Source: a virus. Taken from it: a stretch of DNA of 64,000 nucleotides. The stretch spans positions 62,001-126,000 of IMG/VR virus record IMGVR_UViG_3300042540_001399; one strand, written 5' to 3'. The translations under genes and the position numbers were made by a program. Positions within the stretch are counted from its first letter, which is position 1; every line of letters starts with the position of its first letter. Below are positions 1-64,000 of this stretch, piece after piece. The notes beneath the pieces are model-generated. The model made no database searches. It had not been told where the DNA came from and was given only the letters and a program-made list of their open reading frames with translations.

Positions 1-3000
1 CCTGGCCACGTACCTACAGGTAGTTTTTTCGATAGGGATGAGGTAATTTTAGAAAAATCTATAATAGAAGTTTACGATAAGTATTATAAATATACTGTAA
101 CTACAAACGAAAGTGGTGACTTCATGATTTTTGGAGTACCAACAGGGCAACAAACATTGGTTTTAAATCTTGACTTGTCCAATATCGGTTGTTTTTCTTT
201 GACACCCCAAGACTTGATAGATAGTGGTTTTGCAGTTGAAAGCCAATTTAATGGATCACAATTTAAATCTTCAAACAATTTAAATGAATTACCACAAATT
301 ATTACTTTAGTTAAGCAAGTCAATGTTGAACCCCTTTGGGGTGAACCTGATATTTGTTTTATTGGTATCACAAGACAAGATTTTGATCTTTCACAAGAAA
401 TCAATTTAACAATCAAACCAAGTGCTGTATTCATGGGGTCAATAGCGTCAACCCAAGATGATCAGGCACTTAAAACTACCTGTAGAGTACCAAGTGCTGC
501 CGGTAGTTTTTGTTCATTAAAGGCAGGACAAGGAAGAATATCCGCAGTCAGACAAACTATTGCTGTTGATGGTAATGGTTATCCTATTTTGGAAGAATAT
601 CAAATTGAACAAGGGGGTAAAGTTATAGACGGGGACGGAACTTATCTTTTAAAAGTACCTATGAATTTGGATTACATAACTACTGATGAATTTGGTAATC
701 AAGTTATATCATTAGACCCAACAGTTGGTATACCTACTAAAGGAAAATATAGATTTAAAATTAGTTGGCAAAATGATGGAGGAGCTCAAAGCGATGTCTT
801 AAGAGCTAATTTTTTAGTTCCGAACATCAAAGAATATGGTTGGGCATCAACAACACCTAATGCAGACCCAACTTTGGGTGTACCTTTGAATTACTCTGTA
901 TCAATACCGGGTACAACGACAAGTCAACCATCCGCATTAGTTTTACCAGCACAAACAGGGGGACTTATTCTTCAATCTTTTGTTAATACAGGTGACGTAT
1001 CGGTAACAATAAACGGTGTTCCTTACACAGGTAGTTTAACATCAATTCCTATAAACTCACCAGGTTCAGTGATAGGGATAAATTCTACTGCGGTTGACAC
1101 AACCCAAACACAAGATTTCCAATTCACGTTTTATGATCAGGCAACTTATGACTCTTTAAGGTCTTATGCTTTTAGTTTGGATTGGGACGATTATGGTGAT
1201 TCGTCTATGATTCAAGAAGCAATTAATTGTGAAGACAGATTTTATGAATTTAACTATAATAAAGTTTACACAACGGCCATGTTCTTGGATAGATACAAAA
1301 ATGGTATTTGGAAAGCAAGACATTTAGGTATTAAAGAAATTGACGACAGAGAATGTATATCAACAAGCAATCCATTTCCAGTCAATGATGCAGTACAAAA
1401 GTTTGATTTTATTTATTTTTTGGGGATGTTGTTGTTAAACATACTCACATTTCCAATACTTGTTCTACTTTTTGTCGCTCACTTTGTAGCTTGGATATGG
1501 CCTGTTATTAAGTGGGTTTTAGTTATTCTGTGTATATATTTTCTCTATATCCAAGTTCGTGAAACTATAGACGCAATAAATTCAGCACTTGAAACTGCCG
1601 CTGCGGCAATTCCTGGTGGACCAATAGTGAATATAGGTGCAATTCTTAGAGCTGCTTGGCAAATATTACAGGCCGTTTTTAAGTTAGCGTTGTATTTGGT
1701 TTTCTTTGCGTTTGTAATAGTATTCATAATAAGATTGAAAGGATTTCCAAGAATCGGATTACCAATGATATCTTATCCAGAATGTAACGCTTGTGATTGT
1801 GCGTGTAATAACGCCGAACTTGATGATGATTTTGATATCAGTTCCGTCACTCAACAAATAAATAATGAATACAACAATCAACAAACACAAGCCGGTAGTC
1901 CCGCTCAAACAACAACAGATAATACTTTTTTAGCCCCGTTGAGTTCACCAGCAACCTATTCCTTGGCTGAACACCCAAACTACCTTCAGAACGACCCTAA
2001 CGATGATATTGATCAAAATAATAAAGGTAAATTTTATTGTGGTGGTAGTTTACAATATAAGTCTTTAATCAACAGAGTCACAGCTCAAGAAATAACATCT
2101 GATGTTTTGTCACAAGCTCTTTTAGATTATCAAAGAATATTTTCAGGTTATGACCTAATAGATTCAACAAACAAATATAAATTACATGCACCACAACCAT
2201 TCTTGTTTGCTGCCGATAAAACCGCTGGACCTGATGAAAGATGGTTTGCTTATCCAACACAAGAAACGTATCCACAAAAATTGAATGAATTTAATACAAG
2301 GGACAAGTATTTTTATAGCAACACTTCTAATACACCAAATAGTGGTGTTAACAAAATAAAAACAACAGTAAACCCTTCTTTACCCTTACCAAGCCAACCA
2401 TTTGAAGATCAAGTTCTTGTTGTTGTTGCTAAAGCCGGCATGATTCAACAACTTGGAATAGGTGAAATAATATCGTTCCAAGACCCAACATTATCCAACG
2501 GATGGATCAATTTGACAGGGGCAACACAAAACCAATTTAATAATACGGCAATTACAGGTACTACTTCGACAGGAAATACAACAACACCTATTGTAAAAAC
2601 AATTTCATATGCGGACCCGTCACAAAACGGATCGGTTTCATTATCGAGTACAATTTACCTATTGAATACGGGCCAAACAGAATCTTATCTTCAATATCCT
2701 AATGATATAGAATACTTCCAAGTTATAACAGGATTTACTTATAATAGTTTTACGTCAAATCCTAATTTTAGTATTGCTGACTTACAAAAATTTCCTAAAA
2801 AATACTTATTTCATGAAATAGGATATGTGTATGAAGACGAATGTAATCCAAATACAAATAATTTCCCAATAATCAAAAATTCAGGTAGAGCGATTGATAA
2901 CATCGCAACATCATCACGAAATTCATATGAAATTATAATCCTAACAAGGGGTGTTGATCCTCATACCCCAAAACAAGAAATTGAGTATGATTTATCGATT

Positions 3001-5124
3001 ATATTCGGTAATGCATCTTATGGTGTAGGACCAATAGTTACGGGACAATATTATTTGAACTACCCAATTCAAGCGGTCCCAACACAAGTTAAACCTGTAT
3101 CACATGATACATTAGATAATACAACTGTTAATTTATACTTCCCGTCATTTACATTTAATTTAACACCTGGACAGTATACACCATTCACATCTACGTTACC
3201 ATACTATTATTTATCAACTGATGACAATTCAGGATCATACACTCCTGACCCCGTCTTTCAAACTGTTTCTGTCATATCTTCCGTACCATATAACTTATTC
3301 ACTACAGCACCATACAATTATGTAATACCTAAATATGTACAAGACTATTTTGTTGGTGGTACTTTTATTGGATCCCAAAGTACCTCAGGACCATCATCAC
3401 CAATTTATATATTCAAAACTACAGTGGGACAAAATAGTGATTATGGTACTTCACCAAGTGGATACAACGGATTATACTCAAGAGCATATTATAGATACTT
3501 GGCGGGTTCTGTAAACTTTTTAGATGAAACTAATTTGGTGATGAGAAGCGATAGATTACCAACATCTTCTAGAACTGAAGAAGGTAACTCAAGTGAAACA
3601 TCATATGCACTTCACCAAAATAGTAACTTCTACTTTTACAAAGGTGGTGGAGTACAAAATAACCCAAGTGTTTCGGCACCAGGAACACCTCCAACAGGAA
3701 TTTATGCAGATTCAACACCATTAGTTACAGGATTGACTCAAACACTAACATGTGAAGGTATGGTTGCTCTAAAATGTTATTCAGGAACCGGTACAGGTAT
3801 AACTGTAAACACCAATTGTGACATACCGGCCAACCGCGTTGTTAATGGATGTTATTGTCTACTTAATAAAAAATACATAAGCCAATATGATGAAGATGTT
3901 AAGTTATTTTTAGAATGGAAAGTTAGATATCTAATTATGTTAGCGGCATGTAGAGGGGTTTTTGGAAGAGTATTTCAAAACAATTGGATTAATGGTTTTC
4001 TATATATGCCTTCATTTAGTAAAACATCTACCTACGGACCTGGTACAATAACAAACCCAACTTACAATTATTGTAAAGACACGATTGTTTATGAAGATGC
4101 TCAAAATAGTTTTTATTATAGATCATCACCATGGGATAGATTTATAAACCAATTTATAGGTAAACCGGCACCAACACCTCCAAACAACATATTATCTGCT
4201 TTTGTTAGTAATCCAGGATATAACACAAAACAACTTCAAAGTCCTACTACAATTGTCGACTTAGGACCAAGAGATGAATTTATAAATCAAGTATGTAATA
4301 ACGAAAATTTAGAAGGTTATTATGCTAATCAACTAAAATCAACTTCATATAGTGACGATTCTGATATTATGCAAATGGGATTCATTTCTAGATTACTCAA
4401 TCAAACTATAATACAACAAATGTTCCCTATTGCAACAAACGGAAATCAAGGAGAAGGTATTGGAATAATTCAGTTTTTCAATAGTAATCGTGGTGGGGGA
4501 AGAATTGATGGAGATTTTGCACAAGCACTATCAACAAACAGTGAATTCAAAGTTACGCCTTATTTGAATGAAAATTACCCGAACAATTATCTTTTCATAG
4601 GTGATGACGCACAGTCACCATCGAAACCTTTGTTTGGTATTTTCTTTCAGGCAAATAATAATGAAACAATATATAGAAAACAGCTATCACCTGGTGTACA
4701 AACTTACAACTTGTCACCATTTGTTGGTTATACATATGGATACCCAACAACACAAGAAGTACCTTTTTACAAGTGGCAAATAACAAACCCAACTACTTTT
4801 ATTTTTGGAACTGAAAATAACAATTGGTATACGGCACCTTTTACAACTACAGGTGGTTTTTATAAAAACAAATATCAATCTTTAGACTTCCAAACATCAG
4901 ATTATTTTAAAACAACAACGACACAAGAAGGTCATATTACCAACTTTACCCCAGGACCTAACCCAACAATCGCTAACGTCACATATGGTGCACCAAACAC
5001 ACCTGGTGTTGACCCTGTTTTAGTTGGGGCACCCTTCCATTTTTATTTCGGGTTAAGTAATGGTTACACGGCACTTGACAGATTTATTAAACTTTATGTA
5101 AACAACAAAAATACTAATGGGTAA
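1..5124 (+). CDS. Very large virion-associated protein with internal membrane segments (5' end outside window)
   Basis: The reading frame is already open at base 1, so the ATG at 124 is internal; 1707 codons are visible. The first ~45 residues look like a carboxypeptidase-regulatory-type beta-sandwich (TTNESGDFMIFGVPTG). Hydrophobic stretches at about residues 468-517 (probably two helices) and 554-578 are followed by a Cys cluster (CNACDCAC) near 592-600. The remaining ~1100 residues are Asn/Thr/Tyr-rich with no recognised domain. It overlaps the next gene by 8 bp and heads a run of five same-strand structural-looking genes, which suggests a baseplate or tail role (inference). Membrane helices inside such a protein are unusual and could act in membrane penetration. 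Phage origin is secure; function is not. Confidence 0.75.
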   Translation, partial: PGHVPTGSFFDRDEVILEKSIIEVYDKYYKYTVTTNESGDFMIFGVPTGQQTLVLNLDLSNIGCFSLTPQDLIDSGFAVESQFNGSQFKSSNNLNELPQIITLVKQVNVEPLWGEPDICFIGITRQDFDLSQEINLTIKPSAVFMGSIASTQDDQALKTTCRVPSAAGSFCSLKAGQGRISAVRQTIAVDGNGYPILEEYQIEQGGKVIDGDGTYLLKVPMNLDYITTDEFGNQVISLDPTVGIPTKGKYRFKISWQNDGGAQSDVLRANFLVPNIKEYGWASTTPNADPTLGVPLNYSVSIPGTTTSQPSALVLPAQTGGLILQSFVNTGDVSVTINGVPYTGSLTSIPINSPGSVIGINSTAVDTTQTQDFQFTFYDQATYDSLRSYAFSLDWDDYGDSSMIQEAINCEDRFYEFNYNKVYTTAMFLDRYKNGIWKARHLGIKEIDDRECISTSNPFPVNDAVQKFDFIYFLGMLLLNILTFPILVLLFVAHFVAWIWPVIKWVLVILCIYFLYIQVRETIDAINSALETAAAAIPGGPIVNIGAILRAAWQILQAVFKLALYLVFFAFVIVFIIRLKGFPRIGLPMISYPECNACDCACNNAELDDDFDISSVTQQINNEYNNQQTQAGSPAQTTTDNTFLAPLSSPATYSLAEHPNYLQNDPNDDIDQNNKGKFYCGGSLQYKSLINRVTAQEITSDVLSQALLDYQRIFSGYDLIDSTNKYKLHAPQPFLFAADKTAGPDERWFAYPTQETYPQKLNEFNTRDKYFYSNTSNTPNSGVNKIKTTVNPSLPLPSQPFEDQVLVVVAKAGMIQQLGIGEIISFQDPTLSNGWINLTGATQNQFNNTAITGTTSTGNTTTPIVKTISYADPSQNGSVSLSSTIYLLNTGQTESYLQYPNDIEYFQVITGFTYNSFTSNPNFSIADLQKFPKKYLFHEIGYVYEDECNPNTNNFPIIKNSGRAIDNIATSSRNSYEIIILTRGVDPHTPKQEIEYDLSIIFGNASYGVGPIVTGQYYLNYPIQAVPTQVKPVSHDTLDNTTVNLYFPSFTFNLTPGQYTPFTSTLPYYYLSTDDNSGSYTPDPVFQTVSVISSVPYNLFTTAPYNYVIPKYVQDYFVGGTFIGSQSTSGPSSPIYIFKTTVGQNSDYGTSPSGYNGLYSRAYYRYLAGSVNFLDETNLVMRSDRLPTSSRTEEGNSSETSYALHQNSNFYFYKGGGVQNNPSVSAPGTPPTGIYADSTPLVTGLTQTLTCEGMVALKCYSGTGTGITVNTNCDIPANRVVNGCYCLLNKKYISQYDEDVKLFLEWKVRYLIMLAACRGVFGRVFQNNWINGFLYMPSFSKTSTYGPGTITNPTYNYCKDTIVYEDAQNSFYYRSSPWDRFINQFIGKPAPTPPNNILSAFVSNPGYNTKQLQSPTTIVDLGPRDEFINQVCNNENLEGYYANQLKSTSYSDDSDIMQMGFISRLLNQTIIQQMFPIATNGNQGEGIGIIQFFNSNRGGGRIDGDFAQALSTNSEFKVTPYLNENYPNNYLFIGDDAQSPSKPLFGIFFQANNNETIYRKQLSPGVQTYNLSPFVGYTYGYPTTQEVPFYKWQITNPTTFIFGTENNNWYTAPFTTTGGFYKNKYQSLDFQTSDYFKTTTTQEGHITNFTPGPNPTIANVTYGAPNTPGVDPVLVGAPFHFYFGLSNGYTALDRFIKLYVNNKNTNG

Positions 5125-6865
5125 TAATGAAAACATACAAATATTGTTAGGTTCTAAAAAAAACAAAGTATCATCTGATGTTGATATGGCGATAAGGGTT
5201 CCTTTGAATCAAACATTTAAACAACAAGTTGAGTACGATAGAACGGAAGAAATTGACTTGGCACAGTTATATCAAAAAGAAAGACAAGAATCAACAATTT
5301 TTAGACCAACCACTAAAATTGTTTTTCTTTTCAATAACAGTTATAGTGGTAGTACTTCATATGTACCTTTCAGGGATAATTTATATTACACTAATTCAGT
5401 TGCAAACGCGATCACATCAAGTGGTAACCCAAACGCACCTTGGGATGGATTTCCACAGTATACAGAATTTGACTTCATAAGAACAGACAACAATATTAAT
5501 GGTTATACTACAGGACCAAATAGTCATATTAGTTTCATAAATAAAAGTGCCACTTCATATAATTGGATGTATTATTTAACTTATCCACATTTAAATGTTG
5601 ATAGACAATTATATGCCGACGATCAAAACACATCCAACACTTGGACATGGCAAGCATTTGATGGTATACCATTTATAATTGAAAACAATTCACTTTATGG
5701 AAATGATGTAATTTCTTTCAGATGTCCTATGAAACATGGGTTATCTGTTGGTGAATATGTAAAACTCAATTTCAACTATAACGGTGTTGATACTTTTCAA
5801 GTAACATCACTTGGTAATCAGAACTTTGGGTCTGGTGAATTTATTTTTAACATTCAAAATATAGGTTATTTACCACCAACATTTAACAACGGTACAACAG
5901 GTACTTTTAAAAGAGTTATAAATAATACAAACGAAATTGACACAACTTCGAATTATTATGTTAGAGTACATAAAATATTAACATCAATTAATGATTCTGT
6001 ATTAGTCAACGCTGGCTTCGAAAAAAATGTTTTTGGTAAAGTTACAAAATATGAAAAGGCAGTATTAACCCCAAATAATTTGAATAGATCTTCAATCAAA
6101 CAAGGTAATGATACTTACAATTTATTATTCAATAATGACATCAATATAGAAGGATTAAGAGATAATCTTAATAGACCAATTAGCGAATTGTTTTTTAGTT
6201 TTATTTGGAAAGGTTATTTTGGTTGGACTTTAGGACCAAACACTAACCTGAAAGAAGGTTATGAGTTTAATCTACCTTTGGAAAATAACCAACCAAGTGT
6301 TTGGTGGGATCAAACAAATACGTTATCTAATACTAATTTACCAATAAACACTTACGTTTCTAATGGTAACACGTTTTACTATGTTGAAAATTTGAACTTA
6401 GGTGATAACATTAATGGGGATTTTTGTGAATTCAACCCATATGATCAAACAGAAAGAGTAATTTCTGATGTATACCAAAAACTAATATTCAATAACAACT
6501 ATTTCAGTGCACCAACACTTTTAGCGCCAAATAACCCATTAGGATATTACTATAAAGTACATCACCCAATGACAATAAAGGTATTTTCAACATCGATAAA
6601 TGATGAAGGATATCAAAATATTAATTTAGTTCCTGATTACGCATACTTTTCAACCACAAGTCAAACTTTCAGATGGAGAGATATTTACCCATATGGGTAT
6701 AAAGACAGTGAAGGTTTCGGTGTTGACTATCCTTTTTTGAATGGAAGTCACTACCCCTACGACCAAATTATATTTAGGTTAGTTGGGGATGGAAGTAACG
6801 TTGACGGAACTCTATTAAATAATCAAAATGTAATTGCAGAACCTACTATAGATGATTGTGAATAA
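5117..6865 (+). CDS. Putative baseplate/tail structural protein
   Basis: 582 residues, starting inside the end of the preceding gene (8-bp overlap), which implies translational coupling. The composition is typical of a virion protein: rich in Asn, Tyr, Thr and Phe, few Cys, no signal peptide and no membrane helix. Around residues 200-280 there is a beta-rich stretch (HGLSVGEYVKLNF, then GTFKRVINNTNEIDTTS) of a kind I associate with structural proteins of uncultured T4-like phages; that is recollection, not a search result. It ends 14 bp inside the next gene. The exact position in the particle cannot be read from sequence. Confidence 0.65.
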   Translation: MGNNENIQILLGSKKNKVSSDVDMAIRVPLNQTFKQQVEYDRTEEIDLAQLYQKERQESTIFRPTTKIVFLFNNSYSGSTSYVPFRDNLYYTNSVANAITSSGNPNAPWDGFPQYTEFDFIRTDNNINGYTTGPNSHISFINKSATSYNWMYYLTYPHLNVDRQLYADDQNTSNTWTWQAFDGIPFIIENNSLYGNDVISFRCPMKHGLSVGEYVKLNFNYNGVDTFQVTSLGNQNFGSGEFIFNIQNIGYLPPTFNNGTTGTFKRVINNTNEIDTTSNYYVRVHKILTSINDSVLVNAGFEKNVFGKVTKYEKAVLTPNNLNRSSIKQGNDTYNLLFNNDINIEGLRDNLNRPISELFFSFIWKGYFGWTLGPNTNLKEGYEFNLPLENNQPSVWWDQTNTLSNTNLPINTYVSNGNTFYYVENLNLGDNINGDFCEFNPYDQTERVISDVYQKLIFNNNYFSAPTLLAPNNPLGYYYKVHHPMTIKVFSTSINDEGYQNINLVPDYAYFSTTSQTFRWRDIYPYGYKDSEGFGVDYPFLNGSHYPYDQIIFRLVGDGSNVDGTLLNNQNVIAEPTIDDCE

Positions 6866-7634
6866 TTATAAAATATTGAATAAACCTACTGATAAGTTCA
6901 TTAACATTCCTGTTGAAGTAAAATGGGATTTACAGGGTAGTGATGATGCAATTGATGAATTTGTAGCCGAAACAATTGATGAAGTGATTGGAAAGGAAAA
7001 TGATTTTGAAGTTGCAAGATTTTCACATAAAAAACATGATAGTAGTGATAGAACCGACATAAATTATGATTTTGGATTTTTTGACCAAAACTTAAATATT
7101 TGGAATTCGTCTTATCTTACTGAAGGTTTTACTGTGAATGAAGTTTATTATTATACAAAACCTTTTACCAAAAGCTTCTTTAAGTTGGACTTGTATGATA
7201 CAAAGGATTCTGCGACACAAAAAAATTATCTAACAATAATACTTCCTGTGCAACAGGGAAAATTAGAAACAAATGTGGTTTTGAGTCCATCAATACCTAA
7301 TGTAGATATCAAGAAACCTGAATACCTTTTGGACTTTATAGGTGATAAAGAAGGTTTTTTTATTTATTGGCTCAGAAGTAGGGATTTTATAAACATAGAC
7401 ACCTTTTATATGAGTGCTAAATTCTTCAATGGAAGAACAGGTAGTTATGTTGTAATGACAAATACTCAACAGAACAATATTTTACCAAACCAATTCAATT
7501 TTGATCCTGCGGAATATTTGTATTATGAGGTAAAATTGGACTATAATGATTTTACATATGTAATTAATGATAACAACGGTAATAGGGTTGGTACAACTAC
7601 ACCGATAAACTGGTTTGAATATATTAACCCATAA
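6852..7634 (+). CDS. Putative baseplate/tail structural protein
   Basis: 260 residues. The ATG at 6852 overlaps the preceding stop region by 14 bp; an in-frame GTG two codons later is possible. The acidic N-terminal third (SDDAIDEFVAETIDEV) is followed by a beta-rich body with many aromatic residues. No catalytic motif, signal peptide or membrane segment is seen. Its stop and the next start share one A (TAATG), so it is translated in a coupled series with its neighbours. A role in the baseplate or tail is inferred only from position. Confidence 0.6.
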   Translation: MIVNNYKILNKPTDKFINIPVEVKWDLQGSDDAIDEFVAETIDEVIGKENDFEVARFSHKKHDSSDRTDINYDFGFFDQNLNIWNSSYLTEGFTVNEVYYYTKPFTKSFFKLDLYDTKDSATQKNYLTIILPVQQGKLETNVVLSPSIPNVDIKKPEYLLDFIGDKEGFFIYWLRSRDFINIDTFYMSAKFFNGRTGSYVVMTNTQQNNILPNQFNFDPAEYLYYEVKLDYNDFTYVINDNNGNRVGTTTPINWFEYINP

Positions 7635-8779
7635 TGGAAGAACAAAGATATTACATACAAATTGGTTTAGAAGATATTAAAAATAAAATATTTCCTGTTA
7701 ATTGGACGGGTGATTGTGAAGAAATTATTGTCGAAGATCCTTGTTGCCCAATATCAGGAATAACTTATGTAAATTGTGAAACTGGAACAACTTACGTTTA
7801 TTCATCTATGACTCAACTATTGTCGGGTGGAACTAACGGTGATTCACTATTGACAGGTTTAACTATACCAATTATGTTAACACAAAGTACCTACGATATG
7901 GGTTGGTACTCAGTTTTTGATGGTATGGTTTACCAAAAAGAAACTCTCAATAATTTTATTTTTTCTTCTGACACTATAAATCCATATACATTTTATGTGT
8001 ACAACACTTCTAACAATGTCTTACAATCAACATTTGAAGTAGATTGGGGGGATGGATCTCCTATAGTACCTATAAATATTTTTGCTCCATCATCCTTAAA
8101 TCATACTTATCCGGCATCAAACGGTACATATACAATTACAATAAAAGGGACTACACCGTGGGGAATAACCGAAGTTTCTAAAACTATTAATGTACCATAC
8201 CAAAATATTGTCCCACTTAACCCAAATGGTACAGTAGTTTTTTACCAACAAGGCGGGAATTGGGCAAACATACCAATAAGTTATGATTTTTTATTTAGTG
8301 GTGATTCGAATACTAATATCAATGCCTACATAAGCTCAAGTTATGTTGGGGTTCCTTTTTTGGTCACAGGGACTACAAACTCTACATTAAACGATTTGGA
8401 ACAGTATGGGCCAATACCTTATCCTGTTGGTGTGCAAGTTACTGGCGACACTGGTGTTGTGGGTACATATTGGGGATCAATACCAAATGGATCTTATTCT
8501 GCGTACACAATTAATGGTGTTGACTATTGGGACTTGAGTGGTGGAACTACATTATATTTTGTTCAGTCTTCAGGTTTGACACAAAACGACTTAGTTTTAT
8601 CAGGATTGACTAAAGAAGAAGCATTGATTGGAGTTGCGTATGAACCAGAAATAAGATCAGATCTATTTGTTGAACGAGGTAAAAATTCTGCATTGGAATC
8701 AATAGAAAGATTAGGTGAAGTTGATAATATGGGTGATCTTGAAAAATATGGTTATGGATTTTTTAATGTAGAAACTTAA
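7634..8779 (+). CDS. Putative tail protein with a PKD-like domain
   Basis: 381 residues. Residues ~132-178 read as a PKD/Ig-like beta-sandwich: the hallmark DWGDGS is followed about 20 residues later by HTYPA and TYTITIKG, as in PKD domains, which commonly mediate protein or sugar binding on surface proteins. The N-terminal ~60 residues contain a Cys-rich patch (EDPCCPISG). The C-terminal ~50 residues are charged (EEALIGVAYEPEIRSDLF). It is the last gene of the first coupled run, and a late-type promoter motif follows it. It is probably an exposed tail or baseplate component; the PKD call is good, the placement is inference. Confidence 0.65.
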   Translation: MEEQRYYIQIGLEDIKNKIFPVNWTGDCEEIIVEDPCCPISGITYVNCETGTTYVYSSMTQLLSGGTNGDSLLTGLTIPIMLTQSTYDMGWYSVFDGMVYQKETLNNFIFSSDTINPYTFYVYNTSNNVLQSTFEVDWGDGSPIVPINIFAPSSLNHTYPASNGTYTITIKGTTPWGITEVSKTINVPYQNIVPLNPNGTVVFYQQGGNWANIPISYDFLFSGDSNTNINAYISSSYVGVPFLVTGTTNSTLNDLEQYGPIPYPVGVQVTGDTGVVGTYWGSIPNGSYSAYTINGVDYWDLSGGTTLYFVQSSGLTQNDLVLSGLTKEEALIGVAYEPEIRSDLFVERGKNSALESIERLGEVDNMGDLEKYGYGFFNVET

Positions 8780-8786
8780 ATAATAA

Positions 8787-8795
8787 TATTTATAA
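8787..8795 (+). promoter_or_regulatory. TATTTATAA late-type promoter motif
   Basis: TATTTATAA in the 35-bp gap, ending 19 nt before the ATG at 8815. One of fifteen gene-oriented copies of TATTTAT found in short intergenic gaps. Confidence 0.5.
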
Positions 8796-8814
8796 AATAA
8801 CAAACTAAAATTAT

Positions 8815-9723
8815 ATGGCAACAGGTACATATGGAACTATAAGACCGGCGGATGTAAGTCCTACTGATGTAGACATAATATTGAATTATACACCATCACG
8901 AGATGTTACAAATGATTTCCAATTAACTAAACTTAATTCATCTGCGGTTTTAACACCATACTTTAACAATGCGAATACTGGTGGAAATGCTGGTATAGAA
9001 ATATTAGGTGGTTTATATAATTTAAGACTACCGGCAAATGTTTTCAATCAACTTGGAATTTACACTTTATATATTAGACCGGCCGAAATTAGAACTAAAA
9101 TAACTGATTGTGGTATTTTAGCCGCACTTCCAAACATAAAAGGTCTTGTTATAGACATAAGTAATGTACCTGTTGCTTTCAGGGACAAATTTGTCAATCA
9201 AGGATTAATTGGATATAGGGTCGAATATCTTCAATCTAATGGTGCTAAAATTCCTAATTTTTTTAGAATTATAACTTCATCATTTTATTGTGAACCTGTT
9301 GTACAAAATACAACAAATACATCAACAAGTACTGTAAGATATCAATATGTCAATGGTGTTACAAATTTAATTTTTTGTACCTTGTCACCATCATCGTCCC
9401 CATCAAATAAACCAAACGCAACACCATTTATTGGGCAACCCGATCAAGACATTATTATAAGTAATACTTTTTTCAATCCTATTACTATGGAAATTGAAAT
9501 GGTTGAACATGATATTTCTACTTTAGCAATTGCATTGTTTGGTAATCAGACTAAGTCTCTTAATGACGGTATCTACACACTTTACGATTCACAAAATAAC
9601 ATTTACAAACAGTACAATTTATTTGAAATTAGAGATCAATACAATGAGTTGTTATATGAAGTTAGACAAGATAGAAATAATAACATTGATTTTAGTAAAA
9701 ACTTTGCAAACATAACACAATAA
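8815..9723 (+). CDS. Putative tail/baseplate structural protein
   Basis: 302 residues, starting MATGTYGTIRPADVSPTDV. Beta-rich with no catalytic or membrane signal. A Ser/Pro/Asn loop (SPSSSPSNKP) lies near residue 195, followed by NTFFNPITMEIEMVEHDIS. The C-terminal third repeats a pattern of short strands (DGIYTLYDSQNNIYKQY). First gene after a late-type motif; its stop and the next ATG share one A. The gene order (this, then a 1000-residue baseplate-like protein) fits a baseplate-proximal component. I do not recognise a named family. Confidence 0.6.
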   Translation: MATGTYGTIRPADVSPTDVDIILNYTPSRDVTNDFQLTKLNSSAVLTPYFNNANTGGNAGIEILGGLYNLRLPANVFNQLGIYTLYIRPAEIRTKITDCGILAALPNIKGLVIDISNVPVAFRDKFVNQGLIGYRVEYLQSNGAKIPNFFRIITSSFYCEPVVQNTTNTSTSTVRYQYVNGVTNLIFCTLSPSSSPSNKPNATPFIGQPDQDIIISNTFFNPITMEIEMVEHDISTLAIALFGNQTKSLNDGIYTLYDSQNNIYKQYNLFEIRDQYNELLYEVRQDRNNNIDFSKNFANITQ

Positions 9724-12700
9724 TGGCGGTAATAAAATATAAATGGCCACCTCAAACCGACACAGGAGCGAGTACTTTTTCCGACGACTTGGTTGGTGTA
9801 CAACTTGTTGCCGGTGGAGGTTTAACTAACGCTAATTTTGAATTCACAACGGGATTAACGGAAAAACAAAATAGGAAATTTAACATAGGTGCCTTTTCTA
9901 GTCCAATTAGTTTAGATGATTTGGACCTAAAAAGTGTTGAAGAATCAAAAGTTTTAATTGCAAAAAATTTACAGGTATACCCTAATTTTGATTTAAGTCA
10001 AATAACTAATTTTACTTTGTTCGGCTCGTTGACCAAAAGGATATCAACTTCAATAAGTAGAATTATAAATTACTTTCCGGCGGGTATAGAAAGTTTGTCG
10101 CAAAATTTGAATTTCCAAACAGGACTTACCGCGGTAAATATGTATTACGATAAAGTTCTTGATGAAACTTATTTAGAATTACCATTAAACAGAATCAGAA
10201 ATCCTTTTGATATTGATTTTACTACTACAGCTACACGAAATTTTGAACTTAGCGAAATTGAAGTTTCACCCTTAAGAAATCTTACAGTGGAATATCTAAA
10301 CTATTCAATATTTGTTAATAGTTCAGAATATAATGTAATATTCTTAGATCCTGTTGATGATACTGATACTGTGTTAAAACTTTATGTCACTGGTAACCCA
10401 TTCAGTGGATTATCAGCTACGACCTCTGACATAGTGTTAAGACCTAATACTTTTTATACGGAAAAATCTTTCAATGACTTTTTTGATGAGGTTGAAAAGT
10501 TTCTTCTTAATAGATTGATTCTACCTATTTACACTGCGACTTTTCAAGTACCACAAGAAAATGATGATGGAACTTATTCTACAGTTAACCAAACAATAAG
10601 TTGGCCGTTGGACGGTTCATGGAACCTTGATATTAGAACAAATGATTTCGATAAGTATTTGACAACATTGAATACAATTTGTGAAAATTTAGATTCGTAC
10701 AACACAAATTTAATTTCAAGATTTTTGACCACAGGTGCATTAAAAGAATTTGATACAAGTGATAGAAAAATAGAAAAAGTCTTACAAATTTACGGTAGAA
10801 GTTTTGATGAAGTTAGAAAATTTGTTATGTCCTTGGCAAATATGACATCAGTAAATTATAATACTGGCAACGATATTCCATCACAACTTTTGAAAAACTT
10901 AGCAGAAACATTAGGATGGAAAACAAATATTTCTCCAATAAGTAATGAAGGTTTGTTGGATTCAATATTTGGTACTAATCAAGAAAGTAATTTTCCTGGA
11001 TATTCAAGAGCACTTACACCTGATGAAATTAATTATCAATTCTATAAGAATTTAATACTAAATGCGGCATATCTTTTTAAATCTAAAGGTACTAGAAGAT
11101 CCATTGAAATTCTTTTGAGACTTGTTGGTGCGCCAGAAGCCCTAATAGATTTTAACGAATACATATATATTGCTGATGAAAAAATAAACTTATCACAATT
11201 TGATAAACAATATTTAAACATTTCAAGTGGACTTTATGTTCAACAGACCCCTGTATTGGATCCAACGGATATCTTTTCTATCATGGGAGTTCAGTATACT
11301 GGGTTTACCTTACAAACGACTGTAAGTGGTGTATCTACAACTAGATTGGACTATCCTATGGACAATCAAGGGTACCCAACGGCACCACAAGAAAATGATG
11401 GATACTTCTTTCAAATTGGTGGTGGATGGTTTGAATCAACACCTGATCATCACATGCCAGAACAAGTAGTACCTACTAACCAAGTTTTTGTTGGGCAGAA
11501 TCCTAATTATCAGACAGTTTTATTACCGTTTAATTACGGGCAAATATATTTGGATAGATACCGTAAGTTTCCATTTATGAGTGTTGGTTACGGATTAAAC
11601 AAAACTATAGATAATAAAAAAAGTTGGACTATTGATAATGTTGGATTAAGAAAAAGTTCTGACGGAGGGTTCAATGCTTATTATAGGGTTTATGATGAAA
11701 GATATGTTGTAAACGTAAAAAACGTAGATGTATTTCTCAATCCAGCCCAAGGGTTAGCTTACGACGTTTGGTCTATGTCAAGAAGATACAATTACCCAAT
11801 ACCTAATGAAGGATTAGATTATGTAGAACCAACTTATTGTAATCCAAATCCAAATGGACCATATCCAAATAGGGGTGGTATAGATTGGACAGAAATAAAT
11901 CCTAAGCCAAAACAAAAAACATTTTTTGAGTTTGCCCAAACTTTTTGGAAGAACATGATTAATGTAAGGAATAGACAATTTATTACCGATGGTAAAACCG
12001 GTGGTTACCCAACTTTACAATCAATTTATTGGAAATATTTAGAGTCTAATCAAACAATCAATATACCTAATGATAATTTCACATATAGAACAATGATCGA
12101 CTATGTGAATGGTTTAGGGGATTATTGGATTAAACTTGTGGGACAAATGATACCAGCAACAACTTTATTAACATCTGGTGTGAGGTTAGAAAATTCCATA
12201 TTTCATAGACAAAAATTTGTTTGGAGAAGGCAAATGGGATGTCAAATTATACCAGTACCTTGCAAACCTTGTTCTTTAATTGGTCAACTGTTTGCGGTAG
12301 ATTGTCCAATACAATCGGCAACATGTCCTGTTTATCCTTGGGGATCTAACCCTTTAATTACATCTTTTGCGGTTGTACTGAATCAACTTCTACAAAATAA
12401 AGGATTAGTACAACCTAATTGTGACCCAAATACATTGGAAAGTACTTGGTATGTAGACTTAGTTTTAAACGGGGATTTACTATCACACTATGAATTTTTC
12501 ACGGGTTACGGAAATACAAGTCCTACAGCTAGTTATCCGTCAAACACGGTTTGGTTGTCGGCTTTACAGTCTGCTTTAAGTAATTTACAATCAGAAGGAT
12601 TAGATTATGTTATCAACAGTGATGACACTGTCACAATATATAATAGTAACTGTATACCCCTAAGTGTTACCCAAAATTTTGAAATAAATGTTGGGATAAA

Positions 12701-12725
12701 CTTTAATTTACTTTGTATTCAATGA
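9723..12725 (+). CDS. Large putative baseplate protein with a tail-protein-I-like segment
   Basis: 1000 residues. Around residues 440-490 it carries an LFKSKGTRRSIEILLRLVGA segment. This resembles the helix containing the K-G-T element in P2 gpI/tail-protein-I-type baseplate proteins, which link baseplate to fibres in contractile tails (family comparison from memory). A Cys-rich patch (CQIIPVPCKPC) lies near 838-850. The rest is beta-rich and Asn/Thr/Tyr-rich. The TGA stop overlaps the next ATG (ATGA), and the downstream genes encode adhesins, so a role as the platform for fibres is plausible. Confidence is high that it is a structural protein, moderate for the P2-I comparison. Confidence 0.6.
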   Translation: MAVIKYKWPPQTDTGASTFSDDLVGVQLVAGGGLTNANFEFTTGLTEKQNRKFNIGAFSSPISLDDLDLKSVEESKVLIAKNLQVYPNFDLSQITNFTLFGSLTKRISTSISRIINYFPAGIESLSQNLNFQTGLTAVNMYYDKVLDETYLELPLNRIRNPFDIDFTTTATRNFELSEIEVSPLRNLTVEYLNYSIFVNSSEYNVIFLDPVDDTDTVLKLYVTGNPFSGLSATTSDIVLRPNTFYTEKSFNDFFDEVEKFLLNRLILPIYTATFQVPQENDDGTYSTVNQTISWPLDGSWNLDIRTNDFDKYLTTLNTICENLDSYNTNLISRFLTTGALKEFDTSDRKIEKVLQIYGRSFDEVRKFVMSLANMTSVNYNTGNDIPSQLLKNLAETLGWKTNISPISNEGLLDSIFGTNQESNFPGYSRALTPDEINYQFYKNLILNAAYLFKSKGTRRSIEILLRLVGAPEALIDFNEYIYIADEKINLSQFDKQYLNISSGLYVQQTPVLDPTDIFSIMGVQYTGFTLQTTVSGVSTTRLDYPMDNQGYPTAPQENDGYFFQIGGGWFESTPDHHMPEQVVPTNQVFVGQNPNYQTVLLPFNYGQIYLDRYRKFPFMSVGYGLNKTIDNKKSWTIDNVGLRKSSDGGFNAYYRVYDERYVVNVKNVDVFLNPAQGLAYDVWSMSRRYNYPIPNEGLDYVEPTYCNPNPNGPYPNRGGIDWTEINPKPKQKTFFEFAQTFWKNMINVRNRQFITDGKTGGYPTLQSIYWKYLESNQTINIPNDNFTYRTMIDYVNGLGDYWIKLVGQMIPATTLLTSGVRLENSIFHRQKFVWRRQMGCQIIPVPCKPCSLIGQLFAVDCPIQSATCPVYPWGSNPLITSFAVVLNQLLQNKGLVQPNCDPNTLESTWYVDLVLNGDLLSHYEFFTGYGNTSPTASYPSNTVWLSALQSALSNLQSEGLDYVINSDDTVTIYNSNCIPLSVTQNFEINVGINFNLLCIQ

Positions 12726-15484
12726 GTTGTGGTTCAATAAATATATTCAATTATTCAATTACGGGAGACTGTGAAAACACAGGATCTGGAGGTGTATCCT
12801 TTTCAATAAATGGGGGATCTCCAAACTATACAGTAACTGAATATTCATCAACAGGATTATTACCTACATCGGCAGATACCACATCATATTTTTTTGTAGG
12901 TCTTACCGCAGGAACGTATGTTATTGAAATAGTTGACAGTTGTTTAGAAGAACCACTTATTTCACAATTTGTAGAATTCACTATTTCTTCGGGAAGTTGT
13001 ATTTCTATCCAAAGTCAGGGAACAACGTGTGGACTAAACAATGGTTCTATAACGGCATCGACAACTAATATATATGGAACAGGATATTATTATTTATATG
13101 AAATTAATGATGGATACATAACAAGTGGTACCAACTTTAGTAATATTTTTAATAACCTGACACCTGGTTTTTATTATGTTATTGGAGATGATGGTGGTGG
13201 ATGTACCGGTCGTAGTGAAACTTGTCTAATAAAAGAAACAAACTCGTTGGACTTTGGTTTATATATCGTAAATGATGCTAGTTGTGTGCCAATAGATGGA
13301 ACCGGAAAAATATTTGTAACAGGTACAACAGGAACTCCACCTTATACATACAATTGGACACCGAATGTTGGACCCCAAACAGGTCCAATTGTTACTGGTC
13401 TTACCGCAGGAACCTATTCTGTAACAGTAACCGATAATTTGGGATGCTCAAAAACACAAAGTGTTTTGTTGACAGATGTGCCAAATTTAGGTATTGCCGC
13501 TATGTTAACAACAAGTCAACCATCTTGTTTTTCAAATGACGGAGTGGTTGATGTTATTGTTTCTGGTGGAACAGCACCTTATTATTTTTCAGGATCAAAC
13601 GGAGAAGTTGTTATACAATATAGTAATACATATACCTTTACGGGACTATCAAATGGTGTCTTCACAATTTCAGTCACAGACGCGGGTCTTTGTAATGTAA
13701 CATCATCAGTTTCCTTGATTACACCAAATGGTTTCATTGTAACATCTATGGTTGTTACAAATTCGAATTGTAATCAAACCGATGGCTCAGTTCATATTGA
13801 ACTCAATAATGGTCTGGCTCCAGGTAACTATCAGTACACACTCTATGATTATAATAGTAATCAAACAGTTATAACCACAACTTCTATTTGTGATTTTACC
13901 GGATTAGAAAGTGGAAGCTATACAATAACAATACAAGATGTACCCAACAATTCAGGATGTATTTATACAGGTTATTTTTCTGTTGTAAATCAAAATAAGT
14001 TCGAAATAAGTGTAAGTAATACTGACACAACTTGTGGATTGAATAATGGTGTTGCAATTATTACCGCAACCACAGGAGGAACATTACCTCTAAACTATAC
14101 ATTGTCGGGTGGTACACCTGTTACGACTACAACACAATTAACGAACGTATTTAACAATCTAAGTCCTGGTTTTTATCAAATAACAGTAACAGATTCTGCG
14201 GTACCATCATGTTCACAAACTGAATTATTTTATGTTGCTCCGTCACAGAACGTTAATATAAATTTAATTGGTGTCCCACCAGTAATAGGTAATGATGGTG
14301 AAATATTCCTTAATATTACAAGTGGTAATCCTCCATTTACAATTACGTGGAGTCCAAATGTTGGATCACAAACAGGACTACATTTAACAGGTTTGTCAAA
14401 TGGTAGTTATAGTGTTTTGGTTACAGATAGTGACGGATGTATTTCATCGGACATAATATCATTACAAGGCACTGAATTAGTTACAACTTACGCGTCTTTT
14501 AATTTGTGTACCGATGATTTCATAGACACAAAAACATATGGAAAAAGAGGAGTTCTTCAAATGATGAACGAAGGATTTTTCGATCTTACAACAGGTGATA
14601 CTGGTTGTGAAATAGTAGAAGCCTACTTTACAACCCAAGTCGAAATTGATGGTGTTGTAAAAGAAGATTTATTTTTAACTTACACGGGAACACCTTTTCC
14701 ACAATACGCAGACATTTTATGGATAGAAAGTCTTAGAACCACACTTAAAGAATTTGACGAAGTAGGAGATGTGATTATTGATTTGGCAACAAATAAAATA
14801 ACTATAACAAACAAATGTAACACAAAAATAAAGGACTGTGATATTGTAACTTTTAACGACTTTAGTGATACTAATGTCAAAATAAATTTGTTGGTTGAAT
14901 ATCTAATAAATTGTCAAACTTGTGGTAAAGCGCCTGATTGTATAGGATTCTATGCTGATATGTCAATTGTAAGTGGTGATTGTAGTGGTTTCAGTGCAAA
15001 TATGAATTTAGTGGGACCAACACCAACACCGTCAGTAACACCAACACCAACAATTACTCCTACACCTACAATCACACCTACAGTAACTCCGACAATTACA
15101 CCAACACCTACTATACCAGCAACTGGTTGTACCTGTTTCATATTAGAATCAAACGCCGATCTGGCGATTTTTGAATATACTAAATGTGGGGAGTCTACAC
15201 CAAGTACAATTCCTATTTTGTTTGGTACGGGATACACTTGTTCATCAACTACCCCTATTTTAATTAGTGGTATGGGATCGGTATTGGGTTCATCGGGTTC
15301 ATGTATAGTTTATGAATGGGAAATCACCTTTAGCGGTGGTGGATCATACACTACATATAATTGTGGTTCATCAAATGAAACTTCCGTTTTAAGTGGAGGT
15401 ACTTTCACGGTTTGTTCGACTATAACACCAACAAGTTCATCACCAAATTTTGTGTCAGCAGTAAATATTGGAATATGTCCTTAA
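12722..15484 (+). CDS. Modular phage adhesin with about seven SprB-type repeats and a Thr/Pro stalk
   Basis: 920 residues from the ATG at 12722, which forms an ATGA overlap with the preceding stop and is preferred over an ATG three codons upstream. About seven tandem beta-sandwich repeats span residues ~15-585. Each ends with the signature GLTAGTYSVTVTDNLGC or a variant (GLSNGSYSVLVTDSDGC, NLSPGFYQITVTDS) and several begin C..NDG or CGLNNG. This is the SprB-repeat pattern of Bacteroidota gliding adhesins. A unique domain (~590-745) follows, then a TPTPT/ITPT stalk (~766-800) and a Cys-containing C-terminal tip. With no signal peptide, it is a virion fibre or adhesin and not a secreted host protein. 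Likely role: host-surface binding. Confidence 0.75.
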   Translation: MSCGSINIFNYSITGDCENTGSGGVSFSINGGSPNYTVTEYSSTGLLPTSADTTSYFFVGLTAGTYVIEIVDSCLEEPLISQFVEFTISSGSCISIQSQGTTCGLNNGSITASTTNIYGTGYYYLYEINDGYITSGTNFSNIFNNLTPGFYYVIGDDGGGCTGRSETCLIKETNSLDFGLYIVNDASCVPIDGTGKIFVTGTTGTPPYTYNWTPNVGPQTGPIVTGLTAGTYSVTVTDNLGCSKTQSVLLTDVPNLGIAAMLTTSQPSCFSNDGVVDVIVSGGTAPYYFSGSNGEVVIQYSNTYTFTGLSNGVFTISVTDAGLCNVTSSVSLITPNGFIVTSMVVTNSNCNQTDGSVHIELNNGLAPGNYQYTLYDYNSNQTVITTTSICDFTGLESGSYTITIQDVPNNSGCIYTGYFSVVNQNKFEISVSNTDTTCGLNNGVAIITATTGGTLPLNYTLSGGTPVTTTTQLTNVFNNLSPGFYQITVTDSAVPSCSQTELFYVAPSQNVNINLIGVPPVIGNDGEIFLNITSGNPPFTITWSPNVGSQTGLHLTGLSNGSYSVLVTDSDGCISSDIISLQGTELVTTYASFNLCTDDFIDTKTYGKRGVLQMMNEGFFDLTTGDTGCEIVEAYFTTQVEIDGVVKEDLFLTYTGTPFPQYADILWIESLRTTLKEFDEVGDVIIDLATNKITITNKCNTKIKDCDIVTFNDFSDTNVKINLLVEYLINCQTCGKAPDCIGFYADMSIVSGDCSGFSANMNLVGPTPTPSVTPTPTITPTPTITPTVTPTITPTPTIPATGCTCFILESNADLAIFEYTKCGESTPSTIPILFGTGYTCSSTTPILISGMGSVLGSSGSCIVYEWEITFSGGGSYTTYNCGSSNETSVLSGGTFTVCSTITPTSSSPNFVSAVNIGICP
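15017..15120 (+). repeat. Thr/Pro stalk-encoding short repeats
   Basis: Degenerate tandem hexamers of the ccaaca/ccgaca type encode alternating Thr-Pro with Val and Ile interruptions. Similar tracts recur at 20826-20945, 23193-23350 and, inverted, at 26940-27480. Slippage could change stalk length. Confidence 0.8.
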
Positions 15485-15513
15485 ATAAAATAAAAATATA
15501 ATATATATAGAAT

Positions 15514-17694
15514 ATGGCACTTCAAGTAACAATTACAAATATAAATTCAGTAACATACCCTGTTGATGTATATGTTTGTACAGATTGTCCAGATACAAGT
15601 TGTACTTTAGTTGACACAATTTTTTCTGTACCATCAACAATAAACATACCCGCACCCTATAGCGGTTCATCTTCTTTTTCTGTTAGAATTGTAGATAGTG
15701 CCAATTGTGAATATTGTCAAACTTTTGGAAATACAACAACAACTACAACAACCATAAATCCATTGTGTTTAAGTTGTGATATTGGTTTTGATTTTTACGA
15801 TACTAACCCAATATCCGAAATTTCAGTTGGAGAAGTTACAGGAAGTTGTGATACAAATATTACTGATTACGTTATAAATTGGTATGGACCGGGTATTGGA
15901 AGTAGTACAGTTGCGTTTACTTCGGGTATAGGTAATTCATATAGTGGTGACTATACATATACACATCCGCTTACAGGATCATCGTCAGTTCCTGTTGTTG
16001 CAGGAGTCTACACACCAATAATACAAAAAATCAAATTGAATGGTATTGAGTACACGGACTTAAATTGTTTCCAATCAACTACAGTTGATGTTGATGCATT
16101 AACATGTATTAATGGACCTGGAACTAATTTGCCACAATATTCCCATTTGTTAAGTTTTAGTGCTGTTACAAATTTGAATCCACCACCGGTAAATGTGACT
16201 TACGCATTGGATCCTTTGAAACCATATTTTGCAATTAGATTCGATACTGAATTAGTTTATGACAGTTTGAAAATTACATTGAATGCTGCGGCATATACAG
16301 ACCCAATTATTTTAGAATATTTTACCGCGGGTCAGTCTTTAGGTGGATCAGATCTTAATTTAAATACAACACCAAAAAAATTCCAACATTCCTTTAGTCT
16401 ACCATTTGTGGCGAAAGTACTTACACTAACAGGGTTTACAATAAATACTGGTGATTATATTGATATAGAAGTTACCCCCAACCCAACAAACAATAACACA
16501 AATTGGAAACTTTATTGTGAATGTTTAGAAAATTTTGATTGTTCTTTGTGTGACGACACAAATAACACAACACCATTTAAAATAATTGAATCTTCTATAA
16601 CCCAAGGTGCTGCCAGCCCATGTGACATTATAAGTATGACTTTCCAAGTAAGTGCTTGTACATCAAGTGATTTTTTAAGATATATGTTAAATACTGGTGG
16701 TACTTTTTCTAATATTAATTATATTGATAATTTTTACCAAGGTATAGTGACCCAATATTTCACAAATATGAGCTCCACACCTCAGATTCAGTGTGTAAAT
16801 GGTGGGTACTACTTAACGCCACAATGTGATACACCAAGCAATTCTACAATTACTTATAGCAAAAATGTACCAGGAGCCGAAGGACAGATAACCATGACCT
16901 TCACTGATTTTACAGATTTTCAAGTATATAATAATGGATGGAATAACTTACTTTTTAGTTATTCGGGGAATCCTACAGATTGTACCGATATTGAATACTA
17001 CAGATATTTTTGGTTAACAATCCCACTAGCAAGTGGAAATGATAATTGTGGTGACACTACAGGTTACGAAACTTATTTTATTCACCCATCATCAACATTC
17101 ACAACTGGTGGAACAGGTCCATGGACAATAACAATTGATATGGCTACCATAACTGACTGTATTACATTTACTAGTTGTGATCTAAATTGTAATACTGAAG
17201 TTTTGACAACTTTAAGTAATGTAAATAATTCATCAACAGGAACAACTAATAATATTTCAATAACTTCAAACACAGGATCAAGATTAGTAACTCCGTGGCA
17301 TTCCGTAACACTTATAGATTCAGGGTCAACCACTTTTTCATCAAGTACAGTTACAAACCAAATGTGGATACCAAAATATATTAATGAAACAGTACCTTAC
17401 TCTGGAAATCCTCTCACCATAATTCCTAATCTTTCAGGGAAGACATGCGATTTCAATAATTGGACATATAATTCTGCAAATCCATCAATTAACAACGGTT
17501 TTTATGTGCAATTCGGGTTTTGGTACGAAGTTAGAAGGACAAACCCATTGAATGTTGCGGATTTCGAAATATGGACAACAAATTTAACAAATGGAACATA
17601 TACTGGTTATCCTGGTCAACCTACCGCATTATTTAAAATATATGAATTTGTAGGTGGGGTTCCTAATGTGATTGATCCAAACTTTTTTGTTTAA
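15514..17694 (+). CDS. Putative fibre/adhesin protein with a shared N-terminal module
   Basis: 726 residues. Residues 1-70 form a module also present in the proteins at 17696-18004 and 28019-28234: VTITN, then PVDVYVC, a second Cys about 9 residues later, then VRIVDSANCE. A Thr run (TTTTTTI) near residue 75 acts as a linker. The body is beta-rich with paired Cys (CLSCDIG, CSLCDD) and ends in an aromatic-rich domain (NWTYNSANPS, GFYVQFGFWYEVRR). No enzyme motif. An AT-rich upstream region (tataatatatatag) may be a promoter variant. Probably a tail-fibre or decoration protein. Confidence 0.6.
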   Translation: MALQVTITNINSVTYPVDVYVCTDCPDTSCTLVDTIFSVPSTINIPAPYSGSSSFSVRIVDSANCEYCQTFGNTTTTTTTINPLCLSCDIGFDFYDTNPISEISVGEVTGSCDTNITDYVINWYGPGIGSSTVAFTSGIGNSYSGDYTYTHPLTGSSSVPVVAGVYTPIIQKIKLNGIEYTDLNCFQSTTVDVDALTCINGPGTNLPQYSHLLSFSAVTNLNPPPVNVTYALDPLKPYFAIRFDTELVYDSLKITLNAAAYTDPIILEYFTAGQSLGGSDLNLNTTPKKFQHSFSLPFVAKVLTLTGFTINTGDYIDIEVTPNPTNNNTNWKLYCECLENFDCSLCDDTNNTTPFKIIESSITQGAASPCDIISMTFQVSACTSSDFLRYMLNTGGTFSNINYIDNFYQGIVTQYFTNMSSTPQIQCVNGGYYLTPQCDTPSNSTITYSKNVPGAEGQITMTFTDFTDFQVYNNGWNNLLFSYSGNPTDCTDIEYYRYFWLTIPLASGNDNCGDTTGYETYFIHPSSTFTTGGTGPWTITIDMATITDCITFTSCDLNCNTEVLTTLSNVNNSSTGTTNNISITSNTGSRLVTPWHSVTLIDSGSTTFSSSTVTNQMWIPKYINETVPYSGNPLTIIPNLSGKTCDFNNWTYNSANPSINNGFYVQFGFWYEVRRTNPLNVADFEIWTTNLTNGTYTGYPGQPTALFKIYEFVGGVPNVIDPNFFV

Positions 17695-17695
17695 T

Positions 17696-18004
17696 ATGGG
17701 ACAAATTCAAATTACTAGCACAAGTTTTACATCATTACCATATAATGTTTATGTTTGTGATGTTTATGGAAATCAATGTGTTTTAGTTGCAAATATTGTT
17801 ACATCACAACCACCAACAATAGTAATTAATGTTCCTATACAATTTAACAACGCACCCGCAATTGGAATAAAGATAATTGATTCTTTGGGATGTGAAATTT
17901 TTAAAATTTTAGATTGTTCACCTGATGGCTTTAATCAAAAACAATTTCAGGATGGGTATTTCTTTTATTTTATGGATAATGATTCTTACGATTTCCAAAA
18001 CTAA
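17696..18004 (+). CDS. Small protein made of the shared 70-residue virion module
   Basis: 102 residues from the ATG at 17696, one base after the preceding TAA; a TTG eight codons upstream lies inside the previous gene and is less likely. Residues ~1-70 align with the N-terminus of the preceding protein and with the whole of the minus-strand protein at 28019-28234 (LPYNVYVCDVYGNQC, later GIKIIDSLGCE). The C-terminal 30 residues are aromatic and polar (QFQDGYFFYFMDNDSY). It looks like a stand-alone copy of that module, perhaps a capping or decoration subunit. Function unknown. Confidence 0.6.
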   Translation: MGQIQITSTSFTSLPYNVYVCDVYGNQCVLVANIVTSQPPTIVINVPIQFNNAPAIGIKIIDSLGCEIFKILDCSPDGFNQKQFQDGYFFYFMDNDSYDFQN

Positions 18005-18006
18005 AA

Positions 18007-18015
18007 TATTTATAA
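18007..18015 (+). promoter_or_regulatory. TATTTATAA late-type promoter motif
   Basis: TATTTATAA in the 23-bp gap, 12 nt before the ATG at 18028. Confidence 0.5.
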
Positions 18016-18027
18016 GAAAAAAAATTA

Positions 18028-19494
18028 ATGTCATTTTTAACAGATAGAAATTTTGCTTCAGGTGTTTCGGTTAATGATTTAATTCACATTGTTATAACAG
18101 GTGATACATCACAAAATCCTGCCGGATCATCATATAAAACTACTTTGGGTGATGTAATTTCTTTAGTGACAGGAATTACAGGAAATTATTTACCAATAAG
18201 TGGTGGTACAGTTACGGGCACAACTTTCTTTATCAGTGGTTTATCGGCCAACACTTTTTCGGCATCAACTATTGGTTCATCAGGTAGTTGTGTAGACGAT
18301 TTGTATGTTTCGAATATACATTCATGTTCGCCTTTGAATATAAATCCATTTGACGAAGGTGAAGTTCTGTTTGGGTCCAATAAACAAATTTTTGTTGACT
18401 TAGTTGGTAAAAAAGTTGGATTCAATATGACCCCAACATATAATATTGATGCGATGGGAACTACTAATGGTAGATTTTTCTTTAGAGGTGCGTCCCTTCC
18501 AAGTATAAACATTTCTGGTACAAGTAACTCCTACGTATCCACAAACACTGTGGCAGGAAATGTTGGGTTATTGTCTGTTGCTTTTGGGGAATCATACCCA
18601 TCTAACCTTTATGGTGTTGTATCGGGAAATACTTTACTAACAAACACAAATGAATCAAATGATATGGTTATTTTAACCAATCAAAGTTCAACTAATGATA
18701 AAAATATAAAGTTTTTTGCTGGAAAATCTGCGGATACAAAACCTGATATTATTATTTTGGGTTCAGGATCAGGATTAAAAAGAGGGTATGTTGGTGTTGG
18801 ATTAAATAATCCCCAGGAACACTTACATGTTGATGGAAATTCTATAATCAACCAAGGATTAACCGCGGCAACATTTAATATTTCAACAGCACCTAATATA
18901 GATACAAATGTACCTACAGAATATCTAACAAGAGATGCTTCGACCGGTGAAGTTAAAATCAAACAAATTCCAGGACCAACCGTTTTCGGTTTATTTGCAC
19001 AAACAGGAAACAGTGTGGTTATCAGCGGTACCACAGTTGAATCTACTTTAATTGATGGAGGTGTTGGAACTTTATCTGTTCCGGCAAATGGTTTTTCTAT
19101 TGGGGATAGTTTTAGAGCGGACTTTGGTGGTTTAATGAGTGTAAAACCTGGTGGTGATACTTTAAGAATTAGAATAAAAACTGGTAGTGTTATTTTAGGT
19201 GATACTGGAGTTTTAAGTATACCGGCAGTAACAAACGATGTTTGGCTTTTAAATATAAATTTTACGGTAAGAAAACTTGGGGGACCAACGTTTGCTTCAA
19301 TTGTAAGTTTAGGAAATCTACATGTAATAAAAGCCGCAAGTACAACACCAACAAGTTTTGCCTTTAACACTGTTAACTCATCAACTTTTGATACAACAAT
19401 ATCAAATACACTTGACGTTACCGCCGAATGGGGAAGCAATAGTACTAATAACAAAATATATTCTGATATTTTTGTTCTAAATAAAATATATTAA
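18028..19494 (+). CDS. Putative tail fibre protein
   Basis: 488 residues. Residues ~48-62 contain NYLPISGGTVTGT, the short repeat typical of tail-fibre shafts in many caudoviruses. Around residues 250-270, KRGYVGVGLNNPQEHLHVDG matches the Gly-rich VGIG...P...LHV element found near the C-terminal regions of fibre and spike proteins. The last ~150 residues (GTTVESTLIDGGVGTLSVP to WLLNINFTVRKLGGP) look like a jelly-roll beta-sandwich head domain. Together these support a receptor-binding fibre. It has its own late-type motif and is followed by the glycosyltransferase. Confidence 0.75.
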   Translation: MSFLTDRNFASGVSVNDLIHIVITGDTSQNPAGSSYKTTLGDVISLVTGITGNYLPISGGTVTGTTFFISGLSANTFSASTIGSSGSCVDDLYVSNIHSCSPLNINPFDEGEVLFGSNKQIFVDLVGKKVGFNMTPTYNIDAMGTTNGRFFFRGASLPSINISGTSNSYVSTNTVAGNVGLLSVAFGESYPSNLYGVVSGNTLLTNTNESNDMVILTNQSSTNDKNIKFFAGKSADTKPDIIILGSGSGLKRGYVGVGLNNPQEHLHVDGNSIINQGLTAATFNISTAPNIDTNVPTEYLTRDASTGEVKIKQIPGPTVFGLFAQTGNSVVISGTTVESTLIDGGVGTLSVPANGFSIGDSFRADFGGLMSVKPGGDTLRIRIKTGSVILGDTGVLSIPAVTNDVWLLNINFTVRKLGGPTFASIVSLGNLHVIKAASTTPTSFAFNTVNSSTFDTTISNTLDVTAEWGSNSTNNKIYSDIFVLNKIY

Positions 19495-19529
19495 ATTCAC
19501 TTTGTCTATTTTGACAATATATTTTCAAT

Positions 19530-20507
19530 ATGAAAGATATTGTATTTGTTACGGCACAACCAGACGTTCCTTATTTCCATTGGCAAGTTAAATTATATAC
19601 CCACAATTTTATAAAAAAAGGCATCAATCCAAATAACATACATGTAATATTTGCAATGGTTCATGGTGCAAAAAAACCAACTGATGAAGCTTTAAAAATA
19701 AAAGATTATGGTGTTAATGTTCATTTTTATGAAGATAATAGAGATATTAAAACATATATACCAAGCATAAAACCTTATATGATCACACAGTGGTTAAAAG
19801 AGTTTCCCGAACATGGTAAATTGTTTTTTTTACATGATGCGGATATAATATTTAACTACCTACCAAATTTCGAAGAACTTTTAAAAGACGAACTTACTTA
19901 TGTATCTGACACAATTGGGTATATAGGTTATAACTATATTATGGATTGTTGTAATAGATATGAAACAAAACATCCAAATTCACAAAAAGGACAGTTACTA
20001 CAAGAAATGGTTAATATTGTAGGTGTAACAGTAGATTGTGTAAAATGTAATCAAGAAAATTCTGGTGGTGGTCAATATCTAATTAAAAACACTGATCATA
20101 ATTTATGGCAAAAAATATATGACGATTGTTCTCCATTATATTATCAGATGTTAGATTATCAAAAAAGATTTCCCATAAGTCCAGGTGAAATTCAATTTTG
20201 GACGGCAGAAATGTGGTCATTACTTTGGAATCTATGGTTAAACGGTAACGAAACCAAAATAACTAAAGAGCTTAATTTTTCATGGGCAACTGACACCATA
20301 GGAGTTTTCGAAAAAAATCCAATACTACATATGGCAGGTGTAACCGAAAATCTAAAAGGTACTAAGTTTTACAAAGGAGAATACATTAATATTGACCCAA
20401 TCCAAAAATTAAAATCTAACCCAAACCATTTTGATTACATAGATAAAAACAGCTCAACAATCAAGTATGTTGAAGTAATGAAATCTTTCATTCAAAATGA
20501 CTTATAA
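19530..20507 (+). CDS. Putative GT-A-type glycosyltransferase in the fibre locus
   Basis: 325 residues. A HDADIIF segment at about residues 102-108 supplies a D-x-D metal/nucleotide-sugar motif preceded by hydrophobic strands (KLFFL), as in GT-A-fold enzymes. GGGQYLIKN (~179) and QFWTAEMWSLLWNLW (~221-235) supply the acceptor-side and later acidic elements. The overall pattern reminds me of hydroxyproline O-arabinosyltransferase-like enzymes, but that needs a profile search. No signal peptide or membrane helix, so it acts in the cytoplasm during virion assembly. It is flanked on both sides by Thr/Pro-stalk or SprB proteins, which are obvious candidate acceptors (inference). Confidence 0.65.
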   Translation: MKDIVFVTAQPDVPYFHWQVKLYTHNFIKKGINPNNIHVIFAMVHGAKKPTDEALKIKDYGVNVHFYEDNRDIKTYIPSIKPYMITQWLKEFPEHGKLFFLHDADIIFNYLPNFEELLKDELTYVSDTIGYIGYNYIMDCCNRYETKHPNSQKGQLLQEMVNIVGVTVDCVKCNQENSGGGQYLIKNTDHNLWQKIYDDCSPLYYQMLDYQKRFPISPGEIQFWTAEMWSLLWNLWLNGNETKITKELNFSWATDTIGVFEKNPILHMAGVTENLKGTKFYKGEYINIDPIQKLKSNPNHFDYIDKNSSTIKYVEVMKSFIQNDL

Positions 20508-20510
20508 ATG

Positions 20511-20519
20511 TATTTATAA
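20511..20519 (+). promoter_or_regulatory. TATTTATAA late-type promoter motif
   Basis: TATTTATAA 12 nt before the GTG at 20532. The spacing matches the copy before 18028, supporting the GTG as the real start. Confidence 0.5.
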
Positions 20520-20531
20520 TTAAAATATACA

Positions 20532-21584
20532 GTGGGACAAACAGATAGACCTAAACCAGTACTTGCACCCAGGAATGAATGTGATGTTATTACAATTTTT
20601 CCTATGGGGGCAAAATGTTTTACAAAAGAACCAACTAATGTAACAACATTTGATGGTGCGGTTTCGGTTGGTATTACAGGGGGAACACCACCATATACTA
20701 TAGCTTGGGAAAATGGTAATGTTGCGCCGGCAATAACAAATTTAGGTGTCGGTGAATATAACGTAACAATTACAGATTCCTACGGTGATTTTGTTATAAA
20801 CCAAAAATGTGTTCTCAACGCCACACCACTTCCAACTCCAACTCCAACTCCAACACCGACCATAACTCCAACACCGACCATAACTCCAACACCTTCTGTA
20901 ACACCAACATCAACTCCTATACCAACATTGACACCATCGGCAACACCAGAACCTTTAATTTGTTTTACCACTGAATATGAATTTTTAGGTCCGATTTATA
21001 CATCAATGTCATCAACAGGACAATATAATGGAAGACCATACTACGAACTAATAGGTCTTGGTGGAAGTGCTTTTGTTTGGTGGAATTCCGGATTGTCAAG
21101 ATGGGAAATGACATTATTCTTAGGTGGTGGTCTACTTTTGGCATATTTACCAAGTACTAATTCTTTTCCTGTTGACCAAACAGTTGATTGGGTAAATGTA
21201 AGAACTGTTTATATGTTAACATCATATGGGCTTTGTAGTTATCCACCAACAGAAATGTGTTTTGAAGTTTTAAAGAATGACCCACCAACAACACTGATAT
21301 GTAATGGATATATTGTTGGTACTTATAATAATAAGTTTTATTTTGCAATATACAGTCCTGTAACGTCACCACCAACATTAATTGGGTATGTATTTTGGGA
21401 TGATGTTGACAACAGATGGGAATGTTGGCAAACTTTTAACCCATCTACAGGCCCCACAGGAAGTTTTTATGCTTATTTATCAAATAACGCTAATTACCCA
21501 AATAGTACAATTTCTCAAAACTGGGTTTCAAACCCACTTGTGACATATGGAATAAACAGTTCTTCACTAGGGACTTGTCAGTAA
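20532..21584 (+). CDS. Modular adhesin: SprB-like domain, Thr/Pro stalk and two Trp-rich modules
   Basis: 350 residues from a GTG start (GTG-GGA-CAA-ACA); no in-frame ATG precedes the conserved domains. Residues ~25-95 are one SprB-type repeat (GGTPPYTIAWENG, then GVGEYNVTITDS). A pure Thr/Pro stalk follows (~97-140), partly encoded by an 18-bp direct repeat. The C-terminal half is two tandem copies of an ~80-residue module: NGRPYYELI, FVWWNSGLSRWEM, LLAYLPS; then NNKFYFAIY, YVFWDDVDNRWEC, FYAYLSN. This module recurs in the neighbouring gene and in the minus-strand adhesin. The paired Trp/Tyr suggest sugar binding (inference). Probable distal fibre or adhesin. Confidence 0.7.
   Translation: MGQTDRPKPVLAPRNECDVITIFPMGAKCFTKEPTNVTTFDGAVSVGITGGTPPYTIAWENGNVAPAITNLGVGEYNVTITDSYGDFVINQKCVLNATPLPTPTPTPTPTITPTPTITPTPSVTPTSTPIPTLTPSATPEPLICFTTEYEFLGPIYTSMSSTGQYNGRPYYELIGLGGSAFVWWNSGLSRWEMTLFLGGGLLLAYLPSTNSFPVDQTVDWVNVRTVYMLTSYGLCSYPPTEMCFEVLKNDPPTTLICNGYIVGTYNNKFYFAIYSPVTSPPTLIGYVFWDDVDNRWECWQTFNPSTGPTGSFYAYLSNNANYPNSTISQNWVSNPLVTYGINSSSLGTCQ
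20826..20945 (+). repeat. Thr/Pro stalk repeats including an 18-bp tandem direct repeat
   Basis: Three ccaact hexamers are followed by two exact copies of an 18-bp unit (ccaacaccgaccataact) and then degenerate copies, all encoding TPTPTPT with Ile and Ser interruptions. Confidence 0.8.
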
Positions 21585-21597
21585 AATACTAATTTAA

Positions 21598-22593
21598 ATG
21601 AATTTGTGTGTAGTTACAGAAGTTTTAGAAAATAGGGAAAGAAAAATAGAAACCTATAATTTTATTGAATCCGAAATGTTGAACGGTAAAAGTTCTTGGG
21701 TTTTTGAAGAACAATATTTTTTATATTGGTCTACTGGTACAACAAATCAGTGGATTTTAAGTGGGTTTCCAAATACTTTTATTTATACATTTTCGAATAC
21801 AGAAATACCTTTCACTAATTGGCAAATTTTAGGATCAAGACCCCCAAAACAAATAACAAACTTAAGAATAACAACTGGTGAGTGTGAAAATAATGTCGTG
21901 GTAGATTATAATGTTAATATTAAAAACAGTTCTTGTAAATGTGATGGTATTATATCAATAGATCCATTTAGCGGAACAGAACCATTTACATATTATCTAA
22001 ACGGTCAAATACAGACAGGAAACATAATTCAAAATTTATGTAGTGGTAGATATGTTATTACGGTTGAAGACGTAAACGGAAACACAACAATTAAAGAAGT
22101 AGTAATACCACAAAATGATGTTACCCAATATTTTGTCACGTTGAATTTTGATAAAACAACGGGATATTTTAATATTTTTTGTAACCCAAGTTTAAACAAT
22201 AACATTCAGTTAAGTTTAGATTTAGTGTATCAAAACACACTCAAATATAAACCTAATTTTGGTGATGTAAGTCAAAATACAAATGAACAAATTATTTTAA
22301 ATGGAAATGACATAGGACAGTATACTACCAAAATTGATAATACACAGTCTACGCCACTTTTGAGACCCTGTGTTGGTAATAATTACAATAACGTTACAAC
22401 TAAAGAATGGAAAAATTTAATTATTGGTAATGGTGATACTTTGGAAGGTTACATTAGTAGTGATTTAATCTATAATGTAGATTTGAAAACACCTTGTTTA
22501 AGTGCATCACAGGATCTTGTACTTAATTTGAATAATCTTAGATTAATAAATTGTGAATGTTGTAATGTTACAAAAGTTATTATTAACAAATAA
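21598..22593 (+). CDS. Adhesin-like protein with a Trp-rich module and one SprB-like repeat
   Basis: 331 residues. Residues ~27-80 resemble the Trp/Tyr module of the preceding gene (NGKSSWVFEEQYFLYW, then TNQWILSGFP). Residues ~105-185 are a SprB-type repeat beginning SSCKCDGIISI and ending CSGRYVITVEDVNGN. The C-terminal ~140 residues are beta-rich without a recognised fold and end in a Cys pair (NCECCNV). It starts 13 bp after its neighbour and appears to be in the same unit. Likely a fibre accessory or adhesin subunit. Confidence 0.6.
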   Translation: MNLCVVTEVLENRERKIETYNFIESEMLNGKSSWVFEEQYFLYWSTGTTNQWILSGFPNTFIYTFSNTEIPFTNWQILGSRPPKQITNLRITTGECENNVVVDYNVNIKNSSCKCDGIISIDPFSGTEPFTYYLNGQIQTGNIIQNLCSGRYVITVEDVNGNTTIKEVVIPQNDVTQYFVTLNFDKTTGYFNIFCNPSLNNNIQLSLDLVYQNTLKYKPNFGDVSQNTNEQIILNGNDIGQYTTKIDNTQSTPLLRPCVGNNYNNVTTKEWKNLIIGNGDTLEGYISSDLIYNVDLKTPCLSASQDLVLNLNNLRLINCECCNVTKVIINK

Positions 22594-22607
22594 AAAAAGT
22601 TATTTAA

Positions 22608-22616
22608 TATTTATTA
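22608..22616 (+). promoter_or_regulatory. TATTTATTA late-type promoter motif
   Basis: TATTTATTA only 5 nt before the ATG at 22622. If it is a -10 element, the mRNA would be nearly leaderless. Confidence 0.4.
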
Positions 22617-22621
22617 TTTAA

Positions 22622-25210
22622 ATGGCATATATAATTAAAAATACATCGGGATTGGTTAACACAAGAGTTACCGATACAGGTAGACAAAAGTTATCACAAG
22701 GTAACTTCAAAGTTGCCTATTTCCAAATTGGGGATAGTGAAATATCATACGATAAATTACCTTCTAATTATAACTTTACAAATTCCTTTGTTTTAGAACC
22801 AGCATTTAATACTCAAAATTCTGCAGGTGTTCCAGAGTCAAATAGACAAAGCATTAAATATCCATACTATGTTGATGGAACTAGTGGATCTACTTATGGA
22901 ATACCTTACATGGATTCTACGATAGATCCTGTTTATAATAGGGCACCACTAAGAGGGTTTTTTACAGGAAACACAACCGCAAGTACAGTCGTTTGGAGTG
23001 CATTAACTAACAATCAATACGTGGTTTCTTCAAACTATATTATTGATATGTCAACTCTAAATGGTACTAATAAAGTTGATTTAATTTATTCTGGATGTAA
23101 TTATACAAATACAAACAAACCATCTATTGGGGATTTAATTACAATATATTATGATGGTTTTGGTGAGTATGACTGTAATTGTGTTAATTTACCAACACCG
23201 ACTCCTACACCTACACCGTCAATCACACCAACCGAAACTATCACACCAACTCCAACACCAAGTATCACACCTAATTATAACCCTTGTGCATCGCCAACCC
23301 CAACACCAACTCCAACAAGGACACCGTGTTTAACACCTACTCCGAGTAGACTTTGTCCTCCACCACCGCCACCAAGTTGTGTTATGTCTATGAATTCATG
23401 TTATCAAATTCTGACATATAGAATAATTGATATATGTGAAAATACTATAACACTTGATAGAAACACACCCGATTTTTGTGGTACAGTAATAACACATTGT
23501 TACGCACGTACATTGATCTATCCGCCAAATATGACTTCTATTTATGATAGTATAACTCCAAGTCCACATTGGGGCGAACAAGTAATCGATTTTGAATCTA
23601 TTTGTGATACAGATCAATTTGATGTGAAAATATGGAACATGAATATTCCATGGACCGAAAATCCCGCTGGTATGATACCTACAAAATATGAAGGATATCA
23701 ATATTTTGGTTCAGTTGATTATATAGGATCAAAAGAATACTTTGGATACAATTCAAATTCAGGACAAACATTTTTTATCAATAATACTTTGAGTGCTGAG
23801 ACTACAGATACTTTTTATTACAATTCTTTAGGTGAAATCGTCAAAGTACAACCCGAAGAACAAAAGGCAATTGCCATCATACATTATACTAATCAAACAA
23901 TTGATTTCTTTTATGGTGAAAAATTTGCACTGGAACCGTATGATCCAAGCAACTTAGACGATACAACAGGACAGGCTAGAAATTTTAGACTTCATATACC
24001 TTGGTTGATGTGGCATAAGAATCCTGAATGTTGTTTTGGTCAAACTTTTTGGGTTGATCCTCCAGGATTTGAAGGTAAAAATCTTTTTGATGTTAGATAT
24101 GTTCAGACAACTAGAAATGATGATATGAATAATCCCGGTATTAGATATTATCATTTGTGGGATACTAATAAAAACAAAAACGGTTTACCTAATCGAATTG
24201 GTAAAGTTTTCCCTGATAGTAAATTAATTATTATTGACGATGAAGAAATAATTGCCGCGATGTCTTATAAGGCAAATAGAAATTGGACTTTGCCGGCACC
24301 TCAATTATCGCTTATAACCCCAAATACTTGTGGATTAGCGTCTTTAACTGCTGATGGGGTTTTGACAGGTCATGGTGAAACTATGTATGTCACTTATAGG
24401 TTTACAAATAAAACTTGTAGTACAAATTCACTTCATTGCAATTACTATGTAAAACTTGTTGGGAATAATAATGATTGTACGCCTAATGTTTCACAAAATG
24501 TTGCCATTAGATTTGGTCGCGAATTTAATTGTTTGGATTATATGATACCAACAACAACGACGACAACGATACCAATATTTACTACTACAACTACAATTCC
24601 ATTCACAACTACAACAACAACAGATCCTTTTCCATTAACAACGACTACAACTTTTTGGCCGTACACCACAAGTACAACAACAATATGCCCACCTTCTTGT
24701 AATATAAATAAAGGTTTCTTTGCTGAATCATTCCAAGTTTTATGTCAGAAAGTGAAAACAGGACAAAGACCGGATCCATCAAGTTGGAAAATAATTGATT
24801 ACACACAAGACTTAGGTAATTTAGTAACACAAGATACTTTGACAAACAATACTTTTGTTATAACGAAAGATCTTTACGATAAGGCTCCATATTACGACTT
24901 GGGTAGTTATATAAACTTGACTAAATTAGGAAATGACAAACCTGATTTAAATTTTGGTGACGAATATTATTTTTACGGTTCCTTTGAATCAGATATAATG
25001 GCAACCATATATCAGATGAAATATAAGATAAATTTAAATTTTACAGAATTTCAAAATTCAACTAACCCAACATGGAAACAAGGAACAAAATCATTCGTAA
25101 CCGAAATTGCATTATTGGATGAGGATAAAGACATTCTTGTAATGTCAAAGTTACAATCACCTGTGTTAAGACAAGGAATACAACAGTATTTAGTCAAACT
25201 TGACTTTTAA
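22622..25210 (+). CDS. Large tail/fibre protein with Thr/Pro and poly-Thr stalks
   Basis: 862 residues. The N-terminal ~120 residues ([26 protein letters not shown]) look like a virion-attachment domain; I recall similar N-termini in large T4-like phage structural proteins. A Thr/Pro stalk (~191-243) ends in six prolines and a Cys. A folded region of ~380 residues (250-640) contains [10 protein letters not shown] and [17 protein letters not shown] second stalk made almost wholly of Thr (~643-690; [15 protein letters not shown]) precedes a C-terminal ~170-residue domain. Two chemically different stalks in one protein suggest an elongated fibre and potential O-glycosylation sites (inference). 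Confidence 0.65.
23193..23350 (+). repeat. Thr/Pro stalk-encoding repeats
   Basis: Degenerate ccaaca/cctaca hexamers encode [13 protein letters not shown]-type sequence and end in a poly-Pro run within the gene at 22622-25210. Confidence 0.75.
24548..24690 (+). repeat. Poly-Thr stalk repeats
   Basis: Aca/acg/act-rich tract encoding four runs of five or six Thr separated by Ile/Pro/Phe-containing spacers, within the gene at 22622-25210. Confidence 0.75.
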
Positions 25211-25258
25211 CCTTTAATTTTTTTTCATTTAAATTATTTTATAACTAAAACCAACTTT

Positions 25259-25858
25259 ATGGCTAAAATCAAAAATTCACCAAAAGTCTTAGGATTAGAT
25301 ATATCTACTAAAACAATTGGTTGGGCTTTGTTCGATATACAAAGTCAACAACTTTTAGAACTAACACACGTTTCCCCAAGACCAAAAATGAAAGAAGATG
25401 AAAAATTAAAAGAGTTACTTTTAAAATGTGAAATCTTTAGAGAAAAATTGATACAATACAAAAATTTAGGAATTGTCAGTGTGGTAATTGAAGAACCACT
25501 TCTTAATTCGAATAATATCTATACAATCCAAACCCTGTTAAGATTTAATAGTTTTATTTTCAAAGAAATATATGAAATATTAAATGTTGTACCTGAATTT
25601 ATATCAACATATAATTCCCGTAAATTTGCTTTTCCTGAATTAGTCCAAGAAAATGAAAAGAAAAAATTTGTTTTGTTTGGAGGTCTACCAAAAGATATTG
25701 ATAAGAAAATGATTATATGGGAAAAAGTTGCTAAAAGAGAACCACAAATAAAATGGTTATACACAAGAAATAATACACTTAAAAAAGAAAATTTTGACCA
25801 AACAGATGCATATACCTGTGTTTTAGGATATATGAGATCTAAAGAAATTTGGAAATGA
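25259..25858 (+). CDS. RuvC-like Holliday-junction-type nuclease
   Basis: 199 residues with the RuvC/RNase H fold layout. The N-terminal strand has the first catalytic Asp (VLGLDISTKTIGWALFD), a central strand has acidic residues (VSVVIEEPL, ~residue 80), and a C-terminal helix has the final Asp residues (FDQTDAYTCVLGY, ~179-183). RuvC enzymes cleave four-way junctions; in a T4-like phage this would resolve recombination intermediates before packaging, the job gp49 does in T4. No tetramer or DNA-binding details can be read. A terminator follows it. Confidence is high for the fold, moderate for junction resolution. Confidence 0.8.
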   Translation: MAKIKNSPKVLGLDISTKTIGWALFDIQSQQLLELTHVSPRPKMKEDEKLKELLLKCEIFREKLIQYKNLGIVSVVIEEPLLNSNNIYTIQTLLRFNSFIFKEIYEILNVVPEFISTYNSRKFAFPELVQENEKKKFVLFGGLPKDIDKKMIIWEKVAKREPQIKWLYTRNNTLKKENFDQTDAYTCVLGYMRSKEIWK

Positions 25859-25887
25859 TATCGTTCAAAATACCGATAATTTGAAAT

Positions 25888-25913
25888 ATCGTCTTTTTAG
25901 ACGATTTTTTTTT
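25888..25913 (+). terminator. Intrinsic terminator
   Basis: Six-base stem ATCGTC/GACGAT with a TTTTTA loop, followed by an uninterrupted T run, 30 bp after the RuvC-like gene. Confidence 0.75.
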
Positions 25914-25937
25914 ATTCAAAAAAAATTATTATATTTG
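25907..25937 (+). promoter_or_regulatory. Host-type (Bacteroidota) promoter
   Basis: TATATTTG at 25930-25937 matches TAnnTTTG. TTTT lies where TTTG is expected, 19 nt upstream. It ends 24 nt before the ATG at 25962 and lies just after a terminator. Confidence 0.6.
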
Positions 25938-25961
25938 TAAAATAAACAAATAAAAATAACT

Positions 25962-26378
25962 ATGAAAATCTTATCTTTGGTTTTTTCACTATTATTAACT
26001 TTTAATTTTTTTTCTCAACAAGTCGTAATTCAAGTAGATGAAGTTCAGTCATACTTTGGTGATACTACATCAACCATGACAGAAATATTTGAAAAAAAAT
26101 ATAACTTGGAACCACAACATAAAAATTGTAGGTATATAATCGATTTTACAAATAATAAAGCAAGTTTTTTTAGAGATGGGGAACTTATTGATCACGGATC
26201 TATAAAAGTAGGGCATGAAAACGAATATACAGTTGTTGAGTTTCTTAACGACGGATTTAATTATGGACTAATTTTAAATTTAGATATCCATAATGAATTG
26301 GTAGTTCTTTATCAAATAGATAATGATAAGGTTGAGTATATGAATTTCACTAGATTTCAGATTCTTAAACCAATGTAG
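25962..26378 (+). CDS. Small secreted protein of unknown function
   Basis: 138 residues. An N-terminal signal peptide is clear: two residues into the protein a Lys, then about 16 hydrophobic residues (ILSLVFSLLLTFNFF), then SQQVV as a probable signal-peptidase I region. The mature part is polar (HKNCRYIIDFTNNKASFF) with no known motif. It has its own terminator-promoter boundary and a host-type promoter, so it is likely made early. A secreted early protein could alter the periplasm or exclude other phages, but nothing in the sequence shows that. Confidence 0.7.
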   Translation: MKILSLVFSLLLTFNFFSQQVVIQVDEVQSYFGDTTSTMTEIFEKKYNLEPQHKNCRYIIDFTNNKASFFRDGELIDHGSIKVGHENEYTVVEFLNDGFNYGLILNLDIHNELVVLYQIDNDKVEYMNFTRFQILKPM

Positions 26379-26400
26379 AAATATTTTTTTTTATAATACT

Positions 26401-28017
26401 TTAGTGAATTGAATCTGAACAAAGATCTATAATAGTTCCACCGGCCATAGAAGCCCCATTACCCGAAATTGTTATTGTGGTATATGGTACATCGTTTGAA
26501 AAGGTGAATATTCCCGATCCAATATCACCGTATGGTGCATTTTGTGGACAAGGTATTGCGGAAATTACGTTCCCATTAATTTTTGCACAACAACTACTAC
26601 AAGTACTTATCACTGGATTACCTGTATTTGTTGTGATTATAAATTCTTCGTAAACAGTTGATGAAATGTAATTGTAATTTATGAATCTAAGCGTTACATT
26701 ATTAACAGGACTATCAAAAGTTAGAGTGTAAGTAAATGGGTTGTTTCCTGGTAAAATATCATTACCCAAATATAAAAAGTTGTCTTCTACATTTGGACCC
26801 GAAATACACCAACCTAAAAATCCACCAAAAGTTCCCGCTTCTATTTTTCCAGTACCACTACCTGTAATATTAACACCGTTAACAACTATTGAATTACCAA
26901 CTTGAGGTAATGTTACAACTTGTGAACATTCAAAACAACCAGGTGGTGTTGTAGGTGTGGGAGTTGGTGTTGCTGTAGGCGTTGGTGTAGGTGTTTGGGA
27001 AGGACTTGGGATACAATCTAAACATTTACCTTCATTTTCAGGACCTAATTCTGAAATTAATTCTATTTGATCTACACCACTTATGTTATCAACCAAACCT
27101 ATGAAGGTTGCACAAATTGATTCGTTGTTTATTATAGTTTTATAAACATATCCTTCTAAAGGAATTTCACCATTTATTAACAATAATTCGGTTGAGTAAT
27201 ATTCTATACCTGTGAAACAATCTCTGAATTTCTTACTACTTGAACATCTAATGTAATCATCAATCACATTAAATGTTACTTGACCAGAAACCAAACAATT
27301 TATTGTAGGTGTTGGTGTTGGACTTGGAGTTTCACTTGGAGTTGGAGTTGGTGTTGGTGTGAATGTTATTCCTGTTGCTTGAAAACTCAAACTATTACAA
27401 ACATTTGATGGTGTCGGTGTAGGTGTCGGTGTAGGTGTCGGTGTTTTTGTCGGGGTGACAGTAGGTGTTGGTGTAATGTCACAATTAAAATATGCTTCAA
27501 AATCTATTAGCTCACAACTTGGAAAAGTTGTTGATGTAGTTATGACACAGTATCCTTCAGAAAAAAATGAATCACATAAATCAGGACAATCACTTGTACA
27601 TGGACTTTTACCAAATAGTAAACACGGCTCATCAAGGTCGTTAGCCAAACACCAACAATTCTCATCAGAACTATAGTATATTACAAAATCACCAGTCCCA
27701 CCTGTGTAATAAGGAAGTCCATTATATGTTCCATTCGAAGTGTAGTTACCATCGTACAACGATGTCCCTGAAATACAATACTGATTTGAACACGGACAAT
27801 CATCAATGGAATCAATCCCCGATATTTGTTTATATTCTAAAACTATTGACCCATTTGAATAGTACCCGTTTGTTGCTTCTGAAGTACAGATTGAATCGAA
27901 ATATAAAATTGTACCAAGATTCAAATCATTCCCATACAATGGTATAATCAAAGGTTCTGAACATAATTCAGGGTCAATAGTTGAGTTTGAAAAATATCCT
28001 AAAAAAATACAAGCCAT
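26401..28017 (-). CDS. Modular adhesin with three Thr/Pro stalks, opposite orientation
   Basis: 538 residues. An N-terminal Cys-rich region contains one copy of the Trp/Tyr module seen at 20532-21584 ([26 protein letters not shown]). Three Thr/Pro stalks follow at about residues 180-204, 219-238 and 337-359, separated by Cys-containing beta domains, with a C-terminal Gly/Thr-rich beta domain ([16 protein letters not shown]). Its ATG lies one base after the stop of the small module gene at 28019-28234. It is related to the plus-strand adhesins but transcribed toward them, separated by the nuclease and the secreted protein. Likely an alternative or accessory fibre. Confidence 0.7.
26940..27480 (-). 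repeat. Three Thr/Pro stalk repeat tracts
   Basis: Ggtgtt/ggtgta hexamer tracts at about 26940-27010, 27303-27365 and 27405-27480 encode TPTPTP on the minus strand. The last contains exact alternations of ggtgtcggtgta. Confidence 0.75.
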
Positions 28018-28018
28018 T

Positions 28019-28234
28019 TTATACTTCTATTATGTTTGTTTTTATACATTCATTGTCATCGATTACTTTTACTACAAACTGTGAAAAACTTGAATATATT
28101 GAAGGTATTTCAAATGTATACGGGGCGGTTGTAATTGTGTCGACATATATACATGTAGTTAATCCCGTATTACATACCCAAACATCAAAAGGTGATGAAC
28201 CGGCAAGATTTGTTATTGTTACTGTTGTAGGCAT
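28019..28234 (-). CDS. Small protein consisting of the shared 70-residue virion module
   Basis: 71 residues, aligning along its whole length with the N-terminus of the protein at 15514 and with the protein at 17696. The shared elements are VTITN, FDVWVC, a second Cys about nine residues on, IP after about 15 more residues, then [10 protein letters not shown]. It is the first gene of the two-gene minus-strand adhesin unit and has a TATTTATTT motif 13 nt upstream. Pairing of this module with an adhesin gene both here and around 17.7 kb suggests a fibre-associated role. Confidence 0.65.
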
Positions 28235-28247
28235 AATTTTCTGTCTT

Positions 28248-28256
28248 AAATAAATA
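28248..28256 (-). promoter_or_regulatory. TATTTATTT late-type promoter motif
   Basis: On the minus strand, TATTTATTT 13 nt before the ATG at 28234; it drives the inverted adhesin unit. Confidence 0.5.
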
Positions 28257-28281
28257 TAGAAAAATAGAAAAACATGTGAAG

Positions 28282-28312
28282 TTGATAAATTTAAATAATG
28301 TACCTATCTTTT
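28282..28312 (+). promoter_or_regulatory. Host-type promoter for the primase unit
   Basis: TTG, 20 nt, TATCTTTT (one mismatch to TAnnTTTG), ending 5 nt before the ATG at 28318, so the transcript may be leaderless. Confidence 0.5.
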
Positions 28313-28317
28313 AAAAG

Positions 28318-29220
28318 ATGGAAGAACAAGAAGCTTTAGTTGAGTTATTAGAAGAAGTTTTAGGTAGTCACGGACTTCACTATCCCAATAGGGGTCAAAT
28401 ATCTTTTAATTGCCCTGTTTGTGACGAAGAAAGAAACAAACATAATTTGGAAGTGAACTACTTCAACGGAGTTTACAAATGTTGGGCTTGTGGTGATAGT
28501 GAAAACACACACGGTTCTTTAGGAAAATTATTTGACAAATACGGAACTAGAAAACAAAAAAAATTGTACAAAATTCTAAGACCCGAAGAAGAACAAAAAG
28601 TGGTAAGAAAAAAAAAACCAAAAGTTGTTTTACCTGAAAATTTTATATTATTTAAAGAATCAAACCCAATCTATCCTGTAAGAAGACAGGCATATAATTA
28701 CTTAAAAAGTAGGGGAATAACTGAAGATATCATAGAAAAGTTTGGAATCGGATTTTGCGATAAAGGTAGTCACCAAGGAAGAATAATTATTCCATCATAT
28801 GATAACAAGGGTAATTTGAATTATTATGTTGGTAGAAGTTGGGACCCACACAGTAGGGCGAAATATCGAAATCCTGAGGCAGAAAAAGAAAAAATTATTT
28901 TTTGGGAAAATTTAATAGATTGGAATAAAGATATTTACTTAGTGGAAGGTGCTTTTGATGGGATGTTTTTGGATAACCCAGTTGTAATGTTAGGTAAACA
29001 CATGTCTGAATTATTGTTCGAAACAATTTATAACAAGGCTAAGGCTAATGTAATTATTTGTTTAGACGGTGATGCATGGGAAAACGCTGTGAACCTTTAT
29101 CACGAATTAAATGGTGGTGAACTTTGGGGTAAAATTAAAATTGTCAAACTTCCAAAAGACAGGGACGTTTGTGATCTGAAGGGTGAAATAAATGAATATT
29201 ATTATGAAATTAAAGATTGA
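28318..29220 (+). CDS. DnaG-type DNA primase (zinc finger and Toprim)
   Basis: 300 residues. An N-terminal zinc finger has CPVC at residues 32-35 and CWAC at 55-58. A catalytic Toprim core has the glutamate motif in YLVEGAFDGM (~207-216) and the D-x-D motif in CLDGDAWENA (~248-257). A linker region (YLKSRGITEDIIEKFGIGF) matches the start of the DnaG RNA-polymerase domain. It is shorter than bacterial DnaG because the helicase-interaction domain is absent, as in T4 gp61-type phage primases. It synthesises RNA primers for lagging-strand replication. The next gene overlaps its stop (TGATG). High confidence. Confidence 0.88.
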   Translation: MEEQEALVELLEEVLGSHGLHYPNRGQISFNCPVCDEERNKHNLEVNYFNGVYKCWACGDSENTHGSLGKLFDKYGTRKQKKLYKILRPEEEQKVVRKKKPKVVLPENFILFKESNPIYPVRRQAYNYLKSRGITEDIIEKFGIGFCDKGSHQGRIIIPSYDNKGNLNYYVGRSWDPHSRAKYRNPEAEKEKIIFWENLIDWNKDIYLVEGAFDGMFLDNPVVMLGKHMSELLFETIYNKAKANVIICLDGDAWENAVNLYHELNGGELWGKIKIVKLPKDRDVCDLKGEINEYYYEIKD

Positions 29221-30083
29221 TGGATTTATATAAAGTTGCAGAAGAAATAAGAAATATCTTATCTGAAAGACAAAAAGAGTTCAAATTAACTTTTGAAGAA
29301 GATACTCACAAATATACAATGTTGAGTTTAGATGGGGAATTAAGGTCGGACTACCCATCAGTTTCAAAAGTTATGAAGCTTTTTTATGATGAATTTCCTT
29401 CCGAACAAAAAGCATTTGATATGGCCGGTGGAAATCCTGATGAAGCCGAACGAATCTTAGCTGAGTGGGCGGAAAAAGGTAAAAAGTCAACCAACATGGG
29501 ATCAAGAGTTCACTATTTTTTAGAAGAACATGTGTTAAAAGTTTTTAATCAAAACAAACAAGTCAGAGAACCAATTTTTGAATGTGATGCACAACAAATA
29601 GTAGTTAGTGATACTATGATTGTTGCAGGTAAAAACTATATTGATCTATTGAAACAAAGAGGTTGTGTTTTGTTAGATACAGAAATAGTTTTAGGTCACC
29701 CTGAGTTAGGTTATACGGGTCAACCAGATAAAGTTTGGATAGTGTTAAGTACAAAAAATGAGATAGGTTTATTAATTACCGATTGGAAAACTAATCAGGA
29801 AAAGAATTTTTTAGTTCAAAGATATACTAAACCAATGAGAAAGCCATTTGAGTACTTACCAAATAATGCATTAGGTCATTATAAAACACAATTACCGTTA
29901 TATGGTAAGTTGCTTATTAAAATGTTGGAAGGCACAAAATATGAAAAAATACCCTTACTTGGATGTATAATTGTAAGACTAACAGAAGATCGTGAATACG
30001 TGGAATATAGGGTTGATAAATCAACAATTACAACTATACTTGAGATGGACATTAAATCAAAATTGAATAAATTAAAAAAATAA
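29220..30083 (+). CDS. PD-(D/E)XK superfamily nuclease (RecB/Cas4-like)
   Basis: 287 residues from the ATG at 29220, which overlaps the primase stop by one base; the TTG just before it is less likely. A GYTGQPDKVWI segment (~165-175) supplies the first Asp, and LLITDWKTN (~184-192) supplies the D-x-K core of the PD-(D/E)XK fold. LGHYKTQLPLYGKLL (~218-232) provides the QxxxY helix typical of RecB/Cas4-type exonucleases. No iron-sulfur Cys cluster is visible, unlike Cas4. Coupled to the primase, it probably processes DNA ends during replication or recombination. Confidence 0.78.
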   Translation: MDLYKVAEEIRNILSERQKEFKLTFEEDTHKYTMLSLDGELRSDYPSVSKVMKLFYDEFPSEQKAFDMAGGNPDEAERILAEWAEKGKKSTNMGSRVHYFLEEHVLKVFNQNKQVREPIFECDAQQIVVSDTMIVAGKNYIDLLKQRGCVLLDTEIVLGHPELGYTGQPDKVWIVLSTKNEIGLLITDWKTNQEKNFLVQRYTKPMRKPFEYLPNNALGHYKTQLPLYGKLLIKMLEGTKYEKIPLLGCIIVRLTEDREYVEYRVDKSTITTILEMDIKSKLNKLKK

Positions 30084-30089
30084 TATAAA

Positions 30090-30305
30090 ATGGATGAAAT
30101 TATAAAACCAAGGATTGACCTCAAGTCACAAGAAACGGTAAAGTGTGAAAAGTGTGAATCAAAATTCTTCAAAGAAGTCACAATGATTAAGAAAGTTCCA
30201 AAACTTTTAACAGGTAGTTCTGAAGACACTTTAGTACCATTCCCAACATACATGTGCAATGAGTGTGGACATGTAAATAAAGACTTTGAACTTTTTATTG
30301 ACTAA
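30090..30305 (+). CDS. Small zinc-ribbon protein
   Basis: 71 residues with two Cys pairs, CEKC near residue 17 and CNEC near 57, separated by about 36 residues: a zinc-ribbon spacing. No other domain. It sits 6 bp after the nuclease gene and shares its last A with the next start. A DNA- or RNA-polymerase-binding accessory role is possible but not shown by sequence. Confidence 0.7.
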   Translation: MDEIIKPRIDLKSQETVKCEKCESKFFKEVTMIKKVPKLLTGSSEDTLVPFPTYMCNECGHVNKDFELFID

Positions 30306-30451
30306 TGGAAATAGGTAAAATGACCATAAGCGAAGCGTATCCACACCTGAAAACTGTGGCATTAGCTTATGGATTAAAACTAAACAGAGCTAAGGAATTT
30401 AAGTTCGCAAGAATTGTTTTAGCAAACCTTTATTGTAGAGAATTAGTATGA
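30305..30451 (+). CDS. 48-residue basic protein
   Basis: A short gene bracketed by perfect coupling signals: its ATG overlaps the preceding TAA (TAATG) and its TGA overlaps the next ATG (ATGA). The product begins MEIGKMTISEAYPHLKTVAL and is helical and basic (LKLNRAKEFKFARIVLANLY). No family recognised. The two overlaps make it very likely real despite its size. Confidence 0.7.
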   Translation: MEIGKMTISEAYPHLKTVALAYGLKLNRAKEFKFARIVLANLYCRELV

Positions 30452-30672
30452 CACACAAAGAATTTTATATTTGGTTAGAAGGATACCTTCACGGTAAACT
30501 TGAAAACAAACAGATAGATATTGCACCTATTGTGGAAAAGATGAGTCAAGTTAAGGATGAACCTAAAATTGGTATTGCTGAACCATACCGAGTCCCTATA
30601 CCCGTAAATCCTTTTCCTGTGAAAGACGATCCATATAAACCTCCTTACGAAGTTTTGTGTAATCAAAAATAA
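30448..30672 (+). CDS. Small conserved-type phage protein
   Basis: 74 residues. The N-terminal half is helical (FYIWLEGYLHGKL); the C-terminal half is Pro-rich (YRVPIPVNPFPVKDDPYKPP). It starts in an ATGA overlap with the 48-residue gene. I associate the N-terminal WLEGY pattern with small proteins of uncultured T4-like phages but know no function. Last gene of the primase unit. Confidence 0.6.
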   Translation: MTHKEFYIWLEGYLHGKLENKQIDIAPIVEKMSQVKDEPKIGIAEPYRVPIPVNPFPVKDDPYKPPYEVLCNQK

Positions 30673-30690
30673 TTTTTTTAATTATAGGTA

Positions 30691-30699
30691 TATTTATCA
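30691..30699 (+). promoter_or_regulatory. TATTTATCA late-type promoter motif
   Basis: TATTTATCA 11 nt before the ATG at 30711. Confidence 0.45.
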
Positions 30700-30710
30700 A
30701 TAAAAAAAAT

Positions 30711-31064
30711 ATGAAAAATATACTATCAAGTCTAACCACATCAGAAAAAAATAGAATTCTTGAAATGCACAGAAGAGCAACATCAAAATTTTATTTATTT
30801 GAATCAGATATAGATGGTGAAATTTATTGGCAATCTTGTGATCAAGAAATGAATTTATTATCAGATGAATCAAAATCTGGTTTAAAACCTGCGGGGAATG
30901 AAAATGGAAAAGATTTATTTTATTTTGAAATTTTACCCGAAGATAAGGCAAAAAATCCGCAATATGACATACAAGGTTGTGTCGGGATTGAAGGTAAAGA
31001 TAGTAAAGTCTATATTGAAGAATATGATGGTAAAAAAGTTTTAAGACTTTATGAAGGTTTTTAA
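30711..31064 (+). CDS. Small acidic protein of unknown function
   Basis: 117 residues. The N-terminal helix SLTTSEKNRILEMHRRATSK resembles helices at the start of other acidic proteins of this phage type, followed by an acidic body (FESDIDGEIYWQSCDQ). No catalytic or membrane motif. A monocistronic unit: its own late-type motif upstream and a strong terminator downstream, so it is expressed independently, probably late. Possibly virion-associated; not established. Confidence 0.6.
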   Translation: MKNILSSLTTSEKNRILEMHRRATSKFYLFESDIDGEIYWQSCDQEMNLLSDESKSGLKPAGNENGKDLFYFEILPEDKAKNPQYDIQGCVGIEGKDSKVYIEEYDGKKVLRLYEGF

Positions 31065-31083
31065 AATTAAAAAATAAATAAGT

Positions 31084-31108
31084 AACCCACCCAAAAGGTG
31101 GGTTTTTT
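31084..31108 (+). terminator. Strong intrinsic terminator
   Basis: Eight-base stem AACCCACC/GGTGGGTT, five-base loop CAAAA, then a T run, 19 bp after the gene ending at 31064. Confidence 0.88.
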
Positions 31109-31148
31109 GTTAATTGACAATCTAATCAAATATGACTATATTTAGTAT

Positions 31149-31928
31149 ATGATTAAAAAACTTATACACTTTTCTGATTTACATATAAGATTATTCAAAG
31201 ACCATGAGATTTACAGATTAATTCTTGAAAATGCATTTAACGAATGGAAAAATTTAAATCCTGATAGAATTGTGTTTACTGGTGATTTAGTCCATTCAAA
31301 AAATCAAATGACTCCCGAACTTATTGAAATGGTAAGTTGGGTATTGAAAGAATGTTCTTCGATTGCAAAAACAATAATTATACCTGGTAACCACGACTTT
31401 TTAGTGAATAACACAGAAAGATTAGACGCTCTTTCACCAATAATAAATTCTTTGAACAACCAAAATATTGTATATTACAAAGATCGCGGTGTTTATGAAG
31501 ACGAAAATGTTAGTTGGTGTGTTTATTCTCAGTATCAACATAATATACCGCCAGATATCAACGTAGCAACAGGAATAAAAATTGGATTGTTCCATGGACC
31601 TATATCTGGTCTTAAAACGGATTTAGGGTTTGAATTTGGTGAAGAAGCTTATGATGTTGAAAAATTTGATGGTTTAGATGTTGTTTTGTGTGGGGACATT
31701 CACAAAAGATCTGAATTTAAATTCAAAACAGGAAAAGGATATATGATTGGGTCTACAATCCAAAATAATATTGGTGAAAGTGTTAACAATCACGGATATG
31801 GTGTTTACGACATACCAAATAAAGATTATGTTTATGTTGATCTATTTAATCCTAAACCATTTCTTAAGTTTTCAATTAGTTCATTCACAGATTTAGAACA
31901 TGGAACCGAAAAAATCCAAAATATTTAG
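31149..31928 (+). CDS. gp47/SbcD-like recombination nuclease subunit
   Basis: 259 residues with all the calcineurin-type phosphoesterase motifs in order: DLH (residues 10-12), GD (45-46), GNHD (80-83), FHG (148-150) and GDIH (182-185). Length matches the catalytic core of T4 gp47/Mre11/SbcD. With the gp46-like ATPase at 33310 it would form the complex that resects DNA ends for recombination-dependent replication and host-DNA breakdown. The two are separated by three genes, unlike T4's close pairing. A weak late-motif variant (TATTTAGTA) lies just upstream. High confidence. Confidence 0.88.
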   Translation: MIKKLIHFSDLHIRLFKDHEIYRLILENAFNEWKNLNPDRIVFTGDLVHSKNQMTPELIEMVSWVLKECSSIAKTIIIPGNHDFLVNNTERLDALSPIINSLNNQNIVYYKDRGVYEDENVSWCVYSQYQHNIPPDINVATGIKIGLFHGPISGLKTDLGFEFGEEAYDVEKFDGLDVVLCGDIHKRSEFKFKTGKGYMIGSTIQNNIGESVNNHGYGVYDIPNKDYVYVDLFNPKPFLKFSISSFTDLEHGTEKIQNI

Positions 31929-32610
31929 TAAAGAAACAATGCAGGCAGTGTCTGCATATTGTGAGTCCGAAGATATTAAAGACGTTGATAAGTTTATGTA
32001 CCTTTGTTTTAAACAAGGATTTGATATCAAAAGATATGGATTTTTGGGGGAAACACTTAATGAAGGTGAAAAAGACTTAAAAATGAACGAAGTCCAAGAA
32101 AAATGGGTGGAAAAGGAGGTAATTGTTGAAAAACGAGTGGAAATTCCTGTTGAAGTCATCAAAGAAGTTGAAAAAATTGTTGAAGTCATAAAAGAAGTTA
32201 TTGTAGAAAAGGAAATAATAAAAGAAGTTCCAGTTGAGATTGTAAAAGAGGTTGAAAAGATTGTAACAATAACCAATAATGAAGAGCTTGAGGAAAAAAT
32301 TTTCCAATTAAACAAAGATTTGGAGTCAGAACGGAAAATTTTTTCCACTAAAATGGAAGAAATGGAAAATAATTTCCAAAATGAAATGTCTAAAAAGATT
32401 AAAGAATTAGATGAACTTAGACATAATTTAGACATTATAAAAGAAAATGACAAAACAAAACTCCTTCAGGATACTTTACAAAAATTAAGAAAAGAAATTT
32501 CAGATAAAAATAAAAAAATTGAAGAATTAGAAAAAATAAACAATAGACCAAATAGTGATGTAATAAATGCAATTTTCATGAAAGGGTCAAATTTAAAAGA
32601 TATATTATGA
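31900..32610 (+). CDS. Coiled-coil protein with Glu-Val-Ile-Lys repeats
   Basis: 236 residues, starting 29 bp inside the gp47 gene. Residues ~1-60 are a small folded domain. Residues ~67-125 are a low-complexity repeat of VEVIKEVEKIVEV/VIVEKEIIKEV type. The rest is a long charged coiled coil (EELEEKIFQLNKDLESERK). The same kind of repeat occurs in the membrane protein at 39165-40271. The shared overlap suggests co-translation with gp47, but a role in recombination is not shown. Confidence 0.6.
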   Translation: MEPKKSKIFSKETMQAVSAYCESEDIKDVDKFMYLCFKQGFDIKRYGFLGETLNEGEKDLKMNEVQEKWVEKEVIVEKRVEIPVEVIKEVEKIVEVIKEVIVEKEIIKEVPVEIVKEVEKIVTITNNEELEEKIFQLNKDLESERKIFSTKMEEMENNFQNEMSKKIKELDELRHNLDIIKENDKTKLLQDTLQKLRKEISDKNKKIEELEKINNRPNSDVINAIFMKGSNLKDIL

Positions 32611-33014
32611 TACAATTATTAATTTGGGTGATGGTTGCCTACGGAATGACAAACATTTTGGTTTACGGATCAATTTTTAATGGAATAAGGGATGGAATAC
32701 GTAATTGGGGTAACAATGAGTTAGCTCCTTTTAACTATATGGGATCTTTTATATCGGCATTAATATCGTGTGTTTTATGTACATCAACATGGGTTGGGTT
32801 TTTCTTATCATTAACATATTTTTCACCAAGTTATAATATCATTGGAACTAATAAAATTTTATCCGTATTTTTTGACGGGATGTTATCTGCTGGTTTTGTT
32901 TGGGCAATAAACTCTATAATCGAATGGTTCGAAGAAAATAGATTGTCAAATCAAAAACAAGAAGTTACATATGTGATACCTGAAGATGAAGAAGAACAAA
33001 TATTAAACGATTAA
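32607..33014 (+). CDS. Small membrane protein
   Basis: 135 residues with three likely membrane segments (residues ~2-20, ~47-70, ~84-103) and an acidic C-terminal tail (YVIPEDEEEQILND). The second segment contains ISCVLCTSTWVGFF; the Cys-x-x-Cys before Trp recalls DUF1360-type membrane proteins (recollection, low confidence). It starts in an ATGA overlap with the coiled-coil gene. Function unknown. Confidence 0.6.
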   Translation: MIQLLIWVMVAYGMTNILVYGSIFNGIRDGIRNWGNNELAPFNYMGSFISALISCVLCTSTWVGFFLSLTYFSPSYNIIGTNKILSVFFDGMLSAGFVWAINSIIEWFEENRLSNQKQEVTYVIPEDEEEQILND

Positions 33015-33024
33015 TAAAAATAAA

Positions 33025-33309
33025 ATGGGAAAAAAAGCAAAAGAACACAGAAAAAAAGTTGAAAAAAGAAATGCAAAAATAAAATCACAAAAAAGTGCAA
33101 TGCAAAAAGCTTTTGACATTCTAATGAAACAACAAATAGAAAAATTGAAAGAAAATAATAATTTGAATGTAAGTTTATCAGGACAACCATTATCATTCAA
33201 TGTTATGGATGAGAATGAAGAATTAATTGATGAAATTAATATTGAATCTGTAAAACCAACTGAATTTATTGAACTGAAAACACAAGAAAATAAGGAAGAA
33301 GAAGAATAA
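33025..33309 (+). CDS. Small Lys/Glu-rich protein
   Basis: 94 residues. The basic N-terminal helix (GKKAKEHRKKVEKRNAKI) could bind nucleic acid; an acidic tail follows (IELKTQENKEEEE). No known domain. Its stop directly abuts the ATG of the gp46-like gene, implying coupled translation with the recombination ATPase. Confidence 0.6.
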   Translation: MGKKAKEHRKKVEKRNAKIKSQKSAMQKAFDILMKQQIEKLKENNNLNVSLSGQPLSFNVMDENEELIDEINIESVKPTEFIELKTQENKEEEE

Positions 33310-35685
33310 ATGGATCTATTTAATCCACCGAAGTTATTTAATTATGAATTTATGATAAAAGAATTAGACTTTTCTAAGTTTGAAAATCCAACAATACAGG
33401 TAGTTTGGGAAGATAATCAAGAAAACTTTACGCAAGATAAAATTAAAAGTGTAAAATATTACTTTCAAAAAAAGTACAACACAACTAATGTTAATGTGTT
33501 AACAAAAGTTAAAACAAAAAATGAAGATACACAACAAACTATTGATGTTTCTTTGAACGTTACTGATAGTAATTACCAAATAGATTTGTTAAAAGGTTTT
33601 TTAGAATCTAAAGGATATGACAAAAGTTTGAAAGAAGTTTTGGATCTCAACAAAACTGTGGAATATAAAATGGAAGAAAGTGATGTTGATATCACACAAT
33701 TCAAAAAATGGTATATTAAAAATATTGAGTTTTCTAATTTTTTATCCTATGGTGAAAATCAAAAATTAGATTTTGACAGGTTAAATGGTTTGATTGTTGT
33801 CGAGTCTAATCCACCAAACTTTGGTGGTAAAACTGTTTTATCTGTTGACCTTCTGATGTTTTTATTTTTTAATGAAACAACAAAAACAACAAAGGCTGAA
33901 GAAATATTTAATCGATTTACCGATAAAAACTCGGTAGTTGTTAAAGGTGAAATAACAATAGACGGTGAAGACTACATTATCATAAGAAAAATTGAAAGGA
34001 AGTTATCCAAAAAGGGAGAATGGAACGTAAAAACAGAATTAGATTTTTTTAAAAAACTATCTGATGGTAGTCTACAAAATTTCACTGGTGAACAAAGACG
34101 TGAAACTGAAACTTTCATCAAAAATTCTATAGGGACTAAAGAAGATTTTTTGATGACAATTTTAACTACTGCCACAAATTTAGAAGAACTTTTGGAATCT
34201 AAACCAACTGCAAGAGGACAAGTATTATCAAGGTTTATGGGACTTGAATTTTTAAAAAAGAAAGAAGAAGTCGCTAAAGAAATATATTCAGATTTTTCAA
34301 AACAAAAACTTTCTAACATATATTCATCCGAACAACTTAAAACTGATATATCTGATTATGAAAACACAATTAAATCACTTAATAATCAAATTGAAGATAG
34401 TAATAAAGAATTGACAAATGTGGAAGAAGCGATCACAAAAGGTAAGTCCTACCGTGATGATATGTTGAAGAAAAAACATTCCAACATCGATCAAGAAATT
34501 AGTAGATTAAATCCGACTAAAGTTCAAGAAGAAATTAACACGATTGATTTTGAAAAGAAAGGTTATATTTCCAAGATTAATGAACTAAAAGTTGTTGAAC
34601 CAAGTGAATATTATCATGAAGATAAACACGATGAGGTTAAAGAACAATATAACGATGTTTATAAAGAAGTGGTCCAGATTGATACTGAAATTTCATCAAT
34701 TAACAAATTGAAATCTGAAGTTGAGGGTGGTATTAAATGTGAACACTGTGGAATTGAGTTAATGAACGCGGCAATAACAAATGCCAAAATTGCAGAACTT
34801 GATGGACTTATCATGCATAAAACCACAAAAACGACACTTATGCAGGATTTATCCCGCAAAGAACAAAGTTTTGTACAATTAAAGAAGGAGTTTGATGAAT
34901 ACGAAAAAAACAAACTTGTTAAAGAAAAGTATGAGATTTCTGTTGAAAGTTGTGATTTGAAAATAAGCGCGTTAAAAGACAAACTCAAAAGGTGGGGAGA
35001 AATTCAAGACAAAATTCAAGAAAATCAAAAGATCGACGGACAATTAATAAAGGCCGATATGCGATTAGAAGAACTTGAAAGAGAAAAAACAAGAATTAAT
35101 TCAATCCTTTCGACAAACAAGGTTTCTATAGTTTCTTATCAGGAAAAGATTGAAAAAAATAAAACAATGATTGAAAAAATTCAAAAAGAAGAAGATAAAG
35201 AAAAAATATATAAAACTTATCTTGAAGCTTATGGAAAAAATGGTGTTTCTAAAACAATTATGAAAACTATGATGCCAATCATAAATTCTGAACTTCAAAG
35301 ACTTATGGAAGATTCTTGTTACTTTAAATTAGAAATTAGAATCAATGATAAGAATGAAGTTGAATTTATTATGATTGATAATGGAACGGGTATAGAAAAG
35401 TTAATGACATCTGGAAGTGGTTACGAAAAAACTATCGCATCATTGGCACTTAGATCAGTACTAAGTAAGATATGTTCACTTTCTAAACCCAACGTAATCG
35501 TTTTCGATGAAGTATTTGGGAAAATAAGTAATGATAATTTGGAGTTAGTATCTGAATTTTTTATGAAAATTAAAGATTACTTCGAAAAAATATTCATAAT
35601 CAGTCACAACCCAATGGTTAGTCAATGGGCTGAGTCAACCGTAAAAATTTCTAAAGAAAACAATATATCTAAAATTGTCAATTGA
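33310..35685 (+). CDS. gp46/SbcC-like recombination ATPase
   Basis: 791 residues with SMC-type organisation: N-terminal nucleotide-binding half with NPPNFGGKTVL (~166-176), a long coiled coil, a zinc hook CEHC (477-480), a second coiled coil, an ABC signature region TSGSGYEKTIASLALRS (~700-716) and Walker B NVIVFDEVFGK (~727-737). About 130 extra residues precede the usual core. The P-loop is unusual: the canonical first Gly of GxxxxGKT is Pro. It should pair with the gp47-like protein as the DNA-end resection motor. High confidence. Confidence 0.88.
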   Translation: MDLFNPPKLFNYEFMIKELDFSKFENPTIQVVWEDNQENFTQDKIKSVKYYFQKKYNTTNVNVLTKVKTKNEDTQQTIDVSLNVTDSNYQIDLLKGFLESKGYDKSLKEVLDLNKTVEYKMEESDVDITQFKKWYIKNIEFSNFLSYGENQKLDFDRLNGLIVVESNPPNFGGKTVLSVDLLMFLFFNETTKTTKAEEIFNRFTDKNSVVVKGEITIDGEDYIIIRKIERKLSKKGEWNVKTELDFFKKLSDGSLQNFTGEQRRETETFIKNSIGTKEDFLMTILTTATNLEELLESKPTARGQVLSRFMGLEFLKKKEEVAKEIYSDFSKQKLSNIYSSEQLKTDISDYENTIKSLNNQIEDSNKELTNVEEAITKGKSYRDDMLKKKHSNIDQEISRLNPTKVQEEINTIDFEKKGYISKINELKVVEPSEYYHEDKHDEVKEQYNDVYKEVVQIDTEISSINKLKSEVEGGIKCEHCGIELMNAAITNAKIAELDGLIMHKTTKTTLMQDLSRKEQSFVQLKKEFDEYEKNKLVKEKYEISVESCDLKISALKDKLKRWGEIQDKIQENQKIDGQLIKADMRLEELEREKTRINSILSTNKVSIVSYQEKIEKNKTMIEKIQKEEDKEKIYKTYLEAYGKNGVSKTIMKTMMPIINSELQRLMEDSCYFKLEIRINDKNEVEFIMIDNGTGIEKLMTSGSGYEKTIASLALRSVLSKICSLSKPNVIVFDEVFGKISNDNLELVSEFFMKIKDYFEKIFIISHNPMVSQWAESTVKISKENNISKIVN

Positions 35686-35719
35686 TTTAGTACTGTTTAA
35701 AATCTATATTTTATAAGAA

Positions 35720-36397
35720 ATGTTTTATTACTACGGAAGAAAAGAAAAAATATTCAAGTACTACCCAAAACCCAAGTACGATACTATTGTGGAACCATTC
35801 GCGGGATCTGCGGCATATTCAATGAACTATCATGACAGAAATGTAATTTTAATTGAAAAAGACGTTAGAATTGCAAAACTATGGGAATATCTTATAAATG
35901 TCAGTTCTGAAGAAATTTTATCGTTACCTATTTTATCAAAAGGACAATCATTGAATAATGATAATTTCAATTATTTAAATGAAAACCAAAAGTCTATCAT
36001 AGGTTTATTTTTAAATCCTGGTTCTGCACAACCAAAAAAGTCCCCAGGTAAGTTTTGTGCTTGGAATGAAAAAAATAGATTAAAACTTTCACAAGATGTG
36101 AATAAAGTTAAACATTGGCAAATAATAAATAATGATTATACGTCAATTGAAAACATAGAAGCAACTTGGTTTATTGACCCACCATATCAAGGAAATGGTG
36201 GTAAGTATTATAAACATGGTAATAAAGGTTTTGACTATGAATTTTTATCCGAATGGTCACTCAATCGTAATGGTGAAATTATAGTATGCGAAAATTCTGA
36301 AGCTGATTGGATGGACTTCAAACCTTTAGTTGAAATACAAGGACAAAAACACAAAACAAAAGAAGTTATTTTTTATCAAAATAACGCCTTAGTTTAA
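35720..36397 (+). CDS. D12-class DNA adenine N6-methyltransferase (first copy)
   Basis: 225 residues. N-terminal YYGRKEKI, SAM-binding FAGS (residues 27-30) and catalytic DPPY (153-156), in the order expected for D12/Dam-type N6-adenine methylases. It lacks the GxKxxL start seen in the second copy at 48705 and is shorter than Dam (~270), so the target-recognition part is reduced. It precedes a candidate PD-(D/E)XK nuclease, raising the possibility of a restriction-modification pair; self-protection against host restriction is the simpler role. Confidence 0.78.
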   Translation: MFYYYGRKEKIFKYYPKPKYDTIVEPFAGSAAYSMNYHDRNVILIEKDVRIAKLWEYLINVSSEEILSLPILSKGQSLNNDNFNYLNENQKSIIGLFLNPGSAQPKKSPGKFCAWNEKNRLKLSQDVNKVKHWQIINNDYTSIENIEATWFIDPPYQGNGGKYYKHGNKGFDYEFLSEWSLNRNGEIIVCENSEADWMDFKPLVEIQGQKHKTKEVIFYQNNALV

Positions 36398-36407
36398 AAA
36401 AAAACAC

Positions 36408-36415
36408 TATCTTTG
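36408..36415 (+). promoter_or_regulatory. Host-type -7 element TATCTTTG
   Basis: Exact TAnnTTTG match 18 nt before the ATG at 36434. No clear TTTG at the -33 position, so a moderate call. Confidence 0.45.
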
Positions 36416-36433
36416 TACTATCAATAATAAAAA

Positions 36434-37309
36434 ATGGGTATTTCATCATCGACAAAAACAATTCCTGAATTTGTACTAAACTATATAAAGTTTCAAAACT
36501 CTATCGGTAACATAATAACTCGTACCGATATTAAAAATGCTTTAAGACAAGCTTTAAATCAAATGCCTTGGATGTTTGGTACATCAAACAATGGTTCTGA
36601 TGTTGCATCTTGGGAAAGTAGTATATACCCCACTTTTAGATCGATGTATTCAAGGGCTAAAAATGGCTCAGGTGGGTCAAAAGGATTAGAAGATATTAAA
36701 ATCATCACAAAAGATGGTATAGATTATGTTTTTCATATTGACACATTTTTGATGTCGAGCATTGGTTTCAACCTTGGTGAAATATATGGGGGAGGTCAGG
36801 AAAAAATTTCAAAAGATCCACACACAACACTACAATTCATGTTATGTAGTATCGGTAGGAAGGCGGGATATAAATTATTTGTACCAAATAACAATAGAAC
36901 ATCTTTCAAGGCCGATAATGGACTTACAATCGGGGGTGAATTTTCTAACGATTTAGTTGATGATTTTATAGGATATAATGATATAACAAGACAAATTGAT
37001 GTTATTTTTTTAGAAAAAACTGAAAACGGGTATCTACCAATTAGATCTTTCGAAGTTGAAAATTCTACAAGTGTTGTTACTGGTTTAACAAGAATCAAAT
37101 CATTGGGTGTAAATGGTTGTATTATATCAACTCAAAAATCTTACAAAAATATTTTTGATAAACAATTGGAACACACCTTTACAGAATTACAAGGGAAAGT
37201 TAAGTACATAGAAGGGTCAAGAATATTCAAAATGTCAGAAGACTTTGAAGAATATGAAAAATCATTCAGTGAAGAAGAAATCAGAGAACATATTAATACA
37301 AAACTATAA
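36434..37309 (+). CDS. Putative PD-(D/E)XK restriction-type nuclease
   Basis: 291 residues. The N-terminal ~40 residues look like a winged-helix element (PEFVLNYIKFQNSIGNIITR, then TDIKNALRQAL). Late in the protein, IDVIF (D189) precedes FEVENSTSVVTGLTR (E207, E209). A D-x(17)-E-x-E arrangement with a following Thr/Ser-Gly-Leu-x-Arg helix is typical of restriction-endonuclease-like folds that use E in place of K. It follows an adenine methylase and has a host-type -7 box. It could be the restriction half of a phage-encoded pair or a nuclease attacking host or rival DNA. Fold call moderate, biology inferred. Confidence 0.55.
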   Translation: MGISSSTKTIPEFVLNYIKFQNSIGNIITRTDIKNALRQALNQMPWMFGTSNNGSDVASWESSIYPTFRSMYSRAKNGSGGSKGLEDIKIITKDGIDYVFHIDTFLMSSIGFNLGEIYGGGQEKISKDPHTTLQFMLCSIGRKAGYKLFVPNNNRTSFKADNGLTIGGEFSNDLVDDFIGYNDITRQIDVIFLEKTENGYLPIRSFEVENSTSVVTGLTRIKSLGVNGCIISTQKSYKNIFDKQLEHTFTELQGKVKYIEGSRIFKMSEDFEEYEKSFSEEEIREHINTKL

Positions 37310-37312
37310 AAA

Positions 37313-37843
37313 ATGAAATACATTTTATTTACGTATCGTTGTGACGATAAAAAAAATGAAACGGAATTTATTCGTCGCATCGCAGAAGAAATAAGTCCTG
37401 TTGTTAAATCAGATGAAATAAAATATATTTTTGGTGATACAAGTTCAGTTTTTCATTTTGAAACTGAAATGTGTTTACCTGAACTAAATATTTATATTGA
37501 TTTAGTAAGTAAGGATTTTGAAAACTTTACGTACTTTTTATTACCAAAAGGTAGAAACTTTGCCAGTAACATGGAAGAAGAAAATCTAAACCATTTAATG
37601 GAATTATATCCAAATAAAAAGAAACGAAAAAGTAATAAAAACGTATTTCAGTTACCAAAAATTGAATTTAATGATGAAGAATTTATAAAAAATTATTTAT
37701 CATCTATTGAAATAAAAGAAAAAAAAGAAGATATTTGTAATCTTACAGTTGATGAAATTTTAGATAAAATTCTTGATCAAGGAATGGATTCTTTAACAAT
37801 TGCGGAAAAAAATAAACTTGACGAACAATCTAAAAGCATATAA
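37313..37843 (+). CDS. Hypothetical protein with a Bacteroidota-type C-terminal motif
   Basis: 176 residues. The N-terminal domain (~100 residues) has no recognised motif. The last ~30 residues (TVDEILDKILDQGMDSLTIA, then EKNKLDEQS) match a short helical C-terminal element I know from many Bacteroidota proteins, such as rhomboid-family C-termini. It lies 3 bp before the sigma-factor gene. The host-like motif suggests acquisition from, or interaction with, host factors; function unknown. Confidence 0.55.
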   Translation: MKYILFTYRCDDKKNETEFIRRIAEEISPVVKSDEIKYIFGDTSSVFHFETEMCLPELNIYIDLVSKDFENFTYFLLPKGRNFASNMEEENLNHLMELYPNKKKRKSNKNVFQLPKIEFNDEEFIKNYLSSIEIKEKKEDICNLTVDEILDKILDQGMDSLTIAEKNKLDEQSKSI

Positions 37844-37845
37844 AT

Positions 37846-38646
37846 ATGAAAGACAAAAATGTTGGGGCACCAATAAATCAAGAAGAAATTCAACACTATC
37901 TTAAAGACATAAGAAAAATCAAGGTAATGACTCCTGATCGGGAAAAAGAACTTGCTAAGATTATGAAATCAGAAGGTATTAGTTTAAGACAACGTAAAGA
38001 AATTGAAGAAGAATTACTTAGGGGTAATTTAAGATTTGTTATAACTGTGGCAAAACAGTATCAAAATCAAGGTATGGACCTTTCAGATTTAATTGCTGAA
38101 GGAAACTTTGGATTAATGAAGGCGATCAAAAATTTTGATTGGAACAAAGACTTAAGATTTATTTCCTACGCAGTTTGGTGGGTAAAACAATCAATAATTC
38201 AGTCTCTAAATGACAACGCAAGAACAATAAGACTACCGGTTAATGTTGTACAAGATTTACAACGAGCAAAAAAAGAAGTGGAACAAACAGGGAAAAAATT
38301 AGACGATAAATTTTCTACACTACCATCTATTATTGATTTAGACATGACAATTAATGAAGATGGGGATACATTAATTGATATGATATCAAATCCTGATGCT
38401 GAACAACCAGATTCAGTATTTAACACAAAAGATATTTTAAAAGATAAACTAATGTCTCTTTTAAATGTTTTAGACGACCGTGAAAAAACAATCATTGGTG
38501 ATTACTTTGGTCTTACCGGCACTCCAAGAACTTTAGAAGATATTGGATCAGATTTCGGACTTACAAAAGAAAGGGTCAGACAGATTAAAGAAAAGGCATT
38601 ACGTAGACTTAGAAACGATAGTTCAGAATTATTTGATTATTTATAA
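37846..38646 (+). CDS. RpoD-like sigma-70 factor
   Basis: 266 residues. Region 1.2 (IQHYLKDIRKIKVMTPDREKEL), a complete region 2 (NLRFVITVAKQYQNQGMDL to RFISYAVWWVKQSIIQSL, ~60-122) and region 4 with its helix-turn-helix (TLEDIGSDFGLTKERVRQIK, ~230-250) are all present. Region 3 is short or divergent. The aromatic -10-melting residues (FISYAVWWVKQS) match Bacteroidota primary sigma factors almost exactly. T4 uses the much smaller, divergent gp55, so a full RpoD-like factor is a different solution. It would redirect host RNA polymerase to phage promoters. Very confident family call. Confidence 0.92.
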   Translation: MKDKNVGAPINQEEIQHYLKDIRKIKVMTPDREKELAKIMKSEGISLRQRKEIEEELLRGNLRFVITVAKQYQNQGMDLSDLIAEGNFGLMKAIKNFDWNKDLRFISYAVWWVKQSIIQSLNDNARTIRLPVNVVQDLQRAKKEVEQTGKKLDDKFSTLPSIIDLDMTINEDGDTLIDMISNPDAEQPDSVFNTKDILKDKLMSLLNVLDDREKTIIGDYFGLTGTPRTLEDIGSDFGLTKERVRQIKEKALRRLRNDSSELFDYL

Positions 38647-38659
38647 AAATAAAATTAGT

Positions 38660-39064
38660 ATGGGAAGTGTAATAGATTATATTGAATGTCCAAATTGTAA
38701 AGAAGAAGCTTTTAGTGACTTCTATTACAAGACAGGTGAAGAATATGTAGGATGTAATAATTGTGGGTATCATAGATCTGCTTTTTATAAAAGAGATGAA
38801 AATGGTAAGTTTGTAACTAAAGATGGTACTGATGATTATAAATTTGAAAATCTTGTGATGGAATTTTCGGAACTTAAAAATCCATATGGTTCATACCGAT
38901 TGAAAGTTTACCATTCGATTGCGACACAATGTGGATCATTTGAAACTGAAGAACAATACAATCAGTTCAAAGAAAACATTAAAGAAGATGTTGAAATTGA
39001 ATTTTGTTCCGTTTCAAGATTTGTTGATGGTGAAATAAAAAAAGAAGTTTTGATTGAAAATTAA
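38660..39064 (+). CDS. Zinc-ribbon protein
   Basis: 134 residues from the ATG at 38660; longer in-frame extensions run into the sigma gene. An N-terminal zinc ribbon, CPNC near residue 10 and CNNC near 32 (GCNNCGYHRSAFY), resembles those of transcription-associated proteins, followed by an acidic, beta-rich domain. It directly follows the sigma factor and ends at a strong terminator, so the two are probably co-transcribed; a transcription-accessory role is inference. Confidence 0.65.
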   Translation: MGSVIDYIECPNCKEEAFSDFYYKTGEEYVGCNNCGYHRSAFYKRDENGKFVTKDGTDDYKFENLVMEFSELKNPYGSYRLKVYHSIATQCGSFETEEQYNQFKENIKEDVEIEFCSVSRFVDGEIKKEVLIEN

Positions 39065-39102
39065 AATAGTAATTAATAAACAAACAACCCTATCATATAT
39101 AG

Positions 39103-39127
39103 ACCCCCACCTTAAATGGGGGTTTTT
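39103..39127 (+). terminator. Strong intrinsic terminator
   Basis: Stem ACCCCCA/TGGGGGT, seven-base loop CCTTAAA, then T5. It ends the block 31149-39064. Confidence 0.88.
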
Positions 39128-39139
39128 CTTTATCTTTTA

Positions 39140-39148
39140 TATTTATTA
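39140..39148 (+). promoter_or_regulatory. TATTTATTA late-type promoter motif
   Basis: TATTTATTA 16 nt before the ATG at 39165, just after the terminator. Confidence 0.5.
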
Positions 39149-39164
39149 AGTATAGTTTAAAGAT

Positions 39165-40271
39165 ATGAATAAAAAATTTTTACCTTGGTTTTTGTTATTT
39201 TGTGCAATAGGATTATCAGGAACCGCAGCGTATTACAGTGTTATAGGTTTATCTATAATATTTTCGGCAGTTGCCATTCCTGTGATCATTATGGGATCTT
39301 TTTTGGAAATATCCAAGATAGCAATCGCGACGTACTTACATGATAAATGGAAAGAAACTTACGGTATTCTAAAGATATATTTAACAATAGCATTAGTTAC
39401 TCTTTCAATACTCACATCTGTAGGAATTTATGGATTATTATCTACAGGATTTCAAAAAAATATCGCAGGACTTGAAATCAATAATAAAAAAATTGAAAAC
39501 ATCGAAGTTAAGAAAAACAGGTTTGATGAAATAAAGAAAGAATATCAAAAGGAAAAAGATGTGTTGGATAAAGACATAACAAATTTAAGAAATGCACTTT
39601 CCACAAATACAACAACTCAGACCATTGATAGAACAACGGGTCAAGTAGTTACAAGAGCTAATGGTGGTAATAGAAAGGCTTTCGAAACACAATTAAAAGT
39701 TGCTCAAACAAACAGAGATACACTATCAATCAAAATAGAAGCACTAAATGATAGTATAACCAAGTTAGATTTAGAAGTTTTAGATCTCACTTCACAAGAA
39801 ATTCAATCAGGAGAATTAGGGGCAATTAAGTATTTAAGTGAAATAACTGGATGGGACGTTAAAAAAACCGCTAATTTTTTTATTCTTACATTAATTTTTG
39901 TTTTTGACCCATTAGCTATTGCATTAGTTATTTCTACTAATCAAGCTTTTAAAAACTATAGAAAAAAAGAAAGTAATGAAATTCACAAAGTTTCTGAACC
40001 AAAACCCGAAGTTGTTGAAAAAATTGTAGAAGTCATCAAAGAAGTGGAAGTACCTGTTCAAGTAATTAAAGAAGTGGAAGTACCCGTCCAAGTAATTAAA
40101 GAAGTTGAAAAAATTGTAGAAGTACCTGTGGAAGTTATAAAAGAAGTGGAAAAAATTGTAGAAGTACCTGTAGAAGTTATAAAAGAAGTTGAAAAAATTG
40201 TAGAAGTACCGATTGAAACAACGACAGTAGGTGAAAATAATAAAAAAAGATTGGTTTATAAAAAAGAATAA
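39165..40271 (+). CDS. Membrane coiled-coil protein with tandem EVEKIVEVPVEVIK repeats
   Basis: 368 residues. Three hydrophobic segments in the first ~95 residues (LPWFLLFCAIGLSGTAAYY; IIFSAVAIPVIIMG; YLTIALVTLSILTSVGIYG), a ~100-residue coiled coil, a fourth membrane segment near 240-260 (FFILTLIFVFDPLAIALVI), then a cytoplasmic tail (~283-352) built of 10- and 14-residue repeats of Val/Glu/Ile/Lys/Pro. I recall similar membrane/coiled-coil proteins in jumbo T4-like phages. Its stop overlaps the amidase ATG by one base. Role unknown; membrane remodelling or lysis control is possible from context. Confidence 0.65.
   Translation: MNKKFLPWFLLFCAIGLSGTAAYYSVIGLSIIFSAVAIPVIIMGSFLEISKIAIATYLHDKWKETYGILKIYLTIALVTLSILTSVGIYGLLSTGFQKNIAGLEINNKKIENIEVKKNRFDEIKKEYQKEKDVLDKDITNLRNALSTNTTTQTIDRTTGQVVTRANGGNRKAFETQLKVAQTNRDTLSIKIEALNDSITKLDLEVLDLTSQEIQSGELGAIKYLSEITGWDVKKTANFFILTLIFVFDPLAIALVISTNQAFKNYRKKESNEIHKVSEPKPEVVEKIVEVIKEVEVPVQVIKEVEVPVQVIKEVEKIVEVPVEVIKEVEKIVEVPVEVIKEVEKIVEVPIETTTVGENNKKRLVYKKE
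40041..40217 (+). repeat. In-frame tandem repeats (2 x 30 bp, then 2.8 x 42 bp)
   Basis: Units at 40041-40070 and 40071-40100 (10 residues, EVEVPVQVIK), then 40101-40142, 40143-40184 and a partial copy 40185-40217 (14 residues, EVEKIVEVPVEVIK). Copies differ by only a few bases, implying recent duplication or recombination. Confidence 0.85.
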
Positions 40272-40864
40272 TGGATATTATAGAATACGGTAATTTCAAT
40301 ACTGAGTTTGTTTCAAACCAAAAAAAACAAATAATTTTATTACATTCAGGAAGAAATTCTGAAAATTATATAACATCCTTGAAATACAGACATAATGGAT
40401 CATATAGTAAAATACCTAACTATTTTGTTGATCGTGAAGGTAAAGTTGTAAAACTACTTGAGGACAATCAATACTCAAAATTTTTTTATAAAAATGAAAT
40501 TAACAAGAAGGCAATATTTGTTTGTTTAGAAAATTTAGGGTGGTTAGAAAAACAACCATTAAAAAATGGATACATAAACTGGATTGGCAATATTTATAAT
40601 AGTGTTGTTGTACAAAAAAAATGGAGGGACTACTACTATTGGCAACCATATACTGAAGAACAATTAAAATCGACTTCAGAACTATGTTTGAAATTATGTA
40701 ATAATAACTCAATAAAAATCCAAGTTTTAGGTCACAACACTAAGATAAATGGGATAGAAAATTTTGAAGGAATAGTGACAAGAAGTAATTTTCTAACAGA
40801 AATAACCGATCTGAGTCCGGCTTTCGACTTTGAATTATTTGAAAAACAAATTAAAAATGAATAG
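40271..40864 (+). CDS. Amidase_2-type N-acetylmuramoyl-L-alanine amidase (endolysin candidate)
   Basis: 197 residues with the T7-lysozyme/PGRP-like order: first His in IILLHSGRN (~25), YFVDREGKVVKL, IFVCLENLGWL, PYTEEQLKS, second His in VLGHN (~157), and a C-terminal TDLSPAFDFELF that corresponds to the usual TDPGPAFPW with Asp as the third zinc ligand. The PG is replaced by LS, so the site is somewhat divergent. No signal peptide, as for holin-dependent endolysins. It would cut the amide bond between MurNAc and the peptide stem. The adjacent spanin-like genes support a lysis cassette. Confidence 0.72.
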   Translation: MDIIEYGNFNTEFVSNQKKQIILLHSGRNSENYITSLKYRHNGSYSKIPNYFVDREGKVVKLLEDNQYSKFFYKNEINKKAIFVCLENLGWLEKQPLKNGYINWIGNIYNSVVVQKKWRDYYYWQPYTEEQLKSTSELCLKLCNNNSIKIQVLGHNTKINGIENFEGIVTRSNFLTEITDLSPAFDFELFEKQIKNE

Positions 40865-41438
40865 ACACGAAGAAATTAAAAAACTACTTTCAGCATCTAG
40901 AACTTTATTAAATAAAGAATCACTAAGTGAAAGTACAGAAATACTTGATAAGTATTATGGTTTAATCAAAGAAGATTCAGAAGAAAAAGAATATGAAACG
41001 GCTGAGTTAGAAACAGACCTTGAAAGTGATACGCCTGAAGATAGGAAGTTTGAAAAGAAAAAAACTTATAGAATTTCAGGTGGTTTAATGACAATCAACG
41101 CTAAAGATAAAATGGGGTTACAACTTACTACAGATGACAAAACCGCATATCAAGAATCGATGGATGAGTTTGTTAGTGAAGTTTCTGAATTAGTAGATTT
41201 TAACACTTTGAACCTATATCAAAACAATGTTGAATGGTCCGGTAAAATACAAGATTTAGATATAGAATTCTTTTTTTCAATTGGAGAAACAAATGGTGTT
41301 TATATAAATGGGGACATGATAAACATAAATGATGAATTTGTTGAGTTCATTGGAAAACTTAGAAGTTACTATGAAAAATTTAAAGCTAAATGGTCAAAGG
41401 TTATTGCCAATAGAAAAAAAACACCAAGTGAAAAATGA
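40857..41438 (+). CDS. Acidic hypothetical protein
   Basis: 193 residues from the ATG at 40857 (8-bp overlap with the amidase); an upstream in-frame ATG at 40830 lies deeper inside the amidase and is less likely. A helical N-terminus (EEIKKLLSASRTLLNKESL), an acidic linker (EEKEYETAELETDLESDTPE), then a mixed domain with a Lys-rich end. It resembles scaffold-like or regulatory proteins only by composition. Ends in an ATGA overlap with the next gene. Confidence 0.55.
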   Translation: MNRHEEIKKLLSASRTLLNKESLSESTEILDKYYGLIKEDSEEKEYETAELETDLESDTPEDRKFEKKKTYRISGGLMTINAKDKMGLQLTTDDKTAYQESMDEFVSEVSELVDFNTLNLYQNNVEWSGKIQDLDIEFFFSIGETNGVYINGDMININDEFVEFIGKLRSYYEKFKAKWSKVIANRKKTPSEK

Positions 41439-41788
41439 AAAAGTTTCTGATAAAAAATTATAAAGATGTCTTATTAGTTGTTTTAACTCTGTTATTAACA
41501 ATCATACTTGTGAAGTTATTCAGACCGGTAGAAGATAGGTCAGAATTACTCAAGTATAAATTAGAACAACTCGATCAGAACATTAATAAGATGAAGGAAT
41601 TACAATTAAAGTTGAACGATTCTATAGTTTCTTATAAAAAAGACATTGAAAAAATAGATCAAAATATATCAAAAATTAAGTTCGAAAAAAATGTAATAAA
41701 TAATTATTATGAACAGAAAAAAGAAAAAATAGAAGGTATGGGAAAAAAAGAAATTGACAGCACCTTTAAACAAAGATACAAATATTAA
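41435..41788 (+). CDS. Membrane-anchored coiled-coil protein, possible inner-membrane spanin
   Basis: 117 residues. One N-terminal membrane helix (DVLLVVLTLLLTIILVKLF, ~11-29) is preceded by Lys residues (N-in) and followed by a ~80-residue periplasmic coiled coil (LEQLDQNINKMKELQLKLND), the architecture of Rz-type i-spanins. It lies between the amidase block and a lipoprotein-like gene, 2 bp before the latter. Spanin assignment is inference from topology and context. Confidence 0.5.
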   Translation: MKKFLIKNYKDVLLVVLTLLLTIILVKLFRPVEDRSELLKYKLEQLDQNINKMKELQLKLNDSIVSYKKDIEKIDQNISKIKFEKNVINNYYEQKKEKIEGMGKKEIDSTFKQRYKY

Positions 41789-41790
41789 GT

Positions 41791-42207
41791 ATGAAAAAAT
41801 TTTTATTTACATTATTTATTTTTATTTCCTGTCTAAGTTACGGGCAAAAAAATTTACAAAAAGAAGATACGACAACAATATGTTTTCCTGTAAATGTAGG
41901 AAAACAAATACTTTTAGACTTGAACGAATTGGATAGATTGAAAAAACAATCATTAATGGATCAAAAAGAAATTAATCAGTTAGAATCGAAAGTAGAAAAA
42001 AAAGATACTATAATTGGGCTGTTAGAGCTAAAAGATAAAAACAATGAAATAATAATTAAAAATACTGAAGAAAAAGTAAAATTATTGGACGAAGAAAATA
42101 AAGAACTTAGAAAGGACATAAGAAAAATTAAAACAAAAAATACAGTTATAGAAATTGTTTCAGGATCAATAGTTGCGGCATTAACTTACGTATTAGTTTT
42201 TAAATAA
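41791..42207 (+). CDS. Candidate unimolecular spanin (lipobox, coiled coil, C-terminal membrane helix)
   Basis: 138 residues. The N-terminal signal (KKFLFTLFIFISCLSYG) contains FISC with Cys at 14, a possible lipobox; cleavage after SYG by signal peptidase I is the alternative. Then a periplasmic coiled coil (~40-115) and a C-terminal membrane helix (EIVSGSIVAALTYVLVF, ~119-137). An outer-membrane lipid anchor plus an inner-membrane C-terminal helix is exactly the u-spanin plan of phage T1 gp11. Such proteins fuse the two membranes at the end of lysis. Reasonable but unproven. Confidence 0.55.
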   Translation: MKKFLFTLFIFISCLSYGQKNLQKEDTTTICFPVNVGKQILLDLNELDRLKKQSLMDQKEINQLESKVEKKDTIIGLLELKDKNNEIIIKNTEEKVKLLDEENKELRKDIRKIKTKNTVIEIVSGSIVAALTYVLVFK

Positions 42208-42210
42208 AAA

Positions 42211-42939
42211 ATGGAAGATTGGAAATCAGAAATACAAAAAAGTTTCTCTGATGTAATCGCTAAGGCTAGAGGTTACGAAGGTGGTGATCAAGTAGATCCT
42301 TCTTTAGCTATGCAATCCAAAAACGAACTATTATCAAACATACAAACAGAAGAAGAAAATGATAATGGTAAAAAAACTCATTATTTAGATTTCTTAAAAA
42401 ATAAAAGTGAAATTGGTGAAATTTACAAACTTATTAAAAACAAAAAATTATCCAATAACAAAATTAAACAAGAAATAAAAAATTACTTGAAAAACCCTGA
42501 AGACATAAAAACCTTCTTAGAAACTATTTTGGATAATAAAAAAACCAAAAAAGAAACTAAGGAAGCCACAGGAACAGGATCTGCTGGTGGATATGAGGCA
42601 CCTCTTTTTTCTGGCGAAGAACCTAAAAAAGTAGAAGCCACTGAAGCAACTGATTCTTCATCATCAGGGTCATACGTTACTACCGCGGCATGGGCTAAAT
42701 CTTTAAGTAAAAAAGATTGGAGAGGAAGATCAAAAACACAAATACCTGGAGGAAAATTCGTCCAAGTTAAAAAAAAATGTAAACGTTTCCCATATTGTAA
42801 TCAGGGTGATATCAAGGCTCTTAATATTTTTGAAAATAAAACATTGAACGGTGTAATAAAACGAATCAGTGATCGATATCAAATTCATGAAGATATTATA
42901 AAAGATATTATCCTGAGTGAAATGAATAAACTCCACTGA
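42211..42939 (+). CDS. Conserved phage protein with KTQIPGG and FPYCNQGD motifs
   Basis: 242 residues. The N-terminal half is helical and basic/acidic. A Gly/Ser/Thr linker (~118-160) leads to a strongly patterned segment, AAWAKSLSKKDWRGRSKTQ then IPGGKFVQVKKKCKRFPYC and NQGDIKAL (~160-212). I have seen this segment, with little change, in proteins of many uncultured T4-like phages; its function is not known to me. It ends with a helix (IIKDIILSEMNKL). The conserved basic block could bind nucleic acid or a host component. Confidence 0.6.
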   Translation: MEDWKSEIQKSFSDVIAKARGYEGGDQVDPSLAMQSKNELLSNIQTEEENDNGKKTHYLDFLKNKSEIGEIYKLIKNKKLSNNKIKQEIKNYLKNPEDIKTFLETILDNKKTKKETKEATGTGSAGGYEAPLFSGEEPKKVEATEATDSSSSGSYVTTAAWAKSLSKKDWRGRSKTQIPGGKFVQVKKKCKRFPYCNQGDIKALNIFENKTLNGVIKRISDRYQIHEDIIKDIILSEMNKLH

Positions 42940-42944
42940 TCATA

Positions 42945-42953
42945 TATTTATAA
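42945..42953 (+). promoter_or_regulatory. TATTTATAA late-type promoter motif
   Basis: TATTTATAA 13 nt before the ATG at 42967. Confidence 0.5.
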
Positions 42954-42966
42954 TAAAAACAAAAAA

Positions 42967-44397
42967 ATGAAAAACTATTCTAGATTTCTAAATGAAAAAT
43001 ATAATACGACAAAATTTAATAGACCTGGAAAGTCTTTTGATTATGTTGAAGAAGAAGAAACATCCGAAGGAAATGCTTTCACAAAAATGTTGAAAAACAC
43101 AAAAAAAGGGGATAAATTTTCTTTGAATGGTAAAGAATATACTGATAGATCATCATTAGATGAAGAACCAATTTATGAAATTGAAGTCAACGATGGTGAA
43201 ATGTGTGAATGTGGTGGTCAAATGATGGAAGGTGAATGTACAGAATGTGGATACATGAAAGAATCTGAAATGAATGAAAAACTTCATGGAAATCAATTCA
43301 AATTGGACAAAAACAAAAACGGTAAAATTGATAAGTCAGACTTTGATTTATTAAGGAAAAGTAAAAAAAATATGAACGAAATTTCTGATGAGTTTGATTA
43401 TGAAATGCAAGAACCATGTCCTCATTGTAATGGTACGGGATATAACGAGTTTGATGATGTTGAATGCGAATGGTGTGATGGGACTGGTGAATATGATGAA
43501 TATGGGGATTTAAAAATTTCTGACGACATGCCAGATTATAAAACCAATTGGAAAATGCCTGAAGACGATTTTAATACAGATAGTAGTGATATTGTTTATG
43601 AAATAGAAATTGACGAAGACATGTATGATAACGCCGAAAAAACAACAGATTTTTGGAATCCTGGAAAAAAAGAATTGAGAACTAAAATGTATGAATACGA
43701 AATTTTTAATGAAAGATTAGGTAGATCAATTCGACTTACAGAAGAACAAGTCGTTAATTTAATTGAAAATTTGGCGGAAGAAAAAATGAAACCCGCCAAA
43801 AAAACTAGAGGATACACTGAATATGAAAGATCATTCAAAAAATCTGGAGACGAAAATCAAGACTATTATAAAGAGGTTGGGCAAAAAATGAAAAAATATG
43901 CTAAAGATGGGTCAATGGAAGATTTCACTATGGACGCAAAACATTTTCCTATGGGTAATGGTGAATTGAAAAAGATGGATAAAATGGCATATGTTCCATC
44001 AGACAGTGTGGCGGAATATGTAGAAAACTTTACAGCGGCGGCACTTGAAAACATTGATTATGATGAATTTGCTCCTAATGAAGAATGGGTAAAAGACAAC
44101 ATTGTCGGTTCTTCAAGAACAGGTAACAATCCTGAATGGGGCAATGCGGTCGAAACACCAACAAACAAAAAAAGAAACGAAATTAGAGAAAAAAATATGT
44201 TGGCTCAAATAAAAAGGAAGGCATATAATAAATCCGCACAACCTGTGGTTAAAGATAGACCAGGAAATGATGATGCATCCGATTTACTAAATAAAGTTGA
44301 AAAAGGTGAAAAGGCCGTATCAAAAAAGTCAAAAAAAGTTAATGAAAATATTGAAAGAATTGCTGGTTTGATTACCTACAATTCCAAAACACAATAA
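42967..44397 (+). CDS. Acidic multi-motif protein: zinc knuckles, EF-hand-like loop, DnaJ-type zinc repeats
   Basis: 476 residues. Residues ~79-96 hold a Cys cluster (CECGGQMMEGECTECG). Residues ~115-128 read DKNKNGKIDKSDF, a canonical EF-hand/dockerin-type calcium loop. Residues ~150-175 contain CPHCNGTG and CEWCDGTG, two CxxCxGxG units as in the DnaJ zinc domain, without a J domain. The rest is acidic and helical with a basic C-terminus. This mosaic may be a scaffold or an adaptor binding metal. Monocistronic: late-type motif before, strong terminator after. No known family. Confidence 0.6.
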   Translation: MKNYSRFLNEKYNTTKFNRPGKSFDYVEEEETSEGNAFTKMLKNTKKGDKFSLNGKEYTDRSSLDEEPIYEIEVNDGEMCECGGQMMEGECTECGYMKESEMNEKLHGNQFKLDKNKNGKIDKSDFDLLRKSKKNMNEISDEFDYEMQEPCPHCNGTGYNEFDDVECEWCDGTGEYDEYGDLKISDDMPDYKTNWKMPEDDFNTDSSDIVYEIEIDEDMYDNAEKTTDFWNPGKKELRTKMYEYEIFNERLGRSIRLTEEQVVNLIENLAEEKMKPAKKTRGYTEYERSFKKSGDENQDYYKEVGQKMKKYAKDGSMEDFTMDAKHFPMGNGELKKMDKMAYVPSDSVAEYVENFTAAALENIDYDEFAPNEEWVKDNIVGSSRTGNNPEWGNAVETPTNKKRNEIREKNMLAQIKRKAYNKSAQPVVKDRPGNDDASDLLNKVEKGEKAVSKKSKKVNENIERIAGLITYNSKTQ

Positions 44398-44423
44398 TTT
44401 ACATAATTTTATATTACCGTATA

Positions 44424-44458
44424 ATTATCCATAGATGACCTCTATGGATAATTTTTTT
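44424..44458 (+). terminator. Perfect 12-bp terminator hairpin overlapping the next gene's start
   Basis: ATTATCCATAGA/TCTATGGATAAT with a five-base loop TGACC, then T6. Both possible ATGs of the next gene lie inside the hairpin (44435 at the stem-loop junction, 44444 in the 3' arm), so the terminator also encodes the N-terminus. Confidence 0.85.
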
Positions 44459-44908
44459 AATTACATATCAAAACCAATCAATAAAGAAGACATTGATTTA
44501 TGGTTCAGAATAAATAATATTTTACCTGAAAAATTAGAATTATATTACGATTTTTCGTATTCCCTTTACGATTTAATAAGAAAAACTTTTTTGGGTGAGG
44601 AAGACAATAGCGAAACCAAAATTCAAATGTCTGAAGAAGACATCGTGAACCACTTCAAGTGGTGTTGGAATAAAACAATCGAAAGTTTTGAAAAAGAAGG
44701 AATTATTTTTACAAATGAAGGAGATCATTTGAAATACTTCAAGTCATTTTTTATTGAAATATTTTATAAACAAGAAGATAAAAAAATCAAAGAGTCTATT
44801 GGTGAATTTTTTGATGATATTTTTAACATAGAAAAAACATTTACCCAATCTGATTTAGATATTATGTTGAACATATATAAATCTTTAGATAACAATTTAA
44901 GTATTTAA
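44444..44908 (+). CDS. Hypothetical protein whose start lies in a terminator hairpin
   Basis: 154 residues from the ATG at 44444 (MDNFFNYISKPINKEDIDLW); an ATG three codons earlier at 44435 is also possible. Helical, acidic, Phe-rich (EGDHLKYFKSFFIEIFYK). No recognised domain. Because its start codon and first codons form the 3' arm and T tract of a terminator, expression by read-through from upstream would place the start in a stable hairpin; an internal promoter is not obvious. Confidence 0.55.
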   Translation: MDNFFNYISKPINKEDIDLWFRINNILPEKLELYYDFSYSLYDLIRKTFLGEEDNSETKIQMSEEDIVNHFKWCWNKTIESFEKEGIIFTNEGDHLKYFKSFFIEIFYKQEDKKIKESIGEFFDDIFNIEKTFTQSDLDIMLNIYKSLDNNLSI

Positions 44909-44924
44909 ATGTTTACATAAACAT
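44909..44924. repeat. Inverted repeat ATGTTTA-ca-TAAACAT
   Basis: A 7-bp perfect inverted repeat upstream of the histone-like gene, with a second related palindrome (ATGTTTAACAT) about 10 bp further on. Possible operator or weak hairpin. Confidence 0.4.
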
Positions 44925-44969
44925 CATAATTAATATGTTTAACATTAAATAAACCTATAATATTTAAAA

Positions 44970-45140
44970 ATGGAAACACTTGAACAAATTAAAGTTTTGA
45001 CAGAACAATTGAGCGTGGATACAACCAAATTCTTTGCTGGTAACAAAAGTGCTGGTACAAGAGCTAGAAAATCAGCACAAGAACTGAAATCTTTATTACA
45101 ACAATTAAGAGGTGAAATTTTAGAAAGTAAAAGGGCTTAA
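44970..45140 (+). CDS. Histone H1-like DNA-binding protein (Bacteroidota Hc1 type)
   Basis: 56 residues: METLEQIKVLTEQLSVDTTK then FFAGNKSAGTRARKSAQELK and SLLQQLRGEILESKRA. The K-F-F-x-G-N-K-x-A-G-T-R-x-R-K-x-x-Q-E-L-K core is the signature of the small histone H1-like (Hc1-type) proteins that Bacteroidota encode, which bind and condense DNA. It lacks the Lys/Ala/Pro-rich tail of longer Hc1 proteins. Starts 61 bp after the preceding gene; the next ATG follows its TAA by one base. Likely role: phage or host nucleoid compaction, or transcription silencing. Strong family call. Confidence 0.82.
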   Translation: METLEQIKVLTEQLSVDTTKFFAGNKSAGTRARKSAQELKSLLQQLRGEILESKRA

Positions 45141-45141
45141 T

Positions 45142-45336
45142 ATGACTAATATCGATACGTTATATTTGTTTGTATTTATATTTTCGATTATATCAATAAC
45201 TAGAATTTTTCTAAAATTTATTATTTCCCTATTACAGACAGATCCTAAACCTATTTTGTTTAGTAATAGGGAAATCTTTCTTTATGGTTTATTTTTAACT
45301 TATATAATAACATTTCTAATACAAAACAACAAATGA
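45142..45336 (+). CDS. Small two-helix membrane protein
   Basis: 64 residues, two hydrophobic segments (YLFVFIFSIISITRIF and EIFLYGLFLTYIITFLI) joined by a ~20-residue polar loop with charged residues. Such a hairpin topology fits small holins, but no lytic gene is immediately beside it. It ends in an ATGA overlap with the next gene. Confidence 0.6.
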   Translation: MTNIDTLYLFVFIFSIISITRIFLKFIISLLQTDPKPILFSNREIFLYGLFLTYIITFLIQNNK

Positions 45337-45755
45337 GTTTATTTAAAGAATTTAACATTCTATTTCCGTATTTACAATCGGTAAGAAAAATGAAAAACTA
45401 TCTATCTTTTGATATAGAATTTCCAAATACTTGGAAATTACCAAAAAAGTTTGTAGATGAAAAAAGTGTTGTTGAAAACGACCCAACCAACGTCGGTGTA
45501 AGATTTTTTTCTTTTGTAACTCAGTTCAATGAACAATCTGTAGAAAATCAAATATCTAATATAAAAAACATTATTGCTTACAATAAAGAAAGAGAAGAAA
45601 AAGATCGACTATTTCAACAGAAGATAGATGAACTAAAACACATATTTGAAAAACAAAAGTTAAATGATCTACAAGGACTAAAATTTGAAATTAATAATCC
45701 TAAAATAGAATTAGAAGATGACGAAGAAGAAAACCAAGTTGGAAGCGGAAATTGA
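45333..45755 (+). CDS. Conserved-type phage protein of unknown function
   Basis: 140 residues. The N-terminal ~75 residues form a compact domain (YLSFDIEFPNTWKLPKKFV, VGVRFFSFVTQF) of a kind I associate with T4-like phages from metagenomes. A coiled-coil helix (KEREEKDRLFQQKIDELKHI) and an acidic tail (ELEDDEEENQ) follow. It overlaps its neighbours on both sides (4 bp upstream, 38 bp downstream), suggesting a tightly coupled cluster of three small proteins. Confidence 0.55.
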   Translation: MSLFKEFNILFPYLQSVRKMKNYLSFDIEFPNTWKLPKKFVDEKSVVENDPTNVGVRFFSFVTQFNEQSVENQISNIKNIIAYNKEREEKDRLFQQKIDELKHIFEKQKLNDLQGLKFEINNPKIELEDDEEENQVGSGN

Positions 45756-45918
45756 TTGGTTGAAAAGTGAAATAGAAAAAGACAAAAATGATCTTGATAT
45801 TGAAAAACACAATTTAATTGCTGAAATTAAAAAACTAAAAAAAGAAGATATATTACCAAAAAAACCTGAAAAACTAAGTGTATGGGAGAAGATGAAAAAA
45901 ATATTAATGATATCTTAG
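45718..45918 (+). CDS. Small coiled-coil protein
   Basis: 66 residues, almost entirely a charged coiled coil (LEAEIDWLKSEIEKDKNDL) ending in a basic/hydrophobic tail (VWEKMKKILMIS). It starts inside the preceding gene by 38 bp and ends 37 bp inside the next. Likely a partner of one of those proteins. Moderate confidence because the frame overlaps are long. Confidence 0.5.
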   Translation: MTKKKTKLEAEIDWLKSEIEKDKNDLDIEKHNLIAEIKKLKKEDILPKKPEKLSVWEKMKKILMIS

Positions 45919-46208
45919 AAAAATTGTTAGTTGTTACTGAAGCGGCTAATGAAATTTTCCCAGAAGGAAAACCGATCTTGGTTTATGAATTGAATGATCA
46001 AGATTTCAAAAAAGTACAAAGTAATTTTAGAAAAATTGATATAAATAAATTAAGATTTAAAATAGATATTTCAGGTACAGAAATAGTTTTTGTTAATACA
46101 AAAGTTTACGAAGAAACAAAAGACGAAGAAGTAAAGAATGAAAAAAAACCAAGTTTTTTCAAAAGATTATTCTTTCGTAAAAGTAGTGAATCTTCTGTAA
46201 AGAAATGA
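45882..46208 (+). CDS. Small hypothetical protein with basic C-terminus
   Basis: 108 residues. An acidic N-terminal domain (EKNINDILEKLLVVTEAANE) and a strand-rich middle (IDISGTEIVFVNT), then a Lys/Arg/Phe-rich tail (KKPSFFKRLFFRKSS) that could touch membrane or nucleic acid. Its 3' end overlaps the convergent minus-strand gene by 42 bp. Confidence 0.5.
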   Translation: MGEDEKNINDILEKLLVVTEAANEIFPEGKPILVYELNDQDFKKVQSNFRKIDINKLRFKIDISGTEIVFVNTKVYEETKDEEVKNEKKPSFFKRLFFRKSSESSVKK

Positions 46209-46805
46209 TTTGTTAATTCCTTTTGATTCTAAAATATTATATAAATATTTTTTTTGTTCTTTAGAAGAATCTTTGACTAAAATACAATCCAACCTGTTAT
46301 TACTTATCAAGTAAGATTCCAATACATCCATAAACCTTGAACACTCGTCGATAGACTTCAATGAAATCAAATTGACATCATTATCATTTTGTATCGCGAC
46401 TTTATTGTTCAATTTTGAAACTAACTTTATGTTTGATTTAGGTAAATATTTTTTTACAAAAGAATCAAAATTAATTTTAGATTTTTCCTGAACGTCATAA
46501 ACTTCTTCATGAATATTATATTTCGAAATTTTACTTAATCTATAGTTAGTATCGTCGAGATCAACTTTTACCTGCCTTCCGAGTTCATCTTTTACAAAGT
46601 ATAAATCAAAATTTGTACTACCCGATTCCAAAAAACCAATTTCGTAATCACACAATTTTCCATTTTCAAAACGTTTAGGAAAATTCACTGAATTGCTAGT
46701 TTGTAGTAAAAAATCAAAGTATTTTAATGCTCTTTCTTTATTCAAAAATTTATTTAGAATCTTTTTTCTTTTTTTATTTTTGAATAGTACTATTAGATAT
46801 TTCAT
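46167..46805 (-). CDS. Conserved hypothetical protein
   Basis: 212 residues from the ATG at 46805 (MKYLIVLFKNKKRKKILNKF). A longer frame extending into the divergent DnaJ gene gives a non-credible hydrophobic extension. Basic N-terminal helix, then a mixed alpha/beta domain (LDDTNYRLSKISKYNIHEEV) and a C-terminal helix-rich part (CILVKDSSKEQKKYLYNIL). I believe similar proteins occur in related phages but have no function. Transcribed divergently from DnaJ across a 44-bp gap and convergently with 45882-46208. Confidence 0.55.
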   Translation of the reverse strand: MKYLIVLFKNKKRKKILNKFLNKERALKYFDFLLQTSNSVNFPKRFENGKLCDYEIGFLESGSTNFDLYFVKDELGRQVKVDLDDTNYRLSKISKYNIHEEVYDVQEKSKINFDSFVKKYLPKSNIKLVSKLNNKVAIQNDNDVNLISLKSIDECSRFMDVLESYLISNNRLDCILVKDSSKEQKKYLYNILESKGINKSFLYRRFTTFTKE

Positions 46806-46849
46806 TTTTTTTATCCTATAATTTAAAATATACAAGAAAAAAACAATAA

Positions 46850-47773
46850 ATGAACGCTGAAAATCATTACTCTGTTTTAGGGGTTGAAGAAACCGCAACT
46901 CAAGAAGAAATAAAAAAAGCTTATAGAAAATTGGCAAAAGAAAATCATCCCGATAAAGGTGGGGATGAAGAATTATTTAAAAAAATTTCCGTGGCATATG
47001 ATGTAGTTGGTGATGAACAAAAAAGAAAAGAATACGACATACAAAGAAAAAATCCGTTTGCCGGGTCCAACTTCAGGGATTTTAGTAGTATGTTTAATAT
47101 GTTTAATCAGAATTTTAGACAACAACAGAAACCTTCAAGAATTATTACACTTTCTGTAGATGTTATAAAAAGTTTCATGAATGAAAAAGTTAACTTGAAT
47201 TATCAAAGAAAAGAAAAGTGTGATCCATGTAATGGTACTGGTGGGGACAAACGATCATGTGCCACTTGTAAAGGTGAAGGTGTTTTATGGGCACAAGTTG
47301 GTAGTGGGATGTTTGTTCAGATGGTACAAAAGATTTGTACTTCATGTAATGGTTTTGGTCATACATTGATTAATGCATGTCATGTTTGTAAAGGTGATGG
47401 TAATAAAGATGAGGTAAAAAGTGTTGAACTTAGAATACCACATGGGATTGATGATGGTCAAATGATGCGTTTACAAAACATGGGAGATTTCGAAAATGGT
47501 ATTTACGGTGATCTTTTAGTTAAAATAACATTAACAAATGAAAGTGGTTTTGAAAAGTTTGGTGAACACCTATTATATAATAAATATTTCACATTGGACG
47601 ATCTCAATCAGGAAAATTTTGTTATCCCACATCCACAAGGTGAAATAATGGTTAATTTTCCAAAACAAATGGATACATCAAAACCATTAAGACTTAAAGG
47701 AAAAGGATTTAAAGGTAGAAACGTTATTGGGGATCTACTTGTCAAACAATTTTTAAAATATGAAAGAAGTTAG
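46850..47773 (+). CDS. dnaJ: DnaJ-family co-chaperone
   Basis: 307 residues. J domain at residues 1-65 with the HPD motif at 33-35. A short G/F-like region (~70-95) contains [17 protein letters not shown]. The full type-I zinc domain follows with four CxxCxGxG-type units ([32 protein letters not shown]; ~124-190). Then comes the C-terminal substrate-binding region ending near the usual VKF element. Shorter than host DnaJ (~375), with a reduced C-terminal dimerisation part. A phage DnaJ would recruit host DnaK for replication-complex remodelling or virion protein folding. Very confident. Confidence 0.92.
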
Positions 47774-47928
47774 AAAGAACTAATAATGTCCTGTACTAAT
47801 CTTACTGCCCCATATATAGAAAGACCTAATAAAACTATACCAAAAGTGACCAAAAATAATTGTAATTTTTCTTGTCCTTTATTACATTTTCTACATCCTG
47901 TAACTTGTGTTGCTTCTTTTTTTTCCAT
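47770..47928 (-). CDS. 52-residue single-helix membrane protein with CxxC
   Basis: A short minus-strand gene: [20 protein letters not shown], then [20 protein letters not shown], then [11 protein letters not shown]. One membrane helix at ~22-41, a Cys-x-x-Cys pair at residues 12 and 15 on the N-terminal side, and an amphipathic end. Its stop overlaps the DnaJ stop (convergent). I recall small proteins of this plan in Bacteroidota phages. Function unknown. Confidence 0.65.
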
Positions 47929-47935
47929 ATAATAA

Positions 47936-48442
47936 TTATAATATTACAGTCCTTAAATGAAAATACTTTTCTAACATAACTTTTCTTGATTGAAGAACAT
48001 CTTTACCGTATAGTTTTAGATAAGTACCATTATCAGAAAATGTACTTGACACAATTAAAAATGTATTATCATCACTTCTTGCAAGTATGAATTCAATATA
48101 GTCAAATACGTGTTCATCTTTATTATCTTCTCTTTTAAATACAAATTTTATTTTTTTTTCTGTTGGATCTTTAGAAAATTCATATAAAATTTTTTTATAT
48201 TTATCACGAATTATATCAGAAAGCATAGTATTAGGTACTCCAACTCTTGTATGAATCTTACTACCTGAATAAATTGCATTTAAAATTATATCTTTTATTT
48301 CCCCATAACTTAAATTACTTTTTCTATCTGAAGTTTGATGAGTTGTTGCAATAAATTTTGGACCTTCAGGCGCAGTAAAAAGTTTATGGTGTTTACCACG
48401 ATTTTCTATTATTATACTTTTAAGTACACTTAATACTTTCAT
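47936..48442 (-). CDS. Hypothetical protein
   Basis: 168 residues from the ATG at 48442 (MKVLSVLKSIIIENRGKHHK). A TTG six codons upstream lies within the late-type motif and is rejected as the start. The protein has a basic helical N-terminus, a central SDIIRDKYKKILYEFSKD segment, and a C-terminal strand-rich end (FLIVSSTFSDNGTYLKLYG, then KDVLQSRKVMLEKYF). No family recognised. A TATTTATTA motif ends 3 nt before the ATG. Confidence 0.55.
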   Translation of the reverse strand: MKVLSVLKSIIIENRGKHHKLFTAPEGPKFIATTHQTSDRKSNLSYGEIKDIILNAIYSGSKIHTRVGVPNTMLSDIIRDKYKKILYEFSKDPTEKKIKFVFKREDNKDEHVFDYIEFILARSDDNTFLIVSSTFSDNGTYLKLYGKDVLQSRKVMLEKYFHLRTVIL

Positions 48443-48445
48443 TAG

Positions 48446-48454
48446 TAATAAATA
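48446..48454 (-). promoter_or_regulatory. TATTTATTA late-type promoter motif
   Basis: Minus-strand TATTTATTA, 3 nt before the ATG at 48442. Implies a leaderless transcript if it acts as a -10 element. Confidence 0.4.
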
Positions 48455-48464
48455 GCACAAAAAA

Positions 48465-48490
48465 TAAAAAAGGGGACAAAGTCCCCCTTT
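48465..48490 (-). terminator. Intrinsic terminator of the miniature unit
   Basis: On the minus strand GGGGAC-TTT-GTCCCC followed by T6-A-T6. It lies between the small unit at 48515-48647 and the gene starting at 48442. Confidence 0.8.
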
Positions 48491-48514
48491 ATGTTTTTCC
48501 TGTTAGGAAGGTAA

Positions 48515-48586
48515 TTAACCTGTCTCTAATAACCGTAAGATGACATCACGACTTGCGTTTTTTAAATGGTGTACCAAATCATCCAT
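48515..48586 (-). CDS. Candidate 23-residue microprotein (or part of a small RNA)
   Basis: The only minus-strand ORF in the miniature transcription unit: MDDLVHHLKNASRDVILRLL then ETG. It is amphipathic and helical, and its start lies about 24 nt downstream of the expected transcription start, in an A-rich context (AACAAAATGG). It is flanked by a host-consensus promoter and an intrinsic terminator. Too short to judge by coding statistics; the transcript could equally be a structured RNA. Confidence 0.4.
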   Translation of the reverse strand: MDDLVHHLKNASRDVILRLLETG

Positions 48587-48594
48587 TTTGTTTA

Positions 48595-48606
48595 GTGGTT
48601 AACCAC
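48595..48606. promoter_or_regulatory. 12-bp perfect palindrome, possible operator
   Basis: GTGGTTAACCAC lies just downstream of the expected start site of the minus-strand host-type promoter. Position and symmetry fit a repressor operator or a 5' RNA hairpin. Confidence 0.45.
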
Positions 48607-48616
48607 ATCAACAATA

Positions 48617-48647
48617 CAAAGATAGTGGTTTTTTATTAATATCCAAA
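48617..48647 (-). promoter_or_regulatory. Consensus Bacteroidota promoter
   Basis: Minus strand: TTTG (48647-48644), exactly 19 nt, TATCTTTG (48624-48617). A perfect match to the TTTG / TAnnTTTG consensus. Confidence 0.75.
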
Positions 48648-48704
48648 TAAATTATAAAAAAGTTTGATGTTGATTAATATGATTAAGTTTATTATTTTTT
48701 ATAC

Positions 48705-49544
48705 ATGTTAAGTTATATCGGAGGTAAAAGTAAAATCGGGAAATGGATTGTTCCTTATTACGATAAAAATATGGAGGTTTATTTAGAAACTTTCGGAGGA
48801 ATGTTTTGGTGTTTCTATAATATGGATCTAAAACAATTCCCCAGACTTAAAAAAGTTGTATACAATGACTTCAACCCACTAAACTATAATCTATTTAAAT
48901 GTGTTCAAAATCCAACTGAATTATTAAGGGCAATAAACAATATTGATTGTCAAAAACAAGGAGTAGATAATACCCCTGAAATATATAAACAACAGTTTAT
49001 AAGCTTTCAGGCTGAATTATTTAATGAAGGTTTCAGCTTAGAACCTGGCAATTATGAAGTCGCGGCTAAGTATGTTTACATTTTAACACAGGTTTTCAGT
49101 GGATCAAAACCTGAAACATCAAACTTTATTGACCTTAAAGGAAAATATAAATCGAAATATCTTACGTTTAGAGATAAGTTGTCTAAACCTGATTGGGTGG
49201 ATCACTTTTTAAAAATTACAGATGTTGAAAATATGGATTTTGCGGACGTGATACAAAAATACGATTCACCATCTACGTACATTTATTTGGACCCACCATA
49301 TTGGAAAACAGAAAACTATTATTCCAATCATGATTTCGATAGACAAGACCATGAAAGATTGGCAAACGTATTACACAAAGTCCAGAGTAAGTTTTCTCTA
49401 TCATACTATGATTTCGAACTACTTCACAATTGGTTTCCTGAAGATCAATATACTTGGGTCAGAAAAGAATTTGCAAAAGCCGCCGCAGCAAAGAAAGGTG
49501 AAAAACAAAACATGGGTGAAGAATTACTTATTATGAATTATTAA
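48705..49544 (+). CDS. D12-class DNA adenine N6-methyltransferase (second copy, Dam-like)
   Basis: 279 residues. N-terminal YIGGKSKIGKWIVPYY (SAM-binding G-x-K-x-x-L-type start), ETFGGMFWCFYNMD (motif I), VVYNDFNP (acidic adenosine-binding strand) and YLDPPYW at 195-201 (catalytic DPPY, D196): the standard D12/Dam order and a normal Dam length. Unlike the copy at 35720 it is full length. It methylates adenine N6 in a short target, probably to protect phage DNA from host restriction or to mark it. It follows the miniature unit, transcribed the other way. Confidence 0.85.
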   Translation: MLSYIGGKSKIGKWIVPYYDKNMEVYLETFGGMFWCFYNMDLKQFPRLKKVVYNDFNPLNYNLFKCVQNPTELLRAINNIDCQKQGVDNTPEIYKQQFISFQAELFNEGFSLEPGNYEVAAKYVYILTQVFSGSKPETSNFIDLKGKYKSKYLTFRDKLSKPDWVDHFLKITDVENMDFADVIQKYDSPSTYIYLDPPYWKTENYYSNHDFDRQDHERLANVLHKVQSKFSLSYYDFELLHNWFPEDQYTWVRKEFAKAAAAKKGEKQNMGEELLIMNY

Positions 49545-49562
49545 TTTTTTGACTTGTTGAAA

Positions 49563-49571
49563 TATTTATTA
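49563..49571 (+). promoter_or_regulatory. TATTTATTA late-type promoter motif
   Basis: TATTTATTA 11 nt before the ATG at 49583. Confidence 0.5.
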
Positions 49572-49582
49572 ATAAAAAAATT

Positions 49583-51520
49583 ATGGAATTAGTAAAGTTA
49601 TTATCCAATATAGTAAAAGAAAACACCAAAGTTAAAAATAGTTTATTATTAGAATATCCAGAATCAACAATTAAAAGGTTAGTCCTTAAGTTTAGTGGAA
49701 GTACAGAAGACACGGTAGATCAAATTAGACAAACCATTTCTGATTTTGAAAGATTCAAAAATACCTTGGTAGGAGCTGAAAGGGACATCTTCACATATGA
49801 TTATCAAAAATTAAAGGATCTTGTAAAGTCTAAAAGTGAAAGTCAAAAATCTAAAAGAACTTTTGATGATGTTTTTAAAACATTCATGGAAAAAAATGCT
49901 GGTGCAGACAAAAGACTTACTAAATTGAATATTAAAAAGTTTTTTGAAATGAAAGCTTTAGATCCAAAAAGATTCAGAAAAGACATTTTGGACATGACAT
50001 CTATGGAATTGTCATCTTTGGTTAGACGTGAATTTGAAAATTTCATGAAAGAAAAATTAACAGAAAAGTTAATAAAAGAAAATCCTCAAGAAAATATTGA
50101 ACAAATAGTCAATAGGGTTGATAGATATGTTGCAAACTACACATTAGTCCCTATAAATACAAAACCTGCAGGTATGATGAATTTTGTTGAATTCGAACAT
50201 GTTGTGGATGTTTTACCAATGGAAGACGAATATAAAATTCCTGAAATTGATGTTTCTGATGTTGATGTTGTTTTTGAAGACGACAGCATTCTGATATTCA
50301 ATCCTGATCAAAAACACAAGTGTATCAATATACGAAAAAAGTTTGCCCCTGATAGAAGATGGTGTACATCTTGGGAAGGGTCATCGAATTATTTTTATAA
50401 TTATAGGCTTAGACAAAATCTTACATTATACTATGTTATAAATAAAAATTTAAATGAAAGCGATGTAAATTTTGCGGTTGTTATACTGGTTGATTATGAT
50501 TGGAGAAAAAATGTACAATTTAGATTAGCCGATGGTACAAACTCAGGAAAATACGCCGGAGCAACCGTTTTACCTTGGAGTGAAATAACTAAAAAAATAC
50601 CAAATTTAATCGGTAAAGAAAAATATTTTGTACCGCATCCATACTCTTCTGAACAACAAAGTATGATGATGAGCTTCGAAAGAAAAAATTTGACATCTAC
50701 CGACGCAATAAAAGAACTTGGTTCTGAAGAAAACGTTGAATTATGGTTAGAATTAAGGACTCCTGATTTAACTCAGATCGCTACTGGCCCAATAATTTGG
50801 AAAAATTTTACACCTTATTTGAGACATAAATACATTGGTATGGACGGTAAATTGAATGCTGAAATGTTGAAATTTACTGATAAGGAAAGTAAAGATTACT
50901 ATCTTACTAAAAAACGTAAATCACTTTTGTTAACTGACATTGACAAATTGACAGAGGCGGATGTTTCTTTGATTATGAGTGATGAAATGTCACCATATCA
51001 TGAAGCACTTATTAATTCATATGCAAAACAATTGGCAAAGAAAAATATTGATCTTAGTTATCTACCGATATCATTCCCTAATGATTCCGCAGCTAAATTT
51101 GCCACCATGTTTGGTTTAGACACATTGTTTTCTATTTTACCTGAAGATACAAGATTCCTTAATTTGGAAAACAAATCAGACAAACAGGAACCATTTGACG
51201 TACCCGCAAACATATCAAGATTCAAAAATTTGAAAACATTTGTTGCTGACAATATTATCAAAAGTTTACCTGAATCAATTGGTGAATGTAAAATGTTGTC
51301 TTTCCTAAATGTCACAGGAAATAAAGAATTAAAAACTTTACCAAAGTCACTAGCAACTTTGTATTGTCTCAACTTTATTTCAGTTATGGATTCTGGCATT
51401 GATATTGATAACCTACCAAAGGAGCTATTCAAACACATGATACCTACTGAAGATTTTTTCATAGTCAATTTCCCTGAAGAGCTCAAAGTTAAAAGAGGTT
51501 GTAAATCTAACGAAGACTAA
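49583..51520 (+). CDS. Large protein with a WCTS-type domain and leucine-rich repeats
   Basis: 645 residues. An N-terminal helical region (~1-200); then FAPDRRWCTSWEGSSNYFYN (~253-272) and LTLYYVINKNLN (~277-288), a pattern (R-W-C-T/I-S followed by Y-x-x-Y-R and a F/Y-strand) I recall from large proteins of T4-like phages. The last ~120 residues (~523-625) contain leucine-rich repeats (LKTFVADNIIKSLPESIGEC, LSFLNVTGNKELKTLPKSL). LRRs suggest protein-protein binding. Monocistronic start with a late-type motif, so possibly a virion-packaged effector; that is inference. Confidence 0.6.
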   Translation: MELVKLLSNIVKENTKVKNSLLLEYPESTIKRLVLKFSGSTEDTVDQIRQTISDFERFKNTLVGAERDIFTYDYQKLKDLVKSKSESQKSKRTFDDVFKTFMEKNAGADKRLTKLNIKKFFEMKALDPKRFRKDILDMTSMELSSLVRREFENFMKEKLTEKLIKENPQENIEQIVNRVDRYVANYTLVPINTKPAGMMNFVEFEHVVDVLPMEDEYKIPEIDVSDVDVVFEDDSILIFNPDQKHKCINIRKKFAPDRRWCTSWEGSSNYFYNYRLRQNLTLYYVINKNLNESDVNFAVVILVDYDWRKNVQFRLADGTNSGKYAGATVLPWSEITKKIPNLIGKEKYFVPHPYSSEQQSMMMSFERKNLTSTDAIKELGSEENVELWLELRTPDLTQIATGPIIWKNFTPYLRHKYIGMDGKLNAEMLKFTDKESKDYYLTKKRKSLLLTDIDKLTEADVSLIMSDEMSPYHEALINSYAKQLAKKNIDLSYLPISFPNDSAAKFATMFGLDTLFSILPEDTRFLNLENKSDKQEPFDVPANISRFKNLKTFVADNIIKSLPESIGECKMLSFLNVTGNKELKTLPKSLATLYCLNFISVMDSGIDIDNLPKELFKHMIPTEDFFIVNFPEELKVKRGCKSNED

Positions 51521-51524
51521 TTAT

Positions 51525-51821
51525 ATGACTAATGTTGATATTGAAGTTTACATAAGTAATCTAATCAATTTTTTTGAAAAGAATCCTAATGATTTAATGG
51601 TTCTGATAGGTAATTTACAAAAAGAAGATTTTTATAAAAAACTTAAAGAAAAATCAATACAAAATTTTGATAACGGTATTGATTATATACTATCAAAAGA
51701 CCAAATAGTTGAAATTGTAATCGAACTCAAGTTACCTGAACTTGTAGAAACTTCTAATCCAAAAGAAGTAATTGAAGGGTACATCCAAAAAACAAAGTTT
51801 GGTAATATAATTTTGAATTAA
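51525..51821 (+). CDS. Small acidic hypothetical protein
   Basis: 98 residues, helical (VDIEVYISNLINFFEKNPND, IVIELKLPELVETSNPKEVI). No recognised motif or membrane segment. It starts 4 bp after the LRR gene, so it is probably co-transcribed and may be its partner. Confidence 0.55.
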   Translation: MTNVDIEVYISNLINFFEKNPNDLMVLIGNLQKEDFYKKLKEKSIQNFDNGIDYILSKDQIVEIVIELKLPELVETSNPKEVIEGYIQKTKFGNIILN

Positions 51822-51823
51822 AA

Positions 51824-51854
51824 TTTGTTTTTATTGAAAAAACGTTTATCTTTG
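51824..51854 (+). promoter_or_regulatory. Consensus Bacteroidota promoter
   Basis: TTTG (51824-51827), exactly 19 nt, TATCTTTG (51847-51854), ending 22 nt before the ATG at 51877. Perfect consensus. Confidence 0.8.
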
Positions 51855-51876
51855 TTCAATAATTAAAAACAAATAT

Positions 51877-52632
51877 ATGATCTACACTCCTGAACTTATT
51901 AAATCCCAAGCACCTTCAGTATTCGCAACTTCAGCATCTCCAAAGATGACTAACAAGTACACTTTTGTACCAACTGATCAAGTTTTAGAATTTTTTGATC
52001 GCGAAGGTTGGCAAATAGCATCTGTTAAACAAACAGGTAAGGGAATACATTCATTACACGAAATCAGATTCCGTAACAGCGAACTTCCCAAAGTTGGTGA
52101 TACATTAGTTGAAGCAATTGTCAAAAATTCACACAACGGTACTTCTGCTTTTTCTTTGAGTGCTGGACTATTCAGATTAGTTTGTTCAAACGGATTGACG
52201 GTACCAACAGCAGTGGCGGATAGATTTACTATGAGACACAATCATTTTCAACTTGACGATGTTAAAGAACTGGCAGATCAATTTTCTAAAAAATTACCAT
52301 TGATTGAACAATCGGTAGGAAGAATGATGGAACGTGAAATGTCAACTGATGAAAAAATTAGTTTTGTTCGTGAATCTGCTAAAATCAGATTTAACGCTGA
52401 AAAAACATTGAACGATATGGAAATTATGGGTCTTCTAACACCTAATCGGAAAGAAGATGAAGGAGATGACCTTTGGAAAGTTTTTAACACAGTACAAGAA
52501 AAATTTATTCGTGGTGGTGTTCAGGTATCAAACCAAAGGGGTAGGGTTTCTAAGATGAGAAAAATTGATAGTATTATCGCACAAAATAGTATCAATACGA
52601 AACTTTGGGAGTTGGCCGAAGAAATGATCTAA
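51877..52632 (+). CDS. DUF932-family (phage/plasmid-related) protein
   Basis: 251 residues. YTFVPTDQVLEFFDREGWQI near the start, the central HEIRFRNSELPKVGD and the highly characteristic FRLVCSNGLTV (~106-116) followed by a helical FNAEKTLNDMEIMGLL region identify the DUF932/TIGR03299-type family that is common on phages and plasmids. Its function is unsettled; some members lie near recombination genes. It is a single-gene unit between a perfect host-type promoter and a terminator, so it is probably expressed strongly and early by host RNA polymerase. Confidence 0.82.
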   Translation: MIYTPELIKSQAPSVFATSASPKMTNKYTFVPTDQVLEFFDREGWQIASVKQTGKGIHSLHEIRFRNSELPKVGDTLVEAIVKNSHNGTSAFSLSAGLFRLVCSNGLTVPTAVADRFTMRHNHFQLDDVKELADQFSKKLPLIEQSVGRMMEREMSTDEKISFVRESAKIRFNAEKTLNDMEIMGLLTPNRKEDEGDDLWKVFNTVQEKFIRGGVQVSNQRGRVSKMRKIDSIIAQNSINTKLWELAEEMI

Positions 52633-52636
52633 AAAT

Positions 52637-52670
52637 AAAGTGGTGACTTTTTCACCACTTTATTTATTTT
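52637..52670 (+). terminator. Strong intrinsic terminator
   Basis: Ten-base perfect stem AAAGTGGTGA/TCACCACTTT, loop CTTTT, then ATTTATTTTT, right after the DUF932 gene. Confidence 0.88.
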
Positions 52671-52676
52671 TATATT

Positions 52677-53018
52677 ATGACAAATACTAAAGAACTTTTT
52701 GATAAAGAAACTGAGTTTCTAAAATCTATTTATGATAGGGAAGGAAAAATATTATCAAAAAACAGAATCCAAGGTCAATTAAATGTCACACCCGAAATTC
52801 TTTTAGAAAAAAACTATAAACCAGAATATCTTAATATGTACACTTATGAAAATGGTGTTTCTTTTATAGATGCAATTTTTCGTAACAAGTCTGACATTTT
52901 CATATATTTATCTAAAAAGATAGCTGTAGACTCGGGATATCAAATAATGATTTATTTTGAACCAGAAAAACTAGAAGAAACTAAATTCTTTGTAAAAAAC
53001 TTAATAAAATTAAAATAA
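52677..53018 (+). CDS. Hypothetical protein
   Basis: 113 residues, alpha/beta (RIQGQLNVTPEILLEKNYKP, SGYQIMIYFEPEKLEETKF). No catalytic motif, membrane helix or signal peptide. It heads a short run (this gene, thioredoxin, micro-lipoprotein, glutaredoxin) that ends at a terminator; a redox link is only positional. Confidence 0.5.
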   Translation: MTNTKELFDKETEFLKSIYDREGKILSKNRIQGQLNVTPEILLEKNYKPEYLNMYTYENGVSFIDAIFRNKSDIFIYLSKKIAVDSGYQIMIYFEPEKLEETKFFVKNLIKLK

Positions 53019-53025
53019 TAAAAAA

Positions 53026-53340
53026 ATGGAAATTACCGCAACTGAACTTAAAGAAAAAATAGAATCAGGTAAAAAAATTATTGTTGAATTTTGGGCTGAA
53101 TGGTGTGGTCCCTGTAAAATGATGAAACCTAGATTTGAAAAAGTATCAAATGAAAATGAAACTGACGTGGAAATGTACACCATGAATGTTGATCAAAATA
53201 AAGACATAAGTGTTTCACTTGGCATTAGAAGTATCCCCACAGTTAAAATTATTAATGGTGGTAAAGTTGTTGAAACAAAAGTTGGGGTTTTAGAAGAAGG
53301 GGACATTAAAAATTTAGTTAAAGAATTATTATTGAATTGA
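53026..53340 (+). CDS. Thioredoxin
   Basis: 104 residues, a complete thioredoxin fold: WAEWCGPCKMMKP with the active site at residues 26-30 and the cis-proline loop in RSIPTVKIING. Length and order match bacterial thioredoxin-1. It would reduce protein disulfides and could supply electrons to a ribonucleotide reductase encoded elsewhere. The next two genes are coupled to it, ending with a glutaredoxin. Confidence 0.92.
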   Translation: MEITATELKEKIESGKKIIVEFWAEWCGPCKMMKPRFEKVSNENETDVEMYTMNVDQNKDISVSLGIRSIPTVKIINGGKVVETKVGVLEEGDIKNLVKELLLN

Positions 53341-53341
53341 T

Positions 53342-53494
53342 ATGATTAAAGTAGTCTTAACATTTTTTATTTTACTATTTTTGTTTTCATGTAAAACCAG
53401 TAAAAGTAGTTGCGATGCTTATGGAAGCAATGATGATCATAAAAGAATTTACAAATATGAAAATTCATCTAAAATAATACAAAACAGTAAGTAA
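53342..53494 (+). CDS. 50-residue micro-lipoprotein
   Basis: MIKVVLTFFILLFLFSCKTS then KSSCDAYGSNDDHKRIYKYE. A signal peptide with lipobox LFSC (Cys at 17) gives a mature lipoprotein of only 34 residues with one further Cys at 24. It starts one base after the thioredoxin stop and its TAA overlaps the glutaredoxin ATG, so it is embedded in a redox operon. Possible roles: outer spanin subunit or envelope-exclusion factor. Lipoprotein call strong, role unknown. Confidence 0.7.
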   Translation: MIKVVLTFFILLFLFSCKTSKSSCDAYGSNDDHKRIYKYENSSKIIQNSK

Positions 53495-53781
53495 TGGATA
53501 AGTTGGTTGTAGTTTACAGTATGGTTGGTTGTCCTTTTTGTACAGAGTTAAAAGAAATGTTAGACAAGGAAGATCTAAATTACGTTGATAGAGATATTGA
53601 CAAATATAAAGATGAATATGATATTTTTGTTGAAATTACTGAAAACGAATATGTACCGGCATTTATGACCATTTTAGATCCTGATTCAGAAAGACCAAAA
53701 ACAAAACTATATGCTCCTGACAGAGATTTTGATGACTTAGAAGAAGGTCTTAAAATAATCAAAAACTTTTATGAAGAATAA
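53494..53781 (+). CDS. Glutaredoxin
   Basis: 95 residues with YSMVGCPFCTELKEML (active site CPFC at 13-16) and the cis-Pro EYVPAF near residue 53, a standard glutaredoxin layout. The acidic C-terminal extension (FDDLEEGLKIIKNFYEE) is a little longer than usual. It probably serves as electron donor for nucleotide reduction, as phage glutaredoxins (T4 nrdC) do. Ends at a terminator shared with the convergent gene. Confidence 0.88.
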   Translation: MDKLVVVYSMVGCPFCTELKEMLDKEDLNYVDRDIDKYKDEYDIFVEITENEYVPAFMTILDPDSERPKTKLYAPDRDFDDLEEGLKIIKNFYEE

Positions 53782-53783
53782 AA

Positions 53784-53813
53784 AAAACCACCTATAAACG
53801 GTGGTTTTTTTTT
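53784..53813. terminator. Bidirectional intrinsic terminator
   Basis: ACCACC/GGTGGT stem, TATAAAC loop, flanked by an A run and a T9 run. It serves the glutaredoxin operon and the convergent gene at 53812-54507. Confidence 0.85.
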
Positions 53814-54507
53814 AAATTAATATTACGTGTTCTAACATATCTTGAATCAAGTATGGTTTTTCTTTGTTTTGAGTTAACAGATCCTCAAACAAATTATAAT
53901 TATTAATTCTTTCGTTAAATTTATCTAAATCAAAATCGAATACATCTAAAATCAAAGATTTGATTTTTTCTTTGGGTATATTTGAATTTGAAATTATGTC
54001 AATATCAAAGTCTTCATCACTATTAAGTTTTTTGGTAAAATAAAATTCCAAATTATTTACACCTAACAAATTATACATGTGGTTAAACATATAGTTTGAA
54101 TAATAAACTATAGACCGACCACAATTCAAACTATGTCCATAAGGAAATTCAGACACTGTAAATAGATTTGTCACAGGTTCAGACTTACTTGTGAAAACAT
54201 TTTTATCTAAAGAAATCCAAACATCTTCCAAAACATCAAAATCTGATCCATACGAAAGTAAATCAATAATATTCATATGGTCTACGTTTGCATCTTCTAA
54301 TTCGGACGAATATTCTTTGAAGAATTCTTCTTTTATTTTTTGTAAATCCAAGATATCTTTGCTTGAACTTTTACCCGAAACAACAACAAAATTTATGCAA
54401 TCACATACTTGAATTATACTTTTTTCTGACTTGTTAATTTTTGATAAAATGTAGTCAGAAAATAAATTTACAATAAATCTTTTTGTTTTTTTATTTATTA
54501 ATCTCAT
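53812..54507 (-). CDS. Conserved hypothetical protein
   Basis: 231 residues from the ATG at 54507. The N-terminus (FIVNLFSDYILSKI, SIIQVCDCINFVVVSGKSSS) and the middle (EPVTNLFTVSEFPYGHSLN, CGRSIVYYSNYMFNHMYNLL) have a patterned alpha/beta look, and it ends KEKPYLIQDMLEHVILI. I recall similar proteins in T4-like phages of uncultured bacteria; no enzymatic motif is clear. First gene of the minus-strand block as numbered, last as transcribed. Confidence 0.55.
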   Translation of the reverse strand: MRLINKKTKRFIVNLFSDYILSKINKSEKSIIQVCDCINFVVVSGKSSSKDILDLQKIKEEFFKEYSSELEDANVDHMNIIDLLSYGSDFDVLEDVWISLDKNVFTSKSEPVTNLFTVSEFPYGHSLNCGRSIVYYSNYMFNHMYNLLGVNNLEFYFTKKLNSDEDFDIDIISNSNIPKEKIKSLILDVFDFDLDKFNERINNYNLFEDLLTQNKEKPYLIQDMLEHVILI

Positions 54508-54546
54508 AATATATTTTTTTACAATTGATATGAGATTTATTTGATA

Positions 54547-54555
54547 TTATAAATA
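54547..54555 (-). promoter_or_regulatory. TATTTATAA late-type promoter motif
   Basis: Minus-strand TATTTATAA between the genes at 54557-55552 and 53812-54507; 39 nt before the ATG at 54507, longer than usual. Confidence 0.35.
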
Positions 54556-54556
54556 G

Positions 54557-55552
54557 TTAATAGACGTAATCTAAAAATGCATCATTAAGGTATTGTTTAA
54601 CTCTATAAGAATCGGAATATTCTGAAGTTCTAAAACTTAAAAAATCACCACAATATTCAAAGTATCTAGTTAACATATCTAAATAAGATCTTTCGTCATA
54701 TATATTATACTCATAATCACTCATACAATTAAAATAATCATATAGATCTGACTTTAAATTTTTAATTTTACACAATAAGTATTGTTTTTTATTTTCGTCT
54801 TGATCCCACTTAAATTCTGTATCAATTAAACTTCTTAGTTCATTTTTAATATCTTCATATACCTCATCGTTCCAAGCTTCGTTATATGCCATATTATGTA
54901 AACTTCTTAGATTACTTCGTAATTCGTCTAAATAACCAGAATTAATTAGTTCATTGAAAACTTTACGATCCGATAAAACATAGTTTATATTGTTATAATT
55001 GATAGTAACATAACCTTCTTCATTTGAGTTTTCAGAGAAAAAATTTCCACCAAACTCATCAGAATCCATATTTTGATTCTTTAAATCTCTAAGTATTATT
55101 TCCTTTAACTCATTTAAATTTTTTTCATTTAGTTCTTCTACAACATCATCATAATAATTATAAATTGTATCAGAAAACATCTCGAACCAATCTTCATCTA
55201 AAATTCCATTTGCAATTTCTCTATTTGAAATATTTCTATAATCACTATCATCAAACAAAACGGATAACTCAACTAATTTGTTTAATTTAAGGTAATAGTC
55301 ACCCCCAATTTTTTTAACATCCCCAAGAAGAGGTAAAAAATACTCAACACCATATTCTTTTAGAAGACTAATACAAAGTTGGTTAAGAAAACTATTATCA
55401 TCTGACTCCCGATAAACGGAGTATAAATCAACTTTATTCAATTTACCAATACCTTTTATGTATGAAATGAATCTTTCTACCGACTTAAATATAGGCTCAA
55501 TCCTTTCCCACTTACCGGTATTGAAAGTATCTATTAATTCATTAGTTGTCAT
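54557..55552 (-). CDS. Acidic protein, paralogue of its upstream neighbour
   Basis: 331 residues, very acidic and Tyr-rich, no membrane or catalytic motif. It aligns along much of its length with the product of 55549-56691: shared elements include an EDW.E.F.D helix, VV.EL...N, an acidic EEGY strand, FNELI...LDELRSNLRSL and a C-terminal FRT.EYSD. The two genes overlap by ATGA, so a tandem duplication is likely. Conserved acidic, repetitive surface suggests DNA mimicry or scaffolding, but this is speculation. Confidence 0.55.
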   Translation of the reverse strand: MTTNELIDTFNTGKWERIEPIFKSVERFISYIKGIGKLNKVDLYSVYRESDDNSFLNQLCISLLKEYGVEYFLPLLGDVKKIGGDYYLKLNKLVELSVLFDDSDYRNISNREIANGILDEDWFEMFSDTIYNYYDDVVEELNEKNLNELKEIILRDLKNQNMDSDEFGGNFFSENSNEEGYVTINYNNINYVLSDRKVFNELINSGYLDELRSNLRSLHNMAYNEAWNDEVYEDIKNELRSLIDTEFKWDQDENKKQYLLCKIKNLKSDLYDYFNCMSDYEYNIYDERSYLDMLTRYFEYCGDFLSFRTSEYSDSYRVKQYLNDAFLDYVY

Positions 55553-56691
55553 ACGTAATCATAAAACAGTTCATTTATATTTTTTCTTGTTCTATTCCAG
55601 TCAGGATATTCAGGGACTCTAAAATCAATACATTCAATATCATCATTATTAATCATAGCAACCATCAATTCAGTTAAACCACCATAATATTCTAAAAAAG
55701 AATCACTATACGCACTTCCTTTATAATTTTCTAAAAATGTTTCAACTAAATTTCTAAAGTTTCTAATTTTAATATAACTGTCATATCTAGTCACTTTACT
55801 ACCATCGCTCTTTGTAACTTCTCTTGGTACCTCATCGATTCTTCCTTCAAAGTACTCATCTAAACCACCATAAACTAAGTCATATATTTCATCTTCATAT
55901 GCACTATTTTCTGCTTGCCAATATAAACTTGTTAAATTAGATCCTAATTCATCTAAATCTTTATTACATAATTCATTAAATGCTGCTTCATCGTTAATTA
56001 ATCCATTCAAATCTTCAGCTCTTATTCTAAAATAACCTTCAGTTCCTTGTTCTTCAGAAAGTTCAGAGAAAAAATCAGAATCATAATCTTCTAAAGACAA
56101 TTCTTTATCCCCAATTTCTTTGAAAATAAAATCTATAAGTGTTGTAATATTTGCATCATCAAGTTCATCAACAACTTGGTGTGGTTTTACGCTGTCATCA
56201 AAATACCAATCATGTCCTAAACCATCTTCACTTAAAATGAGTTTTGCAACATATCTTGCACTTTCACCTCTTTGTGAACCACAAAAAAGTATTTCCAATT
56301 CTTCTCTATCTCTTAAATGAAGATAAAATCCATCTTGTCTAATATTTACGTCACTTAATAGATTTTTTGTAATAAATTCCATGGCGTCTTCATAGTTAGT
56401 ATCAATGTAATATAATAATAATTGATTTTTTGTTGATTCGTCAATTTCATCGTATAAACGCGAAAAGTCATCAAAGTCAATTAAGTTATTTTCAATTAGA
56501 AAGTCAAATAAGGTTGAATCATGATCGAATTCATTACCAGATATAGTAGTTGGGTCTATGTAATCTACTTTATTATTTTTAATTAAAAATGATAAAAAAT
56601 TACGTGTAGATTTGAAAACTTTCATCAGTTTAACATAATCTGTTTCATCCCCACTACGATACCATTCTATAAAAGTGTTAAGATCTGCCAT
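55549..56691 (-). CDS. Acidic protein, paralogue of the following gene
   Basis: 380 residues; strongly acidic (DESTKNQLLLYYIDTNYEDA, LSLEDYDSDFFSELSEEQGT). Shares the order of motifs with 54557-55552 but has insertions near residues 60-90 and 270-290. No catalytic residues evident. It starts 3 nt after a TATTTATGA motif and just past a terminator, so it begins a two- or three-gene minus-strand unit. Confidence 0.55.
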   Translation of the reverse strand: MADLNTFIEWYRSGDETDYVKLMKVFKSTRNFLSFLIKNNKVDYIDPTTISGNEFDHDSTLFDFLIENNLIDFDDFSRLYDEIDESTKNQLLLYYIDTNYEDAMEFITKNLLSDVNIRQDGFYLHLRDREELEILFCGSQRGESARYVAKLILSEDGLGHDWYFDDSVKPHQVVDELDDANITTLIDFIFKEIGDKELSLEDYDSDFFSELSEEQGTEGYFRIRAEDLNGLINDEAAFNELCNKDLDELGSNLTSLYWQAENSAYEDEIYDLVYGGLDEYFEGRIDEVPREVTKSDGSKVTRYDSYIKIRNFRNLVETFLENYKGSAYSDSFLEYYGGLTELMVAMINNDDIECIDFRVPEYPDWNRTRKNINELFYDYV

Positions 56692-56694
56692 ATA

Positions 56695-56703
56695 TCATAA
56701 ATA
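56695..56703 (-). promoter_or_regulatory. TATTTATGA late-type promoter motif
   Basis: Minus strand, 3 nt before the ATG at 56691 and directly after the T run of the terminator at 56705-56729. Confidence 0.45.
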
Positions 56704-56704
56704 C

Positions 56705-56729
56705 AAAAAAGGTGGAAAAATTCCACCTT
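56705..56729 (-). terminator. Intrinsic terminator
   Basis: Minus strand AAGGTGGAA/TTCCACCTT with a TTT loop, followed by T's. It ends the 48-residue gene at 56755-56901. Confidence 0.82.
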
Positions 56730-56754
56730 AATTTCTTTGGCCAAAGGAATTAAA

Positions 56755-56901
56755 TTACTTTTTATTATAGTATTTTTCAACTATCTTCTTCACCGATTCT
56801 TGAACGTTCTGATTTTTTTGGGCTTGAGCCTGTGGTCTAGCCGCTTGATTTGGTGTTGAAGCCTGTTGGTTCCCTTGTTTGTTTTTACAACCGCATCCCA
56901 T
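56755..56901 (-). CDS. 48-residue Gln/Ala-rich protein with MGCGC start
   Basis: MGCGCKNKQGNQQASTPNQA then ARPQAQAQKNQNVQESVKKI and VEKYYNKK. A Cys-x-Cys at the extreme N-terminus, a disordered Gln/Ala middle and a C-terminal amphipathic helix. It is flanked by a late-type motif and a terminator, so it is an independent unit. I recall small MGCGC-starting proteins in Bacteroidota phages; function unknown, possibly metal-binding or membrane-tethered. Confidence 0.65.
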   Translation of the reverse strand: MGCGCKNKQGNQQASTPNQAARPQAQAQKNQNVQESVKKIVEKYYNKK

Positions 56902-56930
56902 GGTCAATTGTTTTTATAAGGTTTATTTAT

Positions 56931-56939
56931 TTATAAATA
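56931..56939 (-). promoter_or_regulatory. TATTTATAA late-type motif within a near-palindrome
   Basis: Minus-strand TATTTATAA 29 nt before the ATG at 56901. The surrounding TATTTATAAATA reads nearly the same on both strands. Confidence 0.4.
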
Positions 56940-56970
56940 TCAACACTAAGACTATTTTGTAAATCACAAA

Positions 56971-56979
56971 TATTTATGA
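56971..56979 (+). promoter_or_regulatory. TATTTATGA late-type promoter motif
   Basis: 4 nt before the ATG at 56984. Confidence 0.45.
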
Positions 56980-56983
56980 TTGT

Positions 56984-58513
56984 ATGAAAAAGAAATTAAT
57001 TCTAACCGAAACACAATTTAAAACTGTTTTACAAAGGATTGTAGAAGATGATGTTGTTGAAAAAATATATTTAACACCTGAAGAATATATGCAGTATTTG
57101 AAACAAGTAGGGTTTATGGCACACGCTATTCCATATTTACCAAAATTTACAGGAAAAAAAATTGTGGTAAAAGGGAACTTGAACCTTTCAGATCTCAGTG
57201 GTAAAAATAAAATTTACAAGTTAGGGAATATAGAAGTAACAGGTAATTTAGATGCTTCTAAAACAGGAATTAAAAATTTCGATGATGTTGTTGTTGGTGG
57301 AAGAATATCATTTTGGGATACACCTTATGAAAAGGAACTTATAAGAAAAAAACAACTTGCAAAAAGAAACGAACAGGATGGTAAAAGGGATAGAAATGAA
57401 TGGAGTTTAGATGGTACTGATGAAGAAGGTGAAAAGGCTAACGCAGCGTTTGAATATGCCGTTAATGAAGGGTATTTAGAAGGTATAACTGATGATGAAC
57501 AAGATAGAATATCTGAAATAAATAGAGAAATTGAAGAATTAGAAGAAGAACAAGAAAATTTGGATGCTGGTGATGAAAATTATAGTGAAAAGTTTGATGA
57601 AATTACTGATAAACAAATGGAACTTGAAGATGAAAAAAATGAAATATTATCTGATAGAGTTGATGTTTACGATTTATATAATATCGGAAGACATTATGAT
57701 CTAACAAATTTTGAATCTTTATCCACAGGCCATCAATATGCGGTTGGTACTGAAGATGAATGTGACGAGTCATTAAAAATGTACTATGAAGAAATGGTCG
57801 ATAGTATGGAACATTATTTTGATAATAATTTTATTTCAAGATATGTTGATGGGGATGAAGTGGCAGAGTACTTCGAAGATTCTGTAAGTGAATGGGTTAG
57901 GGATGAACCAGATAGTTATGGGGTCGAAAAACAATTAAGTAAAGATCAAGAAAAAGAAATTTGGGTTTTAGAAATGGAAAAATGGGTATATGAAAACGAA
58001 GGTGTTAGATTTCCGATAAAATACCCAACAATGGAAGAAAATGGTAAAGTATTTGATTTTTGGGATGAAAATGAAGAACATGAGTTTCAATATAGAAATG
58101 AAAGTTCAGACCCATCCAAAAGTCATTGGGTGTTATATAAAGATGGGCAAGTTGTCCCACCTCACCAAATATATGATGATGAAGAAACCCAAGAACAAAA
58201 AGATGATCGTGAAAGTAGAATATCCGATATTGATTATGAAATAGAAGAAATAAAAGATAATCCTGATGGTGAACCATCAGAAGAAGATATAGAATATGCG
58301 ATAGAAAGTTATATTGATGACAACATTAAAAACGATCCTGTAAGTTTTTTACAACAGATGGGATATGACGACTATTCGAATTTTGTAAATAAACAGGAAA
58401 TGTTAGATGATCTTGTAAGTGATGGTGAATATGGTTCGTTAAATGGTTACGACGGTAGTTATGATTCTGTTAGAATTAACGGTACATACTATATAGTAAT
58501 GAGAATTGATTAA
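56984..58513 (+). CDS. Large acidic protein
   Basis: 509 residues. The N-terminal helix (LTETQFKTVLQRIVE), then a beta-helix-like stretch (KIVVKGNLNLSDLSGKNKIY, LGNIEVTGNLDAS, DDVVVGGRISFWDTP; ~57-115), then a long very acidic region with coiled-coil (ISEINREIEELEEEQENLDA) and Tyr-rich segments. No known catalytic motif. The acidic, Tyr-rich body resembles the paralogues on the opposite strand (54557-56691) in style. Monocistronic, with a late-type motif 4 nt upstream; perhaps a packaged structural protein. Confidence 0.55.
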   Translation: MKKKLILTETQFKTVLQRIVEDDVVEKIYLTPEEYMQYLKQVGFMAHAIPYLPKFTGKKIVVKGNLNLSDLSGKNKIYKLGNIEVTGNLDASKTGIKNFDDVVVGGRISFWDTPYEKELIRKKQLAKRNEQDGKRDRNEWSLDGTDEEGEKANAAFEYAVNEGYLEGITDDEQDRISEINREIEELEEEQENLDAGDENYSEKFDEITDKQMELEDEKNEILSDRVDVYDLYNIGRHYDLTNFESLSTGHQYAVGTEDECDESLKMYYEEMVDSMEHYFDNNFISRYVDGDEVAEYFEDSVSEWVRDEPDSYGVEKQLSKDQEKEIWVLEMEKWVYENEGVRFPIKYPTMEENGKVFDFWDENEEHEFQYRNESSDPSKSHWVLYKDGQVVPPHQIYDDEETQEQKDDRESRISDIDYEIEEIKDNPDGEPSEEDIEYAIESYIDDNIKNDPVSFLQQMGYDDYSNFVNKQEMLDDLVSDGEYGSLNGYDGSYDSVRINGTYYIVMRID

Positions 58514-58515
58514 TC

Positions 58516-58548
58516 TTTACTGCCAAGTAATTTATTGTTATAATTTTG
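58516..58548 (+). promoter_or_regulatory. Host-type promoter
   Basis: TTTA (58516-58519), 21 nt, TAATTTTG (58541-58548), 4 nt before the ATG at 58553. The -7 box is an exact TAnnTTTG match; -33 has one mismatch. Confidence 0.5.
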
Positions 58549-58552
58549 TCAG

Positions 58553-59323
58553 ATGGGAAGAAAAAAGAAAATAGAATTTTTGATGGACACTGATTGGATG
58601 TTCGAAAAACCAATTGACAGAGAACATAAAGAATACAAGTTATTGTCATATTTTCAAAAAATGGGGGAAAAGTTGGATAAAATGGAACTTTATCCAGGTT
58701 TCATTGAACTTTCTTTGCACCTAGCAAACGTACAAACCTTAATCAAAGACAAAAAAATAATGTATACCAACAAAAAGTTAGATTCTGTTGACGACGAACT
58801 TTTGGTTAAAGATCTAAAATTGAAAGATATTCCTGAATTAAACAATGAAGAAATAGATGAATTTGTACAGATACTCAGTTATAGTGCACCAAGGATGTTA
58901 GAATATTTTAACATCGCTAAATCAGTTTGGACAATAGTTTATGAAAACGTAGATATGAAACCTAATAAAAGGGCTAAAGAAGTTATTTCTGATGTTGGTT
59001 ATTTTCATTTCACTGATACTAAAACAAATAAAATATACGTTTGGGAATACAATATTAAACCAGCAGCAAAAAAATCCCCTGAAAGTAAAACTTCTGTGAA
59101 TTTAATTTACTGTGATGAAAAAAATTTGACAATCACTAAAATAATTAATAATTTTTCTGTGTGGAATTCTGAAAATAAAAAATTACCCGTATTCGAAATG
59201 ATTAGCCGTGGGGATTTTCCAATTTTCGAAACACTATTACCAATTTTTAAAAGAAAACTAATTTCATACATTAATCAAAAGAAATTTTTAGAAAGCACAA
59301 AAAAAACACAAGAAGTAATTTAA
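58553..59323 (+). CDS. Conserved phage-type protein of unknown function
   Basis: 256 residues. Basic start (MGRKKKIEFLMDTDWMF), a helical N-terminal half (YKLLSYFQKMGEKLDKMELY) and a C-terminal alpha/beta part (VSDVGYFHFTDTKT-like strands, LPVFEMISRGDFPIFETL). I recall similar sequences in jumbo T4-like phages, with no function. It heads a coupled run with DUF1653, DUF3310 and RmlB-like genes, under a host-type promoter, so it is probably expressed early or in the middle phase. Confidence 0.55.
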   Translation: MGRKKKIEFLMDTDWMFEKPIDREHKEYKLLSYFQKMGEKLDKMELYPGFIELSLHLANVQTLIKDKKIMYTNKKLDSVDDELLVKDLKLKDIPELNNEEIDEFVQILSYSAPRMLEYFNIAKSVWTIVYENVDMKPNKRAKEVISDVGYFHFTDTKTNKIYVWEYNIKPAAKKSPESKTSVNLIYCDEKNLTITKIINNFSVWNSENKKLPVFEMISRGDFPIFETLLPIFKRKLISYINQKKFLESTKKTQEVI

Positions 59324-59324
59324 A

Positions 59325-59567
59325 ATGAAACAAAAAAACTATCCGAAACCTCAAGAAAAATTTCAACATTATAAAGGTGGTCAGTACGAAGTTATTTGTA
59401 TGTGTAATCATACAGAAACTAAAGAACCTCTTGTGATTTACAAATCTCTTTCTTTTGGTTCACAATACGCAAGACCATTTTCTCAGTGGTATGAGGAAGT
59501 TGATATCGAAACATACGGGGGAAAGGAATACCCAATTTCAAGATTTATAAAAATAGAAGAATTTTAA
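59325..59567 (+). CDS. DUF1653 protein
   Basis: 80 residues matching the DUF1653 pattern: FQHYKGGQYEVICMCNHTET, EPLVIYKSL, a ARPFSQWYEEV segment and a basic/aromatic end (PISRFIKIEEF). This small beta-barrel-like domain is frequent in phages and bacteria and has no firm function. It starts 1 bp after its neighbour and overlaps the next ATG by one base. Confidence 0.8.
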   Translation: MKQKNYPKPQEKFQHYKGGQYEVICMCNHTETKEPLVIYKSLSFGSQYARPFSQWYEEVDIETYGGKEYPISRFIKIEEF

Positions 59568-59851
59568 TGGATAATATTAAATCATGTGTTTGTGGTGGCA
59601 TCGAAGATTGTAAGTGCCCCACTATTAAAGTAGAACAAGTAAATCACCCAACACACTATGGTGGGGTTAATAATCCTTATGAGGCGATAAAAGTTATTGA
59701 TGCTTGGGATCTAAGTTTTTCGTTAGGTAATACAATAAAGTATATTTCAAGAGCAGGTAAGAAAAACAAACAAAAAGAATTAGAAGATTTAGAAAAGGCC
59801 GCTTGGTATCTTAACCACCATATTCAAAAATTAAAAGTTGAAAATTTATGA
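59567..59851 (+). CDS. DUF3310 protein (putative nucleotide-metabolism accessory)
   Basis: 94 residues. VNHPTHYGG, the characteristic YEAIKVIDAWDLSFSLGNTI and KYISRAGKK with a C-terminal helix (ELEDLEKAAWYLNHHI) identify DUF3310, widely seen in phages and often annotated as nucleotide-kinase-like without proof. An N-terminal extension holds four Cys (CVCGGIEDCKC), a possible metal site not in the core family. Overlaps the next start by ATGA. Confidence 0.82.
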   Translation: MDNIKSCVCGGIEDCKCPTIKVEQVNHPTHYGGVNNPYEAIKVIDAWDLSFSLGNTIKYISRAGKKNKQKELEDLEKAAWYLNHHIQKLKVENL

Positions 59852-60774
59852 AAATAGTAGTAACAGGTGGGGCTGGTTTTATAGGTTCCGCATTTATAAA
59901 TCACCTACTTGATAATTTTGAATGTGATGTTCTTTGTGTTGATAAATTGACTTACGCTGGTAAAAAAGAAAATATCAAACACAATATTCCATTTCTACAA
60001 AAAGACATTTGTGATGTAACCGAAGACGACCTTGGTGATTTTGATTACATAGTTCATTTTGCTGCGGAATCTCACGTTGACAACTCAATTAAAAATGGTT
60101 TACCTTTTGTTAGAACTAATGTGGAGGGAACCTTCAACTTATTAGAGATATCAAGGAAAAACAAAAACTTAAAGAAGTTCATTCACATATCAACTGATGA
60201 GGTTTACGGAGATATGGATGAACATATTGCAATAAATCATACGGCAACGGAAGATGATAAGATTAAACCTAGTTCATATTATTCATCAACTAAGGCGGCT
60301 TCTGATATGTTAGTATTTTCGGCAAATAGAACATATGGTCTACCTTACTTAATTACAAGAACTTGTAATAATTTTGGAGAACATCAATTTGAGGAAAAAT
60401 TCCTCCCAACGATTACACGATCAATTAATAAAGGTAAAGCGATACCGGTTTATGGTGATGGAAAACAAATTAGAGAGTGGATGTATGTTTATGACAACGT
60501 TAAAGTCATATGTGATCTTATGTTTGACGATGAGGTCATAAACCAAGTTTTTAACATTGGAACCCGATTCAGGGTAACTAATTTAGATATAATAAATCAA
60601 ATTGGTGTGATATTAAATAAAAAAGTTAAAATAAAACACGTCGAAGATAGATTGGGGCATGATAAAAAATATGGTCTGAATTCATCAAAAATGGAAAATT
60701 ATTACAGACAAAAACACGGACAATTTCCTAATTTTTTAAATTTATTTGATTATCTAAAAAAAGTGTATGGATAA
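59848..60774 (+). CDS. RmlB-like dTDP-glucose 4,6-dehydratase (extended SDR)
   Basis: 308 residues. NAD-binding TGGAGFIG (residues 6-13); Asp ending the second strand (CVDKLTYAG, the RmlB-type signature); FAAESHVDNSI; catalytic STDEVYGD, where Thr-Asp-Glu are the dehydratase residues; and YSSTK (Tyr144, Lys148). This matches RmlB rather than a general epimerase; it converts dTDP-glucose to dTDP-4-keto-6-deoxyglucose. It may feed deoxysugars to surface glycans or to the phage glycosyltransferase at 19530. Overlaps both neighbours. Confidence 0.85.
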   Translation: MKIVVTGGAGFIGSAFINHLLDNFECDVLCVDKLTYAGKKENIKHNIPFLQKDICDVTEDDLGDFDYIVHFAAESHVDNSIKNGLPFVRTNVEGTFNLLEISRKNKNLKKFIHISTDEVYGDMDEHIAINHTATEDDKIKPSSYYSSTKAASDMLVFSANRTYGLPYLITRTCNNFGEHQFEEKFLPTITRSINKGKAIPVYGDGKQIREWMYVYDNVKVICDLMFDDEVINQVFNIGTRFRVTNLDIINQIGVILNKKVKIKHVEDRLGHDKKYGLNSSKMENYYRQKHGQFPNFLNLFDYLKKVYG

Positions 60775-61096
60775 AAAACTTACAAAACCAAGGAAAGGCC
60801 TAAATAAAAAAATAAATATTTTGGACGCAATAACAACTCCTAATGAACTTATCAGAGAAACCCTAATAAATTTTATGTGGGGATTCCTTGGTAATTCTAT
60901 TGTTGTTTTTGTTGCAAAAGAACTAGATTTTTTGGTTTTGATAAATTATATTGTCTATTACATTCTAATTTCTTATATTGTAAATAGAAAAAAGTATGAA
61001 ACAATGTTAGGTAAATTTATTGTGTTGCCAGGTTCCGCAGCGGCGGGTGCTTACACGGGATATAAAGTGGCACAAATGTTAACGCAAATGCTTTAA
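60767..61096 (+). CDS. Small membrane protein, holin-like features
   Basis: 109 residues, overlapping the preceding gene by 8 bp. Two hydrophobic segments (NFMWGFLGNSIVVFVA and FLVLINYIVYYILISYIV), then a Gly/Ala-rich region (LPGSAAAGAYTGYKVAQML). The size and hydrophobic pattern are compatible with a holin, but there is no lysin in this unit. Confidence 0.6.
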   Translation: MDKKLTKPRKGLNKKINILDAITTPNELIRETLINFMWGFLGNSIVVFVAKELDFLVLINYIVYYILISYIVNRKKYETMLGKFIVLPGSAAAGAYTGYKVAQMLTQML

Positions 61097-61101
61097 AAAA
61101 G

Positions 61102-61206
61102 TTGAAATCAGAAATTATTTATCGAGTAATTTTTTTTATAATCATGATTGGTACTATAACTTTGACATGGACTTTAATATACAAGTTAATAAAAATAATT
61201 TTTTAA
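61102..61206 (+). CDS. 34-residue membrane peptide with TTG start
   Basis: From the TTG at 61102: MKSEIIYRVIFFIIMIGTIT then LTWTLIYKLIKIIF. A single, nearly continuous membrane helix with basic ends. A shorter ATG version begins at 61144. The frame is open between its neighbours, and its stop lies 1 bp before the next ATG. Plausible micro-membrane protein, but the non-ATG start lowers confidence. Confidence 0.45.
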   Translation: MKSEIIYRVIFFIIMIGTITLTWTLIYKLIKIIF

Positions 61207-61207
61207 A

Positions 61208-62056
61208 ATGATAGAAACAGGAAAAATAATAAATGGGGATTGTGTGGAAGTAATGAAGACACTACCTGAAGGATGTATTGATTTGGTGGTAACATCTCCC
61301 CCATATGGTGTTGGAATTGACTATGACGTACATAATGATGACATGGAATTTAATGATTATGTTGAATTTGCAAAGTCATGGTTAACAGAAACATATAGAG
61401 TATTGAAAGATGATGGAAGAATTGCTCTTAATATACCATATGAGATCAATCGTCAAAAAAAAGGTGGTCGTATATTTTTTGTTTCAGAAATATGGCAAAT
61501 TATGAAAGAAATTGGTTATGGTTTCTTTGGTATTGTTGATTTAGAAGAACAATCACCACACAGAAGTAAAACCACAGCTTGGGGTTCATGGATGAGCCCA
61601 TCGTCACCATACATTTATAACCCTAAAGAATGTGTAATATTGGCTTACAAGAAAAAACACATCAAGAAAGTTAAAGGTGAACCTGAATGGACCGGTGAAT
61701 TAACAGAAATTGAAAATGAAGATGGGACAAAAAGAAACAAAATGGTTTATGAAGATAAAGACAAAAAAGAATTTATGGAACTTGTCTTCGGTCAGTGGAA
61801 TTATTTTGCTGACACTAAATCTCTCACTAAAGCAACCTTCTCTATGGACATCCCGACCAAGGCAATCAAAATATTGTCATATAAGAACGATATAATATTA
61901 GATCCCTTTGCTGGAAGTGGAACAACTTTGGTTGCCGCTCAAGTGTTAGGAAGAAATTGGTTAGGTATAGAATTAAGTCCAAACTATTCAGAAATTGCAA
62001 AAACAAGGGTAGAATATTTCAAAACCTTGGAACAAATAAAAGAAATAGAGTTTTAA
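61208..62056 (+). CDS. Beta-class DNA methyltransferase (N4-cytosine or N6-adenine), third methylase
   Basis: 282 residues with the circularly permuted beta-class order: catalytic TSPPYGVG first (SPPY at 30-33), then a variable target-recognition region (~90-200), and SAM-binding DPFAGSGTT (232-240) near the C-terminus, followed by GIELSPNY. The TSPPY form occurs in both N4-cytosine and N6-adenine enzymes, so the base is not decided. It is followed by a strong terminator. Likely shields phage DNA; distinct from both D12 enzymes. Confidence 0.85.
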   Translation: MIETGKIINGDCVEVMKTLPEGCIDLVVTSPPYGVGIDYDVHNDDMEFNDYVEFAKSWLTETYRVLKDDGRIALNIPYEINRQKKGGRIFFVSEIWQIMKEIGYGFFGIVDLEEQSPHRSKTTAWGSWMSPSSPYIYNPKECVILAYKKKHIKKVKGEPEWTGELTEIENEDGTKRNKMVYEDKDKKEFMELVFGQWNYFADTKSLTKATFSMDIPTKAIKILSYKNDIILDPFAGSGTTLVAAQVLGRNWLGIELSPNYSEIAKTRVEYFKTLEQIKEIEF

Positions 62057-62058
62057 GT

Positions 62059-62084
62059 AAACCCCCTTAAATGGGGGTTTTTTT
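62059..62084 (+). terminator. Strong intrinsic terminator
   Basis: CCCCC/GGGGG stem extended by AAA/TTT, loop TTAAAT, then T7. It ends the plus-strand unit facing the transglycosylase gene. Confidence 0.88.
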
Positions 62085-62622
62085 ATTGTAATGAAATCCA
62101 TTTAGATTTATAATCTAAATTGGTGGCACAATATCTACCATAGTCATTTACAACTGGCCTACCTGTATTGTACCAACCACAAACAATTGACCAATTACCA
62201 TACTTTTTGTGCAAGTAATTAAGAAGTTTCATACTTGTCATGACATTTAATTCTAAATCAGACATTATTTTATTTTTACTGTAGTTTGAATTGTTGATCC
62301 AATTACAAGTTTTTGGTAAAACTTGCATCGGACCAACAGCTCCAACAGAAGAAACCTGATTCGGATTGTAATTCCAATGAAACGGTCCCATATATCTTGT
62401 TTCTTTAAACGCAACATTGTAGGCGATGTATTTTGGAACTGAATATTCATCAGAATATTTTTCTATTAAATCAAAAAGAACCATAGAACTAAATTGTTTA
62501 GTTTTGAAATTACTTTTGTTGTCTAATGGTTTGTAATCGTTGGAAAAACTATCGAATGAAAATGAAAAATATATCAAAAATGAACAAAAAAGTCCGTAAT
62601 AAAAAACTGTTTTTATCTTCAT
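62083..62622 (-). CDS. Exported lytic transglycosylase (SLT-type)
   Basis: 179 residues. N-terminal membrane anchor/signal (TVFYYGLFCSFLIYFSF), then the lysozyme-like SLT core: AYNVAFKETRY with the catalytic Glu at 74, GAVGPMQVLPKT (~95-105, the GxMQ motif) and the C-terminal NYLHKKYGNWSIVCGWYNTG followed by a Tyr (~146-165). It would cleave peptidoglycan glycan strands. Exported and under a host-type promoter with its membrane partner, it fits an early wall-modifying or superinfection-related role as well as lysis. Confidence 0.85.
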   Translation of the reverse strand: MKIKTVFYYGLFCSFLIYFSFSFDSFSNDYKPLDNKSNFKTKQFSSMVLFDLIEKYSDEYSVPKYIAYNVAFKETRYMGPFHWNYNPNQVSSVGAVGPMQVLPKTCNWINNSNYSKNKIMSDLELNVMTSMKLLNYLHKKYGNWSIVCGWYNTGRPVVNDYGRYCATNLDYKSKWISLQ

Positions 62623-62623
62623 A

Positions 62624-62941
62624 CTATTTTTCCGATTTGACTATAACATTTCTGGCGTACATATTAAAAATTGCAACACCAATTGAATCTTCATAAACAG
62701 TGTAATTACCATTATTCTTATCAATTATGATTAAGTGGTTATTTTCATCAATTGCCAAATTAACCTGTGACTTGTCCAAAGAAATCATTTCTATGGTTGG
62801 TGATTTGGGACCATAAATTCTGTGGTAAAGATAACCAACAGAAAACCCACTAACAATGGAAAGTGAAAGTACAGTTATGACTGTGACTTTTTTGATCATT
62901 GGTTTTGAATTCTCGATTAAAGCTTTGATTTTTTCTTTCAT
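62624..62941 (-). CDS. Membrane-anchored protein preceding the transglycosylase
   Basis: 105 residues, one N-terminal membrane helix (KVTVITVLSLSIVSGFSVGYLYH, residues ~18-40) and a ~60-residue extracytoplasmic domain with beta strands (LAIDENNHLIIIDKNNGNYT). It precedes the lytic transglycosylase by 1 bp in the same unit. Possible holder or regulator of that enzyme. Confidence 0.6.
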   Translation of the reverse strand: MKEKIKALIENSKPMIKKVTVITVLSLSIVSGFSVGYLYHRIYGPKSPTIEMISLDKSQVNLAIDENNHLIIIDKNNGNYTVYEDSIGVAIFNMYARNVIVKSEK

Positions 62942-62967
62942 AATATATTTTTTTTATTGGTTTGATA

Positions 62968-62999
62968 CAAATATAATAATTTTATCAACAATTTACAAA
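62968..62999 (-). promoter_or_regulatory. Host-type promoter
   Basis: Minus strand TTTG (62999-62996), 20 nt, TATATTTG (62975-62968), 26 nt before the ATG at 62941. Confidence 0.7.
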
Positions 63000-63019
63000 A
63001 TTTAATCTTCAACAATCGA

Positions 63020-63028
63020 TATTTATGT
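63020..63028 (+). promoter_or_regulatory. TATTTATGT late-type motif
   Basis: 3 nt before the ATG at 63032. Confidence 0.4.
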
Positions 63029-63031
63029 TAT

Positions 63032-64000
63032 ATGAAAAAAGGAATATTAGTAGAATCAGGAATTAGGGACATTAAAAAGCTTGCTGATAGATACAAAAAG
63101 GCTAAAATTTATTTTCATCAAGATTTGGATGGTGTAACTACTGCAATTGCTATGAAAGAATATTTGGAAGATAATGGTATTGACGTTGTTGACGCCGAAA
63201 TAATACAATATGGTGATAAAGAATTTGCAATAAAAAAACTTGACGCTGAAGGTGATACGATGCCGGTTTTGGTTGATTTTGCCCACGGAAAACCAATGTT
63301 TGTAATTCACACAGATCACCATGATACACAAGCTGGTGTAGAAAAAGGAACATCTACATCATTCAAAAGTTCAAGGTCTAACGTTGAAACAATATCTCAA
63401 AGTTTATCACCTAAAGAAATTTTTACACAAGAAGACATAACGTTAATATCAACTGTTGATTCTGCAAATTTTGCTCAATACAATATATCAGTTGACGATG
63501 TAATGAAGTATATTTTCAAATTAGATAAGAATTCTGATGTTAAAAGAAATAAAATGTTGTTAGGATTAGTTGCTAATAAATTACTTTTAGCGTTCAAAAA
63601 TAAACCCGGATTTCTTGAAGAATTAGTATTAGACTGTAAACCATCGTTACTGAATATTTTATTAAAGATCAAATCAATTATGAAACGAGAAGGTTTTGAT
63701 GATGAAGAAAAACTCACACAAAATCAACAGGCCTACATCCAAAATATGAATGTTAGCCCCAACGTTAATGTTAGCGGTAACATATTAGTTCAATACGGAG
63801 GTGGATACATGACACCACAAGGTTCATATGATAGATATACACCATTTAAAAACAATCCAGACGCTGATTTTTTAGTAATTGCATGGCCGTTGGGATTAGT
63901 TCAAGCATCATGTAACCCATACAAAAAAGAACGAGCACTTAAGGGTGTTGATTTGGGTGAAATCAAAAATGAAGTATTGGATGAAATGAATCCAGAATTA
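63032..64000 (+). CDS. DHH-type phosphoesterase (3' end outside window)
   Basis: The frame is open from the ATG at 63032 to the window end (323 codons, no stop). Motifs: HQDLDGVTT (H29, D31, D33), VLVDFAHG (D82) and VIHTDHHDT (DHH at 95-97), the metal-binding order of DHH phosphoesterases (RecJ / nanoRNase families). A later WPLGLVQASCNPY region could be the DHHA-type substrate domain. It probably degrades short RNA or DNA ends, or a cyclic dinucleotide signal. The right end is truncated, so length and C-terminal domain are unknown. Confidence 0.75.
   Translation, partial: MKKGILVESGIRDIKKLADRYKKAKIYFHQDLDGVTTAIAMKEYLEDNGIDVVDAEIIQYGDKEFAIKKLDAEGDTMPVLVDFAHGKPMFVIHTDHHDTQAGVEKGTSTSFKSSRSNVETISQSLSPKEIFTQEDITLISTVDSANFAQYNISVDDVMKYIFKLDKNSDVKRNKMLLGLVANKLLLAFKNKPGFLEELVLDCKPSLLNILLKIKSIMKREGFDDEEKLTQNQQAYIQNMNVSPNVNVSGNILVQYGGGYMTPQGSYDRYTPFKNNPDADFLVIAWPLGLVQASCNPYKKERALKGVDLGEIKNEVLDEMNPEL

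Follow-up and report, generated by a model that had tools for sequence, protein, structure and literature searches.

A phage GT-A glycosyltransferase coupled to poly-threonine runs on virion proteins, its probable substrates

What does a putative glycosyltransferase gene do in the midst of the stalk protein genes of a phage? The window (the whole 64,000-nucleotide stretch of DNA that was analysed) comes from a large freshwater phage. An earlier note proposed that this phage glycosylates its own fibres on Thr-Pro stalks, listing four stalk ORFs (12722, 20532, 22622 and the minus-strand 26401), all of which exist and carry such stalks. The features of the locus are as follows; the T7 run of the 15514 protein was absent from that note.

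12713..15484 (start at 12713 or 12722), plus strand: SprB-repeat protein, Thr-Pro stalk at 15005-15136, without a run of five or more Thr (T5+)
15514..17694, plus strand: 726-aa protein without a family match, carrying a T7 run; predicted substrate
15733..15753, plus strand: the T7 run inside the 15514 protein
19530..20507, plus strand: predicted glycosyltransferase of GT-A fold, phrog_4417, 325 aa, with D103-x-D105, Q182 and H267 conserved family-wide
20532..21584, plus strand: 350-aa protein, Thr-Pro stalk at 20808-20948, without a T5+ run
21598..22593, plus strand: 331-aa protein with a weak SprB-like match, its place beside the enzyme conserved in relatives
22622..25210, plus strand: 862-aa stalk protein with a poly-Thr insert in addition to its Thr-Pro stalk (23180-23368); the best-tested predicted substrate
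24551..24652, plus strand: poly-Thr insert of the 22622 protein (T6..T5..T6..T5), seen only in enzyme-positive homologues
26401..28017, minus strand: 538-aa protein without a T5+ run
26923-27018, 27292-27378 and 27391-27489, minus strand: three Thr-Pro stalks of the 26401 protein

Outside the window, the tail sheath of the same phage also carries a T7 insert.

The product of ORF 19530 is modelled by AlphaFold with a GT-A fold (pLDDT 95.3, pTM 0.92). Top PDB matches to the model are all GT-A enzymes (Foldseek, best E about 1e-6), the nearest solved folds being retaining enzymes of families GT24, GT8 and GT6. A DxD is present as H-D-A-D; among 158 distinct relatives in the family alignment D103 is kept in 158 and D105 in 157, and each of D103, D105, Q182 and H267 in 157-158. 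The GT-A-like enzyme with a D-x-D motif recognized in the earlier note is thus borne out by model and alignment alike. Sequence searches gave no Pfam match at E<=1, no match of the family profile to PDB chains at E<=10 (neither search yielding a family match to GT8, GT24 or GT6), and only chance ABC-transporter matches in a direct PDB sequence search. The protein does match phrog_4417 over its full length (profile match, E 1.8e-68, residues 6-319), a family labelled ‘unknown function’ and annotated as ‘prophage pi2 protein 34’ in Enterococcus, Lactococcus and Staphylococcus phages. A resemblance to plant hydroxyproline arabinosyltransferase (HPAT, GT95) was rejected since the Pfam match is absent at E<=1; the prolyl hydroxylase partner of HPAT was not found in the 290,887-base phage record with one Pfam model (2OG-FeII_Oxy_3). 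On the model, ORF 19530 encodes a phage GT-A glycosyltransferase whose activity is predicted. Its family is present across hundreds of unrelated phages.

Enzyme and poly-Thr are coupled near-strictly. A run of at least six Thr occurs at 198 of 205 enzyme loci and at 1 of 136 control loci, a difference far beyond chance, and poly-Thr proteins lie near the enzyme gene in all 14 isolate phages inspected and at 35/36 bacterial-genome loci. Since the family occurs with virion poly-Thr in hundreds of unrelated phages, it very likely glycosylates those runs. Poly-Thr is not exclusive to the enzyme: most random poly-Thr viral contigs, found by a reverse search for nine ACN codons, showed no copy, many of these contigs being fragments. 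When neighbours of enzyme-free poly-Thr stalks were examined (ten proteins tested), one was a family-2 glycosyltransferase (L479) and the others were mostly tail proteins and unrelated enzymes.

Homologues of the 22622 protein separate poly-Thr from Thr-Pro. All 44 enzyme-positive phages have the poly-Thr insert, against none of the 7 enzyme-negative ones (p 9e-9), whose entire records lack the enzyme. Enzyme-negative homologues nevertheless keep PTPTPT stalks, without any T5+ run, so Thr-Pro was rejected as the coupled feature; what tracks the enzyme is poly-Thr (T5-T9). The expected co-occurrence of stalk and glycosyltransferase genes therefore holds for poly-Thr, while Thr-Pro stalks occur without the enzyme, and the idea of self-glycosylated fibres, well supported by co-occurrence and fold, survives without its Thr-Pro element. 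Judged from its sequence, the 12713 protein is not among the substrates that the association predicts.

The same note had named an RmlB-like enzyme at 59848 as a possible source of a deoxysugar donor. The assignment agrees with our match to the dTDP-glucose 4,6-dehydratase 6bi4 (E 8.6e-65; STDEVYG and YxxxK present), but the linkage did not hold up. In a sample of 17 long related records, 11 of them enzyme-positive, a close RmlB relative (86-100%) was found in only 3 of the 11, two being copies of this phage, and other dTDP-deoxysugar genes were not found among the nearby ORFs tested. That Thr-Pro stalks are the substrate and this RmlB the source of a dTDP-deoxysugar donor is consequently unlikely, even though most relatives have such stalks on either side of the enzyme and the RmlB assignment is sound: the stalks are retained where the enzyme is missing, most enzyme-positive relatives have no RmlB, and in Bacillota phages the tags consist of poly-Thr and contain hardly any proline, or none.

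The coupling extends to other scaffolds. In Bacillota phages, with enzyme absence in the controls judged within a few kb, not over the whole genome, homologous tail-tube proteins end in poly-Thr at 18/18 enzyme-positive and 0/51 enzyme-negative loci (p 6e-17), and homologous capsid proteins have a poly-Thr tail in 5/5 versus 0/54 (p 2e-7). Tail sheaths carry poly-Thr in 10/13 versus 0/5 (p 0.007), the other 3 of the 13 having no T5 run of their own; two enzyme-positive tail-tube proteins (L091, L115) likewise have none. Because the sequences are related, these p-values overstate independence. Small Thr-rich proteins also track the enzyme, and LP65 orf49, a remote relative of the enzyme, adjoins two proteins with a common Thr-rich C-terminal tag. 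Across phages of Bacillota, Actinomycetota and Bacteroidota the enzyme gene has tail-tube, capsid or Thr-rich genes adjacent to it or nearby.

Might the enzyme instead modify the DNA of the phage, or teichoic acid or capsule of the host, with poly-Thr co-travelling as part of one genetic cassette? Action on DNA or on polymers of the host surface is common among phage glycosyltransferases (general knowledge; discussion in PMC12619734), and the 3′ end of the tail-tube gene adjoins the enzyme gene, making joint movement possible. We nonetheless regard this as very unlikely: the enzyme is also tracked by capsid tails ∼3 kb away, by internal inserts of sheath and stalk proteins and by the small Thr-rich proteins, and a single cassette cannot account for poly-Thr being present on unrelated proteins across three host phyla. 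Tails are gained jointly by capsid and tail-tube genes, which lie some 3 kb from each other, and within one phage the sequences that follow the final T-run agree more often than by chance, in 11/21 cases versus 3.1 expected (p 5e-5).

There is little probability, too, that poly-Thr is a docking tag for an enzyme whose glycosylation site lies elsewhere on that virion protein, or whose role is non-enzymatic. Acceptor and docking site are inseparable by association alone, but the scaffolds (tail tube, capsid, sheath and stalk proteins) are wholly different, with poly-Thr their sole common feature, and the DxD and putative active site are conserved. Finally, slippage can create homopolymers and the sequences are phylogenetically clustered, but neutral DNA repeats or generic linkers associated by sampling of related phages are extremely improbable: the runs are encoded by mixed codons (ACA/ACT/ACC/ACG), which argues that they are selected as protein and not as DNA microsatellites, residues other than Thr hardly ever form such runs, enzyme-negative controls almost never have one, and the two labels, enzyme and poly-Thr tail, switch on the tail-tube tree, both needing many changes (14 and 13), although well-supported branches force only 3.

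We therefore favour, with good confidence, O-glycosylation by the cytoplasmic GT-A enzyme of ORF 19530 of Thr runs (about T5+) on the phage's own virion proteins. Poly-Thr would then be the acceptor. In this phage three targets are predicted, the 22622 protein, the 15514 protein and the tail sheath; for Bacillota phages the prediction is poly-Thr tails at the C-termini of tail-tube, capsid and connector proteins. By analogy to the solved folds closest to the model, the linkage would be an alpha-O-glycosidic bond made with retention. The donor would presumably be a host nucleotide-sugar, and the product may be a mucin-like, hydrated patch on the virion surface, resistant to proteases or recognition. 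As in phage virion glycosylation, the enzyme is phage-encoded, lies beside virion genes and is coupled to a feature of capsid and tail proteins; the glycan itself is predicted here.

Somewhat more speculatively, but still on balance probably, one widespread phage family defines a general ‘poly-Thr glycotag’ system, with tags on almost any virion protein in phages whose hosts span three or more phyla. Thr runs would be grafted onto capsid, tail-tube, sheath and stalk proteins, in some phages probably via programmed frameshift, and O-glycosylated in the host cytoplasm, giving these phages a mucin-like coat. The ‘unknown’ family of ORF 19530 and phrog_4417 thereby becomes a protein-glycosylation system that can be put to the test, with an acceptor predicted precisely and with isolates at hand that carry it, for example bIL285 and 1706 (Lactococcus) and phiFL1A (Enterococcus). 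If true, this would account for the poly-Thr tails seen on many tail and capsid proteins of phages, and the tag might be portable to other proteins as a simple genetically encoded glycosylation tag. It also suggests that virion glycosylation is much broader than the few mycobacteriophages known in detail. In the literature covered, mostly outside subscription journals and preprints, no description was found of virion poly-Thr tails occurring together with this enzyme.

Among known systems, GT24 (UGGT), GT8 (glycogenin, LgtC, XXYLT1) and GT6 (ABO) have fold and DxD in common with ORF 19530, at TM-scores of about 0.4-0.5 and 8-13% identity, without a sequence-profile match; for phrog_4417, the function given here is assigned by association. 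Eukaryotic mucin-type O-glycosylation, with its dense modification of Thr-rich tracts, serves as a working analogy only: here the phage enzyme would be cytoplasmic and has no detectable relation, and the tracts are pure Thr, not Pro/Thr/Ser repeats. The principle of virion glycosylation is already known from the mycobacteriophages Che8, Corndog and Myrna (Freeman 2023, as cited in PMC12363180, PMC12619734 and PMC11256854), where, according to these articles, phage-encoded glycosyltransferases attach glycans to the C-terminal ends of capsid and tail-tube subunits, which likely provides a glycan shield. Homology to the Che8 enzymes was rejected, gp108-110 giving no detectable signal against the ORF 19530 family by HMM or hhalign, and the Che8 capsid and tail-tube proteins end in NKTGS and YSDGS without poly-Thr, unlike the partners of this family. 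The present enzyme differs further in lying beside virion genes and in its hosts (Bacillota, Bacteroidota and an Arcanobacterium). What the two systems share is a phage-encoded glycosyltransferase and the C-termini of capsid and tail-tube proteins, here as predicted targets.

The window spans positions 62001-126000 of a virus record of 290,887 bases. The four stalk proteins (ORFs 12713/12722, 20532, 22622 and, on the minus strand, 26401) and the 325-aa DxD protein of ORF 19530-20507, a candidate glycosyltransferase (hereafter the enzyme), were found where the earlier note had placed them. Their neighborhood carries two kinds of threonine-rich segment:

15005-15136: Thr-Pro segment
15733-15753: poly-Thr run T7, in the 15514 protein
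20808-20948: Thr-Pro segment
23180-23368: Thr-Pro segment
24551-24652: poly-Thr runs T6, T5, T6 and T5, in the 22622 protein
26923-27018, minus strand: Thr-Pro segment
27292-27378, minus strand: Thr-Pro segment
27391-27489, minus strand: Thr-Pro segment

Among the structural-region ORFs examined in the window, runs of at least five Thr are confined to the 22622 and 15514 proteins. Homologues of the former were collected via its N-terminal part, counting distinct complete sequences; such a run occurs in 44/44 from phages with an enzyme relative (enzyme+) vs 0/7 from phages lacking one (enzyme-; p 9e-9), the enzyme being absent throughout the available sequence of the 11 enzyme- records, which span 56-304 kb. 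In one enzyme- homologue (L541) the poly-Thr insert is cleanly missing, leaving FGCM-VQPSYS-AGTPCITSC where the loop would sit. PTPTPT stalks are retained in the enzyme- homologues, so the two kinds of stalk are separable: poly-Thr tracks the enzyme and Thr-Pro does not. The proposed co-occurrence of stalk and glycosyltransferase in related phages thus holds for poly-Thr and fails for Thr-Pro, which the earlier note had proposed as the substrate. Neither that substrate nor RmlB as the source of a deoxysugar donor is supported. 59848-60774 does encode an RmlB-type dTDP-glucose 4,6-dehydratase, and no pathway partners were visible among the nearby ORFs tested.

Relatives of the enzyme number 255 in IMG/VR under the scan used and 74 in isolate-phage records (about 30-38% identical across almost the whole protein), the latter from phages of Enterococcus, Lactobacillus, Lactococcus, Staphylococcus, Arcanobacterium and Chryseobacterium. 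In the isolate phages inspected, the gene immediately follows that for the tail tube (phiFL1A, 1706, SA2, TPWB06), the capsid (bIL285, nattely, 4995_1, CHPC836) or a small Thr-rich protein (iLp84, Iacchus, LpeD). Poly-Thr proteins lie close by in 14/14 of these phages, in 35/36 loci from bacterial genomes, where the run typically forms the C-terminus of capsid and tail-tube proteins (e.g. TTTTTTSA), and in 80/80 loci of a third scan. Of the 80 loci of the closest relatives, 74 have a Thr run of at least six and 78 have a stalk of one kind or the other (Thr-Pro or poly-Thr); the remaining two stop soon after the enzyme gene. The bacterial exception is a Sphingobacterium chromosomal cluster where phage genes are not evident; there (L109:10001-11533, S. 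detergens) the family member adjoins genes for thioredoxin-like, glycosyltransferase-2-like and membrane proteins, perhaps a cluster for peptide modification. In Lactobacillus phage LpeD_68 the small poly-Thr protein adjoining the enzyme (L637:7578-7982) is annotated as a herpesvirus-like 'glycoprotein gp2', a label that its mucin-like composition probably explains.

Poly-Thr might simply be common, and therefore homologues of tagged proteins were gathered by protein core, ignoring enzyme status. Poly-Thr tails occur on 18/18 enzyme+ vs 0/51 enzyme- tail-tube homologues (p 6e-17) and on 5/5 vs 0/54 capsid homologues (p 2e-7); cores are similar between the two groups and C-terminal residues are not, e.g. 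FGKPYPSTTTTTTTTTSA vs FGKPYPTGEQGGVEG. The tree of tail-tube cores requires 14 changes of enzyme label and 13 of tail label, only three of them forced by well-supported branches, so that these p-values overstate independence. Where capsid and tail tube both carry tails (21 distinct loci), residues past the last T-run agree within the phage at 11 vs 3.1 in shuffles (p 5e-5). Thr runs of at least six occur at 198/205 enzyme+ loci vs 1/136 enzyme- controls; their codons are mixed, and runs of other residues are rare, those of Val (22 loci) probably being antisense readings of Thr codons.

Coupling is not strict in the reverse direction: the enzyme was found, mostly as the adjacent gene, at 12 of 92 IMG/VR loci picked at random for having a poly-Thr ORF, and searching 35 whole records added two cases. 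Part of the poly-Thr proteins may depend on other enzymes or represent something different. At L479:4240-5067, in a locus that showed no phrog_4417 enzyme, a family-2 glycosyltransferase adjoins a poly-Thr stalk protein, a hint that stalks of this type may also have other enzymes acting on them.

The enzyme matches phrog_4417, of unknown function (E 1.8e-68); at E<=1 Pfam gave no match. Its AlphaFold model, from 36 aligned sequences, has pLDDT 95.3 and pTM 0.92. The best solved structures by Foldseek are GT-A enzymes (E about 1e-6, TM only about 0.4-0.5), namely UGGT (GT24), glycogenin, LgtC and xyloside xylosyltransferase (GT8) and ABO transferases (GT6). These enzymes are retaining, from which an alpha linkage can reasonably be inferred. 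D103, D105, Q182 and H267, kept in 157-158 of 158 distinct relatives, could be metal ligands and active-site residues, by analogy with LgtC.

Outside the window the same phage encodes other predicted targets: a tail sheath (record positions 31451-34774; phrog_23, E 1.4e-58) carrying ITTTTIPPTTTSTTTNPCITPTPVVPTTTTTTT, and a 155-aa protein ending in NTTTTTTLFF. Sheath homologues have a run of at least five Thr in 10/13 distinct enzyme+ vs 0/5 enzyme- cases (p 0.007); the sheath is therefore tagged often, not always. Also outside the window, a 958-aa PTPTPT-stalk protein (G000:C1:286256-289132) has a C-terminal part that, by eye, resembles a papain-type cysteine peptidase.

Genetic coupling and fold are the direct observations; acceptor, sugar, linkage and benefit we infer. 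Most likely the enzyme would act on newly made virion proteins in the host cytoplasm, where threonines in runs of at least about five would receive sugar from a nucleotide sugar of the host. As capsid, tail-tube or sheath subunits are present many times over, each particle would bear many dense glycan patches, the likely benefit being hydration and added stiffness, resistance to proteases or a shielding effect. In Staphylococcus phage SA2 (L085:5111-5924) and Arcanobacterium phage TPWB06 (L090:5158-5920) the tail-tube gene ends in poly-Thr followed by CCC-TAA, where +1 reading opens into a long poly-Thr extension; a programmed +1 frameshift therefore probably puts a mucin-like tail on some subunits.

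Virion glycosylation encoded by phages is already a known kind of system, since in mycobacteriophages the capsid and tail-tube subunits bear glycans at their C-termini (Freeman 2023, cited via PMC12619734, PMC12363180 and PMC11256854). The phrog_4417-family enzyme has no detectable homology to the enzymes of one such mycobacteriophage, Che8, whose capsid and tail-tube proteins, unlike the tagged proteins of enzyme+ phages, are without poly-Thr. The orf49-orf51 stretch of Lactobacillus phage LP65 (L493:1-1107) contains a remote relative, orf49 (TM 0.70), beside which two proteins share the Thr-rich end TTTETQTQTQA(N/K), one of them named in its record as structural and seen by mass spectrometry, an arrangement suggesting that enzyme and tag change together.
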